From Lachnospiraceae bacterium (lineage in GTDB: Bacteria > Bacillota > Clostridia > Lachnospirales > Lachnospiraceae), in NCBI GenBank assembly GCA_017621815.1, contig JAGASK010000039.1, positions 160,733-224,732 of the forward strand: a DNA stretch of 64,000 nt. Reading direction: 5' to 3'. Numbering within the stretch: the stretch's first letter is position 1; each line of letters opens with the position of its first letter. The position numbers and the translations under genes were made by a program. Shown here piece after piece: positions 1-64,000 of this stretch. A model generated the notes under the pieces. That model ran no database searches, was not told the DNA's origin, and saw only the letters and a program-made list of their open reading frames with translations.

Positions 1-134
1 TGCCAGGGTGTATCAAAATCAGGCTCACCTACTCCCAAAGAAATAGCGTCCTCCATTTCATTTACTATATCAAAAAATTTACGGATACCGGAGGGCTTGA
101 TATCCACAATTTTATCTGCTAACGGATTTCTCAT
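1..134 (-). CDS. PLP-dependent aminotransferase, N-terminal fragment
   Basis: The first 44 codons of a minus-strand gene run off the left edge. The start ATG at 134 overlaps the TGA of the Lrp gene in an ATGA arrangement, so the two are translationally coupled. The visible peptide begins MRNPLADKIVDIKPSGIRKF and continues to a G-V-G-E-P-D-F-D-T-P segment. That segment is the hallmark N-terminus of fold-type I class I/II aminotransferases (AspC/PatA group), where it helps form the substrate and PLP pocket. The catalytic lysine lies outside the window, so substrate specificity cannot be judged. The family call is firm and the reaction unknown. Confidence 0.85.
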   Translation of the reverse strand, partial: MRNPLADKIVDIKPSGIRKFFDIVNEMEDAISLGVGEPDFDTPW

Positions 135-613
135 GGTGTCACCTTCTCCCTTGTATCTTCATATTTTTTTGTTAAAATTGTTCCGTGATCCTTATACTTT
201 TTAAGAATAAAATGAGTTGCGGTACTGAGCACTCCATCCAATGTGGAAAGCTTATCGGAAACAAAACTGGACACTGCCTTTAAGGATTTTCCATCCAGTG
301 TTACCAGCAAATCATAGCCGCCGGAAATCAAATACACACTGTTTACTTCAGGGTATTTATAAATTCTTTCTGCAATATTATCATAACCCTGGCCTCTTTG
401 AGGAGTAATTCTTACTTCAATCAATGCCGTTACTTTCTCAATAGAAGTCTTCTCCCAGTCTATCATGGTATGATAGCCGCAGATAACACCTTCCTCCTCT
501 AATGCCTTCAATTCATTGGCAATATCTATTTCTTCCACTCCCAGTATAACAGCCAGTTCTTTAATATCAATCCGGCTGTTCTTTTCAATAATTGATAAAA
601 TCTGTTCTCTCAT
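131..613 (-). CDS. Lrp/AsnC-family transcriptional regulator
   Basis: A 160-residue protein with the two-domain Lrp layout. An N-terminal winged helix-turn-helix (about residues 1-55) carries the I-D-I-K-E-L-A and I-A-N-E-L-K-A-L-E-E-E-G-V-I signature. A C-terminal RAM/AsnC ligand-binding domain (about 65-145) carries G-G-Y-D-L-L-V-T. Such proteins sense amino acids and often control the neighbouring gene. Here the aminotransferase starts inside its stop codon, so local control of amino-acid metabolism is likely (inference). A strong Shine-Dalgarno TAAGGAGG overlaps the stop codon of the upstream AIR-synthase-like gene, which indicates one operon. The ligand is unknown. Confidence 0.92.
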   Translation of the reverse strand: MREQILSIIEKNSRIDIKELAVILGVEEIDIANELKALEEEGVICGYHTMIDWEKTSIEKVTALIEVRITPQRGQGYDNIAERIYKYPEVNSVYLISGGYDLLVTLDGKSLKAVSSFVSDKLSTLDGVLSTATHFILKKYKDHGTILTKKYEDTREKVTP

Positions 614-627
614 CTGAAGATTCCTCC

Positions 628-1689
628 TTAATTAAATGATACTTTGAATATTTCATCCGGCTTCGCAGGCTCTAAAAATCTGGTTTCATCATCATTTAAA
701 ATCACTTTGTCATTGCCGGCTGCGGTCCTGCCAATGACTGCTGAAGAAATTCCTTCCCTTTCAAGATTCTTCACCAGTTCTTTTCCAGCTGCAGTAACAA
801 TCAAAAGACATCCGCCCGATAATAATTCATATGGATTCAAATCAAAAAACTCGCAAATCTCTATAGTTTCCTGTTTTACCGGAATTTTTTTTAAATCTAT
901 GGAAAGTCCAACGCCCATACTTCTTGAAAGCTCCCACAAAGCCCCGAACACTCCGCCATTTCTGACATCATGCATCATATAAACGCCGGACTTACGGGCG
1001 GTGGCGGCCTCCGGCAGAATAGGCAGATATTTTTCAAAACCCTGTGCCGCTGTTATAAGGGGAAGGGGATACCTCGATAAAAGCTCCTTCTCCTTTTCCT
1101 TCGCCAATATTACCGTTCCTTCAAGGCCAATCCATTTCGTCATCACAATATCCATATTTTCAGGATTGCATGATACCCTGTTATCTTCAGGATTCCTCTT
1201 ACTACCTTCCTTCTGACTAAAAGACTGACCGGGAAGCTGCCTGCCCGCCTTTCCGACTGCAGTTACCGTAATGACCGGAGTTCTTACAGAATCCGTAACC
1301 TCCGTATGCCCCCCTGCTATTTGTATTCCAAACACTTTACACGTATTTTCAATCTGCTTCATCAATTCCTGAAGCTGTATTTCAAGCGCTTCCTCCGGCA
1401 GGGTAACAGCTACTGTAACCGCAAAGGCTTCCGCTCCTGCCGCCGCCAGATTATTGACTGCCGCATACACCGAAAGGCTCCCTGCATTCCTCACAGGAAG
1501 GGATACTGTCTGCGTGGAAACTGCTAAAACATTATTTTCTAAAAGTGGCTCTTCTTCCCCACATACACACTTCAAAAAGGCGCAGTCTGATCCTATGTCT
1601 GCACCTTTTATTATTTCTTCTCTCTGTGTACGGATATATTTTAAAACGGAACGTTTTAATATGCTTTCTGAAATTTTACCTTTTTTCAT
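628..1689 (-). CDS. AIR synthase-related (HypE/PurM-like) protein
   Basis: A 353-residue protein of the PurM/HypE/SelD ATP-binding superfamily. Visible features are the D-I-G-S-D-C-A-F-L stretch near residue 30, the A-A-V-N-N-L-A-A-A-G-A segment that resembles the dimer core of AIR synthases, and a G-G-H-T-E-V-T-D-S motif around residue 130. HypE dehydrates a carbamoyl group for hydrogenase maturation, but no hyp or hydrogenase gene lies nearby and the true substrate is unknown. I chose ATG 1689, preceded by GAGG at 5 bases, over an in-frame TTG at 1719, because AAAGGAG lies inside that longer reading. It sits between the VanW and Lrp genes and is probably cotranscribed with both. Confidence 0.8.
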   Translation of the reverse strand: MKKGKISESILKRSVLKYIRTQREEIIKGADIGSDCAFLKCVCGEEEPLLENNVLAVSTQTVSLPVRNAGSLSVYAAVNNLAAAGAEAFAVTVAVTLPEEALEIQLQELMKQIENTCKVFGIQIAGGHTEVTDSVRTPVITVTAVGKAGRQLPGQSFSQKEGSKRNPEDNRVSCNPENMDIVMTKWIGLEGTVILAKEKEKELLSRYPLPLITAAQGFEKYLPILPEAATARKSGVYMMHDVRNGGVFGALWELSRSMGVGLSIDLKKIPVKQETIEICEFFDLNPYELLSGGCLLIVTAAGKELVKNLEREGISSAVIGRTAAGNDKVILNDDETRFLEPAKPDEIFKVSFN

Positions 1690-1723
1690 TGCTGCCTCGC
1701 TTTCTCCTTTGGGAGGCAACCGG

Positions 1724-3256
1724 TTACTCGGCCGGTGTCTCTGCCGCCGGAACTTCTGCCGGTATTTCTGCCGGAGGTGTTACGGTTTCTGCTGGAGGCG
1801 CCGCCGCGGCTGCAAGTGCTGCAGCAACATTTTTTACATGGTCAATATTATTAGTTGAAATGGCTGCCATAATTTCATTATAAGCATTGGGGTCAGCTGT
1901 TGCAACTCCAACTGTTGCTGACCTGGGAGCCATCTTATAAACGCTGGAATTTATCATTTCCCGGCTTACTTCCAGGTTATTTTTATAAACCACTTTCCAG
2001 AGATTGGCCTTGTATCCAATATGTGCGGACTGCACGGATACAGAGCCTACCGGTGCAGATTCATTCACATAAATAATCTCAGTATCAGGATAAGTCTTGC
2101 TGACCACTTCGCTTTCATATACCACCTTTCGGTCGATGTCCCTTGTTTCCATACCGTAAATGGTAAAGCCAATCTGTTTGTCATCGGTAGTATACCCTTC
2201 AATATAAATAGGCGCTTCCGTATTATTGACAAAACGGAAGTCCTTTCCTGCCGATTCAGAAATAGCAGCATCGGCGGAAGGGTCCACATAAGTAACAATC
2301 ATAGAATGATTATGACGTTCAGTCACTTCAAGTTCAGCTAAAAGCACAGCATTATAAAGGGTGGTCGACACCTGGCAAATGCCGCCGCCCAGACTGTCCA
2401 CTACCTGTCCGTTCAAATAAGAGCCTGCCATATAATAACCGTTGGCTTCCGAAAAAGGAGAAACCATATCATAGGTTGAAAATTCTTCTCCCGGATACAA
2501 GGTTGTTCCGTTAATCAAAGCACAGCCGTTTCTTACATTGGCACTTCTGGAGGAATTTGATGTCTTAAAGCTGGTAGTGAAACTTCCAAGTACATCCTTT
2601 ACCTTTGAAAGCTCTTCTTCCGTTCCAAGGGGCTCATCCACTTCAACAGCCAGTTCAAGTGACGTTGCCTGCCCGTTCCACTCTTTTGTTATGTAATTAT
2701 AAATCAGTGCAAGGGAATCTTCTTCCTTCACCTTATAACCGATTTGACCCTGATGCACCACAAAGCTGCCGTTTTCTCTTGAAAGCGTAGCATTCTCAGC
2801 TTCCACATTATAGACAGAGCATTGATCTGCAAGCACGTGCCTGATTAATTCCTTATCCGCATCAAACTCCAGTTCAAACCTTTTATTCTCAAACTGCAAA
2901 TCCTTCTCAGCTTTATACCGCTGTACAATATTGCCGCCTTTGCCGATACTGGCTGCCTGTTTGACAACGTCTCTGTTACTCCATGTAAATCCAATATCTG
3001 CCGGAGTAATCGTCACTTCATTTCCGTTTACTGTTCTGAGCGTAATATTCTGAGTAAGCAGAGCAGCCACATAATCATTTACCATAGCTTCTGCTTCTTC
3101 AACCGTCTTACCCTCTAAAGACATATCTTCTATATAAATTCCGGATAAAATTTTGTCCTTATCACTGGCCTGTGACTGAAAATCAGAAACTAAAAATACC
3201 GTCAGGATAATCCCAAAACAGGTAATACTCTTAATTAATTTTTTCATAATTTGCAT
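1724..3256 (-). CDS. VanW family exported protein
   Basis: A 510-residue protein with an N-terminal signal or anchor segment (about residues 5-28, hydrophobic after K-K-L-I-K). A putative peptidoglycan-binding type 4 region covers about 40-240. The VanW domain is recognised by L-G-G-G-I-C-Q-V-S-T-T-L-Y-N followed by R-H-N-H-S near residues 290-320. The last 40 residues are an Ala/Pro/Glu-rich low-complexity tail. VanW proteins occur in vancomycin-resistance clusters but are widespread in Clostridia, where their function is unclear, so this is not evidence of resistance. AAGGAG lies 6 bases before ATG 3256. The AIR-synthase-like gene follows 34 bases after its stop. Confidence 0.9.
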   Translation of the reverse strand: MQIMKKLIKSITCFGIILTVFLVSDFQSQASDKDKILSGIYIEDMSLEGKTVEEAEAMVNDYVAALLTQNITLRTVNGNEVTITPADIGFTWSNRDVVKQAASIGKGGNIVQRYKAEKDLQFENKRFELEFDADKELIRHVLADQCSVYNVEAENATLSRENGSFVVHQGQIGYKVKEEDSLALIYNYITKEWNGQATSLELAVEVDEPLGTEEELSKVKDVLGSFTTSFKTSNSSRSANVRNGCALINGTTLYPGEEFSTYDMVSPFSEANGYYMAGSYLNGQVVDSLGGGICQVSTTLYNAVLLAELEVTERHNHSMIVTYVDPSADAAISESAGKDFRFVNNTEAPIYIEGYTTDDKQIGFTIYGMETRDIDRKVVYESEVVSKTYPDTEIIYVNESAPVGSVSVQSAHIGYKANLWKVVYKNNLEVSREMINSSVYKMAPRSATVGVATADPNAYNEIMAAISTNNIDHVKNVAAALAAAAAPPAETVTPPAEIPAEVPAAETPAE

Positions 3257-3290
3257 CTTATGCTCCTTCTCACGCCTTCCGGCGATTGCC

Positions 3291-3398
3291 TTAATACATA
3301 AAATATGCTAAAGTTGGAATTATCATAGCAAGTATTAAGAGAATGATGATGACGGATGAAATTATTCTTTTATTTTTATTGCTGTTAAAGTTAAACAT
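3291..3398 (-). CDS. small single-span membrane protein (35 aa)
   Basis: A short minus-strand frame encodes 35 residues: a polar N-terminus rich in Asn and Lys (M-F-N-F-N-S-N-K-N-K-R), one strongly hydrophobic stretch of about 20 residues, and an aromatic end. GAGG lies 8 bases before the ATG, and the stop is 34 bases upstream of the VanW start. Gene-like spacing, codon use and a positive-inside transmembrane pattern support it as real. I recognise no family. It could be an operon leader peptide or a small membrane regulator of its exported neighbour. Confidence 0.55.
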   Translation of the reverse strand: MFNFNSNKNKRIISSVIIILLILAMIIPTLAYFMY

Positions 3399-3440
3399 TT
3401 AAATTCGCCTCATTATTGTTTCTTTGAAAGGATATTATAT

Positions 3441-4052
3441 ATGAAGTTCCCTTTTTTTGCAAGTTTTATCGTTTTCTGCATATGGCTTTCCTTTGAAATC
3501 CGCAAACACCGAAGAATTCAGGAAAAAGCCTCGGATTCCTTCTGGGAAAAAGAAGCAGCCGCAAACAATACACGCCGTAAACCTCTTGATGACCTCAATT
3601 ATATTCACATTCCTTTTGACAGCCTTCCCATGGATGTCCTTAAAGAAGACCCCGGTGTTGCCCAGTGCCATGAAACCCTGTACACATTATCAAAAGACCC
3701 CATTGTAAACCTTACGGGAATCAGCAATACAGACTTAAAACTGAAATACGGTGCGCCGAATATTGATTTATTGTCCTGCTACGACCAGCGCTACACTACT
3801 CTGGCAAGAACCCTGCAAACCTGGGCAAATATATTATATGAAAATGGATTCGTTTCAGAAGCATGCACTGTTCTTGAATTTGCTGTAGAAACCCACACTG
3901 ATGTGAGTTCCTCTTATAAGCTTCTTTCTTCCATTTACCGGCAAAATGGACAGATTGACAAAATACGCAGCCTGATTCCCATTGCTTCACAATTAAATTC
4001 CGTCTTATCGGGACACATTGTGGCTTCATTAGAAGAAGCAATTAAACAATAA
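3441..4052 (+). CDS. hypothetical membrane-anchored protein, helical C-terminus
   Basis: A 203-residue protein of unknown function. Residues 3-18 form a hydrophobic N-terminal anchor followed by a basic stretch (E-I-R-K-H-R-R), so the rest is probably cytoplasmic. The C-terminal 90 residues are regularly helical (L-Q-T-W-A-N-I-L-Y-E-N-G then Y-K-L-L-S-S-I-Y-R-Q-N-G-Q), resembling one or two TPR units. AAAGGA lies 8 bases before ATG 3441. It is divergent from the 35-residue peptide gene with only 42 bases between the start codons, and it converges on the exonuclease gene with 4 bases between stops. Confidence 0.7.
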   Translation: MKFPFFASFIVFCIWLSFEIRKHRRIQEKASDSFWEKEAAANNTRRKPLDDLNYIHIPFDSLPMDVLKEDPGVAQCHETLYTLSKDPIVNLTGISNTDLKLKYGAPNIDLLSCYDQRYTTLARTLQTWANILYENGFVSEACTVLEFAVETHTDVSSSYKLLSSIYRQNGQIDKIRSLIPIASQLNSVLSGHIVASLEEAIKQ

Positions 4053-4056
4053 GCTG

Positions 4057-4761
4057 CTATGCCTGCAGCCTGCCATATTTTGAAATAATTTTATCCGTCA
4101 TCCGGCTGGCCTCGTTTCTGGTCAGCTTGTCTATGTCATAGTCTATTACCAGTTTATGCCGGTTTATCAGTTTATATAACCTCTCCTTTTGCATCTGGGT
4201 AATAGGACTTTCTTTTTTTACCTTATAAATCAGGGCAACCGGTTTATAAGCTTCCTCTTCAGGAAAATTATCCATAAGCTTAAAGTAAAGCCGGGCTGCC
4301 GCAAAGGCATCACTTCCTGCCCGGTGCGCATCATATTTAATCCCGTAATATTCACATAAAAAAGGCAGCTTCCGGCTTTCAAGCTCCGGCAAAAACCTCC
4401 TTGCAATTTTCAGCGTATCAATTCCCTGCTTTTCAAACCTTAAATTATTATTCACTGCCGCCCTCTTTATAAAAGAGTAATCAAACAGGATTCTATGCCC
4501 CAACAGCACATCATCCCCGCAAAAAACCAATAATTCTGGAAGAATATCTTCAATGTAAGGAGCCTGTTCCAGTTCTTTATCCGTAATTCCTGTCAGTTGT
4601 ATAATTCTTTCCTCCAGTTTTCTTGCCGGATTTACCAATTTTTCAAACCGCTGAGTTTCCTTTCCGTCTCTTATTTTAACGGCTCCGATTTCAATTATTT
4701 TATCTCTTTTAGGGTCAAGCCCTGTGGTTTCAATATCTAATGCAACAAAATCACGAATCAC
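4057..4761 (-). CDS. DnaQ-like 3'-5' exonuclease (DEDDh)
   Basis: A 234-residue DEDD-superfamily exonuclease. Exo I is D-I-E-T-T-G at residues 9-14. Exo II lies in the H-R-I-L-F-D-Y-S-F segment. Exo III is the H-R-A-G-S-D-A segment near 145, which makes it the DEDDh type. It resembles the proofreading domain of PolC and the epsilon subunit but stands alone. The C-terminal 60 residues (Q-M-Q-K-E-R-L-Y-K-L and onward) form a small helical extension. Its start overlaps the stop of nth (ATGA at 4758-4761), so the two are translationally coupled and may act together in DNA repair (inference). Confidence 0.9.
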   Translation of the reverse strand: MIRDFVALDIETTGLDPKRDKIIEIGAVKIRDGKETQRFEKLVNPARKLEERIIQLTGITDKELEQAPYIEDILPELLVFCGDDVLLGHRILFDYSFIKRAAVNNNLRFEKQGIDTLKIARRFLPELESRKLPFLCEYYGIKYDAHRAGSDAFAAARLYFKLMDNFPEEEAYKPVALIYKVKKESPITQMQKERLYKLINRHKLVIDYDIDKLTRNEASRMTDKIISKYGRLQA

Positions 4762-5405
4762 TTTTTCCCCTTCCGCTCCCTGGCTGCAAATTCAGGGCAC
4801 AAATCCTGTAAAAAACATTCTTCACATTTAGGTGTGGGTGCCTTGCATATTGTTCTTCCTAATGTAATAATGTGAATATTCCAGAGAATCCAATGATCCT
4901 TTGGAAGCTTTTTCATTAAATCCATTTCTACCTTTACGGGATCATCTTCTTCGGTAATCCCCAGTTTTTTGGAAATTCTTTTGACATGAGTATCCACTAC
5001 AATACTGGGTTCATGATAAATATTACCTCTGATTACATTAGCTGTTTTTCTTCCCACGCCCGCCAGGGAGGTAAGCTCCTCAATGCTTTCCGGAACCTCT
5101 CCGCCGAATTTATCTCTGAGCTCCCTGCAGCAGGCAATGATATTTTTCGCCTTATTATGATAAAATCCGGTAGAATGAATATCCTGCTCAAGCTCTTTCA
5201 AGTCCGCATTTGCAAAATCATCAATGCTCTGATACTTTTGAAACAAATCTTTTGTGACAATATTTACCCTTGCATCGGTGCACTGTGCACTGAGCATAGT
5301 AGCAATCAGAAGCTGCCAGGCATTTTCATGATTTAAGTAGCATATATATTCTGTTCCGTATTCTTTATCCAAACGCTCCAGTATCTTCTGTACATGACTT
5401 GTCAT
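4758..5405 (-). CDS. nth: endonuclease III (base-excision DNA glycosylase/AP lyase)
   Basis: A 215-residue enzyme that removes oxidised pyrimidines and cleaves the resulting abasic site. The helix-hairpin-helix L-A-G-V-G-R-K-T-A-N-V-I holds the catalytic lysine, and the aspartate follows in V-D-T-H-V-K-R. The C-terminal [4Fe-4S] ligands are spaced C-x6-C-x2-C-x5-C, as in canonical Nth, and the length is normal. It is coupled to the downstream exonuclease gene by a 4-base overlap. A terminator-like hairpin lies between it and dnaJ, so it is probably expressed separately from the heat-shock operon. Confidence 0.96.
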   Translation of the reverse strand: MTSHVQKILERLDKEYGTEYICYLNHENAWQLLIATMLSAQCTDARVNIVTKDLFQKYQSIDDFANADLKELEQDIHSTGFYHNKAKNIIACCRELRDKFGGEVPESIEELTSLAGVGRKTANVIRGNIYHEPSIVVDTHVKRISKKLGITEEDDPVKVEMDLMKKLPKDHWILWNIHIITLGRTICKAPTPKCEECFLQDLCPEFAARERKGKK

Positions 5406-5420
5406 ATAGTTCTCCCCTGC

Positions 5421-5453
5421 GCAAAAGGGCGTACCGGCACTGGCCGATACGCC
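5421..5453 (-). terminator. Rho-independent terminator after dnaJ
   Basis: On the minus strand an 11-bp stem (GGCGTATCGGC pairing with GCCGGTACGCC, one T-G wobble) with a 4-base loop is followed by CTTTTG. It lies directly after the dnaJ stop and ends the hrcA-grpE-dnaK-dnaJ transcript. Confidence 0.75.
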
Positions 5454-5461
5454 TGTTTATA

Positions 5462-6631
5462 TTACTTCCAAAATTTCTTTTTCTTAGTATCCTTACTGTC
5501 CGCAGCTTTATCCGGCTGTACATTCTTAGCCGCATTCAGGCTGTCACCCGTAACAGCATCAAACTGTTTAAGCAATTCCTTAGCTTCATGGGAAAGCTTA
5601 TCAGGCGTCTGCACTACAAGCGTCACATAATGGTCACCGCGCGCTTCCTTATTCCTGAGTGAAGGTACACCCTTGCCTTTTAACCTTACCTTGGTATCCG
5701 TTTGAGTTCCGGCCTTAACTTCATATATAACCTTGCCGTCCACAGTGTCCACCACTACATCTCCGCCAAGTGCCGCCACGGCAAAGGAAACGGGTACTGT
5801 AGAATATATATCATAGTCCTGTCTCTGGAAAATAGGATGACGTCCCACAATAACCTCAACCAGCAAGTCTCCTCTCGGCCCGCCGTTTAAACCGGGTTCG
5901 CCCTTGTCTCTGATACGAACGCTCTGCCCGTTATCAATACCCGCCGGAATAGATACCTGTATTTTCTTACGGCTTGCGATATAACCGGAGCCATGACAAT
6001 CAGCACATTTTTCTTTAATAACCTTACCGGTTCCGTTACATTCAGGACAAGTCTGCACATTTCGCACTGTTCCGAAAAATGACTGCTGCGTGAATACTAC
6101 CTGCCCCTTACCGCCGCACTTAGAGCAGGTTTCCGGGCTGGTTCCCGGTTTTGCCCCACTGCCGTGACAGGTTTTACATTCATCCTTCAATGTCAGTTCA
6201 ATCTCTTTATCAACGCCGAATACAGCCTCCTCAAAGGTAATGCGCACACTGGTACGGATATTTGCCCCCTTCATCGGGCCGCTGCTGTTTCTTCCTCTCC
6301 TTCCGCCGCCAAAGAAATCGCCGAAAATATCGCCGAAAATATCACTGAAATCTGCGCTGTTAAAATCGAAACCGCCAAAGCCGCCGCCACCGGCGCCGCC
6401 TTCAAATGCTGCATGACCAAACTGGTCATACTGCTTTCTTTTTTCGGGATCACTTAAAATTGCATAAGCTTCAGACGCCTCCTTAAACTTTTTCTCTGCT
6501 TCAGCATCTCCCGGATTCATATCAGGATGGTATTTTTTGGCCAGTACCCTGTATGCCTTTTTAATTGCGGCATCGTCCGCAGTTTTATCCACTCCAAGGA
6601 CTTCATAATAGTCGCGTTTTTGTTCTGCCAT
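5462..6631 (-). CDS. dnaJ: chaperone protein DnaJ
   Basis: A 389-residue type I Hsp40 that stimulates DnaK ATPase and delivers unfolded clients. The J domain (residues 1-70) carries the H-P-D tripeptide in K-K-Y-H-P-D-M. A Gly/Phe-rich linker follows. Four zinc-binding C-x2-C-x-G-x-G repeats ([32 protein letters not shown]) precede the C-terminal beta domains. The frame is open ten codons further upstream, but the strong GGAGG 8 bases before ATG 6631 decides this start. It is the last gene of the heat-shock operon, set off from dnaK by a hairpin-rich gap. Confidence 0.97.
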
Positions 6632-6662
6632 TAGACTATCCTCCATGTTACATACATACAAA

Positions 6663-6740
6663 GAAGAATGGCTTTTGCCATTCTTCCCGAGAAAGCATCA
6701 GTTCTTCGAAGGCGGCATACTCTGCCGCCCCGGAAGAACT
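6663..6740 (-). promoter_or_regulatory. two stem-loops in the dnaK-dnaJ gap
   Basis: The 127-base gap holds a perfect 10-bp hairpin (GAAGAATGGC, 4-base loop, GCCATTCTTC) at 6663-6686. A longer hairpin lies at about 6700-6740, with an outer AGTTCTTC/GAAGAACT stem and an inner GCGGCA/TGCCGC stem. Neither has a long U-tract on the minus strand, so partial termination, RNA processing or mRNA stabilisation of the dnaK part is more likely than full termination (inference). Confidence 0.6.
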
Positions 6741-6758
6741 CTTTCCCGCTTTTCTATT

Positions 6759-8639
6759 TTATACTTCTCTGTAGTCTCCGTCAACTACATCATCTGCGGG
6801 ACCTGCATCTGCTCCCATATCAGGACCTGCCTGACCGCCCATACCGCTCATATCAGGACCTGCGCCGCCGGCCTGCTGCATGTTCTCATACATCTTTGTG
6901 AAAAGTGCCTGAGCGCTGTTTGTCAGCTTTTCTTTCGCAGCTTTTAATTCATCAATATCGCTGTCAGACATTTCCTGATCTTTTGTTCTGTCAAGAATTG
7001 CCTTAACGGCTGCTACATCTGCTTCTACTGTAGATTTGGCAGAAGCATCAATCTTATCGCCTACTTCATTTAAAGCTTTTTCTGTCTGGAATACGAAGGA
7101 GTCAGCTTCATTTCTTACATCGATTGCTTCCTTTCTCTTCTTATCCTGTGCTTCAAATTCAGCTGCTTCCTTTACTGCCTTATCAATTTCTTCGTCAGAC
7201 ATATTAGAGCCTGCTGTAATTGTAATGTGCTGTTCTTTTCCTGTTCCCAAATCCTTTGCGGAAACATTTACAATACCGTTGGCATCAATATCAAAGGTAA
7301 CTTCAATCTGAGGTACACCGCGCATTGCCGGAGGAATACCATCCAGTCTGAATTGGCCTAAGGATTTATTGTCTCTCGCAAACTGTCTTTCACCCTGTAC
7401 TACGTTAATATCTACAGCTGTCTGATTATCTGCTGCTGTGGAGAAAATCTGGCTCTTCTTAGTAGGGATTGTTGTATTTCTTTCAATCAGTCTGGTTGCA
7501 ATGCCGCCCATTGTTTCAATAGACAATGACAAAGGTGTAACATCCAGAAGAAGGATTTCACCTGCACCGGCATCGCCTGCCAGCTTACCGCCCTGAATAG
7601 AAGCACCAAGCGCTACGCATTCATCAGGGTTAAGGCTCTTGCTGGGTTCCTTACCTGTTAACTGTCTAACCTTATCCTGTACAGCGGGAATACGTGTAGA
7701 ACCGCCTACAAGAAGCACCTGACCCAAATCTGCATTGGTAAGGCCTGCATCCTTCATTGCATTCTGTACAGGTATAGCAGTTTTTTCTACAAGGTCATGT
7801 GTTAATTCATCAAATTTTGCTCTTGAAAGAGTCATATCAAAGTGAAGAGGACCGCTTGCATTCATGCTGATGAAAGGAAGGTTGATATTAGTGGTTGTTG
7901 CACTGGAGAGCTCCTTCTTTGCTTTTTCAGCAGCTTCCTTTAATCTCTGAAGAGCCATCTTATCCTGAGATAAGTCAATGCCGTTTGCATTCTTAAATTC
8001 ACTTACCATCCAGTCAATCAGCTTCTGGTCAAAATCGTCACCGCCAAGCCGTGTATCTCCGTTAGTTGACAATACTTCAATGACACCGTCGCCGATTTCA
8101 ATAATAGAAACATCGAAAGTACCGCCGCCTAAGTCGTATACCATGATTTTCTGTTCTTTTTCATTATCAAGACCATAAGCAAGGGCTGCTGCCGTAGGCT
8201 CGTTAATAATACGCTTTACATCAAGTCCTGCAATCTTACCTGCATCTTTGGTCGCCTGACGCTGTGCATCATTGAAATATGCAGGAACTGTAATAACTGC
8301 TTCTGTTACCTTTTCACCAAGATAGCTTTCCGCATCTGCTTTTAACTTCTGCAGAATCATAGCGGAAATCTGCTGAGGTGAATATTTCTTTCCGTCAATG
8401 GTACGTCCTCTGTCTGTACCCATATCTCTCTTAATGGATGCAATTGTCTTTTCTGCATTGGTTACTGCCTGACGCTTTGCAGGTTCACCGATTAATCTTT
8501 CTCCTGTTTTAGTAAATGCTACAACAGAGGGTGTTGTTCTTGCACCTTCTGTATTTGCGATAACTGTGGGTTTACCGCCTTCCATAACTGCAACGCAGCT
8601 GTTTGTTGTACCTAAGTCGATACCGATTATTTTACTCAT
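6759..8639 (-). CDS. dnaK: chaperone protein DnaK (Hsp70)
   Basis: A 626-residue Hsp70, normal length for Firmicutes. The N-terminal ATPase opens with [12 protein letters not shown] and carries the phosphate-2 motif [11 protein letters not shown] and the adenosine motif L-V-G-G-S-T-R-I-P. The linker [10 protein letters not shown] (here [10 protein letters not shown]) leads into the substrate-binding and lid domains. The tail is Gly/Met/Asp-rich and ends [16 protein letters not shown] lies just before ATG 8639. Expression is expected from the CIRCE-controlled promoter upstream of hrcA. Confidence 0.98.
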
Positions 8640-8715
8640 GATTGTCTCCTCCTACATCATTGAATTTATTTATGTTTCAAAAAAACTTATTGCCTGTAAA
8701 TCTGTGTCTGCTTCT

Positions 8716-9387
8716 CTAGCTTACAACAGCCACCATGCTGTGCCTTACTACACTGTCCCTGTAAGTGTAACCCTTCTGCAGCTCCTGGGCTACTACACCG
8801 GATTCATACTCATCACTTTCCACCTGCATTACTGCATTGTGCAGCTCCGGATTAAATTCCTCTCCGACAGCGGGAATAGGTTTTACTTCCATCTTCTCAA
8901 GCTCTGAAATAAGCTGCTTATATATCATTTCCATTCCTTCTGCAAAAGGCTTTCCCTTTTCATCCTCAGGTATGGCAGCCAGACCTCTTTCAAAATTATC
9001 CACTACAGGAAGTATCTTTTCAATAACACTTTTGGCTCCTGTTTCAAACATAGCAGTCTTTTCTTTATCAGTACGTTTACGGAAATTATCGAATTCAGCC
9101 ATCTGCCGTTTTACTCTGTCTTCAAGCTCCTCAATTTTTTCTTTCATGGCATCCTGCTTTTTGTCTGTCTTCTGTTTTTTCTTGAAAAGCTTTTTATCTG
9201 CTTTGTCATCCTGTTCTTCTTCGGATTTTTCTTCTGATTCCTCTTCAGATTCTTCATCCGAAAAATCTGTCTCCTCTTCTCCTGCGATAGGCTCCGGAGA
9301 CTCCTCAGTTTTTTCTGTCACTTCTTCATTTTCCGTACTTTCTATAGTTATATCTTCCTGTAAATCTTCATTTCTCGTATCTTCCAT
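8716..9387 (-). CDS. grpE: nucleotide exchange factor GrpE
   Basis: A 223-residue nucleotide-exchange factor for DnaK. The N-terminal 70 residues are very acidic and probably disordered (runs of E and S). A long coiled-coil helix follows (K-I-E-E-L-E-D-R-V-K-R-Q-M-A-E-F-D-N-F-R-K-R). The C-terminal beta domain ends with the conserved G-Y-T-Y-R-D-S-V-V-R-H-S-M-V-A-V. It lies between hrcA (22-base gap) and dnaK (76-base gap), the usual Firmicutes order. Confidence 0.96.
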   Translation of the reverse strand: MEDTRNEDLQEDITIESTENEEVTEKTEESPEPIAGEEETDFSDEESEEESEEKSEEEQDDKADKKLFKKKQKTDKKQDAMKEKIEELEDRVKRQMAEFDNFRKRTDKEKTAMFETGAKSVIEKILPVVDNFERGLAAIPEDEKGKPFAEGMEMIYKQLISELEKMEVKPIPAVGEEFNPELHNAVMQVESDEYESGVVAQELQKGYTYRDSVVRHSMVAVVS

Positions 9388-9409
9388 TTGTTCTCATTCC
9401 TTTCCTTTG

Positions 9410-10438
9410 TTATTTCTTTTTATATAAATCATCCAGCTGATGCGTAATAGTCTTTAAAGTACCGATTACCTTATCATAATCCATCCGCTTGGGACCTATG
9501 ATACCAATGGTTCCCCGCATGCCCTCGCCCAGCTCATAAGTAGCGGTTACCACACTGCAGTCCTTCATGGTCTGAATCGGAGTTTCATTTCCGATATAAA
9601 CCTGAATTCCTGTATTGGATTCATCGGAAAGAGTATCCTGCACCAGTTCCGTAAGCATCTGCTTTTCTTCAAAGGTATTAATAATTTCACTTGCCTTCTG
9701 CTGGTCGGCCAGTTCCGGATATCTGAAAATATTATTGGCACCGCTTGTATAAATCTCTAAATCTTCATCTGCTTTTATGCCCTCAGCTATGGCATCTATC
9801 ACATCGCTTACAATCGCGCTGTGAATTCCGGCCTGCTGCTTCATTGCCGATATGGTGCCTAAATTTATTTCCTCCAGTGCCAGTCCGTTTAAATGCGTAT
9901 TCAGCAGTATATTCAACTTTAAAATCGTTTCATCATTTAATTCCTCTGCCACCTGAAGGATATTGTTCTTAATTACATTTCCTTCCATTACAATTACAGC
10001 AAGCAGTTGATTTACATCCACTCTGGAAAGCTGAATAAACTTTAACTTATTTCTGTGAACTGCAGGAGCGGATACCATAGTTGCATAATTTGTATTTACT
10101 GCCAGAAGCTTTGCAACCTGCTTTAAGAGATTATCCATTTTATCCTCTTTTTCAAGCATCATTTCCTTCAGTTCTTCCAGTTCCTTATCCTTTTCCTCCA
10201 TCATGGTATCCACATATAACCGATACCCTTTATCGGAAGGGATTCGCCCTGCGGAAGTATGCGGCTGTAAAATATACCCCATTTCCTCCAAATCTGCCAT
10301 TTCATTCCGAATGGTTGCTGAACTTAAATTCAAATCCGTATACTTGGAAATAGTACGGCTTCCTACCGGTTCTCCTGTTTCAAGATAATTACGGATAATG
10401 GCCTGCATGATTTTAATTTTTCTTTCATCTAACTGCAT
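9410..10438 (-). CDS. hrcA: heat-inducible transcription repressor HrcA
   Basis: A 342-residue repressor that binds CIRCE and shuts off class I heat-shock genes. The winged-helix N-terminus is clear (G-S-R-T-I-S-K-Y-T-D-L-N-L-S-S-A-T-I-R-N), followed by the GAF-like HrcA domain ending with I-I-G-P-K-R-M-D-Y. I prefer ATG 10438, with AAAGGG 9 bases upstream, over ATG 10447, which is only one base from that ribosome-binding site. The perfect CIRCE upstream of this gene shows autoregulation. Confidence 0.96.
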   Translation of the reverse strand: MQLDERKIKIMQAIIRNYLETGEPVGSRTISKYTDLNLSSATIRNEMADLEEMGYILQPHTSAGRIPSDKGYRLYVDTMMEEKDKELEELKEMMLEKEDKMDNLLKQVAKLLAVNTNYATMVSAPAVHRNKLKFIQLSRVDVNQLLAVIVMEGNVIKNNILQVAEELNDETILKLNILLNTHLNGLALEEINLGTISAMKQQAGIHSAIVSDVIDAIAEGIKADEDLEIYTSGANNIFRYPELADQQKASEIINTFEEKQMLTELVQDTLSDESNTGIQVYIGNETPIQTMKDCSVVTATYELGEGMRGTIGIIGPKRMDYDKVIGTLKTITHQLDDLYKKK

Positions 10439-10483
10439 CTCCACCATCCCTTTCCATATCTTCTATAAGAAAACTTTTCTTTG

Positions 10484-10510
10484 TTAGCACTCAACTCATT
10501 AGAGTGCTAA
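10484..10510 (-). promoter_or_regulatory. CIRCE operator of the hrcA operon
   Basis: A perfect inverted repeat TTAGCACTC-N9-GAGTGCTAA, identical to the CIRCE consensus bound by HrcA. It lies just downstream of the -10 box, about 46 bases before hrcA, so bound HrcA blocks transcription start. Confidence 0.97.
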
Positions 10511-10524
10511 CACCTTCTTAACAT

Positions 10525-10553
10525 AAAATATCACTTACCCTATTTATTGTCAA
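10525..10553 (-). promoter_or_regulatory. sigma-A promoter of hrcA-grpE-dnaK-dnaJ
   Basis: On the minus strand TTGACA (10548-10553), a 17-base spacer and TATTTT (10525-10530). The predicted start falls within the CIRCE operator. Confidence 0.88.
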
Positions 10554-10627
10554 CACATATGGATAAAAATAATTATTAAAAAATTATAAATAATAGAAAT
10601 ACGCTTTACAGGCAGTCTTACTGAATG

Positions 10628-10658
10628 AAAAAAACAGACTCTGCCAAAACAGAGTCTG
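10628..10658 (-). terminator. Rho-independent terminator after the Lys/Ala-rich gene
   Basis: A perfect 9-bp stem (CAGACTCTG and CAGAGTCTG around a 6-base loop) is followed on the minus strand by seven T. It ends the monocistronic Lys/Ala-rich protein transcript upstream of the heat-shock promoter. Confidence 0.9.
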
Positions 10659-10704
10659 CTCTTCCGCTTTCATATCCTTCAATTTAATAATTCATTGTTT
10701 CCTA

Positions 10705-11142
10705 TTAAATAAAGAAGCTTCCCGTAATATTTCCGTTAATTACATAGTATGTAGTATTCTCTTCAGGCTTAACATATAATTCAACGGATTTGAAATCCTC
10801 TTCCTTACCGTTTAAGTCGTATTTCCAAACATCCTTGCAAATCTTTAACAGGTCTTCGGAAGTATAAGACTTACCGCTGAACTGGAAATGAACTGCTTCC
10901 TTAACAGTTTCCTTCTTTGCAGCTGTTGCTTTCTTAACAGGCGCTTTCTTTTCTGCTGCGGCTGCCTTGGCAGGTGCCTTTTTAGCTGCTGCTTTCTTGG
11001 GAGCTGCCTTCTTTGTTTCTGCCTTAGGTGCTTCCTTAACTTCTGCCTTAACCTCTGCTGCTTTTACTTCAACCTTCTTTTCTTCTTCCTTAGCAGGTGC
11101 TGCTTTAGCAACAACCTTAGCTGCTTTTTTAACTTCTGCCAT
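10705..11142 (-). CDS. Lys/Ala-rich protein with a small C-terminal folded domain
   Basis: A 145-residue protein with two parts. Residues 1-85 are almost only Lys, Ala, Glu, Val and Pro, with histone-H1-like repeats (K-K-A-A-P-K-K-A-A-A-K-K-A-P-A-K). Residues 86-145 look folded (V-H-F-Q-F-S-G-K-S-Y-T-S-E-D-L-L-K, ending Y-Y-V-I-N-G-N-I-T-G-S-F). From memory it resembles a Lachnospiraceae family labelled DUF6465, but I am not sure of that name. The basic tail suggests nucleic-acid or polyanion binding (inference). AAAGGAG 8 bases before ATG 11142 decides the start over the upstream in-frame ATG at 11160. It has its own strong promoter and terminator, so it is probably highly expressed. Confidence 0.8.
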   Translation of the reverse strand: MAEVKKAAKVVAKAAPAKEEEKKVEVKAAEVKAEVKEAPKAETKKAAPKKAAAKKAPAKAAAAEKKAPVKKATAAKKETVKEAVHFQFSGKSYTSEDLLKICKDVWKYDLNGKEEDFKSVELYVKPEENTTYYVINGNITGSFFI

Positions 11143-11163
11143 ATCAATGACTCCTTTCATACA

Positions 11164-11178
11164 TGTTCATAATGAACA
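11164..11178. repeat. 15-base palindrome in the leader of the Lys/Ala-rich gene
   Basis: TGTTCAT-A-ATGAACA is perfectly symmetrical. It sits about 40 bases downstream of the predicted transcription start and some 20 bases upstream of ATG 11142. It could be an operator or a small leader hairpin. Confidence 0.45.
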
Positions 11179-11223
11179 GGTAACTAAACTCTACTCCTCA
11201 AAAGTCCTTATTTCTTGGGAAAC

Positions 11224-11252
11224 AGTGTACTCCATATTTTAAAGATTGTCAA
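11224..11252 (-). promoter_or_regulatory. sigma-A promoter of the Lys/Ala-rich gene
   Basis: Minus-strand TTGACA (11247-11252), a 17-base spacer and TACACT (11224-11229). Together with the strong terminator this defines a single-gene unit with a leader of about 75 bases. Confidence 0.85.
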
Positions 11253-11283
11253 CTTTTTATTTGATTTTGAGTTTTTTAGGTTA

Positions 11284-12135
11284 TTAGCTTAATACCAGAA
11301 AATAAAACAATACAACTGCCCCAAGCACAATACGATACCATCCGAATACCTTAAAATCATGCTTCTTGATATATCCCATCAGGAACTTAATTACAATAAC
11401 CGAAACCACAAATGCCGTAACCATACCTGTAACAAGTATCATCAGCTCACTGCCCGAAAAAGAAAATCCGAATTTTACTATTTTAAGAAGGCTGGCTCCC
11501 AGCATTACGGGAATCGCAAGAAAGAAGGTAAATTCCGCTGCCACGGTTCTGGAAACTCCAATTAAAAGCGCACCTAAAATAGTAGCTCCGGAGCGTGAGG
11601 TTCCGGGAAAAATTGCTGCAATCAGCTGAAAAACACCGATAATAAGCGCAGTTTGATAAGTGATTTCAGGCAAAGAATTAATTTTTGCCTTTGTTCCCTT
11701 ATTTTTATTTTCAATAATTATAAACCCCACACCAAAAACAATAAGCGCAACAGCAACACACACACCATTGTAGAACAGGCTTTCAAAGAATTCGTCAAAG
11801 AGCAGTCCGATAACTGCCGCAGGTACGCAGGCAACAATTATTTTAAACCACATCTGCCAGATATCTTTTTTACAATAGGATAGAAGTCCGGTTTTTGCCA
11901 CAGGATACCGGTTGCTCTTTTTCCCGAAGGGCCAAATCTGATTCCAGAAAAGAACTACTACTGCCAGAATCGCCCCCAGCTGAATTACTACCAGAAACAT
12001 TTCCCAAAACTCCGGTGTTACATCAAGCTTTACAAATTCGTCCAAAAGTATCATATGCCCGGTGCTGCTGATGGGAAGCCATTCCGTAATACCTTCCACA
12101 ATACCAAACAGTACTGCCTTCAAAAACTCCAACAT
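11284..12135 (-). CDS. uppP: undecaprenyl-diphosphatase (UppP/BacA)
   Basis: A 283-residue polytopic membrane enzyme that recycles undecaprenyl pyrophosphate to the monophosphate carrier for peptidoglycan synthesis. The signature E-G-I-T-E-W-L-P-I-S-S-T-G-H lies at about residues 14-27, and the second motif P-G-T-S-R-S-G-A-T-I near 178 holds the catalytic arginine. About eight hydrophobic spans follow the family pattern. GGAGG lies 9 bases before ATG 12135, inside the end of the patatin-like gene four bases upstream, so both are in one transcript. Overexpressed UppP confers bacitracin tolerance, but this copy looks like the housekeeping gene. Confidence 0.95.
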   Translation of the reverse strand: MLEFLKAVLFGIVEGITEWLPISSTGHMILLDEFVKLDVTPEFWEMFLVVIQLGAILAVVVLFWNQIWPFGKKSNRYPVAKTGLLSYCKKDIWQMWFKIIVACVPAAVIGLLFDEFFESLFYNGVCVAVALIVFGVGFIIIENKNKGTKAKINSLPEITYQTALIIGVFQLIAAIFPGTSRSGATILGALLIGVSRTVAAEFTFFLAIPVMLGASLLKIVKFGFSFSGSELMILVTGMVTAFVVSVIVIKFLMGYIKKHDFKVFGWYRIVLGAVVLFYFLVLS

Positions 12136-12139
12136 CTTT

Positions 12140-12994
12140 CTAATCCTCCAAAAATTTTATTAAGTCCTCATAACATTCCCCGGCCTGCACATATCCTTCC
12201 TCATAAAGCGCCCTGAGTTTATTTACATCTTTCTCAATTCTTCCCACATTACTTTTTATCCTGGGCTGAATCAGAAAGACAGTGCCTCTTTTTACCTCAT
12301 CCGCTATAAAATCAAGAGTTTCGTTATAAGAAGTGTGCCTGTTTTTCATAAGTGTATACACCTCAGGATATTTTCTATAACGAAGCTTTATAAGCCGTGT
12401 CATGGATGAGGGCTGCCTGCGGTATCCGACTTCCTTCGTCATTACCACCACATTTTTGACATTGCCGTCTTTCATGGATTTCCTTAGGGGAATTGCATCG
12501 GACATTCCTCCATCCAAATACAGCTTATCCTTATATTTTACATTCCGGGATACAAGGGGAAGAGAAGCTGACGCACGAATCGCATCAATATCATTCTTCA
12601 TATCTTTTATAGGAATATATTCGGGATATCCTGTTTCTATGTTAGTGACAACGCTGTAAAAAGCACCCTGATATTTATTATAAGTTTCGTAATCATAAGG
12701 ATAAAGCTCATCCGGTATCCTGTGATAACACATATCTGCTCCGAATAAGTCACCCGTTTTCAGCAGACTGTACACGCTGCAGTAATTTTTATCATCCAGA
12801 TAATCCACATTAACGTGATATGCCCTGCCCCTTTGCTTTGACAAAAAGCTGCACAGACAGCAGGCACCTGCAGAAACACCGTAGCAGGAAGAAAATTCTA
12901 TGCCTTTATCAAGGAAGAAATCAAGCACACCTGCAGTATATACCCCTTTCATGCCGCCGCCCTCCAAAACAAGACCGGCCTGATACATAATCAT
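12140..12994 (-). CDS. patatin-like phospholipase family protein
   Basis: A 284-residue serine acyl hydrolase of the RssA/YlaK-like patatin group. Visible features are the oxyanion-hole loop G-G-G-M-K-G near residue 13, the nucleophile elbow G-V-S-A-G near 41, and the catalytic Asp in D-G-G-M-S-D. There is no signal peptide, so it is probably cytosolic or membrane-peripheral, and the substrate is unknown. Start choice is uncertain: a GTG at 12997 and ATGs at 12994 and 12988 are in frame. ATG 12994 has GGAAAG at the best distance. uppP follows after 4 bases, hinting at a membrane-lipid role (inference). Confidence 0.88.
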   Translation of the reverse strand: MIMYQAGLVLEGGGMKGVYTAGVLDFFLDKGIEFSSCYGVSAGACCLCSFLSKQRGRAYHVNVDYLDDKNYCSVYSLLKTGDLFGADMCYHRIPDELYPYDYETYNKYQGAFYSVVTNIETGYPEYIPIKDMKNDIDAIRASASLPLVSRNVKYKDKLYLDGGMSDAIPLRKSMKDGNVKNVVVMTKEVGYRRQPSSMTRLIKLRYRKYPEVYTLMKNRHTSYNETLDFIADEVKRGTVFLIQPRIKSNVGRIEKDVNKLRALYEEGYVQAGECYEDLIKFLED

Positions 12995-13036
12995 CACTTC
13001 TTTCCAATTCTAATAGCAGCAAATTTATAAGCTCAT

Positions 13037-14221
13037 TTAATAATTCTCTTTTACAAATCTTCTGAGCGCCTCCAAAGAGCGTTCCACCTTTTCCGTATCA
13101 ATGCAGTATGCCATGCGGAAATATCCGGACACACCAAAACTGTCGGAAGGCACTAGTACCAAATCATATTTCAAAGCCTTTTTACAAAAAGCAGCTGCGT
13201 CCTCTTCTAAGGCCTTGGGGAAAATATAAAAGGTTCCGCCGGGTTTCACACAGTCAAATCCAAGGGAGGTAAGCTCCTTATATAAAATATTCATATTAGT
13301 TTCATATACACTCATATCGGATGTTATATCAAGTACCTCTGCCACTGCCAGCTGAATGATAGAGGGAGGACAGTTATGCCCGATTCCCCTTGAAATCTGC
13401 CCGCACATAGCACTGATTAATTCTGCATCCGTACATTTCGGATTTGCTGCCACATAACCGATACGTTCACCGGGCAGAGACAGTGATTTGGAATAGGAAT
13501 AACAGGACAGGGTATTGTCATAAAACTTTGATACATAAGGTGCATCAACCCCGTCAAAAACAATTTCCCTGTAAGGTTCATCGGATATAATAAAAATATC
13601 ATGTCCATATTCCTTCTGTTTTCTGCTTAAAAGCTCCGCAAGGGCTTTTAATGTTTCTGTATTGTATACAGCGCCCGAAGGGTTATTGGGAGTATTGATT
13701 AAAAGAGCTGCTGTTTTTTCATTCAGCATTTCTTCCAGTTTTTCAAAATTTATCTGAAAATTCTCCGTATTGGCAGGAACTACCTTTAAAACGGCTCCTG
13801 TCATATTAATATAAAGATTATATTCCGGGAAATAGGGCGCAAAAGTAAGCACTTCGTCCCCGGGCTTTGTCACACAGCGCACCGCATGAGCCACTGCTCC
13901 TGCCGCACCTGTCGTGGGAAAAATATGGTTCCCTGTATAATCCATTCCGAATCTTTTATTTAAAGATTCCGCAATTTTCTCTTTTACCGATGCTATGCCA
14001 AGGCTGGGACTATAGCCGTGAAGCTCCATGGAGCTTTTGTTTTTCAGCAAGTCAATCATCGTCTCCGTAAACTTTTCCGGTACCGGTACGGATGGATTTC
14101 CGAGACTGTAATCAAACACATTTTCATAACCGATTTCTTTTCCTCTGGCTGTGGCAAATTCAGACAGCTCCCTGATAACAGATTTTCCCTTTAACATTTC
14201 CTTATATTGTTCGTTAATCAT
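13037..14221 (-). CDS. PLP-dependent aminotransferase, class I/II
   Basis: A 394-residue fold-type I aminotransferase. The PLP lysine lies in S-Y-S-K-S-L-S-L-P-G-E-R-I-G-Y near residue 240. The N-P-S-G substrate loop (I-N-T-P-N-N-P-S-G-A) is near 175, and the N-terminal segment Y-S-L-G-N-P-S-V-P-V replaces the usual G-E-P-D. It resembles aspartate/aromatic aminotransferases of Clostridia; exact specificity cannot be read. AGAGGG precedes ATG 14221. It stands between the patatin gene and the terminator of the carbohydrate locus, so it is probably transcribed from its own upstream region. Confidence 0.9.
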   Translation of the reverse strand: MINEQYKEMLKGKSVIRELSEFATARGKEIGYENVFDYSLGNPSVPVPEKFTETMIDLLKNKSSMELHGYSPSLGIASVKEKIAESLNKRFGMDYTGNHIFPTTGAAGAVAHAVRCVTKPGDEVLTFAPYFPEYNLYINMTGAVLKVVPANTENFQINFEKLEEMLNEKTAALLINTPNNPSGAVYNTETLKALAELLSRKQKEYGHDIFIISDEPYREIVFDGVDAPYVSKFYDNTLSCYSYSKSLSLPGERIGYVAANPKCTDAELISAMCGQISRGIGHNCPPSIIQLAVAEVLDITSDMSVYETNMNILYKELTSLGFDCVKPGGTFYIFPKALEEDAAAFCKKALKYDLVLVPSDSFGVSGYFRMAYCIDTEKVERSLEALRRFVKENY

Positions 14222-14322
14222 AGCTTTCCCTCTCTTAAAAATTCATTTGCAAATAAACAGCAAGATATAAAAAATTCCCGAATGCATTTATTGCCTAACT
14301 CACGTTTTTAATTGTAGCATAG

Positions 14323-14358
14323 AAAAATAGCTTTGAAAATACTGCTTCAAAGCTATTT
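14323..14358 (-). terminator. terminator at the end of the carbohydrate locus
   Basis: A perfect 13-bp stem (AAATAGCTTTGAA with TTCAAAGCTATTT, 8-base loop) continues into T5 on the minus strand and into a T-rich stretch on the plus strand. It probably stops transcription from the GH1-ManA gene and may act in both directions. Confidence 0.85.
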
Positions 14359-14379
14359 CTTTTTTCTACTACAATATAA

Positions 14380-16686
14380 TTATTTCACAGAAGACGCAAT
14401 CAACGTCATCTCTCCCTGCATATCCACTTCTCCGAATCCGTCCGGCAGAATAAAGTGGTCACCCTTCTTAATCATCTGTCCGTTAATCAGTCCTTCCCCT
14501 TCAATGACGCTCATAATCAGGAAAGGATGTGTCTGCTCAAAGGACACAGGCTTTGTCACCTCTAATTTCCATACCTTATAATAGTCGCAGGAAATCAGTT
14601 CGTTTAAGGTGTTTTCAGGCAGATTAAGAGCTGACTTTACGCTGTCTGCGGCAGAAGGGGCAGGCACCGTAATCACATCAATGCTCTGCTCTACATGAAG
14701 CTGGCGGGGCTTGCCGTCCGTCAGTCTGTCATAATCATAAACACGATACGTGATATCGCTGTTCTGCTGGGTCTCCAGAATCATCAGTCCGCCCTTAATG
14801 GCATGTACCGTACCGGGATTAATCTGGATAAAGTCTCCTTTTTTAACGGGAACTTCACGAATCAGTTCAGACCACCTTCCCTGATGAATCATATCCTGAA
14901 GCTCCTCTTTTGTTTTTGCATTATGTCCCACCACTAAGGATGCATTCTCGGGACAATCCAAAATATACCAGCATTCCGTCTTACCCAGAGAACCGTTCTC
15001 ATGCTCTCCGGCATAAGCGTCATCAGGATGCACCTGAATGCTTAAATCCTCCCTGGCATCAATGATTTTGATTAACAGAGGGAATCTGTCAAGCTCACTG
15101 TTTCCGAATAATTCTGGCTCTTCCTTCCAAAGCTGTGAAAGTGTCCTGCCCTCATAAATACCTTCTTTCACGGTGCAGTCGCCGTTCGGATGGGCGCTGA
15201 CTGCCCAGCACTCTCCTGTTTTATCCCCGGGAATCTCATAGCCAAACTTATCCTTAAGCTGGCTTCCTCCCCAAATCATCTGTTTAAATACGGGATTCAA
15301 AAATAGAATAGGTCTCATCTTTTTATTAATGGTTAATTCCCTTCCATTGGATTCAATAATCTTCTGATACCAAAATGCGGAATCCTTAACAATTCTCTTC
15401 TGAGTCGTAAAGTCTACATGAACAATTCCGAATCTTTCCGTATATCCCTTATCCCATTCAAAATTATCAAGGAAGGTCCACAGGAAATAACCTCTTACAT
15501 CCACACCCTCATCATTGGCTTTCTGAAGGGCTGAAATATATAAATCCAAAAAGTTCTGACGGTTCGGGTCATGAACCCTGCCGTCAAGTGAAACATCATC
15601 ATGACAGGACATGCCGTTTTCCGTAATATATAAAGGCATCTGATATCTTTCATACAAGAACTTTACGCCCCAGTAAAAGCATCCCGGCGTTACCGGCCAG
15701 TTTGCAGCGGTTTTGGCAAGTCCCACCGGTCTGTCCACATATTCCGGCTCACCATCCGCACCCTGTCTCATCATGTAGCCATTGTAAATATTCTGTCCCA
15801 TGAAATCAAGGGGCTGGGAAATCAGCTTCATATCTTCATCGGTAATTTCAGGCAGATACTCTGCAAATTTTTTCAGCCCTTCTTCCGGGTATTTTCCAAG
15901 GAAAACAGGGTCATTGAACCATGCCACATTCCAGGTCCAGTTATCCATAGGCTGATAAAAGCCAAATAAAGTTTTTCTTGCCGCCTCAATGTCCTCCGGC
16001 TTATCTGTTGCAGGATATGCCATTCCGCAAGTAGGTGCATATCCTACCTTAATGGGCCTGCAGGCATATTTTCTTAAATTAATAACAGCCTGCCCATGAG
16101 CCCGAAGTGCATTGTGGGCAATCTGAAATACATCCTTATAAGGCAGCTTCATTCCGGGAGCATGAACCCCTGACAAATGTCCCAGACCAACGAAGCACTC
16201 AGGCTCGTTTAACGTAATAAAGTACTCACAGATATCCGAAAAATTCTCAGCAACCACTCTGGCATATTCACCGAACCACTCAATGACTTCTTCATTCAGC
16301 CATCCGCCCTTGTCCTGCAGCGCCTGGGGAAACTCCCAGTGATACATGGTAATATAAGGCTCAATGCCGTTCTTTTTCATTTCCAGTATCATATCCCTGT
16401 ATAAGGCAATAGCCTTCTCATTTACCTTCCCGGTTCCCTTCGGCAGGATTCTTGCCCAACTCATGGAAAAACGGTAAGCTTTAATGCCAAGCATTCTCAT
16501 CAGCGCATAATCTTCTTTATACTTATGCATATGGTCGCAGGCTGTCCGGGAATCATTTCCATCCAGAATCCTTCCTTCTTCCGTGAAGGTATCCCAGATA
16601 TTTTTCCCGCATCCGTCACCTTCTTCTCTTCCTTCCACCTGATAGGCGCTGCTTGCCACACCCCATACAAAATCATCGCGAAACAT
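14380..16686 (-). CDS. fusion of GH1 beta-glucosidase and mannose-6-phosphate isomerase
   Basis: One 768-residue frame holds two complete enzymes. Residues 1 to about 450 are a GH1 barrel with acid/base Glu161 in T-L-N-E-P and nucleophile Glu356 in I-T-E-N-G, typical of beta-glucosidases. Residues 457-768 are a class I mannose-6-phosphate isomerase (ManA, cupin). Its zinc ligands are visible in Q-V-H-P-D-D (His553), K-T-E-C-W (Glu571) and G-T-V-H-A-I (His628), and the conserved W-A-V-S-A-H-P is present. Almost no linker separates them; Met457 matches the start of a stand-alone ManA. No signal peptide is present, so it acts in the cytosol. In the mannan pathway it would free glucose from oligosaccharide ends and turn mannose-6-phosphate into fructose-6-phosphate. 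AGAGGA precedes ATG 16686. Confidence 0.93.
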   Translation of the reverse strand: MFRDDFVWGVASSAYQVEGREEGDGCGKNIWDTFTEEGRILDGNDSRTACDHMHKYKEDYALMRMLGIKAYRFSMSWARILPKGTGKVNEKAIALYRDMILEMKKNGIEPYITMYHWEFPQALQDKGGWLNEEVIEWFGEYARVVAENFSDICEYFITLNEPECFVGLGHLSGVHAPGMKLPYKDVFQIAHNALRAHGQAVINLRKYACRPIKVGYAPTCGMAYPATDKPEDIEAARKTLFGFYQPMDNWTWNVAWFNDPVFLGKYPEEGLKKFAEYLPEITDEDMKLISQPLDFMGQNIYNGYMMRQGADGEPEYVDRPVGLAKTAANWPVTPGCFYWGVKFLYERYQMPLYITENGMSCHDDVSLDGRVHDPNRQNFLDLYISALQKANDEGVDVRGYFLWTFLDNFEWDKGYTERFGIVHVDFTTQKRIVKDSAFWYQKIIESNGRELTINKKMRPILFLNPVFKQMIWGGSQLKDKFGYEIPGDKTGECWAVSAHPNGDCTVKEGIYEGRTLSQLWKEEPELFGNSELDRFPLLIKIIDAREDLSIQVHPDDAYAGEHENGSLGKTECWYILDCPENASLVVGHNAKTKEELQDMIHQGRWSELIREVPVKKGDFIQINPGTVHAIKGGLMILETQQNSDITYRVYDYDRLTDGKPRQLHVEQSIDVITVPAPSAADSVKSALNLPENTLNELISCDYYKVWKLEVTKPVSFEQTHPFLIMSVIEGEGLINGQMIKKGDHFILPDGFGEVDMQGEMTLIASSVK

Positions 16687-16757
16687 ATTTCAAGTCCTCT
16701 CTTTCCAGTTGATGTAATTTATATGATGCCCCGCCAGCTTGCCGCAGGGCATTTAAC

Positions 16758-19700
16758 TTAAATATAAAATTGAAACCAGTTAAAATCAAAGCAGCTTCCC
16801 GGCATAAAGATAAAGCTTAAATCGCCTTTTCCCTTCAGTCCTTCTATTTCAAATGCCTGCTCTCCATATTCATGGTTCTCAGCCGCTTCCACCACCTGAA
16901 TGCTGCTGCCGGTATCACTTACGAAACGTATCTGCACAGGATTTAAACTCTGATAAGAACGGCAGTTTAATATAATTCTGCCTGCTCCCTGCTTTCCGAA
17001 ATCCATCTGCTTAAATACAAGGGAAACATTGTTTCCAATTTTCTCCACTCTGCCCTGATTGATTTCATAGCCATCACCGTAAATAGTATCACACTGCGCA
17101 GCTTCAAGTCTGGCATAGGCCTTTTCCTGCTTTGTAAAATATATGCTCCTTAGCTGAAAACTGCAGTCAGTTGCTATATACAAAGGTATATTTCCCTTGA
17201 TTCTCTTTCTCAGTTTATAGGGCTGCTCCTTGAAAACCATCCATTCAGGCACCTTATGATAAAAGCAGTCTGCCAAAAGCTCACTGCCTGCTTTTTCCGG
17301 ATTACCCTCCCAAATCTGAAAAGTGACGGCATCATTGGTGTTTGCAAAAATGGAAAGCACGATTTCATCAGTGCCGAAATCACCGAAATCAATGTCTGTA
17401 AATCCAACAACACACTGATATGTTCCCTGATTGCTGTTGTTATCACAGCCCAGGAAATTCACTCCGTGCTCTATGCCTTCCCCGGCTCTTTCTGTCCTGA
17501 ATCCGCACAATCCGGCGGGTATCTCTTTATAAGGATTCAGATAAGCCTTTCCGATTCCCTCTGCGCTCATCTCCAATTCGGAACAGACACTGACGGCAGA
17601 ACCTCCGTTTCGCGAACAGCACTTAACCCTGAATTTTCCATCCCCCGAGGCCTTCACTCTTGCTCCGCCTTCAAAGGGAATAACTTCCGCGAAATTTACA
17701 GTTATGCCTGTATCATTTACAGCCTTCCACTCCAGCTCCCTGTAAGCTGCATTTTCAGGATATAACATCACACGAATTTCCGCTTCCGGCTTTTCCTTCG
17801 TGAGAATATTGCTCCCTTTGAGCTGAAGCTCCGCTTTTCTTACCGGTATTTCCTGACATCCCTTTTCCAGTACCTGTCCTTTAGAGCCGCCTCCGTAAAC
17901 AGGATATTCTTTGTTTTCTTCCGCAGCCGAAACCTCTTCTGCCCCGAAAACGCCCTCCTGCTTTTCTACAGGAAGTGCCTGCAATGTCAGTCTGCATTCC
18001 TTACATCCGGGAGAAGTTATTATTACATTGATTTCACCTGCTTCTTTTTTACTTCCGATAATTGCCAGCAGCTTTCCCCCGAAAAGTCTTTTGCTTTTTC
18101 CTTTAAAGGCATCAAAATCCGCGCTGTCTCCATTGTCAAGGCCGATTAACCTGCCGGCCCCCCGAACCTCCACATGCATACGGTTATTGGCATTTTCCAC
18201 AGGATATCCCTGTTCATCCAGTACGCTTATTTCCACAAAAATCAGCTCCTGTCCGTTCCCGTGCATTTCATATTTATCAGCAGATGCAATGATTCGAACC
18301 GCATCCGAAAAGGAATGTCTGGTCTTTCTTGCAATTTCCTTTCCCGATAAATCATAAGCTGCGGCGGTTATTTCACCTTTTTCATAAGGCACCAGCCATC
18401 TTCCTGCCTGATTTCTTCCATGAACATGGTCAATTTTATGGCGCCCCATGCTTTTTCCGTTAACAAACAATTCCACTTCCGGCGCATTGGAGCACACCTG
18501 CACATCAATGTTCTGCCCTTCATTAAAATCCCAGTACGGAAACACATGCACCATGGGCTTTTCCCTGTAATCCGTCCATTCCGACTGAAAAATATAAAAA
18601 GAATCCTTAGGGAAGCCTGCGGTATCTATCTGACCGTAATAACTGTTTTTGGTCTCATAGGGCGTGGATTCCCCAATATAATCAAAGCCCGTCCAGATAA
18701 ACTGTCCCAGGGAAAACTCTGCATCCCTGTCATCGCAGATACAGGCTTCATAACTTGCCGCTCCCCAGCCTGTAATGCTGTTTCCAAGGGCTGAACACTG
18801 CTCATCCTCATCTGTGAGAATCGACTTTTCCAAAGGGAAATGATAAATTCCCCTGCTTGCAAGCACAGAGGCTGTCTCACTGCCGTAAATAATCCAGTCC
18901 TTATGGGTTTTATGATGTTCTTCATACAAATATTCAGAGTAATTATATCCCACGCAGTCAAGCTCTTTTGCGCATTCCTGAGGGTTCTCCCACTTCATAA
19001 AATTAGAACCCAGGGTAACAGGCGCATGATTTTTATAATCATGCTTTCTGACAGCATTTTTTAAACTCATGGTAATTTCCAGTCCCCGCTCTTTCACAAG
19101 AGTATCCTGTATCTCATTACCGATGCTCCACATCATAAGGCTTGCATGGTTCCTGTCCCTTCTAATCCAGGAAGCCACATCTTTTTCATACCAGTCATTA
19201 AAAAATCTTGCATAGTCATATGCGGTCTTAGGTTTTTCCCACATATCAAAAGCCTCAGATACAATCAGAAAGCCCATTTCATCTGCAAGCTCCATAAATT
19301 CAGCCGCCGGCATATTATGGGAAAAGCGGACAGCGTTTACTCCCATTTCCCGCAAGTTTTTCAGCTTACGCCTTGCCGCCTCCTTATAAAAGGCAGCCCC
19401 CAGGGCTCCCAGGTCGTGATGCTCACAGACGCCCTTTACCTTTACTTTCCTTCCGTTAAGTAAAAAACCTTTATCCGGAAAAAATTCCATGGTACGGAAA
19501 CCAATGCTTTGTTCTTCCGTTTCAAGCACTTCTTTTCCGTTTAAAAGCTGCGTGGTTACCTGATATAAATTCCCTTTTCCGATGTCCCAAAGCGCGGGAT
19601 TTATTACAGGAGCCAGGCTCTGGCTGATAATAATGCTGCCTTCTTTCAAATTATCAATGCTTTTCTCCTCTTCCGCTATCAGATTTCCCTGCGGGTCAGT

Positions 19701-20264
19701 AAGGTACTGTTTCAGAAAAAAAAGCGCTCCTTTATCTGCTTCCTTCACCAGAACCTCCGTGTCAACTTCCACACTCCAGGTATTATCCTTCAACTTTACA
19801 GGCGTAATATAAATTCCGTCAGATGCAATATGAATTTTCTTCCGTTTTTTCAACCAGACATTGCGGTAAATACCTGCCCCCGAATACCATCTGGTATTCG
19901 GTTCACGATACACGACACGTACGCAAATCAGATTTTCCCCTTTCTTCAGAAACGGCGTTATTTCCACCTCAAAGGCGGAATAACCATACTTCCACTCCCC
20001 TGCCGGATTTCCGTTAACAAACACAGCGGAATCCATGTACACGCCGTCAAACCGGAGGACAATTTCTTCCTCCTTTTCCACAATCAGCTTTTTACGGTAC
20101 CAGCCAATACTGTTTCGATACAGATTATGGGTATCATAAATCATCCAGTCATGAGGAATATCCACTTTCCTCCATGATGCTTTTTCCGGCATCCGGAAGT
20201 TCTGCTCATCAAGTTCCAGCTCACAGAACTCCCAGCCGTCATTCCATAACAATTTTAAAGCCAT
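16758..20264 (-). CDS. GH2 family glycoside hydrolase (beta-galactosidase-like), multidomain
   Basis: An 1168-residue cytosolic enzyme without signal peptide. It has a GH2 sugar-binding jelly roll (about 1-150), an immunoglobulin-like domain (150-260) and a TIM barrel (260-560) with acid/base Glu384 in W-S-I-G-N-E-I and nucleophile Glu463 in Y-G-S-E-T-A. Further beta domains of the DUF4982/GH2 C-terminal type run to about 700. Two C-terminal jelly rolls resemble CBM6/35; the last ends D-F-N-W-F-Q-F-Y-I. The motifs fit beta-galactosidases, but GH2 also includes mannosidases and glucuronidases, so activity is open. It lies 23 bases after the chemoreceptor gene and 71 bases before GH1-ManA, within the mannan locus. 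Confidence 0.88.
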   Translation of the reverse strand: MALKLLWNDGWEFCELELDEQNFRMPEKASWRKVDIPHDWMIYDTHNLYRNSIGWYRKKLIVEKEEEIVLRFDGVYMDSAVFVNGNPAGEWKYGYSAFEVEITPFLKKGENLICVRVVYREPNTRWYSGAGIYRNVWLKKRKKIHIASDGIYITPVKLKDNTWSVEVDTEVLVKEADKGALFFLKQYLTDPQGNLIAEEEKSIDNLKEGSIIISQSLAPVINPALWDIGKGNLYQVTTQLLNGKEVLETEEQSIGFRTMEFFPDKGFLLNGRKVKVKGVCEHHDLGALGAAFYKEAARRKLKNLREMGVNAVRFSHNMPAAEFMELADEMGFLIVSEAFDMWEKPKTAYDYARFFNDWYEKDVASWIRRDRNHASLMMWSIGNEIQDTLVKERGLEITMSLKNAVRKHDYKNHAPVTLGSNFMKWENPQECAKELDCVGYNYSEYLYEEHHKTHKDWIIYGSETASVLASRGIYHFPLEKSILTDEDEQCSALGNSITGWGAASYEACICDDRDAEFSLGQFIWTGFDYIGESTPYETKNSYYGQIDTAGFPKDSFYIFQSEWTDYREKPMVHVFPYWDFNEGQNIDVQVCSNAPEVELFVNGKSMGRHKIDHVHGRNQAGRWLVPYEKGEITAAAYDLSGKEIARKTRHSFSDAVRIIASADKYEMHGNGQELIFVEISVLDEQGYPVENANNRMHVEVRGAGRLIGLDNGDSADFDAFKGKSKRLFGGKLLAIIGSKKEAGEINVIITSPGCKECRLTLQALPVEKQEGVFGAEEVSAAEENKEYPVYGGGSKGQVLEKGCQEIPVRKAELQLKGSNILTKEKPEAEIRVMLYPENAAYRELEWKAVNDTGITVNFAEVIPFEGGARVKASGDGKFRVKCCSRNGGSAVSVCSELEMSAEGIGKAYLNPYKEIPAGLCGFRTERAGEGIEHGVNFLGCDNNSNQGTYQCVVGFTDIDFGDFGTDEIVLSIFANTNDAVTFQIWEGNPEKAGSELLADCFYHKVPEWMVFKEQPYKLRKRIKGNIPLYIATDCSFQLRSIYFTKQEKAYARLEAAQCDTIYGDGYEINQGRVEKIGNNVSLVFKQMDFGKQGAGRIILNCRSYQSLNPVQIRFVSDTGSSIQVVEAAENHEYGEQAFEIEGLKGKGDLSFIFMPGSCFDFNWFQFYI

Positions 20265-20287
20265 ACATCCTTCTCCGGTGATAAAAT

Positions 20288-22489
20288 TTATACCTTAAAT
20301 TTTTCAATGGACTCATTTAGCTGCTGCGCATCCTCTTTCAGCTTCTCTACCTCATCCTTTAAACTCTGAATAACGGAAACCTGTTCGCCCAGCGTTGCCG
20401 TAACCTCCTGGGTGGAGGCTGCCACTTCTTCGGAAACAGCCGAAATATTCTGAATGGAACCCTGCACCATTTCTTTTTCTTCCATTATGGTTTTAAGCCG
20501 AAGGGTAATGGCACGTATGCCTTCTACCAGTTCCCCTACACAGGAATGAATTGAACCGAACACTTCTACAGTCTGAGAAAGGGCTGCTGCCTGCTCATTG
20601 ACCATCTCTTCCGCTTTCTTTGCGGAAACCGTAGTCTTATCCGTAGTGCTTCCTATGTTTTCCACGATTTCCCGGATCCTGTTGCCTGATTCCTTGGATT
20701 GGTCGGCCAGCTTTCTGATTTCTTCTGCTACAACCGCAAAGCCTCTTCCTGCTTCGCCTGCCCTTGCGGCTTCGATGGAAGCATTCAAAGACAATAGATT
20801 GGTCTGTCCGGCAATGCTGTTAATCACATCCACGAAGCTCTTGATTTCTTCCGAGCTTTGCTGTACCGCACTGATATCTTCCACCAGTACTCTGGTAAGT
20901 GAAACCGTAGTATCTGACTTGCTGCTTAAATCCTGTACAATTACCTTTCCTTTTTCCACAGCATCAATTGCTTTATCCGCAGCCGTACCCATATCCCCGG
21001 TTTTCTCTGTTACCGCATTGATGTTGTCGGAGAAATCCAGCATTTTCTCATTACTGGTTTCCGTGTCCTCGGCCTGGTTCTGCACACCCTTGGCAACTTC
21101 ATCCATGGCAACCGCAATGTCCCCCATAGAGGTACTGACGGCTGTCGTTTTATCGGAAACATCCACAGAAAGTTCGTTTACCTTGGTGCCAAACCCTTTC
21201 ATATCCAGCATCAGCGTTCTCATGCTTCCTATCATAGCATTCAGGCTGGAGGTCAGTATCTTAAACTCGTCTTCTCTCTTTGTGACAAAATCTTTTGATA
21301 AATCTCCTTCAGCTACAGCTGCAAGTCCCGTTGTCATGGATTTCACCGTTTTGCTGATACCCATGGAAATATATGCTCCGATAGCCAAAGCTGCGCCTGC
21401 TGCTAAAATTACCATGATAATAGTAATATATTTAATCGTTCCTACCTGGCCCAAAAGATTGCTTCTGGGAATCAACGCACATATCATGGCGCCTGTTTTT
21501 CCTACGGGAGTATAAATATATACATACTTCTTACCGTTCAGCTTTACGTCCCTGCTTCCCGTTTCTTCCGCTGATTTGGACTCTTCAAAAAACGCGTTGC
21601 CAATAAAATAGGTTTCTTCTACAGGTTCTTCCTTTCCCTGAACGGACACAGTTTCCCTTCCGTCTTCCGATACCAGCGCCCTGATGCTTCCGTTTCCAAA
21701 GTCCATCTGGTCAAGCATCTCCATAGCCACGCTCATGTCAACATCCAATACAAGAACCGTATTATTCTTCAGCATTCTCTGATAAAAAACAAGGGCATAT
21801 TTTTCCGGTGTGCTGTTCATATTGTCATCCAGATATGTATGATATCCCATCCACTTATTTCTTATGGACGCATTTTCCGCAAAAAAGCTTCCTTCTGATG
21901 TTTCTGTAAAATCACTGTAGGGGTTATCCGTCATGCCGCCCGTCAGGGTTGATAAATAAGAACCTCCCTCCGGTATTACGGAACAGCTGAAAACATATTT
22001 ATTAGTTGATTTCGTATTGCTGATTATGGATTTAGCACTCCGGAAAGCCTCCATTGCATCGCCATCCTGCTTCTTATAATATTTTTCATAATAATTGCCT
22101 ACATCACTGTTTGTAACAAGCTCAAGCGCCTTGCCTGATATGGAATCACACACAAGATTACAGTAATTCCCCACCGCTGACACTGTAGACATGGCAGATT
22201 CTTTGTACTTGGACAGAATACCGGAAGAGGCTGTATTATAAGATACAATTCCCAGGGCAACCATTAAAATTACCGGTACCAGAAAGCCCAAAAGAAGGGT
22301 CTGCATAATACTGCGCTTGCTGTTTCCCCTCACATCCTTTACAGCCTGCACCGTATATTTTGCATCCTGTTTCTTTTTCTTTATCTTTTTTTCAGCTTTA
22401 TCCCTGACAGCTTTTTTGGCTGCCTTCTTTTCTTCTTTACTTACAACTGCCCTCTTATGATCCTTCATTTCGTTTTTGTTTCTTGCCAT
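20288..22489 (-). CDS. methyl-accepting chemotaxis protein
   Basis: A 733-residue chemoreceptor. An unusual 55-residue Lys-rich cytoplasmic tail precedes the first membrane span (about 61-84). An extracellular sensory domain of the Cache type covers about 85-345, then a second span (about 352-378), HAMP, and the coiled-coil signalling domain. The hairpin tip Q-T-N-L-L-S-L-N-A-S-I-E-A-A-R-A-G-E-A-G fits the tip that contacts CheA/CheW. It would report an external or periplasm-side ligand to the flagellar motor. Its position between the esterase gene (60-base gap) and the GH2 gene (23-base gap) suggests a mannan-derived or related ligand (inference). No flagellar or che genes are in the window. 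Confidence 0.95.
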   Translation of the reverse strand: MARNKNEMKDHKRAVVSKEEKKAAKKAVRDKAEKKIKKKKQDAKYTVQAVKDVRGNSKRSIMQTLLLGFLVPVILMVALGIVSYNTASSGILSKYKESAMSTVSAVGNYCNLVCDSISGKALELVTNSDVGNYYEKYYKKQDGDAMEAFRSAKSIISNTKSTNKYVFSCSVIPEGGSYLSTLTGGMTDNPYSDFTETSEGSFFAENASIRNKWMGYHTYLDDNMNSTPEKYALVFYQRMLKNNTVLVLDVDMSVAMEMLDQMDFGNGSIRALVSEDGRETVSVQGKEEPVEETYFIGNAFFEESKSAEETGSRDVKLNGKKYVYIYTPVGKTGAMICALIPRSNLLGQVGTIKYITIIMVILAAGAALAIGAYISMGISKTVKSMTTGLAAVAEGDLSKDFVTKREDEFKILTSSLNAMIGSMRTLMLDMKGFGTKVNELSVDVSDKTTAVSTSMGDIAVAMDEVAKGVQNQAEDTETSNEKMLDFSDNINAVTEKTGDMGTAADKAIDAVEKGKVIVQDLSSKSDTTVSLTRVLVEDISAVQQSSEEIKSFVDVINSIAGQTNLLSLNASIEAARAGEAGRGFAVVAEEIRKLADQSKESGNRIREIVENIGSTTDKTTVSAKKAEEMVNEQAAALSQTVEVFGSIHSCVGELVEGIRAITLRLKTIMEEKEMVQGSIQNISAVSEEVAASTQEVTATLGEQVSVIQSLKDEVEKLKEDAQQLNESIEKFKV

Positions 22490-22549
22490 ATCTTATCCCC
22501 CGCTTTTCTCAATTTACAACAGAAAGCATGCTCTGCGAACTTTCTATTG

Positions 22550-23680
22550 TTATGAATCAGAACCGATTACCGAAACCAGATAAAACGGCACCACATCCTT
22601 ATCATGAGATTCAATTATAGTGATTTCCACCGTATGTTTTCCCGGTTCCATATGTTTTGTCACAGTATCAATATATAAACAATCTCCCCAGTCTTCATCA
22701 AAATTGCCGTCAAGTATTACAGCTTCGTTTTCCCTGCCGTCTACCACTGCCTTCGCAACGCAGGTAGGCTGTTTTACCGATTTTCTATACTGTACGGCAA
22801 CACCTGTACAATCAAAGGTAAAAGTGATTTTATCTCCCGTTTTCCACGCTGTCCAGCCATTTCTGAAAACATCCCGTATATCGCTTTGAGGCGCCTTATC
22901 TGCGGCAAAGCCTTTTGTCTCAGGTGAGGAATTAAAGTTCTGATAACGTACAGATTTCTCATAGGCATTGGCTGTAATGGGATCAGGCAGTATTTTTCCT
23001 CCGAAGTCAAAAGGTTTTTCTTCTGTTTCAATACCCTCATAAACATCTTCAAGAAAGGCAGTAATAACCTGAGCCACCAGCTTATGACCTGCATCATTGG
23101 GATGTAAATCATCCGGTGTAATTTCCCGATTGGGAATTCTGCCGCTTTCCACCTCAGGCCAAATCGTGCTTTTCATGCTGACCATGGGAAGTTCATAAGC
23201 CTTTGCAACCTTAAGATGCATTTCCTGGGCATTTACTCCATTGTCATACCGCACATTGTTCATCAGCATAAGCGCCGGTGAACATTTATCACCGAGAGTC
23301 CTGCGGACAAGACCTTCATAGGTTTCCGCAAAAAACTCCGTATTATCATCATTTACCGCAAATTCTATCAACACGAAATCAGGATTATATTTAAGCAAGT
23401 GCTCTTCTACCCTCGAAACACCAAATTGAGAAGTAGTTCCACCGATTCCCGCATTGATAAATGTGATTTCCGATTTCGGAAATTTATTTTTCCACCATTC
23501 ATATACAAGATAGGCATAACATGTTTCCGGTGTGGAAGAAAGACTTCCCTGCGTGATGGAACCGCCCAGGAATCCTACTGTAATTTTTTCTCCCTGCAGT
23601 GCCTTTTTCATACATTTCTTGATACGATACCAGTTTCCCCTGTTGATCATTCCCTTTTCAGGATGTACATTATATGCCAT
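22550..23680 (-). CDS. SGNH/GDSL carbohydrate acetyl esterase, CE17-like
   Basis: A 376-residue cytosolic esterase. The SGNH domain (about 30-215) shows Ser41 in G-G-S-I-T-Q-G, block II Gly81, block III Asn110 in F-A-V-N-D, and the D190-x2-H193 dyad in D-D-L-H-P. The C-terminal 150 residues form a jelly-roll module resembling CBM35. Catalytic domain first and jelly roll second matches the CE17 mannan acetyl esterase described from Roseburia intestinalis, whereas CE2 has the reverse order. It would remove acetyl groups from imported manno-oligosaccharides so that GH130 enzymes can act. It follows the terminator behind GH130_2, so it may depend on read-through or a promoter I could not identify. 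Confidence 0.85.
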   Translation of the reverse strand: MAYNVHPEKGMINRGNWYRIKKCMKKALQGEKITVGFLGGSITQGSLSSTPETCYAYLVYEWWKNKFPKSEITFINAGIGGTTSQFGVSRVEEHLLKYNPDFVLIEFAVNDDNTEFFAETYEGLVRRTLGDKCSPALMLMNNVRYDNGVNAQEMHLKVAKAYELPMVSMKSTIWPEVESGRIPNREITPDDLHPNDAGHKLVAQVITAFLEDVYEGIETEEKPFDFGGKILPDPITANAYEKSVRYQNFNSSPETKGFAADKAPQSDIRDVFRNGWTAWKTGDKITFTFDCTGVAVQYRKSVKQPTCVAKAVVDGRENEAVILDGNFDEDWGDCLYIDTVTKHMEPGKHTVEITIIESHDKDVVPFYLVSVIGSDS

Positions 23681-23722
23681 TTCACCAATCTCCTTTATCT
23701 AATAAATACGAAGACTTTCTTT

Positions 23723-23756
23723 GCTAAAAAAGGGCCTGCCCTATGGCAAGCCCTTT
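23723..23756 (-). terminator. terminator after the GH130_2 gene
   Basis: The minus strand shows AAAGGGC pairing with GCCCTTT, an inner TGCC/GGCA stem, and a run of six T. It splits the transporter-epimerase-GH130 unit from the downstream esterase-MCP-GH2-GH1 unit. Confidence 0.85.
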
Positions 23757-23781
23757 CTTCTTGCACACGCAAGTGCAACTA

Positions 23782-24804
23782 TTATCTTCTTCCGATTTCG
23801 GTATCAGATTCTGTTACTACACTGTTCTCCTTGATATAAGCCATGATATCTTCAAACTGTGTAAATGCAAGTCCTACATAGCTGTCTGCACAACCATAAT
23901 AAATAGCAATCTTTCCGCTTTCAGGGTCATGAATTGTTGCGCAGGGGAAGCACACGTTAGGAACAAAACCTCTTTCTTCATACCATTCTTCAGGTGTCAG
24001 AAGGAAATTCTCGCATCTGTATTTAACAATAGAAGGATTCTCAAGGTCTAAGATAGCCCCTCCGATGGAGTATACAAAACCGTTGCAGGTTCCGCTTACA
24101 CCGTGATAGAACAGAAGCCATCCTTCGCTGGTTTCAATAGGCGCTGCGCCGCCGCCGATTTTAACTGACTCCCACCATTCATTACCTTTGCCCATTACAT
24201 GTCTGTGCTTGCCCCAGTATACAAGGTCAGGACTTTCGCTTAAAAAGATATCGCCGAAGGGTGTATGTCCGCTGTCAGAAGGACGGCTCAGCAGCATAAA
24301 GTTTCCGTTAATCTTTCTGGGGAACAATACCGCATTTCTGTTATAAGGAATAAAAGGATTTTCAAGTCTTGTAAATGTCTTGAAATCAGTGGTTTTAGCC
24401 ATACCGATTGCTGCGCCGTAAAAATCCTGACACCAGATAATATAATAGGTATCTTCTACCTTAACCAGTCTGGGGTCATATGCATATCTGGGCATGAAAG
24501 GCTTACCTTCCTCATCCACAAAAGGAATCTTTTCTTCATCGAAATCCCAGTGAATGGCATCCTTACTTCTTCCCATATAAATATAAGGAATACCGTTCGT
24601 CTGCTCACCGCGGAATACGCCGATAAACTCATCCCCATAAGGCATTACCGCACTGTTAAAAATTCTTGCAACATTTTTTACCGGATTTCTGCCGATAATG
24701 GGATTTTCCGTATATCTCCAAACAGGTGCTCCCTTAAGGTTTGCAGGTCTTTCCTGCCAGGGTACATTTTTGACTGCAGGGGCAATCATTTTAATCTCAC
24801 TCAT
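23782..24804 (-). CDS. GH130 beta-1,4-mannooligosaccharide phosphorylase (GH130_2-like)
   Basis: A 340-residue five-bladed beta-propeller of GH130. It phosphorolyses the non-reducing end of beta-1,4-manno-oligosaccharides, giving mannose-1-phosphate and a shortened chain. The catalytic Asp110 lies in R-Y-A-Y-D-P-R-L, and phosphate-binding residues are expected in the F-R-G-E-Q and H-G-V-S segments. It is shorter than its GH130_1 neighbour and lacks the long N-terminal helices of that group, which supports the GH130_2 assignment. It is the last gene before a terminator and starts 49 bases after GH130_1 ends. No signal peptide. Confidence 0.88.
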   Translation of the reverse strand: MSEIKMIAPAVKNVPWQERPANLKGAPVWRYTENPIIGRNPVKNVARIFNSAVMPYGDEFIGVFRGEQTNGIPYIYMGRSKDAIHWDFDEEKIPFVDEEGKPFMPRYAYDPRLVKVEDTYYIIWCQDFYGAAIGMAKTTDFKTFTRLENPFIPYNRNAVLFPRKINGNFMLLSRPSDSGHTPFGDIFLSESPDLVYWGKHRHVMGKGNEWWESVKIGGGAAPIETSEGWLLFYHGVSGTCNGFVYSIGGAILDLENPSIVKYRCENFLLTPEEWYEERGFVPNVCFPCATIHDPESGKIAIYYGCADSYVGLAFTQFEDIMAYIKENSVVTESDTEIGRR

Positions 24805-24853
24805 CTTTTCCTCATTTCTGCGCCATGGGCGCGTTTTTTATATTTATTTATCA

Positions 24854-26029
24854 TTACTGCCGGGCTAAGAACTCCAGATTCTTCTTAATCAAATCACATC
24901 TTTGCGCTACACACTCTACACTTCTTAAGGGGTCTTCAGGTGTATTAAAGACATAATCAATTAATTTGTCTATTGTAGTAGTTGCTACATGCATTCTTGT
25001 ATCGCTGGAAGCATAATAAATAAATACTTCACCTTTTTCATTTGCAACAGCGCCGTTAGTAAATACTACATTGGATACATCTCCTACCCTTTCACCGCCT
25101 CTGGGTCCGATAAGAAGTCCTGAAGGCTCTGCAATCACCCTGGAAGGGTCATTTAAATCCGTTGCGAAAGCATATATTACATAACGAAGACCTGCAGCGG
25201 TATTTCTTACACCATGCGCAATATGAATCCAGCCCTTTTCCGTCTTAATAGGTACTGCTCCTGCACCGTTCTTAGCCTCTGTAATCGTATGATACTTACG
25301 AAGGCTTGTCATTTTTTCCTCATCAATTACGGCATGTGTAATATCATCGCAAAGTCCGAAACCAATTCCTCCGCCTGAACCTGTCTCGATAAAATCATCC
25401 ATAGGTCTTGTGTAGAAAGCATATTTACCGTTTACAAATTCCGGATGAAGCACTACATTTCTCTGCTGGGGAGAATTCAGGGTAACAAGATTGGGAAGCC
25501 TTTCCCATGTCTTTAAATCCTTTGTTCTTACAATTCCTGCCGCTGCCACTGCCGCAGACAAATCATTAACGGAGGTATCCTTGCTTTCAGAACAGAACAC
25601 ACCGTAAATATATCCATCCTCATGCTTAGTCAGACGCATATCATAAACATTGGTTTCCTCCGGGCAGGTATCAGGAAGCAGAATAGGGTAATCCCAGAAA
25701 CGGAAACCGTCCACACCGTTATCGCTTTCTGCCACCCCGAAGAAAGACTTACGGTCATCTCCTTCAATTCTGGCTACCAGATAATATTTTCCGTTAAGTT
25801 CAATGGCGCCTGAATTCATTACTGCATTAATGCCCAGTCTTTTCATAAAATAAGGATTGGTTTCAGGGTTCAAATCATACTGCCATGTAAGCGGAATATG
25901 CTCCCTTGTAAGCACCGGATATTTATATTTGTCATATACGCCGTTATAAAAATCCGTGTCCACTTCATTTTTTCTGTTAATCAGAGCTTCATATTTTTTG
26001 AGCTCTTCCGTATATTTCTTATGCAACAT
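24854..26029 (-). CDS. 4-O-beta-D-mannosyl-D-glucose phosphorylase (GH130_1)
   Basis: A 391-residue GH130_1 enzyme that splits mannosyl-1,4-glucose with phosphate into mannose-1-phosphate and glucose. N-terminal helices (residues 1-40) and the [15 protein letters not shown] segment are typical of mannosylglucose phosphorylase. The catalytic Asp130 lies in N-V-Y-D-M-R-L-T, matching the Asp known from the Bacteroides enzyme. The adjacent epimerase supplies its substrate from mannobiose, so the pair forms the known mannan phosphorolysis cycle. The gap to the epimerase gene is 29 bases. Confidence 0.93.
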
Positions 26030-26058
26030 CTTACACCTCTTTCCGAAATTAGTTTAAA

Positions 26059-27222
26059 TCAGCTTCTCCTTATCACCTCAAAACACATTCTACCATTATG
26101 GTAAGGACATTTCCAGGGTTCTACAATAGGTCTTCCCTCAAAAGGCTTTCCTTTTGCATCCACCTCCCAGAACCATTCTGAGCCGTTTCTCTTATCAATT
26201 ACATGTTCTCTGATAAAATTCCATTCGGCCTTGGCCGCTTCCAGATATTCCGGTTTATCGGGATTTTTCTGCCAGCCGTTTAAGAAACCTACTACAGTCT
26301 CCGCCTGTACCCACCAGATACGGTGAGTATTTACCACTCCCTTTTCGCACTCATTAGCAAGGGAATGTCCGTCAAAAGCCACCTTATAAATCTGAGCCGT
26401 CAAATCCTTTGTAATAGGCGTCATTTTTTCTTCATACTTCTTTTCGCCTAAAATTTCCACGCCCCTGTCAATCAGCCATGCGGTTTCAATATCATGTCCA
26501 TAGGAATGTAAATCAATAATGGAGTTCATATTGGCATCAAAAAACACTTCCTGTCTGTGGAGCACCGGATTATATACTTTATCTGCAAAAGTATCCATAA
26601 TCCATTTAAGCCTTTCTTTTACCTCCGGCATTCCCGACACTCTGTAAAGCTCCGTATAGGCTTCAAATACATGGAGCAGAGTATTCATTGTTTTTTCTGC
26701 AATAACACCGTTTTCAGAAAGCTTATCATTTTCAATTTCATGAAATCCCTTGTCAAAGGCTTCCTTATAACCGATTTCATCGGTACATTTTGTTTCAATA
26801 ATGCGAAACAGTTCCTTTGCCATGGAAAGCGCCTCTTCATCTCCCGATGCTTCATAATAGGAGGAAAGAGCATAGATGGAAAAGGCCTGATTATAAGTGT
26901 GTTTAGTAGTATCCTCCGGCTCACCGTTATATTTAATTGACCAGTAAATACCGCCGTTTTCTTTATCCATGCAATGCTCTTTCATGAAGGCAAATCCATG
27001 TTTTGCTTCTTCTAAAAGACTTTCATCCTTTAAAAGTGTATAAGCATTGGAGAAGAACCATGTAATTCGGCTGTTTAAAATGCATCCCTTCACTGCCTTT
27101 TTATCCAGCTTAAGGTCATAATCCATCCATCCATAGTAGCCGCCAAATTCATCATCCCTTAATGCTTTCCAAAAAGGAATAATGTTTTCTGTCAAATGAG
27201 ACCTTATTTCTTCTACCATCAT
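26059..27222 (-). CDS. cellobiose 2-epimerase (mannobiose 2-epimerase)
   Basis: A 387-residue (alpha/alpha)6 barrel of the N-acylglucosamine/cellobiose 2-epimerase family. It converts beta-1,4-mannobiose to mannosylglucose. The histidine and acidic active-site residues appear in L-H-S-Y-G-H-D-I-E-T-A-W near 245 and K-C-P-Y-H-N-G-R-M-C near the end. The N-terminus F-W-K-A-L-R-D-D-E-F-G-G-Y-Y-G is characteristic. The frame is open 28 codons further upstream, but GAGGAG 8 bases before ATG 27222 and the end of the permease gene at 27242 fix the start. It works directly with the following GH130_1 enzyme. Confidence 0.94.
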   Translation of the reverse strand: MMVEEIRSHLTENIIPFWKALRDDEFGGYYGWMDYDLKLDKKAVKGCILNSRITWFFSNAYTLLKDESLLEEAKHGFAFMKEHCMDKENGGIYWSIKYNGEPEDTTKHTYNQAFSIYALSSYYEASGDEEALSMAKELFRIIETKCTDEIGYKEAFDKGFHEIENDKLSENGVIAEKTMNTLLHVFEAYTELYRVSGMPEVKERLKWIMDTFADKVYNPVLHRQEVFFDANMNSIIDLHSYGHDIETAWLIDRGVEILGEKKYEEKMTPITKDLTAQIYKVAFDGHSLANECEKGVVNTHRIWWVQAETVVGFLNGWQKNPDKPEYLEAAKAEWNFIREHVIDKRNGSEWFWEVDAKGKPFEGRPIVEPWKCPYHNGRMCFEVIRRS

Positions 27223-27241
27223 TTCACTATCTCCTCTCTGA

Positions 27242-28090
27242 TTAACCCTTAACAGCTCCCGCCGTAAGTCCGCTGTAAATCTGTTTCTGGCAGGTAATAA
27301 ATACAATCAATGCCGGAAGCAGGGAAATAATAACACCTGCACATATCAGATTATATTTACTTCCCAGAGGTCCTACGAAGGTATACAGGGAAGTCGCTAC
27401 CGTAGGCAGGTTCTTTTTGTCCTGCAGATACAGGTTTGCGGAATAATATTCATTATAAGTGCCTACTCCCTTTAAAATACATGAGGTAACAATCGCAGGC
27501 TTAAGGAGCGGCAGCAAAATCTTATAAAAGATTGTAAAATAAGAAGCTCCATCCATAATACCTGACTCATCCAAAGAATAATCAATATTCTCAAAGAACT
27601 GAATATAAATATATATGGAAATAATATCAGTACCGCACATCATTATGATATACCCAACCAGGGAATTAATAAAGCCCAGTTTATACATAATTTCATAAAC
27701 TGCAATCTGCATGGCAACACCGGGAAGCTGGGATGCAAATAAAAACAGGTTGCGGATAATTCCGTTACCGGGAAATTTAAATCTGTTTAAAACATAGGCC
27801 AGCTGGGTACCGATTAAGGTGGAAGCAATCAATACGCAAACCAGAATAATTGCGGAATTAATAAATGCCCTTCCCATATTAGCCTTTTGGAAAGCCAATA
27901 TGAAATTATCAAAATTCAACCAGCTTTCAGGTAGCACCATAACGTTTGTCTGCTGATATTCTGTATCCGTTTTAAAAGCAGTGATTACGCAGGAAACCAC
28001 AGGCAGCACCGCTACGAATGAGAAAAATACCAATGAAAAATATTTAAGGAAAACTAATAAATATTTGCCGATTTTCTGTAAAATTGTCAT
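27242..28090 (-). CDS. ABC sugar transporter permease, MalG type
   Basis: A 282-residue integral membrane protein with about six spans. The EAA loop is visible as E-S-G-I-M-D-G-A-S-Y-F-T-I-F-Y-K-I-L-L-P-L-L-K-P, which couples the permease to the shared ATPase. It begins directly after the stop of the MalF-type gene, with no gap, so their translation is coupled. With the lipoprotein upstream it forms a CUT1 importer, probably for manno-oligosaccharides given the flanking enzymes. Confidence 0.94.
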   Translation of the reverse strand: MTILQKIGKYLLVFLKYFSLVFFSFVAVLPVVSCVITAFKTDTEYQQTNVMVLPESWLNFDNFILAFQKANMGRAFINSAIILVCVLIASTLIGTQLAYVLNRFKFPGNGIIRNLFLFASQLPGVAMQIAVYEIMYKLGFINSLVGYIIMMCGTDIISIYIYIQFFENIDYSLDESGIMDGASYFTIFYKILLPLLKPAIVTSCILKGVGTYNEYYSANLYLQDKKNLPTVATSLYTFVGPLGSKYNLICAGVIISLLPALIVFITCQKQIYSGLTAGAVKG

Positions 28091-29095
28091 TTATCTGCCC
28101 GCCTTTCTAGCTGCTATTTTCGCCAGCTTTTTCTCACGCTTTACAGCTGCGTTCTTATCCTCATCCTCTGCGTTCTTAAATACATATTTAAAGAACAGCT
28201 TCTGCAGAATAGTTACCGCAAGAATAATTATCAGAAGCACGATTGCCATAGCCGAAGCCAGACCAACCTTCTGCTGAGTATGGGCAATTTCATGCATAAC
28301 TACAAAATAAGTACCGGTTCCGTTAGCACCGTCAGTAATAACATAAGGAGGCTCAAATGCACTTAAGGAACCTGTAATTGACAGAATAACATTTAACGTA
28401 ATAATCGTCTTAATACTTGGCAGGATAATATATTTAAACTGCTGAAATCTATTGGCACCATCCAGCATGGCTGCTTCATATAATTCTGAATCCACGGACA
28501 TAATGGCTCCGATAAAAAGCACCATATTCTGTCCGAAATAACGCCATACAGACGTGCCCACCAGAGATATATTGTTAATTCTCTGGTCTTTTAACCAATA
28601 AGGTAAATTATCAAGCTGAAATCCGCACCACTGCAGCACTGTATCAAATACAAAGCCTCTGGTGTAGAAAAATTTAAAAATGAAACCAATGGCAATACCA
28701 TTAATCAGATAAGGGAAAAACATAAATCCCTTAAATACACTTCCCCCTTTTACCTTAAAACTCAAAATGGTTGCAAGATACAAGGCAAGTGCCAGCTGCA
28801 CCACTGAACCAACCATATAATACAAGCTCAATTTCAATGCGCCAAAGCAGTCATCTCTTTGGAACACCTTCATATAATTTTTTAAGCCAACGAATTTTCT
28901 TGTACCCACGTACTTCATATCATAAAAGCTGAAACCAAACATTTCTGCAAAGGGCAGATATGTAAAGGTAAATAACAGCACCAGAGGAATAACCATAAAA
29001 GCAATCATAACAAATACCTTTTGTCCGTCTCTGCTTTTTGCCCATTCCCCAAATGTTCTTTTCTTTTTCGGCCTAGCCGCCTGAGTCATTGCCAT
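28091..29095 (-). CDS. ABC sugar transporter permease, MalF type
   Basis: A 334-residue integral membrane protein with a basic cytoplasmic start (R-P-K-K-K-R-T-F), about six spans, and the EAA motif E-A-A-M-L-D-G-A-N-R-F-Q-Q-F-K-Y-I-I-L-P. The C-terminus is a basic tail (R-E-K-K-L-A-K-I-A-A-R-K). It is the partner of the following MalG-type permease. No ATPase gene is present; Clostridia commonly share one MsmK-type ATPase between such importers. GGAGGAA precedes ATG 29095. Confidence 0.94.
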   Translation of the reverse strand: MAMTQAARPKKKRTFGEWAKSRDGQKVFVMIAFMVIPLVLLFTFTYLPFAEMFGFSFYDMKYVGTRKFVGLKNYMKVFQRDDCFGALKLSLYYMVGSVVQLALALYLATILSFKVKGGSVFKGFMFFPYLINGIAIGFIFKFFYTRGFVFDTVLQWCGFQLDNLPYWLKDQRINNISLVGTSVWRYFGQNMVLFIGAIMSVDSELYEAAMLDGANRFQQFKYIILPSIKTIITLNVILSITGSLSAFEPPYVITDGANGTGTYFVVMHEIAHTQQKVGLASAMAIVLLIIILAVTILQKLFFKYVFKNAEDEDKNAAVKREKKLAKIAARKAGR

Positions 29096-29119
29096 AAGCT
29101 CTTTCCTCCTGATAACATA

Positions 29120-29165
29120 TACATCCCGGATGTATTAGAGCCAAGGAGAGACCTCCCCTTGGCTC
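29120..29165 (-). promoter_or_regulatory. stem-loops between binding-protein and permease genes
   Basis: The 157-base gap contains a 9-bp stem GAGCCAAGG/CCTTGGCTC at 29138-29165. A second inverted repeat, ATACATCC-C-GGATGTAT, lies at 29120-29136 close to the permease ribosome-binding site. No U-tract follows, so a complete terminator is unlikely. Such hairpins often protect the upstream mRNA and let binding protein outnumber permease (inference). Confidence 0.6.
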
Positions 29166-29252
29166 CATATTCATTACAATAGAAAGTTAACAGAACGTGC
29201 TTTCCATTATTTTTATCAATAACTATAACGCTATTGAATTCAAGGCTTCAAA

Positions 29253-30710
29253 TTAGTATAATACTTCGATGCCAAGTTCTTCCTGTGCAGCATTCCATTT
29301 AGCTGTCCAGTCAGCCATAATATCATCAAAGCTTTCAGAACCTGTAGCTCCTGCTTCAACGATTCTCTGTACCTTAGCATTTCCGCCTGCATTGAAGGAA
29401 AGTTCGGATTCAGAGTTCATCTGATTTAAGAAATCAGCTTCACCGTCAAGGGCAGGCTGGTCACTTAATACTGTAGAGCCGTCGAATGCAGCATATAAAT
29501 CAGGATTCTGTCCATCTTTATCTACTGTGTAACCGCCTTCGTTATAGCACCATCCGGATTCCTCTGTCATCCACTTAATAAATACCATAGCAGCTGTCTT
29601 GTTTTCATCAGAAGAATTGATATTGATACCATAGCTGTAATCACCACCAGCTAATGCATACTGTGTTCCGCCAACTGTCATAGGGAAAGGCATATATCCA
29701 ACATCTTCACCATGGTCACCAGCTTCTACCATCTGAGCATATGCCCATGAACCCAGTACCATTGTGCCGATTTCACCGTTGTTCAGCATGCCCTTGCATC
29801 CTTCCCAGTCGGTTGTTGTGTAGTCTTCTTCGATTAAGCCGTTAGCTACTGCATCATAAAGAATTCTGTATAAGTTGTAAATACCTGTGTCATCACCGGG
29901 ATCTTCAAAAGGAGATGCTGTATGAACAAGCTTCTGGTTCATATAAGTATCATCACCGTTTGATACGATACCGATGTAAGCATCCCATGCACCCATGGTC
30001 CAGCCTGCTGCATAGTTAGTATACAGAGGAATAGCATCTGTATTGTCTTTGATTAACTGTAAATCTGCAAGGAACTCTGTAGGAGTTGTAGGAAGCTCAG
30101 TAATACCTGCTGCTTCAAATACAGCCTTGTTGTACAGAACGCCCTGTGCGTTTGCCATGTAAGGAACACCATAGCTGAGTCCGTCATATTCCCAGATGTT
30201 TGCGAAGTTAATTTCCGCATCGAGGTTTGCAAGTGTGTCAATCGGATAGAAGTATGTGCTTAAATCAGCCTTGTCTACAGCAGGGATAAACATGATGTCA
30301 CCCCAGTCACCTGTAGAAAGACGAAGCAGTGCATCTTCTGCATAATCAGTTACGCCTTCTGTTTCAACGGTGATATTAGGATATACCTTGTTGAATTCAG
30401 CAATCATGGCTGCAATAGTACCATCTTCTTCACGGTCTGTCTTGTGATGAATCCACTTAATGCTTGCTGTCAAATCTGTATAATCTGTTCCAACAGCAAT
30501 CTGTGAATAAGAAGGAACTCCTTCAGGAGTTTCAGCTTCAGCTGTATCTGTTGTTTCCTCCTGTGTGTCTGTTGTTTCTTCTGTAGTTGTGTCTGCAGTC
30601 TCAGTTGTTGTATCTGCAGATTCTGTGTTGTCGCTGCTTCCGCCGCATGCAACTAAAGATAAGGTCATAGCTGCTGCAAGAGAAAGTGCTAAAACTTTTC
30701 TCAGTTTCAT
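29253..30710 (-). CDS. extracellular sugar-binding lipoprotein of ABC importer
   Basis: A 485-residue CUT1 solute-binding lipoprotein. The lipobox L-S-L-V-A-C places the lipid on Cys22. A Thr/Glu/Asp-rich flexible linker covers about residues 28-62, and a two-lobed binding fold follows (S-I-K-W-I-H-H-K-T-D and G-S-W-A-Y-A-Q-M segments). Its position at the head of the permease-epimerase-GH130 unit makes manno-oligosaccharides the likely ligand, like the mannan-binding protein of Roseburia. GGAGG lies 10 bases before ATG 30710. The ligand is inferred from context only. Confidence 0.92.
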   Translation of the reverse strand: MKLRKVLALSLAAAMTLSLVACGGSSDNTESADTTTETADTTTEETTDTQEETTDTAEAETPEGVPSYSQIAVGTDYTDLTASIKWIHHKTDREEDGTIAAMIAEFNKVYPNITVETEGVTDYAEDALLRLSTGDWGDIMFIPAVDKADLSTYFYPIDTLANLDAEINFANIWEYDGLSYGVPYMANAQGVLYNKAVFEAAGITELPTTPTEFLADLQLIKDNTDAIPLYTNYAAGWTMGAWDAYIGIVSNGDDTYMNQKLVHTASPFEDPGDDTGIYNLYRILYDAVANGLIEEDYTTTDWEGCKGMLNNGEIGTMVLGSWAYAQMVEAGDHGEDVGYMPFPMTVGGTQYALAGGDYSYGININSSDENKTAAMVFIKWMTEESGWCYNEGGYTVDKDGQNPDLYAAFDGSTVLSDQPALDGEADFLNQMNSESELSFNAGGNAKVQRIVEAGATGSESFDDIMADWTAKWNAAQEELGIEVLY

Positions 30711-30790
30711 AATAACTTATCCTCCTTTTTGAATGTTACTAAAACTGTTTTTTCTCTGCCGCCACTGATTATGATTCTTTTTAACGGCAG

Positions 30791-30804
30791 GTTACTTTCG
30801 TAAC
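30791..30804. promoter_or_regulatory. inverted repeat at the start of the transporter operon
   Basis: GTTAC-TTTC-GTAAC lies just downstream of the minus-strand TATAAT, around +3 to +16 of the expected transcript. This is the usual place for a repressor operator; the nearby LacI protein is a candidate. Confidence 0.45.
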
Positions 30805-31038
30805 TTAATTTTAATTATATTTACTTAATTTTTTTAATCATCACTTTTTATTGCATATAATATATTATTCTTGCCTGTTTTAGTCATTTCTTCTTTTTTC
30901 ACAATTTTGAGCATCGTTTTTTATGCATTTTGCATACCGAAATATTACATTTTTTGACCAATAATTTACATTTTATTATTTATTAATTTAATTTAGCTTA
31001 ATTTTAGCCTTATTTTTTAATTAAACTTAAATTATAAA

Positions 31039-31067
31039 TTGATAAAATAAATAAAATATAATATACT
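31039..31067 (+). promoter_or_regulatory. sigma-A promoter of the AraC-type gene
   Basis: Plus-strand TTGATA (31039-31044), a 17-base spacer and TATACT (31062-31067). AAGGAG follows at 31083, ten bases before the ATG. Confidence 0.75.
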
Positions 31068-31098
31068 TGATTAAAAGAAAATAAGGAGATGCACATTC

Positions 31099-31992
31099 AT
31101 GAATATAAAAACTTCCTTTTTGAAATCATTGACATCTGCACCCAAGCTTTCATCCGGGCATAAACCCGAAGAATTTCTGGGACATATTTATAGTGAAGAA
31201 ATCAATTCTGATTCCAAATTTCTCCGCATTCTGTCAGGCGGTATAATTCAGGCTTCTTCTCCTTACTCCTTTGACATCCGTTCTCTTGACTGCTATATGC
31301 TGCTTTACACTAAAAGCGGCTGCGGCAAGCTGCTGATTCAGAATCAGGTCTACACTCTCATGCAGTCTTCTCTTTTATTTTTAGACTGCCACGAGCGTTT
31401 TCGCCTGGATATCGCCATAGCCCCCTGGGAATATCAGATTTTATTTATAACAGGAAATCAGCTCAAAAACTACTATGATTTATTACCTGGAAGCACAGCC
31501 ATCATGCCCCTGCTTCCTTATTCCGAGACTGCATTATGCCTTGAAAAGCTGTCTGTTTTTGACATATCGGATCAGACAGCTTCTGTCCTTTCGGCGTCTT
31601 CGCTGCTGAATACCATTATAACAGGCTGTGTGGTTTATCAGCTGGCGGACAATTCTCCGTCCCAGCTTATTTCTTCCTACTTAAACGAAATGAAAGAACT
31701 GTTTGACACTAATTTTCAGGAAAATTATTCACTCGATGATCTGGAAGAACGTTTTCACATAAGTAAGTACAGACTTTGCCGGGAATTCGGAGCAGCCTTC
31801 CATATGCCGCCCCTGCAATACCTGAACAGAAAAAGAATAGAGGTAGCAAAGCATCTGCTTCTTACTACCTCTTTAAAAGTCCACGAAGTGGGAAGCCGGG
31901 TGGGAATTGATAACACCAATCATTTCATTTCCCTGTTCAAGAAGTTTACCGGCCAGACTCCTCTGGAATATAAACAAAATAAAATATTATAA
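31099..31992 (+). CDS. AraC-family transcriptional regulator
   Basis: A 297-residue regulator. Residues 1-180 form an N-terminal cupin-like sensing domain (Y-T-K-S-G-C-G-K-L-L-I-Q-N-Q). Residues about 195-295 hold two helix-turn-helix units (L-E-E-R-F-H-I-S-K-Y-R-L-C-R-E-F, then V-G-S-R-V-G-I-D-N-T-N-H-F-I-S-L-F-K-K-F-T-G-Q-T-P). It is divergent from the transporter operon and likely activates it in response to an imported oligosaccharide or metabolite (inference). Its 3' end overlaps the convergent LacI gene by 6 bases. Confidence 0.9.
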   Translation: MNIKTSFLKSLTSAPKLSSGHKPEEFLGHIYSEEINSDSKFLRILSGGIIQASSPYSFDIRSLDCYMLLYTKSGCGKLLIQNQVYTLMQSSLLFLDCHERFRLDIAIAPWEYQILFITGNQLKNYYDLLPGSTAIMPLLPYSETALCLEKLSVFDISDQTASVLSASSLLNTIITGCVVYQLADNSPSQLISSYLNEMKELFDTNFQENYSLDDLEERFHISKYRLCREFGAAFHMPPLQYLNRKRIEVAKHLLLTTSLKVHEVGSRVGIDNTNHFISLFKKFTGQTPLEYKQNKIL

Positions 31993-33006
31993 TCTTCTTA
32001 CACTGTCCTTTATCACCATATGTCCTTCCACAATGGAGATTCCCTGCTTATAATATTCACCTGACATTTTTTTCAGCAGGTTGTTGATTGTCTTTCTTGC
32101 CATTTCCTTTATATCCACCTCATAGGTCGTAATTCCCACATCGCAGATTCCGGGATGGATATAATTATCAAAACCCACTACCGAAATATCCTCGGGCACC
32201 CTGTAGCCTCTTTTTTTCAGGACATTGATGAATTCTCCCGCTGTCAGATCACAGTTGCAGACAAATGCCGTAGGCATTTTTTCAGGGAATTTGAACTCAA
32301 AATCATCGTCCCTCTGCCCATCCTCAATGTTTCTGTCTTCTATAATCCACTCACGGCGGACTTTCTGCCCGTTTTCCATAAGTGCCTTCGCATATCCGAA
32401 ATATCTGTCTGTGATACTTCCGGTATAAAGCAGTGTTCCCACATAGGCAATATCTTTGTGACCCATTTCAAACAGATAATTGGTTAACTTATACATCCCG
32501 TAAAAATTATCCGTAACTACAGCATCGCATTCATGCCTTCTGTCATAAAAATCCAGACAGATAAAGGGTACATCAATATTTTGTTCCAGCATATTCAGAT
32601 AGTCTTCCTTCAAAAGACCAAGGATTATCATTCCTTCCGTCTTATGTTCTTTAAGAAGCTTGGGAAGCTCCAGATTCTGCTCTGTTTCGAGACTGAGAAC
32701 TTCCAGCATGGTAAAGCATTCCTTGGAAACAGCTTTTGTCGCCACCGCCTGATACATTTTCCAGTAAAAAGACTCATACTGGTCAAGATACCTTTCCGAA
32801 ACAATAATGCCAATATTATAGCTCCTTTTTGCGCTCATCATTTTTGCTTCTGACGGCGAACGATATCCCATTTCCTTCGCCAGCTGCTTGATTTTTTCAC
32901 GCATTTCCTCGCTGACGCCCTTCTGATTAGATAGTGCCTTAGAAACAGTCACCGTACTGACATTCATTATTTTAGCAATATCAGCCAGCTTTACTGCCTT
33001 TGCCAT
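31987..33006 (-). CDS. LacI-family transcriptional regulator
   Basis: A 339-residue repressor. The DNA-binding head (V-K-L-A-D-I-A-K-I-M-N-V-S-T-V-T-V-S-K-A-L) includes the hinge helix region and is followed by a periplasmic-binding-protein-like sugar-sensing core. GGAGG 8 bases before ATG 33006 decides the start over an in-frame codon at 33036. It is the third gene of the GH36-GH36-lacI unit, 30 bases after the second GH36 gene, so it may repress its own operon and the transporter operon. The effector is unknown; a mannan or galactose derivative is likely. Confidence 0.92.
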   Translation of the reverse strand: MAKAVKLADIAKIMNVSTVTVSKALSNQKGVSEEMREKIKQLAKEMGYRSPSEAKMMSAKRSYNIGIIVSERYLDQYESFYWKMYQAVATKAVSKECFTMLEVLSLETEQNLELPKLLKEHKTEGMIILGLLKEDYLNMLEQNIDVPFICLDFYDRRHECDAVVTDNFYGMYKLTNYLFEMGHKDIAYVGTLLYTGSITDRYFGYAKALMENGQKVRREWIIEDRNIEDGQRDDDFEFKFPEKMPTAFVCNCDLTAGEFINVLKKRGYRVPEDISVVGFDNYIHPGICDVGITTYEVDIKEMARKTINNLLKKMSGEYYKQGISIVEGHMVIKDSVRRL

Positions 33007-33036
33007 GTTTCTCTCCTCCGTTTCCCCTTTTATCAA

Positions 33037-35190
33037 TTAACGGCTTTCAATTTCAAAAATTCTTGCCATTACAGGCTCGCCGTATTTCACTGCCAAAGCC
33101 TTTTCTTCCTTCAGATAGCCGTAACTGCAATTATCCTGCCGGGTTTTTGAAGGATAAGCAAGTCTTACCGAAAGTTCTCCTTCCCCTTCAAACAAATGGC
33201 CAAGCGGAATCTTTTTGCTTTCTTCGTTTCCGCCTCTTCTCCATAATGCAAGATATGCTTTCTTCTCTGTCTTAAGAACACTGCAGAGCCAGTTATCACG
33301 GCTGTCAGCAAGACCCCAGGGCCAATCCGGCAGAGCTTTTTTAATATCCTCCCTGATAGTCTTGTAATAGGCAATTCCTTCTTTTACCAGCGCCTTTCTC
33401 CCATCGGAAAGCTCTTTCAAATGCCCGCTTTGATGAATCCGCAAAAGCAGGGCATTTACCATATTATAAATCGTTTCCTCTTCATCCCCATCCCTTTGAG
33501 GATAAGACCAGACTGCTGCCTGCTCCGGTGTCAGCCCTGCACAGGCATTGGCTGCAATCGTTGCATAATTCCGGTAGTCCTCCTGGTCACTGGTAGACTG
33601 AATGCTGTATCTCGAAAGCATCGCATAGTCAATTCTAAGCCCTCCGCTTGAACAGTTATCAATTACCAAATCGGGATAGCGTTCAAAAACACCTTCCAGC
33701 CATTTTAAATATGCCCTTTCATGCGCCAGCATTCCTGCGCCCGGGCTGTCAGCATACAATTCTGTACCGATTCCCGGCTCAATGTTATAATCCATCTTTA
33801 TATAACCGACTCCATACTCCCTTACAACCCTGTCGATTACCTCATCCACATGGGCAATTACTTCAGGATTTCTGAAGTCCAGCTGATATCTGCTCCTGTC
33901 ATAAACACGTTTTCCGTGACGGACAAAAAACCAGTCATCCGGCGCTTTTTTTGCCTTTTCACAATTAATTCCCATAACTTCAAGCTCAAGCCACAGACCG
34001 GGAACCATTCCTCTGGCACGGATATAATCAGTGACCTCTTTTACTCCCTTCGGGAAACGCTCTTTCGATTCCTGCCACTCTCCTACGCTGTCCCACCATT
34101 CTCCGGGAGCATACCAGCCGGCATCAATCACATAATATTCACAGCCCATTTCCGCAGCCGCATCAATAAGAGGAAGCTCCTTTTCCGTAGTGGGGTCTCC
34201 GAACAGACAATTCATATAATCATTAAAAACAACGGGAAGCTTTTCATTATCCTGATTGGGACGCCTGATTTTACGCCGGTAGGAAGTGAGCTGTCCCATA
34301 GCCTTAGCAAAATCTGCGCTGCAGACGCCTACTGCCACCGGTACGGTGGTAAAGCTTTCCCCGGGCTTTAAGTTCTGAAACCAGTGGGACTGCACTTCGG
34401 CAGGACCGCTTAAAGCCAGATAAAAATGACCGTTTTCATCACTGATTTCCGTATGCCAGGAGCCGTTATGCTCTATCTGCCAGTAAAGAGAAGTGCCTCC
34501 ATCCGTATTTTCCAGATATCCCATAGGAAGATATTTTTTCGTTGACCAGTTTCCCGTATTAGTAAGCTCAATGGTGCCGGATGTACGCTGATTCACTGTA
34601 GGCTGCGTCTGGCCAAGCCCAAGCTCGGGAAAGCTGTAGGAGTGGAAATTAAATTCCTTCTGCCAGCCGTTATATGCATATGTCAGTCTCATCTTATCAT
34701 CAGAACTTGCATTTCCCTCTTTTTCTATGCCCAGATAATAAAAGGAAGAAATATATTCCAGCGTCTGCACCTGCTGCCCTTCATTAATTACCTGATGCTG
34801 CATCCTGACGGTGGATGTACCGGTATAAAACTGCCAGGTGGAAATTACCTTTGCCCCTGTCATTTCATCCTTTTGGGTTATGGTCAGTTTGCGCCCCGTT
34901 TCATTTCGTCCGTCTTCCATATTCACAAAAGTAAGCAGATATCCCGGCGCAGTTACAATGTGTTTATTTCCATGCTTCTCATAAGGCCTGTTATATCCGG
35001 AAAAATTAACCTGTACTACCTGAAAGCCTTCCTTAATAAAAAGATCGCTTTCTTCCAAATCTCTCATAGGTACGGAGGAAAAATGAAAAAGCTTTAACTG
35101 ATTATCCGCTGTAATTCCAAAAACCAGGTAAATGCCATCTTCCTCCATCCGAATCCACTTCTTTACATATCCTTCCGTTCCTTTTGTCAT
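33037..35190 (-). CDS. GH36 alpha-galactosidase-like enzyme (second copy)
   Basis: A 717-residue enzyme of glycoside hydrolase clan D, family GH36. The barrel is marked by Y-V-I-D-A-G-W-Y and G-L-W-L-E-L-E. The nucleophile Asp lies in G-Y-I-K-M-D-Y-N, and the acid/base region is R-Y-S-I-Q-S-T-S-D-Q-E-D. It is clearly diverged from the upstream GH36 (K-M-D-Y-N here, K-W-D-M-N there), so the two probably differ in specificity. No signal peptide, so it acts on imported galactosylated oligosaccharides. I chose ATG 35190, preceded by GAGG at 9 bases, over ATG 35208, which lacks a ribosome-binding site. Confidence 0.88.
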   Translation of the reverse strand: MTKGTEGYVKKWIRMEEDGIYLVFGITADNQLKLFHFSSVPMRDLEESDLFIKEGFQVVQVNFSGYNRPYEKHGNKHIVTAPGYLLTFVNMEDGRNETGRKLTITQKDEMTGAKVISTWQFYTGTSTVRMQHQVINEGQQVQTLEYISSFYYLGIEKEGNASSDDKMRLTYAYNGWQKEFNFHSYSFPELGLGQTQPTVNQRTSGTIELTNTGNWSTKKYLPMGYLENTDGGTSLYWQIEHNGSWHTEISDENGHFYLALSGPAEVQSHWFQNLKPGESFTTVPVAVGVCSADFAKAMGQLTSYRRKIRRPNQDNEKLPVVFNDYMNCLFGDPTTEKELPLIDAAAEMGCEYYVIDAGWYAPGEWWDSVGEWQESKERFPKGVKEVTDYIRARGMVPGLWLELEVMGINCEKAKKAPDDWFFVRHGKRVYDRSRYQLDFRNPEVIAHVDEVIDRVVREYGVGYIKMDYNIEPGIGTELYADSPGAGMLAHERAYLKWLEGVFERYPDLVIDNCSSGGLRIDYAMLSRYSIQSTSDQEDYRNYATIAANACAGLTPEQAAVWSYPQRDGDEEETIYNMVNALLLRIHQSGHLKELSDGRKALVKEGIAYYKTIREDIKKALPDWPWGLADSRDNWLCSVLKTEKKAYLALWRRGGNEESKKIPLGHLFEGEGELSVRLAYPSKTRQDNCSYGYLKEEKALAVKYGEPVMARIFEIESR

Positions 35191-35213
35191 TTCTTCTGTC
35201 CTCTCCATGCTGT

Positions 35214-37403
35214 TTATTCTTCTACAAGATGAATCAACTGTCCTTTAAAATCTCCCCAGGGGTTCTGAATATTAATTCCTGCCTTCATCAGCAGCTCTCC
35301 TGTATAGGTATTATCTTCCCCTTCAATCCGATATGTTTTTTCAGGTGCAAGCCCCTGAAGCTTTATTCTTCTGCTGTGACAGTTAGGACGGTTCAGCACC
35401 TGGACAAAGGTATAAAGCGCTTCCTTCTTGTCCTTGCTTACTACACCATAACAGTCAAAATAATGATTCTCTGCATAAGAAGCAATCCTGTAATAATCCC
35501 CTTCCCGCACAAGGTCATTATACTTATGATACATGGCCACCTGCTCTGGTATCATATTTCTGTCTTCTTCCGGTATCTTTGTAACATCCAGCTCATAGCC
35601 GAAGGTTCCCGCAAGAGCCACATAACCTCTTGTTTCAAAAGGTGTTACTCTTCCCACTGTATGGTTAGGGCAGTCGGATACATGTGCACCCATGGCGGAA
35701 AGAGGATAAATAAGAGCCGTTCCCTCCTGGATTTTTAATCTTTCAATGGCATCTGTATCGTCAGAACACCATATCTGGGGACTGTAATACAACATACCGG
35801 GGTCAAATCTTGCCCCGCCGCCGGAGCAGTTCTCAAGTAAAAGATGAGGGAATTCCTGTATCAGTCTTTCCTGCATTTCATAAACAGCCAGCACATATCT
35901 GTGATACAGTTCTCCCATTCTGTCTGCCGGAAGCTCAAGGGAACCTAAATCGGAAAGCTGCCTGTTCATATCCCACTTTACATATTCAATGTTGGCGCTG
36001 CGCAATATCTTAGCCACACACTCATAAGCATAATCCCTTACTTCTTTTCTGGTTAAATCAAGCACGTACTGATTTCTGCAAAGACTTGCTTTTCTTCCCG
36101 GAATGGCAATCGCCCAGTCAGGATGAGACCTGTATAAATCAGAATCCGGTGAAATCATCTCCGGCTCAAACCAGATACCGAATTTCATACCAAGCTTATT
36201 CACTTCGTCTACCAGATATTTTAAACCGCCCTTTAATTTATCTTCATTGACATACCAGTCTCCAAGGGCTCTGTTATCATCACAACGGCTGCCAAACCAG
36301 CCGTCATCCATAACCAGCATTTCAATACCCAGCTGTGATGCTTCTCTTGCAATAGCAATGAGCTTTTCCGTATCAAATTCAAAATAAGTTGCTTCCCAGT
36401 TATTAATTAAAACAGGACGCTTTTTGTCTTTATACTCACTGCGGATTAAATGCTTTCTGTAAAAATCATGGAAGGTTCTGCTCATCTTTCCAAGACCTTC
36501 ACCGGAATATACCATTACTACCTCCGGAGCCTGAAAAGCCTCTCCTTTTTCCAGCTTCCAGGTAAAACCTTCGGGATGGATTCCCATCACCATACGTACC
36601 TGGTCAAACTGGTCTGACTGCACCTGTACCTTAAAGTTACCGGAATAAACAAAATGCATGGCATAAACTTCTCCGGTTTCCTGGGTCCCATTCTTTGTCT
36701 TAAGCGCCATAAAAGGATGATCCTGATGGCTGGATTCTCCCCGGATAGATTCTACACTGTACTTGCCGTGGCTCACCGGCACACTCTGAATCTGACGTTC
36801 CCTTGCCCATGAGCCATGCAGGGAAACAGCTTCAAAATCCTGATTATCCATATCCAGACAGGCAGAATAAACTTTGGTAAGATATACAGCTTCCTGTCCG
36901 TTATTCATTACTTTTACGCTTCGCGTAATCACATCCACATCATCAAATACACCATACTGTAAAACTGCCTGAAGCCCCGTTACCTTGTCCTCACACAAAA
37001 TTTCCAGCACGCTGCACTCTTCCCTGCTTCCAAAGGACGAAGGAAGTCCTTCAAAAGATGTTTTTCCTTCTGTAATTTTATGGGAAACATAAGAAAGGGA
37101 CAGGCCCATATTTCCGTTTAAGGTTCTGATGCTGATGCAGCTTTCACGATAATCTCCAAGTCCGTGAGTGGGATATTCCATGGCAAAGCTGTCCAAAAAG
37201 GAAACTCTGTCCCGATTATTCTCAGAAGGCACAAAAGGATTTTCCGAAATACGCATGAGATAACCAATGCGGTAATCATCAAGCCTTGCCCCATAATAGA
37301 TGTGCCCGAGAAACTTATCTTCGTCTACAATGCCGATGGCATATGTAGTATTCTTCGTATCCAATTTAAAAATCTGCTCTTTTTCATGAAAAGTAATTGA
37401 CAT
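35214..37403 (-). CDS. GH36 alpha-galactosidase
   Basis: A 729-residue classical bacterial alpha-galactosidase of the tetrameric AgaA/RafA type. Motifs are L-V-M-D-D-G-W-F-G-S-R, the nucleophile Asp in Y-V-K-W-D-M-N-R, the C-S-G-G-G-A-R-F-D substrate loop, and the acid/base Asp in W-C-S-D-D-T-D-A. No signal peptide. It would remove alpha-1,6-galactose from galactomanno-oligosaccharides or raffinose-type sugars; galK/galT later in the window could take the galactose. It heads the GH36-GH36-lacI operon behind a strong promoter. GGAGG lies 10 bases before ATG 37403. Confidence 0.94.
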   Translation of the reverse strand: MSITFHEKEQIFKLDTKNTTYAIGIVDEDKFLGHIYYGARLDDYRIGYLMRISENPFVPSENNRDRVSFLDSFAMEYPTHGLGDYRESCISIRTLNGNMGLSLSYVSHKITEGKTSFEGLPSSFGSREECSVLEILCEDKVTGLQAVLQYGVFDDVDVITRSVKVMNNGQEAVYLTKVYSACLDMDNQDFEAVSLHGSWARERQIQSVPVSHGKYSVESIRGESSHQDHPFMALKTKNGTQETGEVYAMHFVYSGNFKVQVQSDQFDQVRMVMGIHPEGFTWKLEKGEAFQAPEVVMVYSGEGLGKMSRTFHDFYRKHLIRSEYKDKKRPVLINNWEATYFEFDTEKLIAIAREASQLGIEMLVMDDGWFGSRCDDNRALGDWYVNEDKLKGGLKYLVDEVNKLGMKFGIWFEPEMISPDSDLYRSHPDWAIAIPGRKASLCRNQYVLDLTRKEVRDYAYECVAKILRSANIEYVKWDMNRQLSDLGSLELPADRMGELYHRYVLAVYEMQERLIQEFPHLLLENCSGGGARFDPGMLYYSPQIWCSDDTDAIERLKIQEGTALIYPLSAMGAHVSDCPNHTVGRVTPFETRGYVALAGTFGYELDVTKIPEEDRNMIPEQVAMYHKYNDLVREGDYYRIASYAENHYFDCYGVVSKDKKEALYTFVQVLNRPNCHSRRIKLQGLAPEKTYRIEGEDNTYTGELLMKAGINIQNPWGDFKGQLIHLVEE

Positions 37404-37423
37404 AATAAAAGCCTCCGAATTTG

Positions 37424-37439
37424 TTTTTTAGCTAAAAAA
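37424..37439. promoter_or_regulatory. 16-bp palindromic operator candidate
   Basis: TTTTTTAGCTAAAAAA is a perfect palindrome in the GH36 leader, between the predicted start and the Shine-Dalgarno site. Size, symmetry and place fit a LacI-family operator, and a lacI-type gene ends this operon. Confidence 0.5.
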
Positions 37440-37455
37440 TCACCTTTTTACTTAA

Positions 37456-37483
37456 ATTATAAAGTAATTTTTTGCAATGTCAA
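37456..37483 (-). promoter_or_regulatory. sigma-A promoter of GH36-GH36-lacI
   Basis: Minus-strand TTGACA (37478-37483), a 16-base spacer and TATAAT (37456-37461). The start codon lies about 50 bases downstream. Confidence 0.88.
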
Positions 37484-37561
37484 CAAATTCGGAGGAATCC
37501 AGGACACAAATTGTTCACAAAAATAATGCTGTAAATTTGGTATATTTCATGAATAAAACTG

Positions 37562-38197
37562 CTATTTCAAAAAAGCAAAAGGCTCCTTATCATCCCCATT
37601 TATGAATGAAATCAAAAGGAACGCCGCACGCAGGGAAACCCTTTCCTCACAAAGAATTCTTTTTGCTTCCTGCCTGTCCACCAAAAGAACTTCTATGGAT
37701 TCTGTGCTTTCCGCAAACTCTCCGCTGATTTCTCCCTTCGCATATCCAAAAACCGAGGTGCTTGTTTCATCTGTAAGCCCTGCTCCCAGAAAATACGGTC
37801 TTTCATAGGCCGGGTTGCCATTTGTATAAGGCTCAAAGCTAAGTCCCGTCTCTTCCTTCATTTCCCTTACAGCCGCCTCCTTTGCAGTTTCACCCGCATC
37901 AATCAGTCCGGCCGGCAGCTCATAAAGATAAGCATCCAGAGGATAACGATATTGCTTTATCATTACAATTTTAGAAGGGTCATCCTTTAAAACAGCATAA
38001 ATTACAATTCCGTTCAAAGCTGCCTCTCCTGTTTTTAAAGGAAGCTTTTCTTCCTTATTTCTGGAAGCAAAATAATAGTGAAAAGGCTTTCCCCTGCTAT
38101 CTAACGCATCCATTTCGTATAAATTAAGAAATCTGTTATCTGTCAGCTTTCTGATATCTGTATACTTCCTGCCTTTTCCCTTTTCCTCCATTTCCAT
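37562..38197 (-). CDS. NUDIX hydrolase (ADP-ribose pyrophosphatase-like)
   Basis: A 211-residue NUDIX enzyme that cleaves a nucleoside diphosphate linked to another group, probably ADP-ribose. The complete Nudix box runs from G-L-I-D-A-G-E to R-E-M-K-E-E-T-G-L near residue 115. The surrounding K-Q-Y-R-Y-P-L and E-L-P-A-G-L-I segments are typical of ADP-ribose pyrophosphatases. I chose ATG 38197 with AAAGGA close upstream; ATG 38218 has no ribosome-binding site. It is the last gene behind the glycerol operon, so the link to that pathway may be only positional. Confidence 0.88.
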   Translation of the reverse strand: MEMEEKGKGRKYTDIRKLTDNRFLNLYEMDALDSRGKPFHYYFASRNKEEKLPLKTGEAALNGIVIYAVLKDDPSKIVMIKQYRYPLDAYLYELPAGLIDAGETAKEAAVREMKEETGLSFEPYTNGNPAYERPYFLGAGLTDETSTSVFGYAKGEISGEFAESTESIEVLLVDRQEAKRILCEERVSLRAAFLLISFINGDDKEPFAFLK

Positions 38198-38235
38198 ACT
38201 TTCCTTTCCGTTCCGCATTTACCCATGCCGGTATG

Positions 38236-39618
38236 TTATGATTCCATATATCTTTTATATTCTGCAATTTCTTCCGGTACCCCGCCCGGAGTATTTTCCA
38301 GTTTTCTGCAAAGAAGCGTAATCCGGTGTAATTTACGCGAATTAATTACCGTATATTTTTCAATCGCCTGCCTGTAGAGAGGGTTGGCTCCGATTTTGTT
38401 TCTGATTTCCCCGGGAAAGGGACAATATGTAAACAAAATATTTCTTGCAACCTTATTTAGCCTTGGCAGACCGGCGCTTTCATATTTTATCCACATAAGG
38501 TAATCTGAAACAAACATTGACTTATTATTGTTTCTGACTCTTGCAAGCTGTGTTTTGATTTTTTCCTTGGCATCCGGAGTTAAATCCTTATTTTTCCGGT
38601 AAAACTGTGCATAATCACAGTATTCGCTTGTCAAGGAAGGGTCGGAAACATCATTCCATCTGACTCCCTGTGCGCGCTTGCACATTTCCCAGCGAAATTC
38701 CCCTGTCAGACGTATCATACTCTGGGCAAACTCTTCCGTATGGAATATGGAGCACATCATACGTGCCGGGGTAGTACGCTTTTTGCCTTCAATTTCCTGC
38801 CACATAATACTTCTTCCGCCGATATTGGGCATCAGAATCATATCCGGCAAAACCTCAACCTCTATCATTTCATTGATGTCCCTCTCCCGCACGCTGAACA
38901 TGGTTTCCCTGTAAAATGCCCTGAAATCCTTATGCCTTATTTCTTCTATTTCAGCAACCACTTTATCAGCTGTTATCAAATCGTTATCTAAAGGCCTGAA
39001 AACATTATGCTCTGAAAATATCGGGCAGAAAATACTGAGCTGTCCGAATGTAAGCCTGTTAATAATGGGAAACATATTTGTCATTTCAAAAATCACTTTT
39101 GAAATATTGCTGTTTAAAAGTGCGGCCTCCTGATTCCGGTCAATTCTTCCCATCCGCTTCTGTTCATGCAGATATTCCCTGTAATCCATATCCAGTTCAT
39201 TTCTGCAGGGTTCCTTTTTTCCGCTGTAAATTGCCATCAGCCATTGGTAAAATGAATATACTCCTCTTTCCGGATCGGTGGGCAGTTCCTCTGAAAGTTC
39301 ATATAAATATACCGCATTTTCCATACCTGCCAGTTCTTCATCAACGTAACCGAATGTGAAAAACATGTTAAGCACAGCCGGAAGCTTTTCTGCTTTAAGA
39401 CTAGTCTTAAATGCCGCCTCATAAACCTTATAAAATAATTCTGCCAGCCTGCGTCTGAGAGCCGTGGTTCCTTCCTCGCTGCTGTTTTTATCGGACAGCT
39501 TTTTATAAGCAGCAACACTCGTTTTGAAATCTTTCCCGAGACTTTCTTCGCATGCCGCAAATTTTAAAATTTTATCAAGAGAGCCTGTAAGCTCCTCCAT
39601 TATCTTCTGTGTTTCCAC
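38236..39618 (-). CDS. unknown protein cotranscribed with glpK (460 aa)
   Basis: A 460-residue soluble protein with no signal peptide or membrane span. I do not recognise its family. The first 130 residues are helical (L-R-R-R-L-A-E-L-F-Y-K-V-Y-E). The centre has E-V-E-V-L-P-D-M-I-L-M-P-N-I-G-G-R, which may be a beta-rich core, and then R-G-like basic segments (R-V-R-N-N-N-K-S-M-F-V-S-D-Y-L-M-W). It starts 3 bases after the glpK stop, so translation is almost certainly coupled. Regular composition and full length argue for a real, functional protein. A role in glycerol metabolism or its control is only inferred from position. Confidence 0.75.
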   Translation of the reverse strand: METQKIMEELTGSLDKILKFAACEESLGKDFKTSVAAYKKLSDKNSSEEGTTALRRRLAELFYKVYEAAFKTSLKAEKLPAVLNMFFTFGYVDEELAGMENAVYLYELSEELPTDPERGVYSFYQWLMAIYSGKKEPCRNELDMDYREYLHEQKRMGRIDRNQEAALLNSNISKVIFEMTNMFPIINRLTFGQLSIFCPIFSEHNVFRPLDNDLITADKVVAEIEEIRHKDFRAFYRETMFSVRERDINEMIEVEVLPDMILMPNIGGRSIMWQEIEGKKRTTPARMMCSIFHTEEFAQSMIRLTGEFRWEMCKRAQGVRWNDVSDPSLTSEYCDYAQFYRKNKDLTPDAKEKIKTQLARVRNNNKSMFVSDYLMWIKYESAGLPRLNKVARNILFTYCPFPGEIRNKIGANPLYRQAIEKYTVINSRKLHRITLLCRKLENTPGGVPEEIAEYKRYMES

Positions 39619-39621
39619 AAT

Positions 39622-41130
39622 TTATTCCTCCCCATCAGAAGCCCACAGCAGTGCGCATTTTACTGCCTTCTTCCATCCCTTCAAAAGCTTTTCTCTGTGA
39701 TTTTCTCCCATTTCATGAGTGAACTCCCTGCCCAGCTGCCAGTTCTCGCAGATTTCTTCCCTGCTCTCATAGTATCCTGTAGCAAGTCCGGCAAGGTAAG
39801 CTGCTCCGAGAGCCGTAGTTTCAATGCATTCCGGTCTGTAAACTTTAGCCCCCAGTATATCAGCCTGAAACTGCATCAAAAAATTATTGGCGCTGGCTCC
39901 TCCGTCCACCTTAAGTCCTGCGATGGAAACCTCCGCATCTTCCTCCATCGCTTTCAGCACATCTGCCGTCTGATAAGCAATGGATTCCAAAGCTGCCCTG
40001 ATAAAATGTTCCTTTTTACAGCCTCTGGTAATCCCCACAATGGTTCCTCTGGCATACGGGTTCCAGTAGGGCGCTCCCATTCCGGCAAATGCAGGTACCA
40101 TATAAACGCCTGTGGTATCTTCTACTTTATCTGTATACTCCTCTGTCTGGGCTGCGGTTTTAATCATCCGCATACCATCCCGAAGCCATTGAACAGCTGC
40201 ACCTGCAACAAATACGCTTCCTTCTAAAGCATACTCCACCTTATCCCCGGTACTTGCCGCAATGGTAGTCAGCAGCCCATGCCTCGACGTAATTGCTTCC
40301 GTTCCTGTATTCATCAGTAAAAAGCAGCCTGTTCCATATGTATTTTTCACCTGGCCTTTCTGAAAACAGCACTGGCCGAACAAAGCTGCCTGCTGGTCCC
40401 CCGCTATTCCTGCAATGGGAATCTTTCCGCCAAGGACAGATGCATCCGTATATCCGTAAATGCAGCTGGAAGGCTTTACTTCAGGCAGCATGCTTTTCGG
40501 TATTTTAAGAAGAGAAAGCAGCTCCTCATCCCAGCACAGTCTGTGAATGTCAAAAATCATGGTCCTGGAAGCATTTGTATAATCAGTCACATGGACAGCA
40601 CCTTTAGTTAGATTGTAAATCAGCCAGGTATCCACCGTTCCGAACAACAGCTCACCCTTTTCCGCCCTTTCCCTTGCTTCCGGCACATTATCAAGAATCC
40701 ATGCTATCTTTGTACCGCTGAAATAGGCATCCGCAATCAGTCCTGTTCTTTCCTTAATCAGCTCACCGTATCCTCCGGCAGTCAGCTCATCCACCTTTTC
40801 GGCAGTACGTCTGCACTGCCACACAATGGCATTACAGACAGGTTCTCCTGTTTCCTTATCCCATACTATGGTAGTCTCCCTTTGATTGGTAATTCCGATT
40901 CCGCTGATATCAGAAGGAGCCGCTCCCACCATTGCCATAGCCTCAGTCAATACAGCAAGCTGGGAAGACCAGATTTCCATGGGATTGTGTTCCACCCATC
41001 CGGGCTTAGGATAAATCTGGGTAAACTCTTTCTGTGCCATACTGCAGATGTTCCCCTTCTTATCAAACAGTATACACCTTGAACTGGTAGTGCCCTGATC
41101 AAGTGCCATAATATATTTGCTCATATTCAT
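39622..41130 (-). CDS. glpK: glycerol kinase
   Basis: A 502-residue FGGY-family kinase that phosphorylates glycerol to sn-glycerol-3-phosphate. The N-terminal phosphate loop [10 protein letters not shown] is present, as are [10 protein letters not shown], the [13 protein letters not shown]-site segment and the signature [17 protein letters not shown] 41130 and ATG 41124 are both possible behind AAAGGGGAAGG. It follows the FAD/DUF1667 gene by 23 bases and precedes the unknown 460-residue protein. Confidence 0.97.
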
Positions 41131-41153
41131 ACCTTCCCCTTTCTTCTGTTGCT

Positions 41154-42566
41154 TTAATGTAATTCCATATTTATTGTGGCAACCACATCCACTCCTGTAC
41201 CCGCCACATCTCTTATCAGAATATCCCCCACTTTAACAGGCGCCTTTACAATGCCTTTATTAATTTCTTTCATACACTCCCATATCTTATTCCTGGGAAT
41301 TTCCTCCTTGGTTTTCACCGATACCACTTTTCCCGCGCCGCCTTCCACCTTCATGATGGAAGTAACGGTTCGCTTAGGCGCTGTCACTTCATTTCTGGCA
41401 TACTGCTCGCCTTTCTTACAGGTATTACCGGTAATGACAAGACTGCCGTCATCATTCTTGTCAACCGTAATTAAACAGCCTACCGGACATCCGATGCAGA
41501 TTAAGGTCTTTCCCGCATCCCTGCCTTCCGGAATTATGCTCTTTGTTTTCTGCGGAATCTTCGGTCTTACTGCTTCGCCCCAGTCTGACGCTTTTTCCTT
41601 TATATAAGCTGCTGCAAATGCACCTGCACTCACAGCTTCCTTTGATACATTATCCACCAGGTCGTGAACATGCAGTACATTGCCGCAGGCAAAAATCCCT
41701 TCCGCTGTAGTCTCCAGTCTGGCATTTACCACAGGCCCCTGGGTTACGCTATCCATCTGTGCGCCTGCCCCTTCAGACAATTCATTTTCCGGAATCAGGC
41801 CGCAGGATAAAAGCAGCGTATCACAGGAAACATATTCCTCCGTACCCTTTATGGGCTTTAGGTTTTCATCTACTTTTACAACAGTAACGCCCTCCACCCT
41901 GTCTTTTCCGTGAATTTCCGTTACAGTATGACTAAGAAGCAGCGGAATTCCAAAGTCATCCAGACATTGCACAATATTTCTCTTAAGGCCTCCGGAATAA
42001 GGCATAATTTCCGCCACCAGCTTTACCTTAGCCCCCTGCAGACTCATTCTTCTTGCCATTATCAGCCCGATATCGCCTGAACCAAGCACTACAACTTCTT
42101 TGCCCGGCATCCGTCCTTCTATATTGACAAACCGCTGGGCTGTTCCCGCAGAATAAATGCCGGCAGGTCGAAAGCCCGGTATGTTCATAGCTCCCCTGGC
42201 TCTTTCCCTGCAGCCCATTGCCAGAACGACCGCTTTTGTCTCTATTTTAAAAAGTCCTTTTTCCCTGTTCATGGCTGTTATGATACAGGGAGAACCTCCC
42301 TTAACATCCACTGCCATGGTATTTAAAAGATAAGGAATTTTCTTTTCCTGAACCTTTTCTATATAGCGGACAGCATATTCCGGTCCGGTTAACTCCTCCT
42401 TAAAGGTATGGAGACCGAAACCATTATGAATACACTGATTTAATATGCCTCCAAGTTCTTTATCCCTTTCCAGAATCAAAATATCCGTAACACCGTTTTC
42501 ATAGGCTGAAAGCGCCGCTGCCATACCCGCAGGGCCGCCGCCGATAATCACTAAATCTATTTTCAT
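41154..42566 (-). CDS. FAD-dependent oxidoreductase fused to a DUF1667 domain
   Basis: A 470-residue protein. Residues 1 to about 330 are a thioredoxin-reductase-like flavoprotein with FAD site [13 protein letters not shown](P) site V-L-G-S-G-D-I-G-L and second FAD motif F-A-C-G-N-V. Residues about 350-470 are a DUF1667 domain with a cysteine pattern C-x2-C-x3-C and a later C-K-K-G, which could bind an Fe-S cluster. In other Clostridia and Thermotoga, as I recall, these are two adjacent genes next to glpA and glpK. It probably moves electrons from glycerol-3-phosphate oxidation to NAD or another carrier (inference). Confidence 0.88.
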
Positions 42567-42584
42567 TATCCTTCCTCCTTTCCC

Positions 42585-44048
42585 TTAAATGCCTTCCGGT
42601 AAAATATTTTCCCCTGAAGGATTTTCAGGAAGAAGGTAGTAAGAGCCTTCCTCCGCTTTTATTACCTGACTTTCATCAATTCCAAGCTCCCGCGAAAGAA
42701 TCTCCACAACCTTAGGTGAACAAAAGCCTGCCTGACACCGTCCCATACCGGCTCTCACTCTCCGCTTGACACCGTCCGTAGTGGTGGCTCCCAGGGGTCT
42801 TCGTATAGCATCCAGAATTTCTCCCTCTGTTACCATTTCACAGCGGCAGATAACATTGGCATAGGCAGGGTTTTCCTGAATCAGACGATGGCGCTCCTCA
42901 TCCCCGGCAAGGGCCATACTGGGAATTCCCTTTCTTACCGCAATAAAATCCCCATTTTCTTCCGGCTGCAGATAATTATTTACCATCTGTGCCACGTATT
43001 CTCCCACTGCAGGCGCACAGCTAAGTCCCGGCGATTCCATTCCCGCCACATCAAAAAATCCGGGAGCACCCTTTACCTCTCCTATTATAAAATCACCTTT
43101 AGAGCTATGTGCCCTGAGTCCGGCAAAGGAAGTGATTACCTGACGTGAGGGCACCTGTAAAATACTGAGTGCCGCCTTTTCAAGCACTGTATCAAGACCT
43201 TCTGCTGTCGTATTAACACCTTCTTTATCCGGAATATCTTCTGCAGTAGGACCTGTAAGCAGATTGCCGTGAACCGTGGGCGTCACCAATATTCCCTTGC
43301 CAAGCGCCGTAGGTAGCTGGAACAGAGTATGGCTCACAAGATTACCTACTTTTTTATCATAAAGAAGATATTCACCCTTTCTCGGCGTTATTTGAAACTT
43401 ATCCTCCTCATCACAGACCATATTGTGAATTTCATCTGCATAAACTCCTGCAGCATTGATTACGCTTCTTGCCTGAAAGCTTCCCTGATTTGTCAGAATT
43501 TCATACCCGCCGTCTTTTTTATGTATCTCTTTTACTTTGGTTTTAAAATGAAAATCAACCCCATTTACCGCCGCATTTTCCGCAAGAGCTATGGTAAGAC
43601 CAAAAGGGCAGACAATTGCGCCCATAGGTGCATGAAGAGCCGCTGCAACCTTTTCCCCTACGGCCGGCTCTATGGCAAGAACTTTTTCCCTGTCCAGTAT
43701 CTCCAATTCTCCGACTCCGTTTTCGATGCCTCTTTCTTTAAGCTCCTCAAGCTTATCCTTATCTTTATCATCAAAGCAAAGCACCAAAGAGCCATTCTGC
43801 TTATAAGGAAAATCAAGTTCTTCTGACAGCTGTTTCATCATGCGGCTTCCCTTTACATTCAGTTTTGCCTTCAGGGTACCGGGCTTTGCATCAAAGCCTG
43901 CATGCACAATTCCGCTGTTTGCCTTAGAGGTTCCTTCACATACATCAGCATTTTTCTCAAGCACAGCTATATTCAGTTTCTTTCTTGATAATTCTCTTGC
44001 AACGGCACATCCGCTTACGCCTGCACCGATAATCACTACATCCAGCAT
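42585..44048 (-). CDS. FAD-dependent glycerol-3-phosphate dehydrogenase with BFD [2Fe-2S] domain
   Basis: A 487-residue GlpA-like flavoprotein that oxidises glycerol-3-phosphate to dihydroxyacetone phosphate. The DAO fold starts V-V-I-I-G-A-G-V-S-G-C-A-V-A and includes A-N-S-G-I-V-H-A-G-F-D and F-A-G-L-R-A-H. The C-terminal BFD-like domain has C-x-C (I-C-R-C-E) and later C-Q-A-G-F-C, ligands for a [2Fe-2S] cluster. AGGA 9 bases before ATG 44048 decides the start over an in-frame codon at 44081. It is the first gene of the glp operon, 18 bases before the FAD/DUF1667 gene. Confidence 0.9.
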   Translation of the reverse strand: MLDVVIIGAGVSGCAVARELSRKKLNIAVLEKNADVCEGTSKANSGIVHAGFDAKPGTLKAKLNVKGSRMMKQLSEELDFPYKQNGSLVLCFDDKDKDKLEELKERGIENGVGELEILDREKVLAIEPAVGEKVAAALHAPMGAIVCPFGLTIALAENAAVNGVDFHFKTKVKEIHKKDGGYEILTNQGSFQARSVINAAGVYADEIHNMVCDEEDKFQITPRKGEYLLYDKKVGNLVSHTLFQLPTALGKGILVTPTVHGNLLTGPTAEDIPDKEGVNTTAEGLDTVLEKAALSILQVPSRQVITSFAGLRAHSSKGDFIIGEVKGAPGFFDVAGMESPGLSCAPAVGEYVAQMVNNYLQPEENGDFIAVRKGIPSMALAGDEERHRLIQENPAYANVICRCEMVTEGEILDAIRRPLGATTTDGVKRRVRAGMGRCQAGFCSPKVVEILSRELGIDESQVIKAEEGSYYLLPENPSGENILPEGI

Positions 44049-44091
44049 AATTATTTTTCCTTCCCGGCTGATTTCACGCATTTAGCAAAAC

Positions 44092-44131
44092 GACCATACA
44101 AAAAATTACCCCAATCATTTTTTGTATGGTC
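44092..44131. promoter_or_regulatory. perfect 15-bp inverted repeat, operator candidate of the glp operon
   Basis: GACCATACAAAAAAT and ATTTTTTGTATGGTC are exact reverse complements separated by 10 bases. The element starts about 12 bases downstream of the -10 box on the transcribed side. It is placed to block transcription when bound. No regulator gene is adjacent, so the cognate protein is unknown. Confidence 0.7.
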
Positions 44132-44143
44132 TGATTTACTATA

Positions 44144-44172
44144 AGTATAACAGAATATTCAGTTTTTCTCAA
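44144..44172 (-). promoter_or_regulatory. sigma-A promoter of the glp operon
   Basis: Minus-strand TTGAGA (44167-44172), a 17-base spacer and TATACT (44144-44149), lying between the end of the AICARFT gene and the glp genes. Confidence 0.8.
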
Positions 44173-44177
44173 TATGC

Positions 44178-45356
44178 TTAATGATGGAAAAGTCTGATTC
44201 CGGTAAATGCCATTGCCATATCATACTTGTCACAGCATTCAATAACCAGGTCATCCCTTACGGAACCGCCGGGCTGCGCAATATATTTTACACCGCTCTT
44301 ATGTGCCCGCTCTACATTATCAGAGAAGGGGAAGAATGCATCTGAACCAAGGGTTACATCCTGCATCTTATCAAGCCATGCTCTCTTTTCTTCTCTTGTA
44401 AACACAGGGGGTTTTTCTTTAAATACTCTCTGCCATGCTCCTTCGGCAAGTACATCCATATATTCTTCGCCGATATAATTATCAATGGCATTATCCCTGT
44501 CTGCCCTTCCAAGGCTGTCCACGAACTGAAGGTTCAGTACCTGAGGCGACTGACGCAGGAACCAGTTATCTGCTTTCTGGCCTGCCAGCCTTGTACAGTG
44601 TACTCTCGACTGCTGCCCTGCTCCGATTCCGATTGCCTGTCCGTCCTTTACATAGCATACAGAGTTAGACTGAGTATACTTCAAAGTAATCAGGGCAATC
44701 TTCATATCGATTAACGCACTTTCGGGAATTTCCTTATTTTTTGTAACAACATTGGACAATAAATCCCCGTCAATATCCAGCTCGTTTCTTCCCTGCTCAA
44801 AAGTAATTCCATATACCTGCTTTTTCTCAACAGGCGCAGGAACATAGGATTCATCAATCTGAATAACGTTGTAAGCGCCTTTTTTCTTCGCTTTCAGAAG
44901 TTCCAGGGCTTCCTGCGTATACCCCGGCGCAATAACGCCATCTGAAACTTCTCTTTTAATGAGGCGGGCAGTATCCGCATCGCATACATCAGATAATGCG
45001 ATAAAATCACCAAAGGAACTCATTCTGTCCGCACCTCTTGCTCTTGCATAGGCACAGGCAAGGGGCGATAATTCTCCAAGGTCATCCACCCAGTAAATTT
45101 TAGCCAGTGTCTCTGTTAACGGAAGCCCTACTGCAGCGCCTGCGGGAGATACGTGTTTAAAAGAAGTGGCTGCCGGAAGACCTGTTGCTTTCTTCAATTC
45201 CTTCACCAGCTGCCAGCCGTTAAACGCATCCAGAAAGTTAATATATCCCGGCTTTCCGTTCAGCACAGTGACAGGGAGGTCACTTCCATCCTCCATAAAA
45301 ATTCTGGAAGGCTTCTGATTCGGGTTACATCCGTATTTTAATTCTATTTCATTCAT
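44178..45356 (-). CDS. AICAR transformylase, stand-alone (PurH C-terminal type)
   Basis: A 392-residue phosphoribosylaminoimidazolecarboxamide formyltransferase. It transfers a formyl group from 10-formyl-THF to AICAR, the ninth step of IMP synthesis. Motifs include L-K-Y-G-C-N-P-N-Q-K-P, the catalytic K-H at S-F-K-H-V-S-P-A-G-A, and G-A-G-Q-Q-S-R-V-H-C-T. The MGS-like IMP cyclohydrolase domain of bifunctional PurH is absent; the PurO-type protein encoded 45 bases upstream takes that role. This is a natural split, not a truncation, since the N-terminus is complete and has its own start. Confidence 0.93.
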   Translation of the reverse strand: MNEIELKYGCNPNQKPSRIFMEDGSDLPVTVLNGKPGYINFLDAFNGWQLVKELKKATGLPAATSFKHVSPAGAAVGLPLTETLAKIYWVDDLGELSPLACAYARARGADRMSSFGDFIALSDVCDADTARLIKREVSDGVIAPGYTQEALELLKAKKKGAYNVIQIDESYVPAPVEKKQVYGITFEQGRNELDIDGDLLSNVVTKNKEIPESALIDMKIALITLKYTQSNSVCYVKDGQAIGIGAGQQSRVHCTRLAGQKADNWFLRQSPQVLNLQFVDSLGRADRDNAIDNYIGEEYMDVLAEGAWQRVFKEKPPVFTREEKRAWLDKMQDVTLGSDAFFPFSDNVERAHKSGVKYIAQPGGSVRDDLVIECCDKYDMAMAFTGIRLFHH

Positions 45357-45401
45357 ACTTGACTCCTTTCATTGCTTCAAAGCACGTTGTTTTCTATACT
45401 A

Positions 45402-46115
45402 TTAATTGTTTTTATTGACTATCTTACTGCGGTATTCTCCTGTTGCAATGTCTATATACCTTACAAAAAGTGAAACCTTATTTTCTTCATTAAGGCTCTC
45501 CCAAAGCATATTCGTAAAAGCATCCATATCATTCGGAATTGCTACAAGCTTAGGTTCTCCTTCAAAGCTGGGGAGAGGATTTCCGTCATGCATATAGGTA
45601 TGAATAAAATGTCCTTCTCCTGCAGTAGGATTTTCATAAGCAAAAGTATATCTGTGGCAGCTGTCAGGATTTCCGTTATTGCTCTTTAATATGGACATAG
45701 CATAATTATAGTTTCCGTTTTCCAGATGCATAATGCCGGAAATACGAGGAGTATAATTAGGAGCGTCCGGCTCAAATTCCCTGCTTCTTAAAGACTGTTC
45801 AAAGGTCAGCTGCTTATCCATGCCCTCATAAATGGTGTCTGTCTGGTCTCCGTTAGTAACAATGGTTTTATTACCAAGCACCCTTACCGGCGCATAAATA
45901 ATAAGACTTGGATCCTCTAACTTGGAAGGGTCAAAAGCCTGGGTTCTGATGCCTTTTCCGTCCTCTACAAAAACACGGTTTCTGCTGTTAGAGCTTCTTC
46001 CCATAATAAAATACGCCGTAACCGCATACTTCTCGTCAGCAGATTTGCCGATTACAATTCCTCTTCCGGGATATGCATTGCTTTTCAGTTCTTCTTCCAG
46101 TGACAACATCTTCAT
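45402..46115 (-). CDS. purO: IMP cyclohydrolase, PurO type
   Basis: A 237-residue IMP cyclohydrolase of the family first known from archaea (PF07826 type). It closes the ring of FAICAR to give IMP. Typical segments are Y-P-G-R-G-I-V-I-G, A-Y-F-I-M-G-R-S-S-N-S-R-N-R-V-F and Y-T-P-R-I-S-G-I. GGAGG 7 bases before ATG 46115 decides the start; longer in-frame readings run back into the riboswitch terminator. It is cotranscribed with AICAR transformylase and controlled by the ZTP riboswitch upstream. Confidence 0.92.
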   Translation of the reverse strand: MKMLSLEEELKSNAYPGRGIVIGKSADEKYAVTAYFIMGRSSNSRNRVFVEDGKGIRTQAFDPSKLEDPSLIIYAPVRVLGNKTIVTNGDQTDTIYEGMDKQLTFEQSLRSREFEPDAPNYTPRISGIMHLENGNYNYAMSILKSNNGNPDSCHRYTFAYENPTAGEGHFIHTYMHDGNPLPSFEGEPKLVAIPNDMDAFTNMLWESLNEENKVSLFVRYIDIATGEYRSKIVNKNN

Positions 46116-46156
46116 TTTCTTTCCTCCTCTTTTTGTGAGCTTTGTCAAATTGAATA

Positions 46157-46202
46157 ACAAAAACCGCCTGAGCGGCACTTTAAAAAGTGGTCGCCCAGGC
46201 GG
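46157..46202 (-). terminator. expression-platform terminator of the ZTP riboswitch
   Basis: A long GC-rich hairpin on the minus strand begins with CCGCCTGGGCG and closes with the matching CGCTCAGGCGG, followed by TTTTTG. Its first arm is also the 3' pseudoknot strand of the aptamer, so ligand binding and termination exclude each other. Confidence 0.9.
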
Positions 46203-46285
46203 TCGGCATTCTTATCAAAACCGCGCTCCCTGTGAGTACCCTCACAACGGTTACCCGTCTTCCGCCAGTTGCGCAGCCCTTTCTG
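46190..46285 (-). ncRNA. ZTP (ZMP/ZTP, pfl) riboswitch
   Basis: The minus strand carries the conserved blocks of the pfl motif: ACTGGCGGA, then GGGAGCGCGG, then CCGCCTGGGC. A P1 pairing CTGCGC/GCGCGG can be drawn, as can a hairpin TGTGAG/CTCACA between them and a pseudoknot GGCGG/CCGCC. The class senses ZMP (AICAR) and ZTP, which accumulate when 10-formyl-THF is short. Binding should prevent terminator formation and raise expression of purO and AICAR transformylase. This fits, since those enzymes consume ZMP. Confidence 0.92.
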
Positions 46286-46290
46286 CAATC

Positions 46291-46320
46291 ATAGTAACAT
46301 GAGTGCCGCTTTATTGGCAA
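46291..46320 (-). promoter_or_regulatory. sigma-A promoter of the ZTP riboswitch-purO operon
   Basis: Minus-strand TTGCCA (46315-46320), an 18-base spacer and TACTAT (46291-46296), just upstream of the aptamer. Confidence 0.7.
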
Positions 46321-46383
46321 GTAGGTTTTGGCATAAATTCTGTTTATTATTTGGAGGAACCAATAATTTCGGAAATCTTGTTG

Positions 46384-46914
46384 TCACGAAAGTTTCCCTT
46401 TTCTCACCCTCACAAACACCCAGACAGAACTGATAACATCCGCCACAAAAAAGAAATGCAGAATGCCATGCACCAGTGCAAAATTTTTCGACACTATGCC
46501 CTGCTTTCCTGCGCGAATCAGAGCATTCACTCCATACATGGATGTTGTTATTAACAGCAGCAAATCAATTACAAATAATATAAATATAATAACCGGGCTT
46601 ATGAATATCAGCGCCGGAACAACCATTGCCAGAAACATTGCCGCTCCTGACAAAAATACAACCAGATAAAACGGAATATGCAAAAGTTTGATTAACATAT
46701 TAAAGAAGGCCAGTTCATAACAGGAATTGTCTCCTTTATATAAACAGGCATTCACAATATTCATGACATAAACAACAACTGTCATGGCAATATAAAGCCA
46801 GATTAATTTTGAATATAAAGCTTCATTTGCGCTTCCTGCCATAAGGACAGCTATAAACAAATATGGCCATATCAGCAAAACCACAGGCAAAATTTTCTTA
46901 ACAATACCATTCAT
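46384..46914 (-). CDS. hypothetical integral membrane protein
   Basis: A 176-residue protein with about five hydrophobic spans (near 8-26, 36-55, 78-100, 102-123 and 150-167) and few charged residues outside the loops. No motif that I recognise. It starts 26 bases after the methionine aminopeptidase stop, so the two are probably cotranscribed. Function unknown. Confidence 0.75.
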   Translation of the reverse strand: MNGIVKKILPVVLLIWPYLFIAVLMAGSANEALYSKLIWLYIAMTVVVYVMNIVNACLYKGDNSCYELAFFNMLIKLLHIPFYLVVFLSGAAMFLAMVVPALIFISPVIIFILFVIDLLLLITTSMYGVNALIRAGKQGIVSKNFALVHGILHFFFVADVISSVWVFVRVRKGKLS

Positions 46915-46940
46915 TTCCCGTCTAAACTACATCCTTCCTT

Positions 46941-47813
46941 TTAATAAGTCAGAACCTCATGTCCGTCCTGCGTAACAGCAACCGTTATTTCCCACTGTGC
47001 AGAGGGTTTTCCGTCTTCGGTATAAACAGTCCAGCCGTCCTTATCATCAATATAGATTTCAGAAGTTCCCATATTTACCATTGGTTCTATAGTAAAGACC
47101 ATACCCGGCACCATCAGCATTTCCGTTCCTGCTTTTGTTACATAGCTGACAAAAGGCTCCTCATGGAATTCAAGGCCCACGCCGTGTCCGCCAATATCCA
47201 CGACTACACTGTAACCGTTTGCTTTCGCATGGTCATTGATGACCTGCGCCATATCACCAAGGAAATTCCATGGTTTCACCTGCTCAAGACCCAATTCAAC
47301 ACATTCTTTGGTTACCTGAACCAGTTTCTTTTTTTCCTCGCTCACTTCCCCAATACAAAACATTCTGGAGGAATCGGAAAAATATCCTTTGTATATAGTG
47401 GAGACATCTACATTTACAATATCGCCCTCCTGCAGTATTCTGTCCGGTGAAGGAATACCATGGCATACCACCTCATTAATAGAGGTACATACACTCTTGG
47501 GAAATCCTTCATAATTTAAAGGTGCCGGAATACCACCCATTCTTGTAGTCACATCATAAACCAGCTTATCAATTTCTTCCGTGCTTACACCGGGACCAAT
47601 CATTTTAGCCACTTCATCCAGAACCGCTATATTGATTACACTGCTTTCCTTAATTCCTTCTATCTGTTCTCTGCTTTTTAACATATCATGCCTGGGAACA
47701 ATATGTCCTTCCAGTTCATAATGATGAATTTTTTCATCCATTGCCATATGACAGCTCTTGTATTTCTTTCCGCTGCCGCACCAGCAGTGGTCGTTTCTTC
47801 CTAATTTTTCCAT
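46941..47813 (-). CDS. map: methionine aminopeptidase type I with N-terminal SEC-C motif
   Basis: A 290-residue metalloenzyme that removes the initiator methionine. The N-terminal zinc-binding SEC-C motif (H-C-W-C-G-S-G-K-K-Y-K-S-C-H) marks the type Ib-like form often found as a second MAP in Clostridia. The pita-bread core has metal ligands in N-V-D-V-S (Asp), S-D-S-S-R (Asp), G-H-G-V-G (His), T-I-E-P-M (Glu) and the final Q-W-E (Glu). AAGGAG 7 bases before ATG 47813 decides the start; the longer open frame extends back through the rpe terminator and is not credible. Confidence 0.94.
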   Translation of the reverse strand: MEKLGRNDHCWCGSGKKYKSCHMAMDEKIHHYELEGHIVPRHDMLKSREQIEGIKESSVINIAVLDEVAKMIGPGVSTEEIDKLVYDVTTRMGGIPAPLNYEGFPKSVCTSINEVVCHGIPSPDRILQEGDIVNVDVSTIYKGYFSDSSRMFCIGEVSEEKKKLVQVTKECVELGLEQVKPWNFLGDMAQVINDHAKANGYSVVVDIGGHGVGLEFHEEPFVSYVTKAGTEMLMVPGMVFTIEPMVNMGTSEIYIDDKDGWTVYTEDGKPSAQWEITVAVTQDGHEVLTY

Positions 47814-47861
47814 CCTTATACTCCTTGCAAAACCGCCTGCGGCGGCTGATTTTCTATAACA

Positions 47862-47904
47862 TAAAGAAAAAATCCCAGACACGCTATGTGTCTTAGATTT
47901 TTCT
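47862..47904 (-). terminator. terminator after rpe
   Basis: On the minus strand AGACAC-ATAGC-GTGTCT, extended by an A-rich/T-rich outer stem, runs into TTTTTTC. It lies directly behind the rpe stop and separates the pentose-phosphate genes from map. Confidence 0.75.
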
Positions 47905-47907
47905 CTG

Positions 47908-48576
47908 TCATTCTTTATTATATTCCTGAAATGCTTCCATAAAGCTGGAAATATTCTCGCAAATACTGCGCTTCTTAAATACAGCAGAACCGGCAACACA
48001 AATATCGGTTCCTGCCTCAATAATATCCCTTACATTTTTCTTTCCGACACCGCCGTCCACTTCTATTTTAACCGGCATTTCATTTTCATCAATATATTTC
48101 CTGAGCTGCCTGATTCTGTCATATGCCTCCGGCATAAAGGCCTGTCCGCCGAAGCCCGGCTCCACACTCATAATCAAAATCATCTCAACTTTATTAAGAT
48201 AAGGATAAACTGCTTCCACAGGTGTACCTGGCTTAATAGAAAGCCCTGCTTTTAAACCAAACTCATGAATTCTGTCAATAACAGCATCCACATCCTCTGC
48301 TGCTTCCAAATGGAATGTGATGCCGTCGGCACCACATTCCGCAAAATCTTTAATATAACGTATGGGGTCTACAATCATCAAATGCACATCAAAAAACTGA
48401 CTGCTTACCTCCCTGATGGATTTAATCAGGGGCATCCCAAAGGAAATGCTTGGAACAAATACCCCGTCCATAACATCAATGTGAAGATACTCTGCGCCCA
48501 GATTTTCCGTTTCTCTGATTTGTTCTCCTAATATACTGAAATCCGCTGCAAGAAGGGATGGCGCTAAAATATACAT
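47908..48576 (-). CDS. rpe: ribulose-phosphate 3-epimerase
   Basis: A 222-residue TIM-barrel enzyme that interconverts ribulose-5-phosphate and xylulose-5-phosphate. Motifs are L-A-P-S-L-L-A-A-D-F, the metal/catalytic H-I-D-V-M-D-G-V-F-V-P-S and D-V-H-L-M-I, M-S-V-E-P-G-F-G-G-Q, and V-D-G-G-V. GGAG lies 8 bases before ATG 48576; the ATG at 48582 is too close to it. It follows the split transketolase genes, so the operon covers the non-oxidative pentose-phosphate branch. Confidence 0.96.
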   Translation of the reverse strand: MYILAPSLLAADFSILGEQIRETENLGAEYLHIDVMDGVFVPSISFGMPLIKSIREVSSQFFDVHLMIVDPIRYIKDFAECGADGITFHLEAAEDVDAVIDRIHEFGLKAGLSIKPGTPVEAVYPYLNKVEMILIMSVEPGFGGQAFMPEAYDRIRQLRKYIDENEMPVKIEVDGGVGKKNVRDIIEAGTDICVAGSAVFKKRSICENISSFMEAFQEYNKE

Positions 48577-48613
48577 TATCATATCTCCATATCTTAAACT
48601 ATCTTTTCATTCT

Positions 48614-49555
48614 TTATTTCAAAAAATCCTTAATCTGCTCGTAAATTCCTTTGCCGTCCAGCTTATACTTCTCAACCAAAGCCGCTGCGGAACCGGATTC
48701 ACCGAACACATCCTGCATACCTATTTTCTTAACAGGAACAGGGAAAGATTTGCAAAGCGCATCACAGACAGCACTTCCAAGACCGCCGATAACAGAATGC
48801 TCTTCAGCCGTAACTACTTTGCCTGTCTTTTTAGCTGAATTAACAATAATTTCTTCGTCCAGAGGCTTAATGGTACAGATATTGATTACCTCTGCGCTTA
48901 TACCCTCTTCTGCCAGCATATCAGCTGCTTCCAACGCGCTGCCTACACAGATACCTGTTGCCACGATAGTCACATCGCTGCCTTCTCTTACCACAGTACC
49001 CTTGCCGATTTCAAATTTATAGTCAGGTCTGTCATTAATAACGGGGCATGCTGCACGTCCGAATCTGATATATACAGGTCCTTCATGCTCCACTGCTGCC
49101 CTGACTGCTGCCTTTGCTTCCACATCATCAGCAGGACACATAACCACCATGCCGGGAATTGTCCGCATCAAAGCGATATCTTCATTACACTGATGGGATG
49201 CTCCATCCTCACCTACAGTGATTCCTGCATGAGTAGCGCCGATTTTTACATTTAAATGAGGATAACCTACTGAATTTCTTACCTGTTCAAAAGCTCTTCC
49301 TGCTGCAAACATGGCAAAACTGCTGACAAAAGGAATTTTCCCCATAGTTGATAACCCGGCTGCAATACCCACCATGTTGCACTCCGCAATACCGCAGTCG
49401 ATATGTCTTTCCGGGTATGCCTTCTTAAATACACCTGTCTTAGTCGCTGCTGCAAGGTCAGCATCTAACACTACAAGATTCGGATACTCTGCTCCCAGTT
49501 CTACAAGGGCATTACCATAGCTTTCTCTGGTTGCAATTTTCTTTACATCTGCCAT
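48614..49555 (-). CDS. transketolase, C-terminal subunit
   Basis: A 313-residue subunit carrying the pyrimidine-binding and C-terminal domains of transketolase. The segment G-I-A-E-C-N-M-V-G-I-A-A-G-L holds the TPP-activating Glu, and T-V-G-E-D-G-A-S-H-Q lies in the active site. The final domain runs from V-T-I-V-A-T-G. Its start overlaps the stop of the N-terminal subunit by one base, so the two are made in equal amounts. Confidence 0.95.
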   Translation of the reverse strand: MADVKKIATRESYGNALVELGAEYPNLVVLDADLAAATKTGVFKKAYPERHIDCGIAECNMVGIAAGLSTMGKIPFVSSFAMFAAGRAFEQVRNSVGYPHLNVKIGATHAGITVGEDGASHQCNEDIALMRTIPGMVVMCPADDVEAKAAVRAAVEHEGPVYIRFGRAACPVINDRPDYKFEIGKGTVVREGSDVTIVATGICVGSALEAADMLAEEGISAEVINICTIKPLDEEIIVNSAKKTGKVVTAEEHSVIGGLGSAVCDALCKSFPVPVKKIGMQDVFGESGSAAALVEKYKLDGKGIYEQIKDFLK

Positions 49556-50397
49556 TATGCTTCCTCCCTGCTTAATTCTTCACTGATTTTTTCAAGGTCT
49601 GCCATTGCCACTGCATATTGTTCATCATTAGGCGCCTTGCCATGCCAGTCAACGCTTCCTTCCATGAAGGACACACCCTTGCCTTTTAAGCTGTGGGCAA
49701 TAATGGCTGTAGGCATTCCCTTCGTTTCACGGGCTTCCTTAAAAGCTGCGCGAATCGCATCAAAATCATGGGCATCCACATTAATTACATGAAAATTAAA
49801 AGCTTCAAATTTCTTGTCAATGGGATAAGGTGAACAAACATCTGCAATTGGTCCGTCTATCTGTAAACCATTGTTATCCACAATCACCACAAGATTGTCG
49901 AGTTTGCGGTGTCCCGCAAACATGGACGCTTCCCATACCTGTCCTTCTTCAAGCTCACCGTCTCCAAGAAGCGTATAAACTCTAATATCTTTATTATCCA
50001 TTTTTGCTGCAAGCGCCATACCTACAGCTGCGGAAATACCCTGTCCCAATGAACCGCTTGACATATCAACACCCGGTATGTACTGCATGCTGGGATGTCC
50101 CTGCAGATAAGAGCCAAGCTTACGAAGTGTTGTCAGATCCTCTACGGGAAAATATCCTCTGTTAGCCAGAGTAGAATAAAGACCGGGAGCAGTATGTCCC
50201 TTGGATAATACAAAACGGTCTCTGTTTTCCATTTTGGGGTTTGCAGGATCAATATTCATTTCTTCAAAATACAGATATGTATAGATATCCGCTGCCGACA
50301 GGGAACCGCCGGGATGACCTGCCTTTGCACTGTGTACTGCCGTAACGATGCCTTTACGCACCTCATTGGCAGCCTTTTTAAGCTCCAGATTATTCAT
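49555..50397 (-). CDS. transketolase, N-terminal subunit
   Basis: A 280-residue subunit with the diphosphate-binding half of transketolase. H-S-A-K-A-G-H-P-G-G-S-L-S and S-K-G-H-T-A-P-G-L-Y are conserved, and the TPP motif runs from G-D-G-E-L-E-E-G to D-N-N-G. Two-gene transketolases are normal in Clostridia and archaea, so this is not a broken gene. It heads the operon tktN-tktC-rpe. CGGAGG precedes ATG 50397. Confidence 0.95.
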   Translation of the reverse strand: MNNLELKKAANEVRKGIVTAVHSAKAGHPGGSLSAADIYTYLYFEEMNIDPANPKMENRDRFVLSKGHTAPGLYSTLANRGYFPVEDLTTLRKLGSYLQGHPSMQYIPGVDMSSGSLGQGISAAVGMALAAKMDNKDIRVYTLLGDGELEEGQVWEASMFAGHRKLDNLVVIVDNNGLQIDGPIADVCSPYPIDKKFEAFNFHVINVDAHDFDAIRAAFKEARETKGMPTAIIAHSLKGKGVSFMEGSVDWHGKAPNDEQYAVAMADLEKISEELSREEA

Positions 50398-50556
50398 GAT
50401 TACCTCCGTTCCAATACCTTTTAGCTTTTAAAAATTCCTTTCAACATCTTTCGATATTTTATCATATTTTCAAATATGCGTCTATAACATAATCATAGTA
50501 CTTTTCAGAACCTTCAATTCATATAATCAAATGAAAGCATATTCCGAGGTTTCTTC

Positions 50557-52407
50557 GTGCAAAATAAACAGAAAATAAATATTAAACAATGGTATATTTA
50601 TCCGGCTCTCATTATTCTGCTGCTTACCGCCCTTTTCTCCGTTTATTTTTTTATTGGCGATAAAATACGATTCAAAAGATTTTCAAAAAGCTTATTTATA
50701 TCCGAGCTTTCCGGTGATACTTTAAGCCTTCACTATACTATTGCCTATCCTGAAAATTACGGACTGGACACAAAAGCTGCCCTCCCCTGTTATACAGGCG
50801 GAGAAGCTGCCTCCGGCGACAAGGCGGAAATTCTGAAAATGCTCTCTTCCCTGTCACATATATCAAAAAATCTTTTAAGTGAATCAGATGCTTATACCTA
50901 TGACCTTTTAAACCGTTATCTGCTGCGGAAGCTTTCAGGTGCTGAGTTTAATTATTATGCGGAACCCTTTTCTCCCGGTTCCGGCATTCAGTCAGGACTT
51001 CCCATACTTCTTGCAGACTATACCTTCCGCAGAAAGCAGGATATTGAAGACTATCTTTCTATTCTGGACCAGACGGATGAATATTTTCAGGGTCTCTTAC
51101 TGTATGAAACGGAAAAAGCTGCTGCCGGCCTTTTCATGGCTGACTACTCAGCTGCCAAAGTAATAGAACAGTGTGATTCCATTATGGATAAAAAACAACT
51201 GGCAGAGGGCACTCATTTCCTTCACACCACCTTTGAAGAACGAATATCCGATTTAACGGAAAGCGGTCTGCTTACCGAGAAAGAGGCAGCGCAATATATT
51301 TCTGAAAACGACAGGCTTCTGACTACTGTCATGCAGCCTGCTTATGAACAGGCCGCAGATACCTTTACCATTCTGGAAGATAAGGGAACCAACAGGCAGG
51401 GGCTTTACTATTTCCCCGAAGGCAGAGATTACTATGAATATCTGCTCGCATCCACCACAGGAAGCGACCGCCCTGTATCCGAAATCAAACGACTGCTGTA
51501 TGATGACTTCAGGAATAACTATAATGCCATGCTCGCTCTTATTGCCAACTATCCTGAAATAGCAGATACTGCACTTGCCCCCTCTTATGATTTGCCCATA
51601 AGCGATCCTGCAGAAATGCTGCGGGATTTACAAAGCCGCATGGCAGAAGATTTCCCCGCTTTTCCTGTAAGCAACAATGATTTCAGAACCTCTGTCACCA
51701 TAAAAAATGTTTCTCCTTCCATGGAGGACTACTGCAGCCCGGCTTACTATCTTACACCGCCTATTGATGATATGAGCCGCAACATCATATATATCAACGG
51801 TAAAAACAAACCCGACAACCTGACACTCTACACTACTTTGGCTCATGAAGGCTATCCCGGCCATCTGTACCAGACTGTCTACAGTCAGCTGTTTATGGAA
51901 CAAAACAGCGTCTCTTCCATCCGCCACCTGCTCCACTATGGCGGCTATGTGGAAGGCTGGGCTTTTTATGTAGAAAATCTTTCTTATTTTTATGCCCGGG
52001 AACAGGCAAAAACAAATCCTTATGCTGCTGCCTGGTATGAGGCCTGCCGTCTGAACCGCAATATTCATTTGTGCCTGTATTCTTTACTTGATATTGCCAT
52101 TCATTATGACGGCGCCACACTCCCCCAGGTACAGGAAATACTGCAGAGCATCGGAGTGACCGATACTTCATCTGCAGCCGCCGTCTATGAATATATCGTA
52201 GAAGAACCTGTTAATTACTTAAAATATTATTTAGGGTACCTGGAAATTGAGCTTCTTAAATCACAGGCAAAAACTCTCTGGGGCGATGAATTTTCCTTAT
52301 ATCGTTTTCATAAGTTTGTTCTGGAAACGGGTCCTTCCGACTTTACAGGACTAAAGGACAGATTATATACTTCCGGGGCAGCTCTATCATCAAAAACGGA
52401 AGATTAA
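50557..52407 (+). CDS. DUF885 family metallopeptidase-like membrane protein
   Basis: A 616-residue protein with one N-terminal membrane span (about residues 12-33) and a large extracytoplasmic domain. The DUF885 signature includes H-E-G-Y-P-G-H-L-Y-Q, an HExxxxH-like metal site near residue 430. The later G-G-Y-V-E-G-W-A-F-Y-V-E segment probably supplies further ligands. The family is related to thermolysin-like peptidases, but substrates are mostly unknown. It starts with GTG at 50557, with GAGG 7 bases upstream. It is divergent from the transketolase operon. Confidence 0.88.
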   Translation: MQNKQKINIKQWYIYPALIILLLTALFSVYFFIGDKIRFKRFSKSLFISELSGDTLSLHYTIAYPENYGLDTKAALPCYTGGEAASGDKAEILKMLSSLSHISKNLLSESDAYTYDLLNRYLLRKLSGAEFNYYAEPFSPGSGIQSGLPILLADYTFRRKQDIEDYLSILDQTDEYFQGLLLYETEKAAAGLFMADYSAAKVIEQCDSIMDKKQLAEGTHFLHTTFEERISDLTESGLLTEKEAAQYISENDRLLTTVMQPAYEQAADTFTILEDKGTNRQGLYYFPEGRDYYEYLLASTTGSDRPVSEIKRLLYDDFRNNYNAMLALIANYPEIADTALAPSYDLPISDPAEMLRDLQSRMAEDFPAFPVSNNDFRTSVTIKNVSPSMEDYCSPAYYLTPPIDDMSRNIIYINGKNKPDNLTLYTTLAHEGYPGHLYQTVYSQLFMEQNSVSSIRHLLHYGGYVEGWAFYVENLSYFYAREQAKTNPYAAAWYEACRLNRNIHLCLYSLLDIAIHYDGATLPQVQEILQSIGVTDTSSAAAVYEYIVEEPVNYLKYYLGYLEIELLKSQAKTLWGDEFSLYRFHKFVLETGPSDFTGLKDRLYTSGAALSSKTED

Positions 52408-52438
52408 TAAGACAACTGCAATCATACAGCAGGCAGCC

Positions 52439-52891
52439 TTATTCCTCCATCATGCTTTCAATATATCCGCCATCCCAAAGCAGTATTTTCAGCTTTTTAG
52501 CCGCTTCTACTGCCGGGGTGGTGAAATATTGATTGGTCATTACGGCTCCTACCATTCTGTCATAATAATCTCTTCCCGCATAAGCCTCCTGAACAGCCTT
52601 CACGCCTACAGGCGCAGAGTAACGTTTGCATTGAACGGCATAAGTCACACCGTCTTTTTCCGCCAGAATATCAATTCCGTAATCACCGCTTCCTTTTGTA
52701 ACCTCCACCTCATCAAAACCGTGGCTTCTCAGTAGGTCCGCACAGAAAAATTCAAATTCATGTCCTTCCATATCTTCAAAGCCCTGTACCCTGCGCCTTT
52801 TAATAATCGCTTTGAAAAACAATGTACACAGCAGTGCCAGCAATATAATAATTATTAAAACGGCAATTATCATTTCTAACTTTATGTCCAT
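52439..52891 (-). CDS. membrane-anchored Mrr-type restriction endonuclease-like protein
   Basis: A 150-residue protein with one N-terminal transmembrane helix (about residues 8-27) followed by K-R-R-R, so the nuclease domain faces the cytoplasm. The Mrr_cat fold of the PD-(D/E)xK superfamily is visible: F-E-F-F-C-A-D-L-L-R-S-H-G-F, then G-D-Y-G-I-D-I and Q-C-K-R-Y as catalytic D and Q-x-K. Membrane-anchored Mrr-like proteins are common in Firmicutes, and their role (DNA quality control, stress) is unsettled. No methylase is nearby. It converges with the DUF885 gene 31 bases away. Confidence 0.88.
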   Translation of the reverse strand: MDIKLEMIIAVLIIIILLALLCTLFFKAIIKRRRVQGFEDMEGHEFEFFCADLLRSHGFDEVEVTKGSGDYGIDILAEKDGVTYAVQCKRYSAPVGVKAVQEAYAGRDYYDRMVGAVMTNQYFTTPAVEAAKKLKILLWDGGYIESMMEE

Positions 52892-52912
52892 TTTTACTCT
52901 TCTCCTGTTTAT

Positions 52913-52941
52913 TTGACAAAACGGTAAAACCTTCCTATACT
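52913..52941 (+). promoter_or_regulatory. sigma-A promoter of the AEC transporter gene
   Basis: Plus-strand TTGACA (52913-52918), a 17-base spacer and TATACT (52936-52941). Confidence 0.85.
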
Positions 52942-52981
52942 TTTTAACAATAGATTATGGAAGGAATTACTAAATTCAACT

Positions 52982-53938
52982 ATGGAAAACCTGATATTCA
53001 GTTTAAATGCCACTATTCCCATATTTCTTGTTATGGTCATCGGATATGTATTGAAAAACCTTAAATTCGTGGATGAACCCTTTATTAAAACCTTAAATTC
53101 CTTTAACTATAAAATAACACTTCCTGTGCTTCTGTTCAAAGACATTTCAGGTTCTGATTTCCGTGAAGTATGGGATACTTCTTATGTTCTTTTCTGTTTC
53201 TTTGTCACACTGTTTTGCATTACCGCTACCTGGATTATTACCTCCAAAGTATATCATAAAAAGAACCTTGTGGGAGAATTTGTACAGGCTTCCTACCGGA
53301 GCAGCGCTGCTGTTCTCGGCATTGCTTTTATCCAGAATATTTACGGAAATGCCGGAATGGCTCCCCTTATGATTATCGGAACAGTTCCGCTTTACAACAT
53401 TGCGGCGGTTCTGATTCTTTCCTTCACTGCACCTGAAAACGGCAGTCCCAAAGGCTTCAGCTCTGCAGCACTGAAAAAATCCGTTAAAGGAATCATTACT
53501 AATCCCATTATTCTGGGAATTCTGGCGGGCATGGCAGCTTCCCTGCTCCGAATTGAATTCCCCGTAATTATTTCCAAGACAATAAGCAATATTGCAGTGC
53601 TTGCAACGCCCCTTGCCCTGCTGGGCTTAGGTGCCGGTTTTGAAGGCAAAAAAGCGTTGGCGGAAATAAAGCCAACGCTCGTCTGCTCTTTTATTAAATT
53701 ACTTCTCTGGCCTGCTCTTTTCCTGCCTCTTGCGGCTGTCATGGGGTTCCGTACCGAAAAACTGGTCGCCCTTCTTGTCATGCTGGGCTCCCCCACCACT
53801 GTCAGCTGCTATATCATGGCTAAAAACATGAAACATGAGGGCATTCTGACTTCCAGCGTAGTTGTGACAACTACCTTTTTCAGTTCAGTTACCCTGACCT
53901 TCTGGCTGTATCTGCTGAAGAGTTTTCAGTTAATCTAA
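52982..53938 (+). CDS. AEC family transporter (auxin efflux carrier type)
   Basis: A 318-residue polytopic membrane protein with about ten spans in two similar halves. The pattern F-N-Y-K-I-T-L-P-V-L-L-F and G-A-G-F-E-G-K-K-A matches AEC/MleP-type carriers, which export organic acids such as malate or amino acids. The substrate is unknown. The nearest ribosome-binding site, GGAAGGA, is about 16 bases from ATG 52982, unusually far, and no better start is in frame. Its last four bases overlap the end of the convergent lacM gene. Confidence 0.9.
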   Translation: MENLIFSLNATIPIFLVMVIGYVLKNLKFVDEPFIKTLNSFNYKITLPVLLFKDISGSDFREVWDTSYVLFCFFVTLFCITATWIITSKVYHKKNLVGEFVQASYRSSAAVLGIAFIQNIYGNAGMAPLMIIGTVPLYNIAAVLILSFTAPENGSPKGFSSAALKKSVKGIITNPIILGILAGMAASLLRIEFPVIISKTISNIAVLATPLALLGLGAGFEGKKALAEIKPTLVCSFIKLLLWPALFLPLAAVMGFRTEKLVALLVMLGSPTTVSCYIMAKNMKHEGILTSSVVVTTTFFSSVTLTFWLYLLKSFQLI

Positions 53939-54942
53939 AAAACAGGTTTTATGAAAAAGGAATAATCAATGTCCTTTCCGGCATCAATATGGTAAGCCGG
54001 TTCCACATCTGCTCCCCAGCTGTCCATGCCTCCCACACCTCTTACGGCGCCGTAAATACAAAGCACTGTTCTCCTTTCCGGAGGCAGTTCTTCCTGATGA
54101 GTGGCATTTTCCAATTCTCCTGCGGTATAAGGCAGACAGGAAAAAGCAAATTCTTTTTCAGCTGCTTCAAATCGAAGCGCGGACACTTCTTTTTCCTTAC
54201 TCGTATTATCAAGAACCTTACTTCTGAATACCTCAACCCATTTGGTATCCATATGCATTCCGCAGTCCTGAGGTACCAGATAGGGCGTAACCGGAAGCCC
54301 TTCCACCTCATAAACTCCGGGAACTCCGCCTGCTTTTCTGTCAGGATAGGTCTCGCCTGAAAGCCCTTCATACACAAACTTATCCGCACAGGTGGGCATA
54401 ATAAACCGCAGACCGAATACAGGAAGCTGGGGAAGTCCCTCTTTTCCATTGTAATGAACATGTACCTGTATATTTCCTGCTTTGTCCACCTCATAGGATA
54501 CTGTCACCTGTGTTGCAGGACATGTAATCGTTTCGTAGCTGTAAGTAATTTTGATTTTTTCTGCTGTTTCATGTGCCGTATATTTATTATTTTCCGGCGC
54601 ACAGGGAAGAGGAATCTCCTTTCCGTCCACTGCAACTGCTGCCGATACGCATTGAATGAATGTATCTGCGGAAAGCCACATACCGCTCTTAACAGGGAAT
54701 TTATTGCCTCTGTCATTATCCGTAACAGCCCTCCAGAAAGTGGGCCTGGGAGAGCGATACAGCCATTCCTTTCCGTCCGTTACAATGGATTCCGGACCGC
54801 CTGTCGAATAAGAAAAAATATAGTGAAATTCTTTTCCCGCGCTGCTGCCATGCACTCCCAGAGTAACATCTCCATACACAATATTTAATGCGCTGCTTAT
54901 GGCTTCTGCCTTATCCTGAAAAATTTTATTTGTGCAATCCAT
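53935..54942 (-). CDS. lacM: beta-galactosidase small subunit LacM
   Basis: A 335-residue protein matching the C-terminal domain 5 (Bgal_small_N type) of LacZ enzymes. R-S-P-R-P-T-F-W-R-A-V-T-D-N-D-R-G-N is the diagnostic stretch, and the domain completes the active site of the large subunit. Its ATG overlaps the 3' end of lacL by 17 bases, with GAGG 7 bases upstream inside lacL, so expression is coupled. Two-subunit LacLM enzymes are known from lactobacilli and other Firmicutes. Confidence 0.93.
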   Translation of the reverse strand: MDCTNKIFQDKAEAISSALNIVYGDVTLGVHGSSAGKEFHYIFSYSTGGPESIVTDGKEWLYRSPRPTFWRAVTDNDRGNKFPVKSGMWLSADTFIQCVSAAVAVDGKEIPLPCAPENNKYTAHETAEKIKITYSYETITCPATQVTVSYEVDKAGNIQVHVHYNGKEGLPQLPVFGLRFIMPTCADKFVYEGLSGETYPDRKAGGVPGVYEVEGLPVTPYLVPQDCGMHMDTKWVEVFRSKVLDNTSKEKEVSALRFEAAEKEFAFSCLPYTAGELENATHQEELPPERRTVLCIYGAVRGVGGMDSWGADVEPAYHIDAGKDIDYSFFIKPVF

Positions 54943-56872
54943 AGTAATACCTCACTTCCTGCATAGCCGGCTTTTCCGTCCTGTCCGCAAAAACAATGCC
55001 GTTTCCTGAAAACTCGTAATCAGCAGGTCTGTCATCGAAGTCCCCGCCGTAGCGCAGAACCTTCCGTCCTGTCACCTCATCTGTTACCATAATTGCCTGA
55101 TCAATAAAATCCCAGATAAAACCGCCCTGATACATCTCATATTCATCAAGAAGCCTGATATAGGAATCCATTCCTCCCAGGGAATTTCCCATATCATGCA
55201 TATATTCACAGAGAATAAAAGGCTTCTTCGGTTCATTCTCCAGATATTCTTTTACCTGGTCAGGTGTGGCATACATTCTGCTTTCCATATCTGATATGGT
55301 ATCCTCGTAGCTTCTGTTCTGGACTACCCCTTCATAATGCACCAGTCTGCCGTCATTTTTCTCCTTAAAGTAAGCATTCATCGCTTCTATATCATCTCCG
55401 GCATAAGACTCATTGCCAAGAGACCAGAATAAAACCGAAGTATGGTTTTTGAAAAATTCAAAATTGCTCTTTGCACGGTCAAGAACTGCTTCTTTCCATT
55501 CGGGGATACTGCCCGGAACATTCCAGGAAGGCTCTACACTTCCCATTTTCTGCCAGGAACCATGTGATTCCAGATCGGTTTCTGACATCATGTAAATCCC
55601 GTTTTCATCACACATAAAATACCAGGAAATCTGATCCGGATAATGGCAGGTGCGCACTGCATTAATATTATTGGCACGAAATGTCCGTATATCCTGCTCC
55701 ATCTCTTTCCTTCCGATACATCTGCCGCCTTCTGCACTCCATTCATGGCGGTTTACACCGTTAAGAATAAGACGCCTGCCGTTTAAAAGCATAACCTTAT
55801 TCACAATTTCCAGCCTTCTGAAACCAATTTGATAAGGCACTGCTTCCACCATATTATCATTCTCGTCATACAGCCCAATCATCAGCTGATATAAGTATGG
55901 GTTATGATTATCCCAGGGTATTACCTGCCCTACACTTCGCGGCGCCATTTCACAGTCAATTTCCCGAAAATCAGCCGTCATAGTTCCATCATCCCGTTTC
56001 ACCGGTGCCTTCACATCTCCCGGCAAAAGCATATGATACCGAAGCAGTTCTTTCCCTTCTTTATCAAAAAGAGAAATTTCAGCTCTTCCCGTCATCTTTT
56101 CCTTCATGGAAATCTTGAGATTCAAAGCAAGGCTTCCTGTGCTATCTTCATCAAGCACAGGCTTTGCCCAGAAATCCTCCACATGTATCCGGGGCTTGGC
56201 ATACAAAGTTACATTGCGGAAAATTCCGAAGAAACGGAAAAAATCCTGATCCTCTAAAAATGCCGCAGTACTTCTCTTATGGACCTCCACCGCAAGAACA
56301 TTTCCTTTTTCTTTTATGTAAGGTGTCAAATCAAATTCCGAGGGAGTAAAACTATCCTCCGCATAACCCACAAAGTTACCGTTGAGCCACAAATACATAG
56401 CCTGCTCCACACCTTCAAAACGGATAACCACTCTTTTGGAAACAAGACCCTCCTCAAGGTCAAATTCTTTCAGATAGGAGCCCACCGGATTATAGGAAGC
56501 CCTGCTGAACATGCCTTCCCATTCCTTCGTTTTCCCAAGACTGTATGCAGGACGCCTGTAAAAATGTCCTTCCCATGGATACATGGTATTGATATAATGA
56601 ATTTTGTCGAAACCCGCCATTTCAATATGGCATGGTACCTTAATTTCATCAAAATCTCCGGCATCAAAATCCGGTTCGTAAAATGATGCCGGTCTTGAAG
56701 CTGCATTCTCGGAATAGCGGAACTTCCATATTCCGTTCAAAGACTGCGCCAAAGAATTTTCTTTTGTTTCCATTTCCTCCTGATTCATAAAAAAGCTGTG
56801 GTCGCTGTGTGCTGCCAGACGGTTTACCTGAAAAACTTCAGGATTGTCCAGCCATAAAATATCTGCCTTCAT
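54926..56872 (-). CDS. lacL: beta-galactosidase large subunit LacL (GH2)
   Basis: A 648-residue GH2 subunit that hydrolyses terminal beta-galactosides such as lactose. It has the sugar-binding jelly roll, the linker domain and the TIM barrel, with acid/base Glu488 in W-S-L-G-N-E-S and nucleophile Glu556 in I-L-C-E-Y. The signature N-G-V-N-R-H-E-W is present. It ends where full-length LacZ would continue into domain 5, which the overlapping lacM supplies. GGGAGG precedes ATG 56872. No lactose transporter or regulator is adjacent. Confidence 0.94.
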   Translation of the reverse strand: MKADILWLDNPEVFQVNRLAAHSDHSFFMNQEEMETKENSLAQSLNGIWKFRYSENAASRPASFYEPDFDAGDFDEIKVPCHIEMAGFDKIHYINTMYPWEGHFYRRPAYSLGKTKEWEGMFSRASYNPVGSYLKEFDLEEGLVSKRVVIRFEGVEQAMYLWLNGNFVGYAEDSFTPSEFDLTPYIKEKGNVLAVEVHKRSTAAFLEDQDFFRFFGIFRNVTLYAKPRIHVEDFWAKPVLDEDSTGSLALNLKISMKEKMTGRAEISLFDKEGKELLRYHMLLPGDVKAPVKRDDGTMTADFREIDCEMAPRSVGQVIPWDNHNPYLYQLMIGLYDENDNMVEAVPYQIGFRRLEIVNKVMLLNGRRLILNGVNRHEWSAEGGRCIGRKEMEQDIRTFRANNINAVRTCHYPDQISWYFMCDENGIYMMSETDLESHGSWQKMGSVEPSWNVPGSIPEWKEAVLDRAKSNFEFFKNHTSVLFWSLGNESYAGDDIEAMNAYFKEKNDGRLVHYEGVVQNRSYEDTISDMESRMYATPDQVKEYLENEPKKPFILCEYMHDMGNSLGGMDSYIRLLDEYEMYQGGFIWDFIDQAIMVTDEVTGRKVLRYGGDFDDRPADYEFSGNGIVFADRTEKPAMQEVRYYYGLHK

Positions 56873-57038
56873 GAAAACCTCCCTATCTTCCGACAGTTTT
56901 TAACTGCCATAAAAAGATGCTTTGTCTATACTTATAACTGTGCCGTATTTTCTTCATTAATGCAATCATTTTTTCTAATATTTTACCTGTTTTTATAAAA
57001 TTTTTATTCCCGTCCATATACCCTGCCCCAGCAGCCCA

Positions 57039-57566
57039 TCACATAATCCCCGCCAGAACCACACTGGCAATAATTCCTGCCAGTGTGGAAACCAGTGCGC
57101 CTGCCAGCGTATATCGTGTTCTTGTAACTTTAGCTGCCAGAAAATATACGCTCATGGTATAAAATATGGTCTCCGTGCAGCTCATCATAATGGAGGTAAC
57201 AAGCCCGATAAAGGAATCCGTTCCGTAATTTTTAAAAATATCCAGCACCAGCCCGGTTGCTGCCGAGGAAGAAAACATTTTAATAATAGCAAGAGGAATC
57301 AGCTCCGCCGGGAAATGGAAAAGCCGGGACAACGGCGTGCACAGATTTCCGAGAAAATCAAGAAAACCGGAAGCCCTGAGGACACCTACCGCAATCATAA
57401 GGGCAACCAGTGTGGGCATGATTCCTACAACGGTTTTAAACCCGTCCTTTGCTCCTTTTACAAAATCTTCATATACATTGCATTTATTAATCACCCCATA
57501 AGCAATGATATAAAAAATCAATACCGGAATAATAATATTGGATATATTGGATAAAAGCTGAGCCAT
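57039..57566 (-). CDS. spmB: spore maturation protein SpmB
   Basis: A 175-residue membrane protein of the nucleoside-recognition (Gate) family. In Bacillus SpmA and SpmB are needed for full core dehydration and heat resistance of spores. Visible features are S-N-I-I-I-P-V-L-I-F near the start, V-G-I-M-P-T-L-V-A-L, and the S-C-T-E-T-I-F-Y-T segment. The length is normal. spmA, usually adjacent, is not in this window. The start codon lies inside an inverted repeat and the nearest good purine stretch is far upstream. Confidence 0.88.
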   Translation of the reverse strand: MAQLLSNISNIIIPVLIFYIIAYGVINKCNVYEDFVKGAKDGFKTVVGIMPTLVALMIAVGVLRASGFLDFLGNLCTPLSRLFHFPAELIPLAIIKMFSSSAATGLVLDIFKNYGTDSFIGLVTSIMMSCTETIFYTMSVYFLAAKVTRTRYTLAGALVSTLAGIIASVVLAGIM

Positions 57567-57608
57567 ATATGTAAGACCTGTTATTTCTTATCCTTACAAT
57601 ATATGGCT
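57561..57608 (-). repeat. inverted repeat covering the spmB start codon
   Basis: AGCCATATATGTAAG (57561-57575) and CTTACAATATATGGCT (57593-57608) pair with one bulged base. In spmB mRNA the AUG would lie in the stem, so the structure could limit translation start. Confidence 0.6.
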
Positions 57609-57611
57609 CTT

Positions 57612-57644
57612 TTTATAAAAAAAATCACTTTAAAATGACTTTTT
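57612..57644 (-). terminator. AT-rich terminator after the radical SAM gene
   Basis: An AT-rich 8-bp stem (AAAAGTCA with TGATTTTT, one G-T wobble) is followed by a run of eight T on the minus strand. It is weak, but well placed behind the gal operon. Confidence 0.45.
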
Positions 57645-57650
57645 CTTTTT

Positions 57651-59387
57651 TTAAATTAATGTTACCGCAGCATCCCCTGTCAGAGGATTTCTCACCTGAT
57701 AATCAAACAGCACAAAGCCTGCAGCTTCCCTTTTCCTCCTCACCTTTTCCGGGTCCTTCTCCCAAACCGGATAATAAAACGCTTCCATATGAGTCATTTT
57801 CAGGGTCTGTTTTGCATGGTATTCGGCATACCCCTGCAAAAACTTCGGATTTTCTTCTTCCCTTTGATAGAAATCACGAATCTGCTGATGATAGACGGAT
57901 AAATCCCTGCAAAAAGACGGACGGCTCTTGGCATTTTCCCGCAAATAAAAATCAAAGGTCAGCAATTCTTCATAAAGCTCCCTGCCTTCTGCATCTGCCT
58001 CACAGGCAAAGTCAAGAAGCACCTGATAGCGATAGCTTCTGGCAGGTGTATTCACAAAATATCCCTTTTCTTCATAATACCGTGAAAGCGCTTCAAACAT
58101 GGAAAAAGGATTGGCAAAGACCCTTTCCAATACGGAAACAGTCCGTCGGAACTGATTGGAATTATAATAAATTTCAACCATTTCCTCCACCTGCTTCAGC
58201 CGTAAAACCTCTTCATAGGACAGCCAGTCCGTAAAAAGCACCTCATAAGGCGGCCTGGACTGACAGGCAATTCCATACTGCTGCGCTCTTTCTGCCATAG
58301 GGGAACCTTTCAATACCTTTAGAAATCCAAGCTGCAGCTGCTCCGGCTTCATGGCATATACTTCATTAAAGGAATTTGCAAAGCTGTCATAATCTTCAAA
58401 AGGAAGCCCTGCTATTAAATCAAGGTGAATATGAATATTTTCTCCTTCCTTAAGCTCACCCACCACCCTGGCAATATGCTCTGTATTCACATAACGGTTT
58501 ATTTCATGCAGGGTCTTTTCATTCGTGGACTGTACACCGATTTCCAGCTGAACCAGCCCGGGACGCATAGCTTTCAGCAGCCCTGTTTCTTCTTCTGTCA
58601 TAATATCCGCTGCAATCTCAAAATGGAAATTTGTTATGCCATTGTCATTCTCTCTGATGTATTTCCAGATTTCCATGGCATGCTGATGATTACAGTTAAA
58701 GGTTCTGTCAATGAATTTAACCTGGGGCACCTTTCTGTCTAGGAAAAACTGTAATTCCCTTTTCACCTTATCCATGCTCCTTAAGCGCACTGTTTTATCA
58801 ATGGAAGATAAACAATAGCTGCACCGGAAAGGACAGCCTCTTGCAGATTCATAGTAAATAATTTTATTTTTAAAATTCTCAAGATTTTCATATAGAAACG
58901 GCAATTCGTTTATATCCAGCATTTTCCGGGGAGATGTATGACCTTCCCGAAGAATCAGTCCGTCTATTTGGGTCAGCTTTTTCCCTTCTGTCTGCTTCCG
59001 GCAATAATATTCCAAAAGCTCCTTAAAGGTGTCTTCGCCCTCTCCCGCCATAATGCCGGTGACCATGGGCCAGGAACTAAGAAGCTGAGGTCCTTCAAAG
59101 GAAACCTCCGGTCCTCCCAGCCAGATATCCCTGCCCGGCAGAATTTTAGGCAGCTCCAAAAGCAGCTCCTGCACCAGATTGAAATTCCAGATATAACAAG
59201 AAAACCCGATAATATCGGGCTTTCTTTTGAATAAATCCGCTAAAATTTCTTCTTTTTGATTATTAATTGTGTATTCCGCCAACTCCACATATTCTTTGTA
59301 TTCCTCCCCGGCATAAGCCCGAAGGCTGTAGATTGCCGGATTGGAATGAATATATTTGGCATTGATTCCCACCAGTAAAAATTTCAT
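57651..59387 (-). CDS. B12-binding radical SAM protein, DUF4080 type
   Basis: A 578-residue enzyme with an N-terminal cobalamin-binding-like Rossmann domain (residues 1-140, I-W-L-G-G-P-E-V-S-F-E). The radical SAM core carries C-P-F-R-C-S-Y-C, the C-x3-C-x2-C ligand set for [4Fe-4S]. The C-terminal 200 residues match the DUF4080 extension. The B12-binding D-x-H-x2-G motif is not evident (K-Y-I-H-S-N-P at the start is the nearest), so cobalamin use is uncertain. Substrate unknown. It starts 3 bases after galT, so it is translationally coupled to the galactose genes. Confidence 0.88.
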   Translation of the reverse strand: MKFLLVGINAKYIHSNPAIYSLRAYAGEEYKEYVELAEYTINNQKEEILADLFKRKPDIIGFSCYIWNFNLVQELLLELPKILPGRDIWLGGPEVSFEGPQLLSSWPMVTGIMAGEGEDTFKELLEYYCRKQTEGKKLTQIDGLILREGHTSPRKMLDINELPFLYENLENFKNKIIYYESARGCPFRCSYCLSSIDKTVRLRSMDKVKRELQFFLDRKVPQVKFIDRTFNCNHQHAMEIWKYIRENDNGITNFHFEIAADIMTEEETGLLKAMRPGLVQLEIGVQSTNEKTLHEINRYVNTEHIARVVGELKEGENIHIHLDLIAGLPFEDYDSFANSFNEVYAMKPEQLQLGFLKVLKGSPMAERAQQYGIACQSRPPYEVLFTDWLSYEEVLRLKQVEEMVEIYYNSNQFRRTVSVLERVFANPFSMFEALSRYYEEKGYFVNTPARSYRYQVLLDFACEADAEGRELYEELLTFDFYLRENAKSRPSFCRDLSVYHQQIRDFYQREEENPKFLQGYAEYHAKQTLKMTHMEAFYYPVWEKDPEKVRRKREAAGFVLFDYQVRNPLTGDAAVTLI

Positions 59388-59390
59388 AGC

Positions 59391-60890
59391 TTATATACTC
59401 TTTATAAATCTGTCAAATGCTTCCTGGCCTTCTGCATTTCTCTTATAAACGCCGGCATCCTCAAGCACCTGCATAAACACAAGGCCGATTTCCTTTTCCA
59501 CGATTTCATCGATATTTGAGCTGTCGATTTTATCATATTTTACCTTAAACTCATCCACCCAGTCGGCATGTTTTTCAAGAACTTCATCCTTACGCAAATC
59601 CTCACCTGCAAGCACGGCTTCCTTAAGCTGCTCCATTTCTCCCTTTAATCTGGCAGGCAGGACTGCAAGACCCATAACCTCGATTAAACCGATATTTTCC
59701 TTCTTAATATGATGAAGCTTTGCATGGGGATGATAAACACCTAAAGGATGTTCCTCGGTAGTAATGTTATTCCTAAGCACCAGATCAAGTTCAAATTTAT
59801 CATTTCTCTTTCTGGCAATGGGAGTAATTGTATTATGAGGTTCTCCGTCTGTTTCCGCAAAAATAAAAGCAGCCTCGTCAGTATACCCTCTCCATTTATT
59901 TAAAATCACATCGGCAAGCTCTATAATTCTGTCCGTATCTCTGCCGCTTAAACGGATAACAGACATAGGCCATTTTACAACGCCTGCTTCAATATCCTCA
60001 AAGCCCTTTACAGTAAAGGTTCTTTCAACAGGGGCTTTCGCCATGGCAAACTCATAATGCCCTCCCTGAAAATGGTCATGACTTAAAATGGAACCGCCTA
60101 CAATAGGCAAATCTGCATTGGAACCCACAAAATAATGAGGGAACTGCTTTACGAAATCAAACAGTTTGCAGAAGGTGTTGTGCTCTATCTTCATAGGCAC
60201 ATGCTGTCCGTTAAACACGATGCAGTGCTCATTGTAATATACATAAGGAGAATACTGAAAGCCCCAGGTATCACCCTGAATTGTCACAGGAATAATGCGG
60301 TGGTTCTGTCTTGCAGGATGATTGACTCTTCCTGCGTAGCCTTCATTTTCACGGCAGAGCAGACATTTGGGATATCCGGACTGCTTTGCATTCTTTGCTG
60401 CCGCAATGGCCTTGGGATCCTTTTCCGGCTTGGAAAGGTTAATGGTAATATCCAAATCTCCGTACTCGGTGGGAGCAAGCCACTTCATATCCTTTTTAAT
60501 TCTGTATCTGCGGATATAATCGGAATCGCAGCTTAATTTATAATAAAAGTCAGTAGCCTTCACAGGGCTTTCTTTATACAGTTCCCTGAATTCACGGATT
60601 ATTTCACTGGGTCTCGGAAGAAGCATGCTCATGATTTTTGTATCAAACAAATCCCTGTAAACCACACTGTTTTCACTCATTAAACCGGCTTCATAAGCAT
60701 AATCAAGCATCCTTGCGAGAATTTCCTCCAGATCCTCTTCTGAAACCTGTACCGGCTCCTTTAAGTCTTCAATTTCTTCCAGACCAAACAGCTCAAGCAG
60801 CCTGTTAACCGTATATATCTCGTCTTCCTTTGGAACCAGCCCGGTTAAAATACCATAGGCTGTTAATTTTCTGATATCATCCTGAATCAT
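59391..60890 (-). CDS. galT: UDP-glucose:hexose-1-phosphate uridylyltransferase, class II
   Basis: A 499-residue Firmicutes-type GalT that exchanges UMP between UDP-glucose and galactose-1-phosphate. Characteristic segments are C-L-L-C-R-E-N-E-G-Y-A-G-R, F-Q-Y-S-P-Y-V-Y-Y-N-E-H-C-I, and the active-site L-S-H-D-H-F-Q-G-G-H. It is unrelated in length to the 350-residue class I enzyme. AGAGGG precedes ATG 60890; the longer open frame overlaps galK and was not used. galK lies 34 bases upstream. Confidence 0.95.
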   Translation of the reverse strand: MIQDDIRKLTAYGILTGLVPKEDEIYTVNRLLELFGLEEIEDLKEPVQVSEEDLEEILARMLDYAYEAGLMSENSVVYRDLFDTKIMSMLLPRPSEIIREFRELYKESPVKATDFYYKLSCDSDYIRRYRIKKDMKWLAPTEYGDLDITINLSKPEKDPKAIAAAKNAKQSGYPKCLLCRENEGYAGRVNHPARQNHRIIPVTIQGDTWGFQYSPYVYYNEHCIVFNGQHVPMKIEHNTFCKLFDFVKQFPHYFVGSNADLPIVGGSILSHDHFQGGHYEFAMAKAPVERTFTVKGFEDIEAGVVKWPMSVIRLSGRDTDRIIELADVILNKWRGYTDEAAFIFAETDGEPHNTITPIARKRNDKFELDLVLRNNITTEEHPLGVYHPHAKLHHIKKENIGLIEVMGLAVLPARLKGEMEQLKEAVLAGEDLRKDEVLEKHADWVDEFKVKYDKIDSSNIDEIVEKEIGLVFMQVLEDAGVYKRNAEGQEAFDRFIKSI

Positions 60891-60924
60891 TACCTTACCC
60901 TCTCTTATACTTTTTAAGTTATCT

Positions 60925-62088
60925 TTACAGAACCACAGGGCCGTCACCGATTTCCACTACATAGAAGTCTGCCGCATAACCGATTTTTGCCTTATATGCT
61001 TCGCCCACCTGACTGATAAAGCTGTCTATCGCCTCATCCTTTACAATGCTTACCGTACATCCTCCAAAGCCTGCACCTGTCATACGGGAACCAATCACAC
61101 CTTCTACCTTCCATGCTTCCTCTACCAAAGTATCAAGCTCGATACCTGTTACTTCATAATCATCACGAAGGGAAACATGGGAAGCGTTCATAAGCTGTCC
61201 GAATAATGCAATATCATTGGCAGAAAGAGCTGCCACTGCCTGTAAGGTTCTCTGATTTTCATATACTGCATGTTTTGCTCTTCTTACTCTTGTTTCATCC
61301 TGAATTGCGGACTTATATTCCTCAAACTGCGCTTCTGTCAGCTCTCCAAGACTTTTAATATCAACCACCTTCTGAAGCTCTGCAAGCGCTGTCTCACACT
61401 CGCTTCTTCTTTCGTTATATTTGGAATCCCCAAGACCGCGTTTTTTATTGCTGCAGGCAATCACTATCTTTGCTCCCTCCAGCTTAACAGGCGCATAGGT
61501 ATAAGATAAATCGGCAGTATCAAGGAAAATCGCATGATCCTTTTTGCCCATGGCAATGGCAAACTGATCCATAATGCCGCAGTTAACACCGTTAAATTTA
61601 TTTTCGGAATACTGTCCGATTAATGCCAGATCCTGATTGCTTACATCAAATCCAAAGAAATCCCTTAATATTGCTCCTGTCAGGACTTCAACTGATGCGG
61701 ACGAGGAAAGTCCGGAACCATTGGGAATATTTCCATTTAACAGAATATCCATACCCTGGGGAATCTGAAATCCTTTTTCTCCAAAGGCCCACATAACTCC
61801 CTTGGGATAATTAGTCCAGTCAGCTTCCTTTTCCGGTTTCAGCCCTTCAATGCCGGATTCAATTACACCAAGCTGTTCAAAGTTCATGGAATAAAAACGC
61901 AGCTTTTTGTCATTCCTCACCCTTGCAGCTGCATAGGTTCCGATAGTAAGCGCACAGGGAAAAACATGACCGCCGTTATAGTCAGTATGTTCCCCGATTA
62001 AATTCACGCGTCCGGGAGCAAAAAACACTTTAACACCCTCTGTGTCCCCAAATACTTCTTCAAATTTCTTCAACACTGTTTCTTTCAT
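60925..62088 (-). CDS. galK: galactokinase
   Basis: A 387-residue GHMP kinase that phosphorylates alpha-galactose. It carries the galactokinase signature G-R-V-N-L-I-G-E-H-T-D-Y-N-G-G, the ATP motif P-N-G-S-G-L-S-S-S-A-S, the catalytic Asp in C-G-I-M-D-Q-F, and the third motif M-T-G-A-G-F-G-G-C. It heads the operon galK-galT-radical SAM. Released galactose from the GH36 enzymes or LacLM is the natural substrate source. Confidence 0.97.
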   Translation of the reverse strand: MKETVLKKFEEVFGDTEGVKVFFAPGRVNLIGEHTDYNGGHVFPCALTIGTYAAARVRNDKKLRFYSMNFEQLGVIESGIEGLKPEKEADWTNYPKGVMWAFGEKGFQIPQGMDILLNGNIPNGSGLSSSASVEVLTGAILRDFFGFDVSNQDLALIGQYSENKFNGVNCGIMDQFAIAMGKKDHAIFLDTADLSYTYAPVKLEGAKIVIACSNKKRGLGDSKYNERRSECETALAELQKVVDIKSLGELTEAQFEEYKSAIQDETRVRRAKHAVYENQRTLQAVAALSANDIALFGQLMNASHVSLRDDYEVTGIELDTLVEEAWKVEGVIGSRMTGAGFGGCTVSIVKDEAIDSFISQVGEAYKAKIGYAADFYVVEIGDGPVVL

Positions 62089-62124
62089 TTCATTAACCTC
62101 CGCAAATACCTTCCAATTTATGTT

Positions 62125-62140
62125 TCAGGTACACACCTGA
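62125..62140. promoter_or_regulatory. inverted repeat in the galK leader
   Basis: TCAGGT-ACAC-ACCTGA lies 12 bases downstream of a minus-strand -10 box TATACT (62153-62158). It may be the operator of the galactose operon. The -35 box is weak, either TTGGAC at 15 bases or TTTTGG at 17. Confidence 0.45.
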
Positions 62141-62186
62141 CTTTCTCTGATAAGTATATGCTAAAATACTTCCGTCCAAAATAACA

Positions 62187-62211
62187 GACAGGTTTGTTAT
62201 ACAAACCTGTC
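62187..62211 (-). terminator. terminator after the AraC-type gene
   Basis: A perfect 10-bp stem GACAGGTTTG/CAAACCTGTC with a 5-base loop, followed by TGTTATTTT on the minus strand, just after the AraC stop. Confidence 0.7.
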
Positions 62212-62217
62212 AAAATG

Positions 62218-63120
62218 TTAATTATTTAATTCATTTACCTGATTAATAAAATCCTCAATCTGTTTTAAATATTCCTTATTTCTTCTTGTTTCACCCTTTT
62301 GCATCTCTTTGCGGTAGGCTGACGGCGACATCTTTTTCATCTGCTTGAATGATTTCGTAAAAACAAGCGGATCCATATAACCGCAGGAAAGGGCAATACT
62401 TTCCACCGGAAGGGTGGTTAATTCCAAAAGCTCTGCCGCCTTAGTAATGCGGAAGGTGGACAAAAACTGCTGGGGTGACATTCCCATGGAATTTTTAAAC
62501 AGCGTATAAAGATAACTTCTGTTGATACAAACATAATCCGCAACATCAGTAATTTTAATAGGATTACAGTAATTCCCTACAATAAATTCCACTGCCCGTT
62601 TTACGTAAACTCCGGCTTTATCAGCTTCTCCTTTCTCTTCTATATGGGCGCTTTCCGCAATCAAAGACAGGAACAAATGAAGCTGTCCGTTCCTTCTAAG
62701 CTCATTGGAAACCCCAAAGGTATTGTGTTCCAGCATATCCTTTACTGCTTCGTAAAGCTCCTTATCTTTTTCGGATTTGAATACGGGATTTGCCAGGGAA
62801 AGCCCCATTGATTTAACAATTCCGGGGGCAAGCTGTCCGTTAAATCCCACCCACACATAAGTCCAGGGCTCTTTTTCATCCGCCTGATAAAAAGCCAGTT
62901 CTTCCGGAGGAATCAAAAAACCATAGCCCTGCTCTAAAGGATATTCTTTGCCGCCCAGAGCCAGTTTCCCTTTGCCGCTCAATATGTAATGTATCAGATA
63001 ATGAGGTTTAAAAGCCGGACCAAAACTGTGAAAGGGTTCCGTTCTTGATAACCCGCAGCAATTCACGTATAAGCTTCCGCTTTTTTCACCTGTAAATTCA
63101 AGCTTGTATGCTTTTTCCAT
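62218..63120 (-). CDS. AraC-family transcriptional regulator
   Basis: A 300-residue regulator with an N-terminal cupin (H-Y-I-L-S-G-K-G-K-L-A-L-G-G, then F-L-I-P-P-E-E) for an effector such as a sugar. Two C-terminal helix-turn-helix units follow (I-T-D-V-A-D-Y-V-C-I-N-R-S-Y-L-Y-T-L-F, then A-L-S-C-G-Y-M-D-P-L-V-F-T-K-S-F-K-Q-M). It lies upstream of galK in the same direction but behind its own terminator, and may control the gal operon (inference). The lipoprotein gene ends 21 bases before its start. Confidence 0.92.
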   Translation of the reverse strand: MEKAYKLEFTGEKSGSLYVNCCGLSRTEPFHSFGPAFKPHYLIHYILSGKGKLALGGKEYPLEQGYGFLIPPEELAFYQADEKEPWTYVWVGFNGQLAPGIVKSMGLSLANPVFKSEKDKELYEAVKDMLEHNTFGVSNELRRNGQLHLFLSLIAESAHIEEKGEADKAGVYVKRAVEFIVGNYCNPIKITDVADYVCINRSYLYTLFKNSMGMSPQQFLSTFRITKAAELLELTTLPVESIALSCGYMDPLVFTKSFKQMKKMSPSAYRKEMQKGETRRNKEYLKQIEDFINQVNELNN

Positions 63121-63141
63121 TTATGCTTCCCCCGGCAACAT

Positions 63142-63807
63142 TTATTCTTCGTATTCTATCACCAATGCACTATCCTCTGCATCATAAACCAATTTCAGTG
63201 TTATTCCCTCTTCCCCATATTCACTGACCGGAATTTCAAATTCATACGCAATCCCTTCTGTATCGCAAAGAGACAGCATCCACGGCGTATTATCCACATC
63301 TTTTTGAATTAACAGTCCTGTTAGAGCCTGTCCTGCTGCCAGGCAGTCCATGCCTTCCAGCACATTTGCAGGAATGTCGGCATCCCCTTTTTCATAAAGT
63401 TTAAGCTCCGAAAACGAAAATGAAGTACTGTTTTTAATTGTAACAGGAATGGGAATAAGTACGGCAGCATCCTCCTTTGTCTTAATATCAGACAGTTTTT
63501 CAAGCATATCATCATAAGAATCTATCATGGAATCCATACTCTGAATCAGCTGCTCAATCTCCTCATCCTTCATTTCCGTTAAATTATACTGCTCCAGTTC
63601 ATCCTCTTTTTCACTTAATTCTATTAAAGCCCCATCCAGTGAATCATCTGAAATATCCTGATGGGCGTCCACCACCTGATTATGTATCCCGGCAAGTTCT
63701 ATGTATTTTTGCTGCGCCTGCGCAATCAATTCATCAGACGGTCCGCAGGCTGTAACCAAAAAGCTTAACCCACATACAATAAGAAAAAAAGCAATTCTTT
63801 TATACAT
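63142..63807 (-). CDS. hypothetical lipoprotein
   Basis: A 221-residue protein with a lipobox F-L-V-T-A-C, lipidated on Cys21. Residues about 28-110 are acidic and coiled-coil-like (I-A-Q-A-Q-Q-K-Y-I-E-L, D-S-M-I-D-S-Y-D-D-M-L-E-K-L). The remainder is beta-rich (P-I-P-V-T-I-K-N-S-T-S-F-S-F-S-E-L-K-L), like a small immunoglobulin-type domain. I recognise no family. It is probably on the outer face of the cytoplasmic membrane and cotranscribed with the AraC gene 21 bases downstream. Confidence 0.75.
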   Translation of the reverse strand: MYKRIAFFLIVCGLSFLVTACGPSDELIAQAQQKYIELAGIHNQVVDAHQDISDDSLDGALIELSEKEDELEQYNLTEMKDEEIEQLIQSMDSMIDSYDDMLEKLSDIKTKEDAAVLIPIPVTIKNSTSFSFSELKLYEKGDADIPANVLEGMDCLAAGQALTGLLIQKDVDNTPWMLSLCDTEGIAYEFEIPVSEYGEEGITLKLVYDAEDSALVIEYEE

Positions 63808-63924
63808 AAATAAACCTCAATTCATTATTTTTGTTACGTAAATATAATCTAGTATAAAAAAACAATATAAAAAAAGCAAGTGACTTAACACGGACATTTC
63901 CGTGGAAATATCTTCGAAAAATAC

Positions 63925-63953
63925 TTGACAAAGCAGAAGCCTTATTTTACAAT
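63925..63953 (+). promoter_or_regulatory. sigma-A promoter of the tRNA gene
   Basis: Plus-strand TTGACA (63925-63930), a 17-base spacer and TACAAT (63948-63953), a near-consensus promoter ending 23 bases before the tRNA. Confidence 0.92.
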
Positions 63954-63976
63954 AACTGATGTGCCAAGGCGCATTG

Positions 63977-64000
63977 GCCCAGATAGCTCAGTTGGTAGAG
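63977..64000 (+). tRNA. tRNA gene, 5' part only (possibly tRNA-Phe)
   Basis: The window ends inside a tRNA. The 7-base acceptor strand GCCCAGA is followed by TA, the D-stem GCTC, the D-loop AGTTGGTA and GAG. The anticodon is outside the window. Similarity of this 5' part to bacterial tRNA-Phe is suggestive only. Confidence 0.85.

Follow-up and report, generated by a model that had tools for sequence, protein, structure and literature searches.

A gene in a 64,000-nucleotide stretch of a Lachnospiraceae genome (hereafter the window) encodes a family GH1 glycosidase and a mannose-6-phosphate isomerase (ManA) in one chain, which raises the question of whether both halves work and what is gained by their fusion. 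The gene is a single open frame of the minus strand, with a purine-rich stretch just ahead of its ATG (Table 1); frame 1 of the plus strand over the same positions is full of stops. The Pfam match to GH1 spans residues 2-448 (E 7.5e-139) and covers positions 5-452 of the 453 in PF00232, at 463.5 bits for a cut-off of 22.6. In the second half, Pfam places the type I PMI catalytic domain at residues 462-559 and the MPI cupin at 697-766, and the NCBIfam equivalog for class I manA (TIGR00218) reaches 232.7 bits, its cut-off being 116.2. Hence, a complete class I ManA occupies residues 462-766. The linker is short, about 8-13 residues (about 449-461), and residues 446-460 are without helix or strand in an AlphaFold2 model built from 38 aligned sequences, of which 33 are fused and 5 have a single domain. 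The model has two confident domains, with a mean pLDDT of 91.5 and a pTM of 0.75, figures that leave the relative placing of the domains unfixed. Eight barrel strands can be read from it in the GH1 half (7-12, 70-74, 109-115, 155-160, 213-217, 295-300, 352-357, and 397-403). The closest solved relative of the ManA half is PDB 1qwr (E 1.1e-103), a 319 aa chain without a GH1 domain that we take to be a Bacillus subtilis-type ManA. The open frame and the profiles agree with a preliminary description of this DNA, which named no strand and had proposed two complete domains in a single 768-codon frame with a short linker, and the five residues that it named as catalytic (Glu161, Glu356, His553, Glu571, and His628) all lie where it placed them.

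Table 1. Features of the window, in window coordinates, with residues numbered along the fused protein.
Feature	Position	Strand	Evidence
Fused GH1-ManA gene, 768 codons plus stop	14380..16686	-	ORF, Pfam, NCBIfam
Class I ManA domain, residues 457-768; Gln551, His553, Glu571, His628	14383..15318	-	Pfam, NCBIfam, structure match
Linker, residues 449-456 (Pfam GH1 end to ManA start)	15319..15342	-	Pfam, AlphaFold2 model
GH1 domain, residues 1-448	15343..16686	-	Pfam, structure match; coordinates computed from frame
Codon of Glu356, presumed nucleophile	15619-15621	-	coordinates computed from frame
Codon of Met247, inside the GH1 barrel; D1/D2 division point of RiGH1 in the literature	15946..15948	-	
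Codon of Glu161, presumed acid/base	16204-16206	-	coordinates computed from frame
GH2 glycosidase, upstream of the fusion	16758..20264	-	Pfam, NCBIfam
Methyl-accepting chemotaxis protein, inside the locus	20288..22489	-	
CE17-type acetylesterase, homologue of R. intestinalis RiCE17 (PDB 6hfz)	22550..23680	-	
GH130 protein, 340 aa	23782..24804	-	Pfam, NCBIfam
GH130 protein, 391 aa	24854..26029	-	Pfam, NCBIfam
GlcNAc 2-epimerase family protein; nearest NCBIfam model cellobiose 2-epimerase	26059..27306	-	Pfam, NCBIfam
Sugar ABC transporter: two permeases and a solute-binding protein	27242..30710	-	Pfam, NCBIfam
AraC-type regulator	31099-31992	+	
LacI-type regulator	31987-33036	-	
Two melibiase-family proteins, the second a full GH36	33037..37403	-	

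The genes from GH2 to the ABC transporter are on the same strand as the fusion and at higher coordinates, i.e., upstream of it. With both domains in the order GH1 then ManA, in one frame and in a beta-mannan utilisation locus, the gene is a fusion of the RiGH1 type. The same setting recurs among relatives. Of 83 other distinct fused proteins, 60 come from loci with at least 12 kb of sequence, and within the stretch covered 55 of these loci have a CE17 homologue, 37 have a GH130 homologue, and 57 have one or more among CE17, GH130, and the epimerase. The mannan-locus setting that had been proposed is therefore supported; L031, L055, and L106 have no homologue of CE17, GH130, or the epimerase within the stretch covered. 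A homologue of the chemotaxis receptor gene that lies between GH2 and CE17 occurs in the covered stretch of 17 of the 60 relatives (27-78% identical).

The GH1-ManA pairing is already known. It appears in a report on R. hominis whose authors are reportedly Bhattacharya and colleagues. The preliminary description knew of no described enzyme with this pairing, yet the relevant sections of two papers present one, in 2019 for R. intestinalis (PMC6385246) and in 2022 for R. hominis A2-183 (PMC9784577). RiGH1 of R. intestinalis has the same 768 aa and the same domain order as the window protein, is 73% identical to it, and its locus likewise holds homologues of CE17, two GH130 proteins, the epimerase, and the ABC transporter. 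RhGH1-M6P of R. hominis, which belongs to a manno-oligosaccharide locus, is predicted to join GH1 to a mannose-6-phosphate isomerase like the window protein, and it stands in the text on this locus as a prediction only (PMC9784577). Two other proteins resemble it in print: FpGH1 of F. prausnitzii SL3/3, by its 2021 description as a "GH1 isomerase" of a mannan locus that performs the step from mannose-6-phosphate (M6P) to fructose-6-phosphate (F6P) (PMC8262883), and bhn_I1967 of Butyrivibrio hungatei, by its annotation alone as "Mannose-6-phosphate isomerase" with GH1 (PMC6344614).

The fusion is conserved, and is neither a chance event nor an assembly accident or local sequencing error. A whole-protein search found both domains at 95% of their length or more in one frame in 60 of 79 related loci; because these 79 scored best among more than 580 candidates, this fraction overstates the frequency of the fusion and is not a prevalence. 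The remaining 19 comprise contig ends, incomplete copies, lone domains, a single frameshifted copy, and fusions of other kinds. An even sample of the family gave the full fusion in 12 of 299 genomes, counting the window's own and leaving out G006, where the two parts sit on contig ends. The corresponding sample of the class gave 4 of 391, all four in the same family, and the genus group of R. inulinivorans 16 of 60. In six of the 12 family genomes (G000, G060, G122, G045, G041, and G207) the fused gene is the sole match at E 1e-20, and the other six have extra GH1 or ManA matches, such as the free ManA of G099. The window's own genome, about 92% complete, has one GH1 and one ManA match, both within the fused gene, together with five GH3 matches and one GH26. 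A plasmid search matched 989 records, none of which covered 80% of the query, and those listed mainly cover the GH1 part. A frame error at codons 445-457 was considered and ruled out, as the junction is open in 84 distinct fused proteins.

We propose, with a probability of roughly two in three, that the protein is a cytoplasmic bifunctional enzyme of beta-mannan use whose GH1 and ManA both work, with independent activities, and whose fusion amounts to co-production. The cytoplasmic location is suggested by the chain starting directly with the GH1 domain. This domain would be a working retaining beta-glycosidase, most likely cutting glucose off the non-reducing end of imported glucomanno-oligosaccharides. 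The class I ManA would convert M6P, derived through a mutase from the mannose-1-phosphate of the GH130 enzymes, to F6P. Neither product would be the substrate of the other reaction, and the fusion would bring co-production rather than channelling; it probably arose when neighbouring genes were joined at the edge of the mannan locus. We infer the GH1 activity, its substrate (glucose release), and the origin and benefit of the fusion. The interconversion of M6P and F6P by the window's ManA would follow by analogy with the C-terminal piece of the R. intestinalis protein, for which the published account gives it (PMC6385246). The bifunctional reading has in its favor the complete profiles, the kept residues, the low dN/dS, the 57 mannan loci out of 60, the two-domain model, and the activity and expression reported in R. 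intestinalis. Against it are the reported inactivity of residues 1-246 (of that piece only), the GH3 enzymes, and relatives whose GH1 half is damaged or absent.

The GH1 family holds several specificities, and there is a small but real chance that the domain is active on another substrate, as a beta-mannosidase or as an enzyme for a Glc-Man disaccharide, cellobiose, or a beta-galactoside. The locus, with its GH2 and two melibiase-family genes, would accommodate this, and terminal glucose could be covered by GH3 enzymes. Yet the GH1 half exceeds the cut-off of the NCBIfam equivalog for GH1 beta-glucosidases (TIGR03356, 493 bits vs 478.5), and its nearest solved structure is that of the beta-glucosidase Ks5A7 (PDB 9l0q, E 1.2e-163; a 460 aa chain without a ManA domain), although neither match settles the substrate. 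In R. intestinalis two GH3 enzymes are described as already releasing glucose (PMC6385246); given these and the five GH3 matches here, the GH1 may be redundant.

We regard it as improbable that the GH1 half is dead or vestigial, a passenger or stabiliser of a ManA that alone does the work. The main ground for such a reading is the published account of RiGH1 (ROSINTL182_05469/70), a predicted bi-functional protein whose gene responds to beta-mannan with raised expression (La Rosa 2019, PMC6385246). As described there, D1 (aa 1-246) was inactive on the substrates tested, including G4, M4, M5, M6P, G6P, and F6P, and the functional significance of the N-terminal domain is called "currently unclear", while D2 (aa 247-768), named the "family GH1 isomerase domain", is a phosphomannose isomerase that interconverts M6P and F6P (PMC6385246). 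Each of the two pieces has its own locus tag, and the sequence contains ambiguities where the first one ends (PMC6385246). The division at 246/247 is far from the domain boundary found here (about 449-461). To place it, we used genome G732, in which a fused protein of exactly 768 aa adjoins a CE17 gene; the CE17 product is identical to PDB 6hfz over 372 residues, with zero differences, and a review assigns 6HFZ to RiCE17 of R. intestinalis (PMC9487903). G732 is taken as R. intestinalis because of this match. In its orthologue, residue 246 is a Pro and residue 247 an internal Met, one of 21 in the 768 residues. Residues 1-246 match positions 5-240 of the 453 in the GH1 profile, with Glu356 outside the piece, and residues 247-768 match positions 241-452 and then ManA. 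On the model of the window protein, D1 ends between the fifth and sixth barrel strands and misses three of the eight, and both the nucleophile and the region of Trp403, Glu410, and Trp411 fall in D2.

Placed by profile and model, the 246/247 cut splits the predicted GH1 barrel. D1 as stated is thus half a barrel without Glu356, and its negative result says little about the GH1 domain, which, with the construct as described, does not appear to have been given a fair test in the published work. We considered whether 246/247 is a misprint for 446/447. This is judged unlikely because residue 247 is a Met, the pieces are two locus tags, and D2 from 247 still matches GH1, in keeping with its published name.

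The conservation of the active sites also argues against a dead GH1 half. Among the 94 full-length copies from the window and the collected loci, which include two repeats of the window's own and represent 84 distinct fused proteins, Glu161 is present in all 84 and Glu356 in 83, the exception being a Lys in the metagenome assembly of L032. These are the glutamates of the TxNEP and ITENG motifs, both found in the window protein, and we take them, from what is known of the family, to be the acid/base and the nucleophile. Gln16, His116, Trp117, Tyr301, Trp403, Glu410, and Trp411 are present in the window protein and in all 84; the retention of Glu410 and Trp411 is presumably as in non-phospho GH1 enzymes. 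Asn160 is replaced by Asp and Asn299 by Gly in L105, and Asn408 by Asp in L130. Gln551, His553, Glu571, and His628 of ManA, presumably its metal site (His, Glu, His, with Gln), are likewise found in 84 of 84. The catalytic residues had been called intact, and nearly all of the distinct fused proteins do carry both sets.

Purifying selection acts on both parts of GH1 with about the strength seen in ManA. The median dN/dS values of GH1 and ManA are 0.055 and 0.050; inside GH1, residues 1-246 have 0.057 and residues 247-446 have 0.046. These values come from 48 close pairs out of 3486 (40 sequences), with synonymous distances of 0.05-1.2 in both halves, all of them among relatives of the window protein. 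Selection thus acts on the whole barrel, which is not a relic, and yet some relatives are damaged in this half or lack it: it is truncated beside a kept ManA in L070 and L071, its nucleophile is changed in L032, and the loci of L078 and L094 do not contain it. On balance we think it probable that the GH1 of this family is active, that the reported inactivity reflects a barrel cut at a mis-called internal start, Met247, and that the C-terminal slot is exchangeable, being filled by ManA in most of the lineages seen, by a CE2 acetylesterase in a nested pair, and by nothing in others. If so, this is a mannan-pathway GH1 with a swappable partner and not a fixed two-step enzyme. RiGH1 is part of the model mannan-use pathway of a butyrate-producing gut bacterium, and whether its GH1 is active decides whether this pathway includes one more glycosidase. 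What is useful here is that a single corrected construct makes this open point of the pathway testable.

It is very unlikely that there are two products, ManA being also, or only, started internally at Met457. There is indeed an ATG at codon 457, at the start of ManA, and L078 and L094 have a free ManA with its own start. However, this column holds a Met in only 5 of the 84 proteins, and 35 of them have none anywhere in columns 449-466 (ATG starts only). Judged by eye, the 30 bases that precede Met457 contain a single purine-rich stretch; about 20 bases separate its end from the Met codon, more than is usual for a ribosome site.

A channelling device or metabolon that must hold both sites together is hardly credible: the short linker is kept in the family, but GH1 products are not ManA substrates, and natural variants have a free ManA (L078, L094), GH1 alone (L061), or CE2 in place of ManA (L064, L066).

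These variants were analyzed further. L078 has the gene order of the window, but with a free ManA (88% identical) between the neighbours of 38236 and 13037; at this syntenic place none of the genes that run from the GH1 half through the NUDIX gene has a match, and neither does the 12140 gene. Set side by side, L078:6640-10198 and window 13037-38236 form a natural marker of the edges of the mannan locus. L094 (genome G264, of the same genus) has a free ManA; CE17, the two GH130 genes, and the epimerase remain at that place, which lacks a GH1 half, and G264 carries another GH1 elsewhere, 58% identical. GH1 occurs alone in L069 as well as in L061. In L064:7998-10415 and L066:7977-10421, a GH1 related to that of the window is fused to a CE2-type esterase, without ManA, in loci that contain CE17 and GH130 homologues. 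The domain call relies on CE2_N above its cut-off and GDSL just under its own, and for L066 was made on L092, apparently the same contig. The two group together in the GH1 tree (97, starred), and with the fused L040 and L044 (99, starred), so the simplest reading of these sequences would be a replacement of ManA by CE2. One narrow literature query returned no description of a GH1-CE2 fusion, a weak hint that it has yet to be described. Since either half can be lost, the fusion looks unneeded for either activity, and the coupling of the halves looks dispensable. The earlier idea that fusion may fix the ratio of the two enzymes or hold both near the GH130 enzymes finds no support in the relatives, some of which are without one of the halves, encode ManA on its own, or carry CE2 instead. 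The wide occurrence of the fusion, its losses, and the partner swap form a natural series on the purpose of such fusions.

Trees of the two domains were built after dropping every fused protein whose identity to a chosen one exceeded 80%, as well as L063, L080, L092, L131, and L179. All 34 fused GH1 representatives fall inside one group of 52 rows (SH-aLRT 90, not starred; midpoint root), together with the two CE2-fused rows and a further 16, made up of free GH1 and of broken or cut copies (e.g., L060, L079, and L099). Fused and free rows are mixed in the ManA tree. A single exclusive clade of fused rows was rejected for both domains, in a test that left out L082 and L088 for ManA and L090, L091, and L097 for GH1; this pattern would fit losses, repeated fusion, or both. 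With the 34 representatives, the tree of GH1 and that of ManA reject each other, and so do the halves of one domain: of 31 splits, the GH1 halves share 4, the ManA halves 7, and GH1 and ManA 5. As the halves of one domain conflict as much, we make no claim of domain shuffling within the fused proteins.

A few observations concern other copies and more distant chains. The copy of R. inulinivorans DSM 16841 (L079:8001-10300) changes frame within its ManA half and so occupies two frames, either truly or by an error of the draft assembly. Genome G099 carries the fused L106 and a free ManA, L153, which are mutually nearest rows in the ManA tree (99, starred), by duplication, gene conversion, or separate fusion. 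Beyond these, the searches recovered GH1-GH5, ManA-ROK, ManA-PHP, ManA-GH5, and ManA-DUF7402 chains, the last weak and below cut-off. The GH1 chain with a GH5 cellulase-family domain has 752 aa (L091:1723-3981). The ManA-ROK chains (584-623 aa) are found in L082:693-2546, L088:606-2360, L095:1664-3535, and L096:743-2608, and possibly combine a mannose kinase with the isomerase, i.e., two successive steps. In L082 a GH1 gene directly precedes the ManA-ROK gene, and homologues of CE17 and GH130 lie close by.
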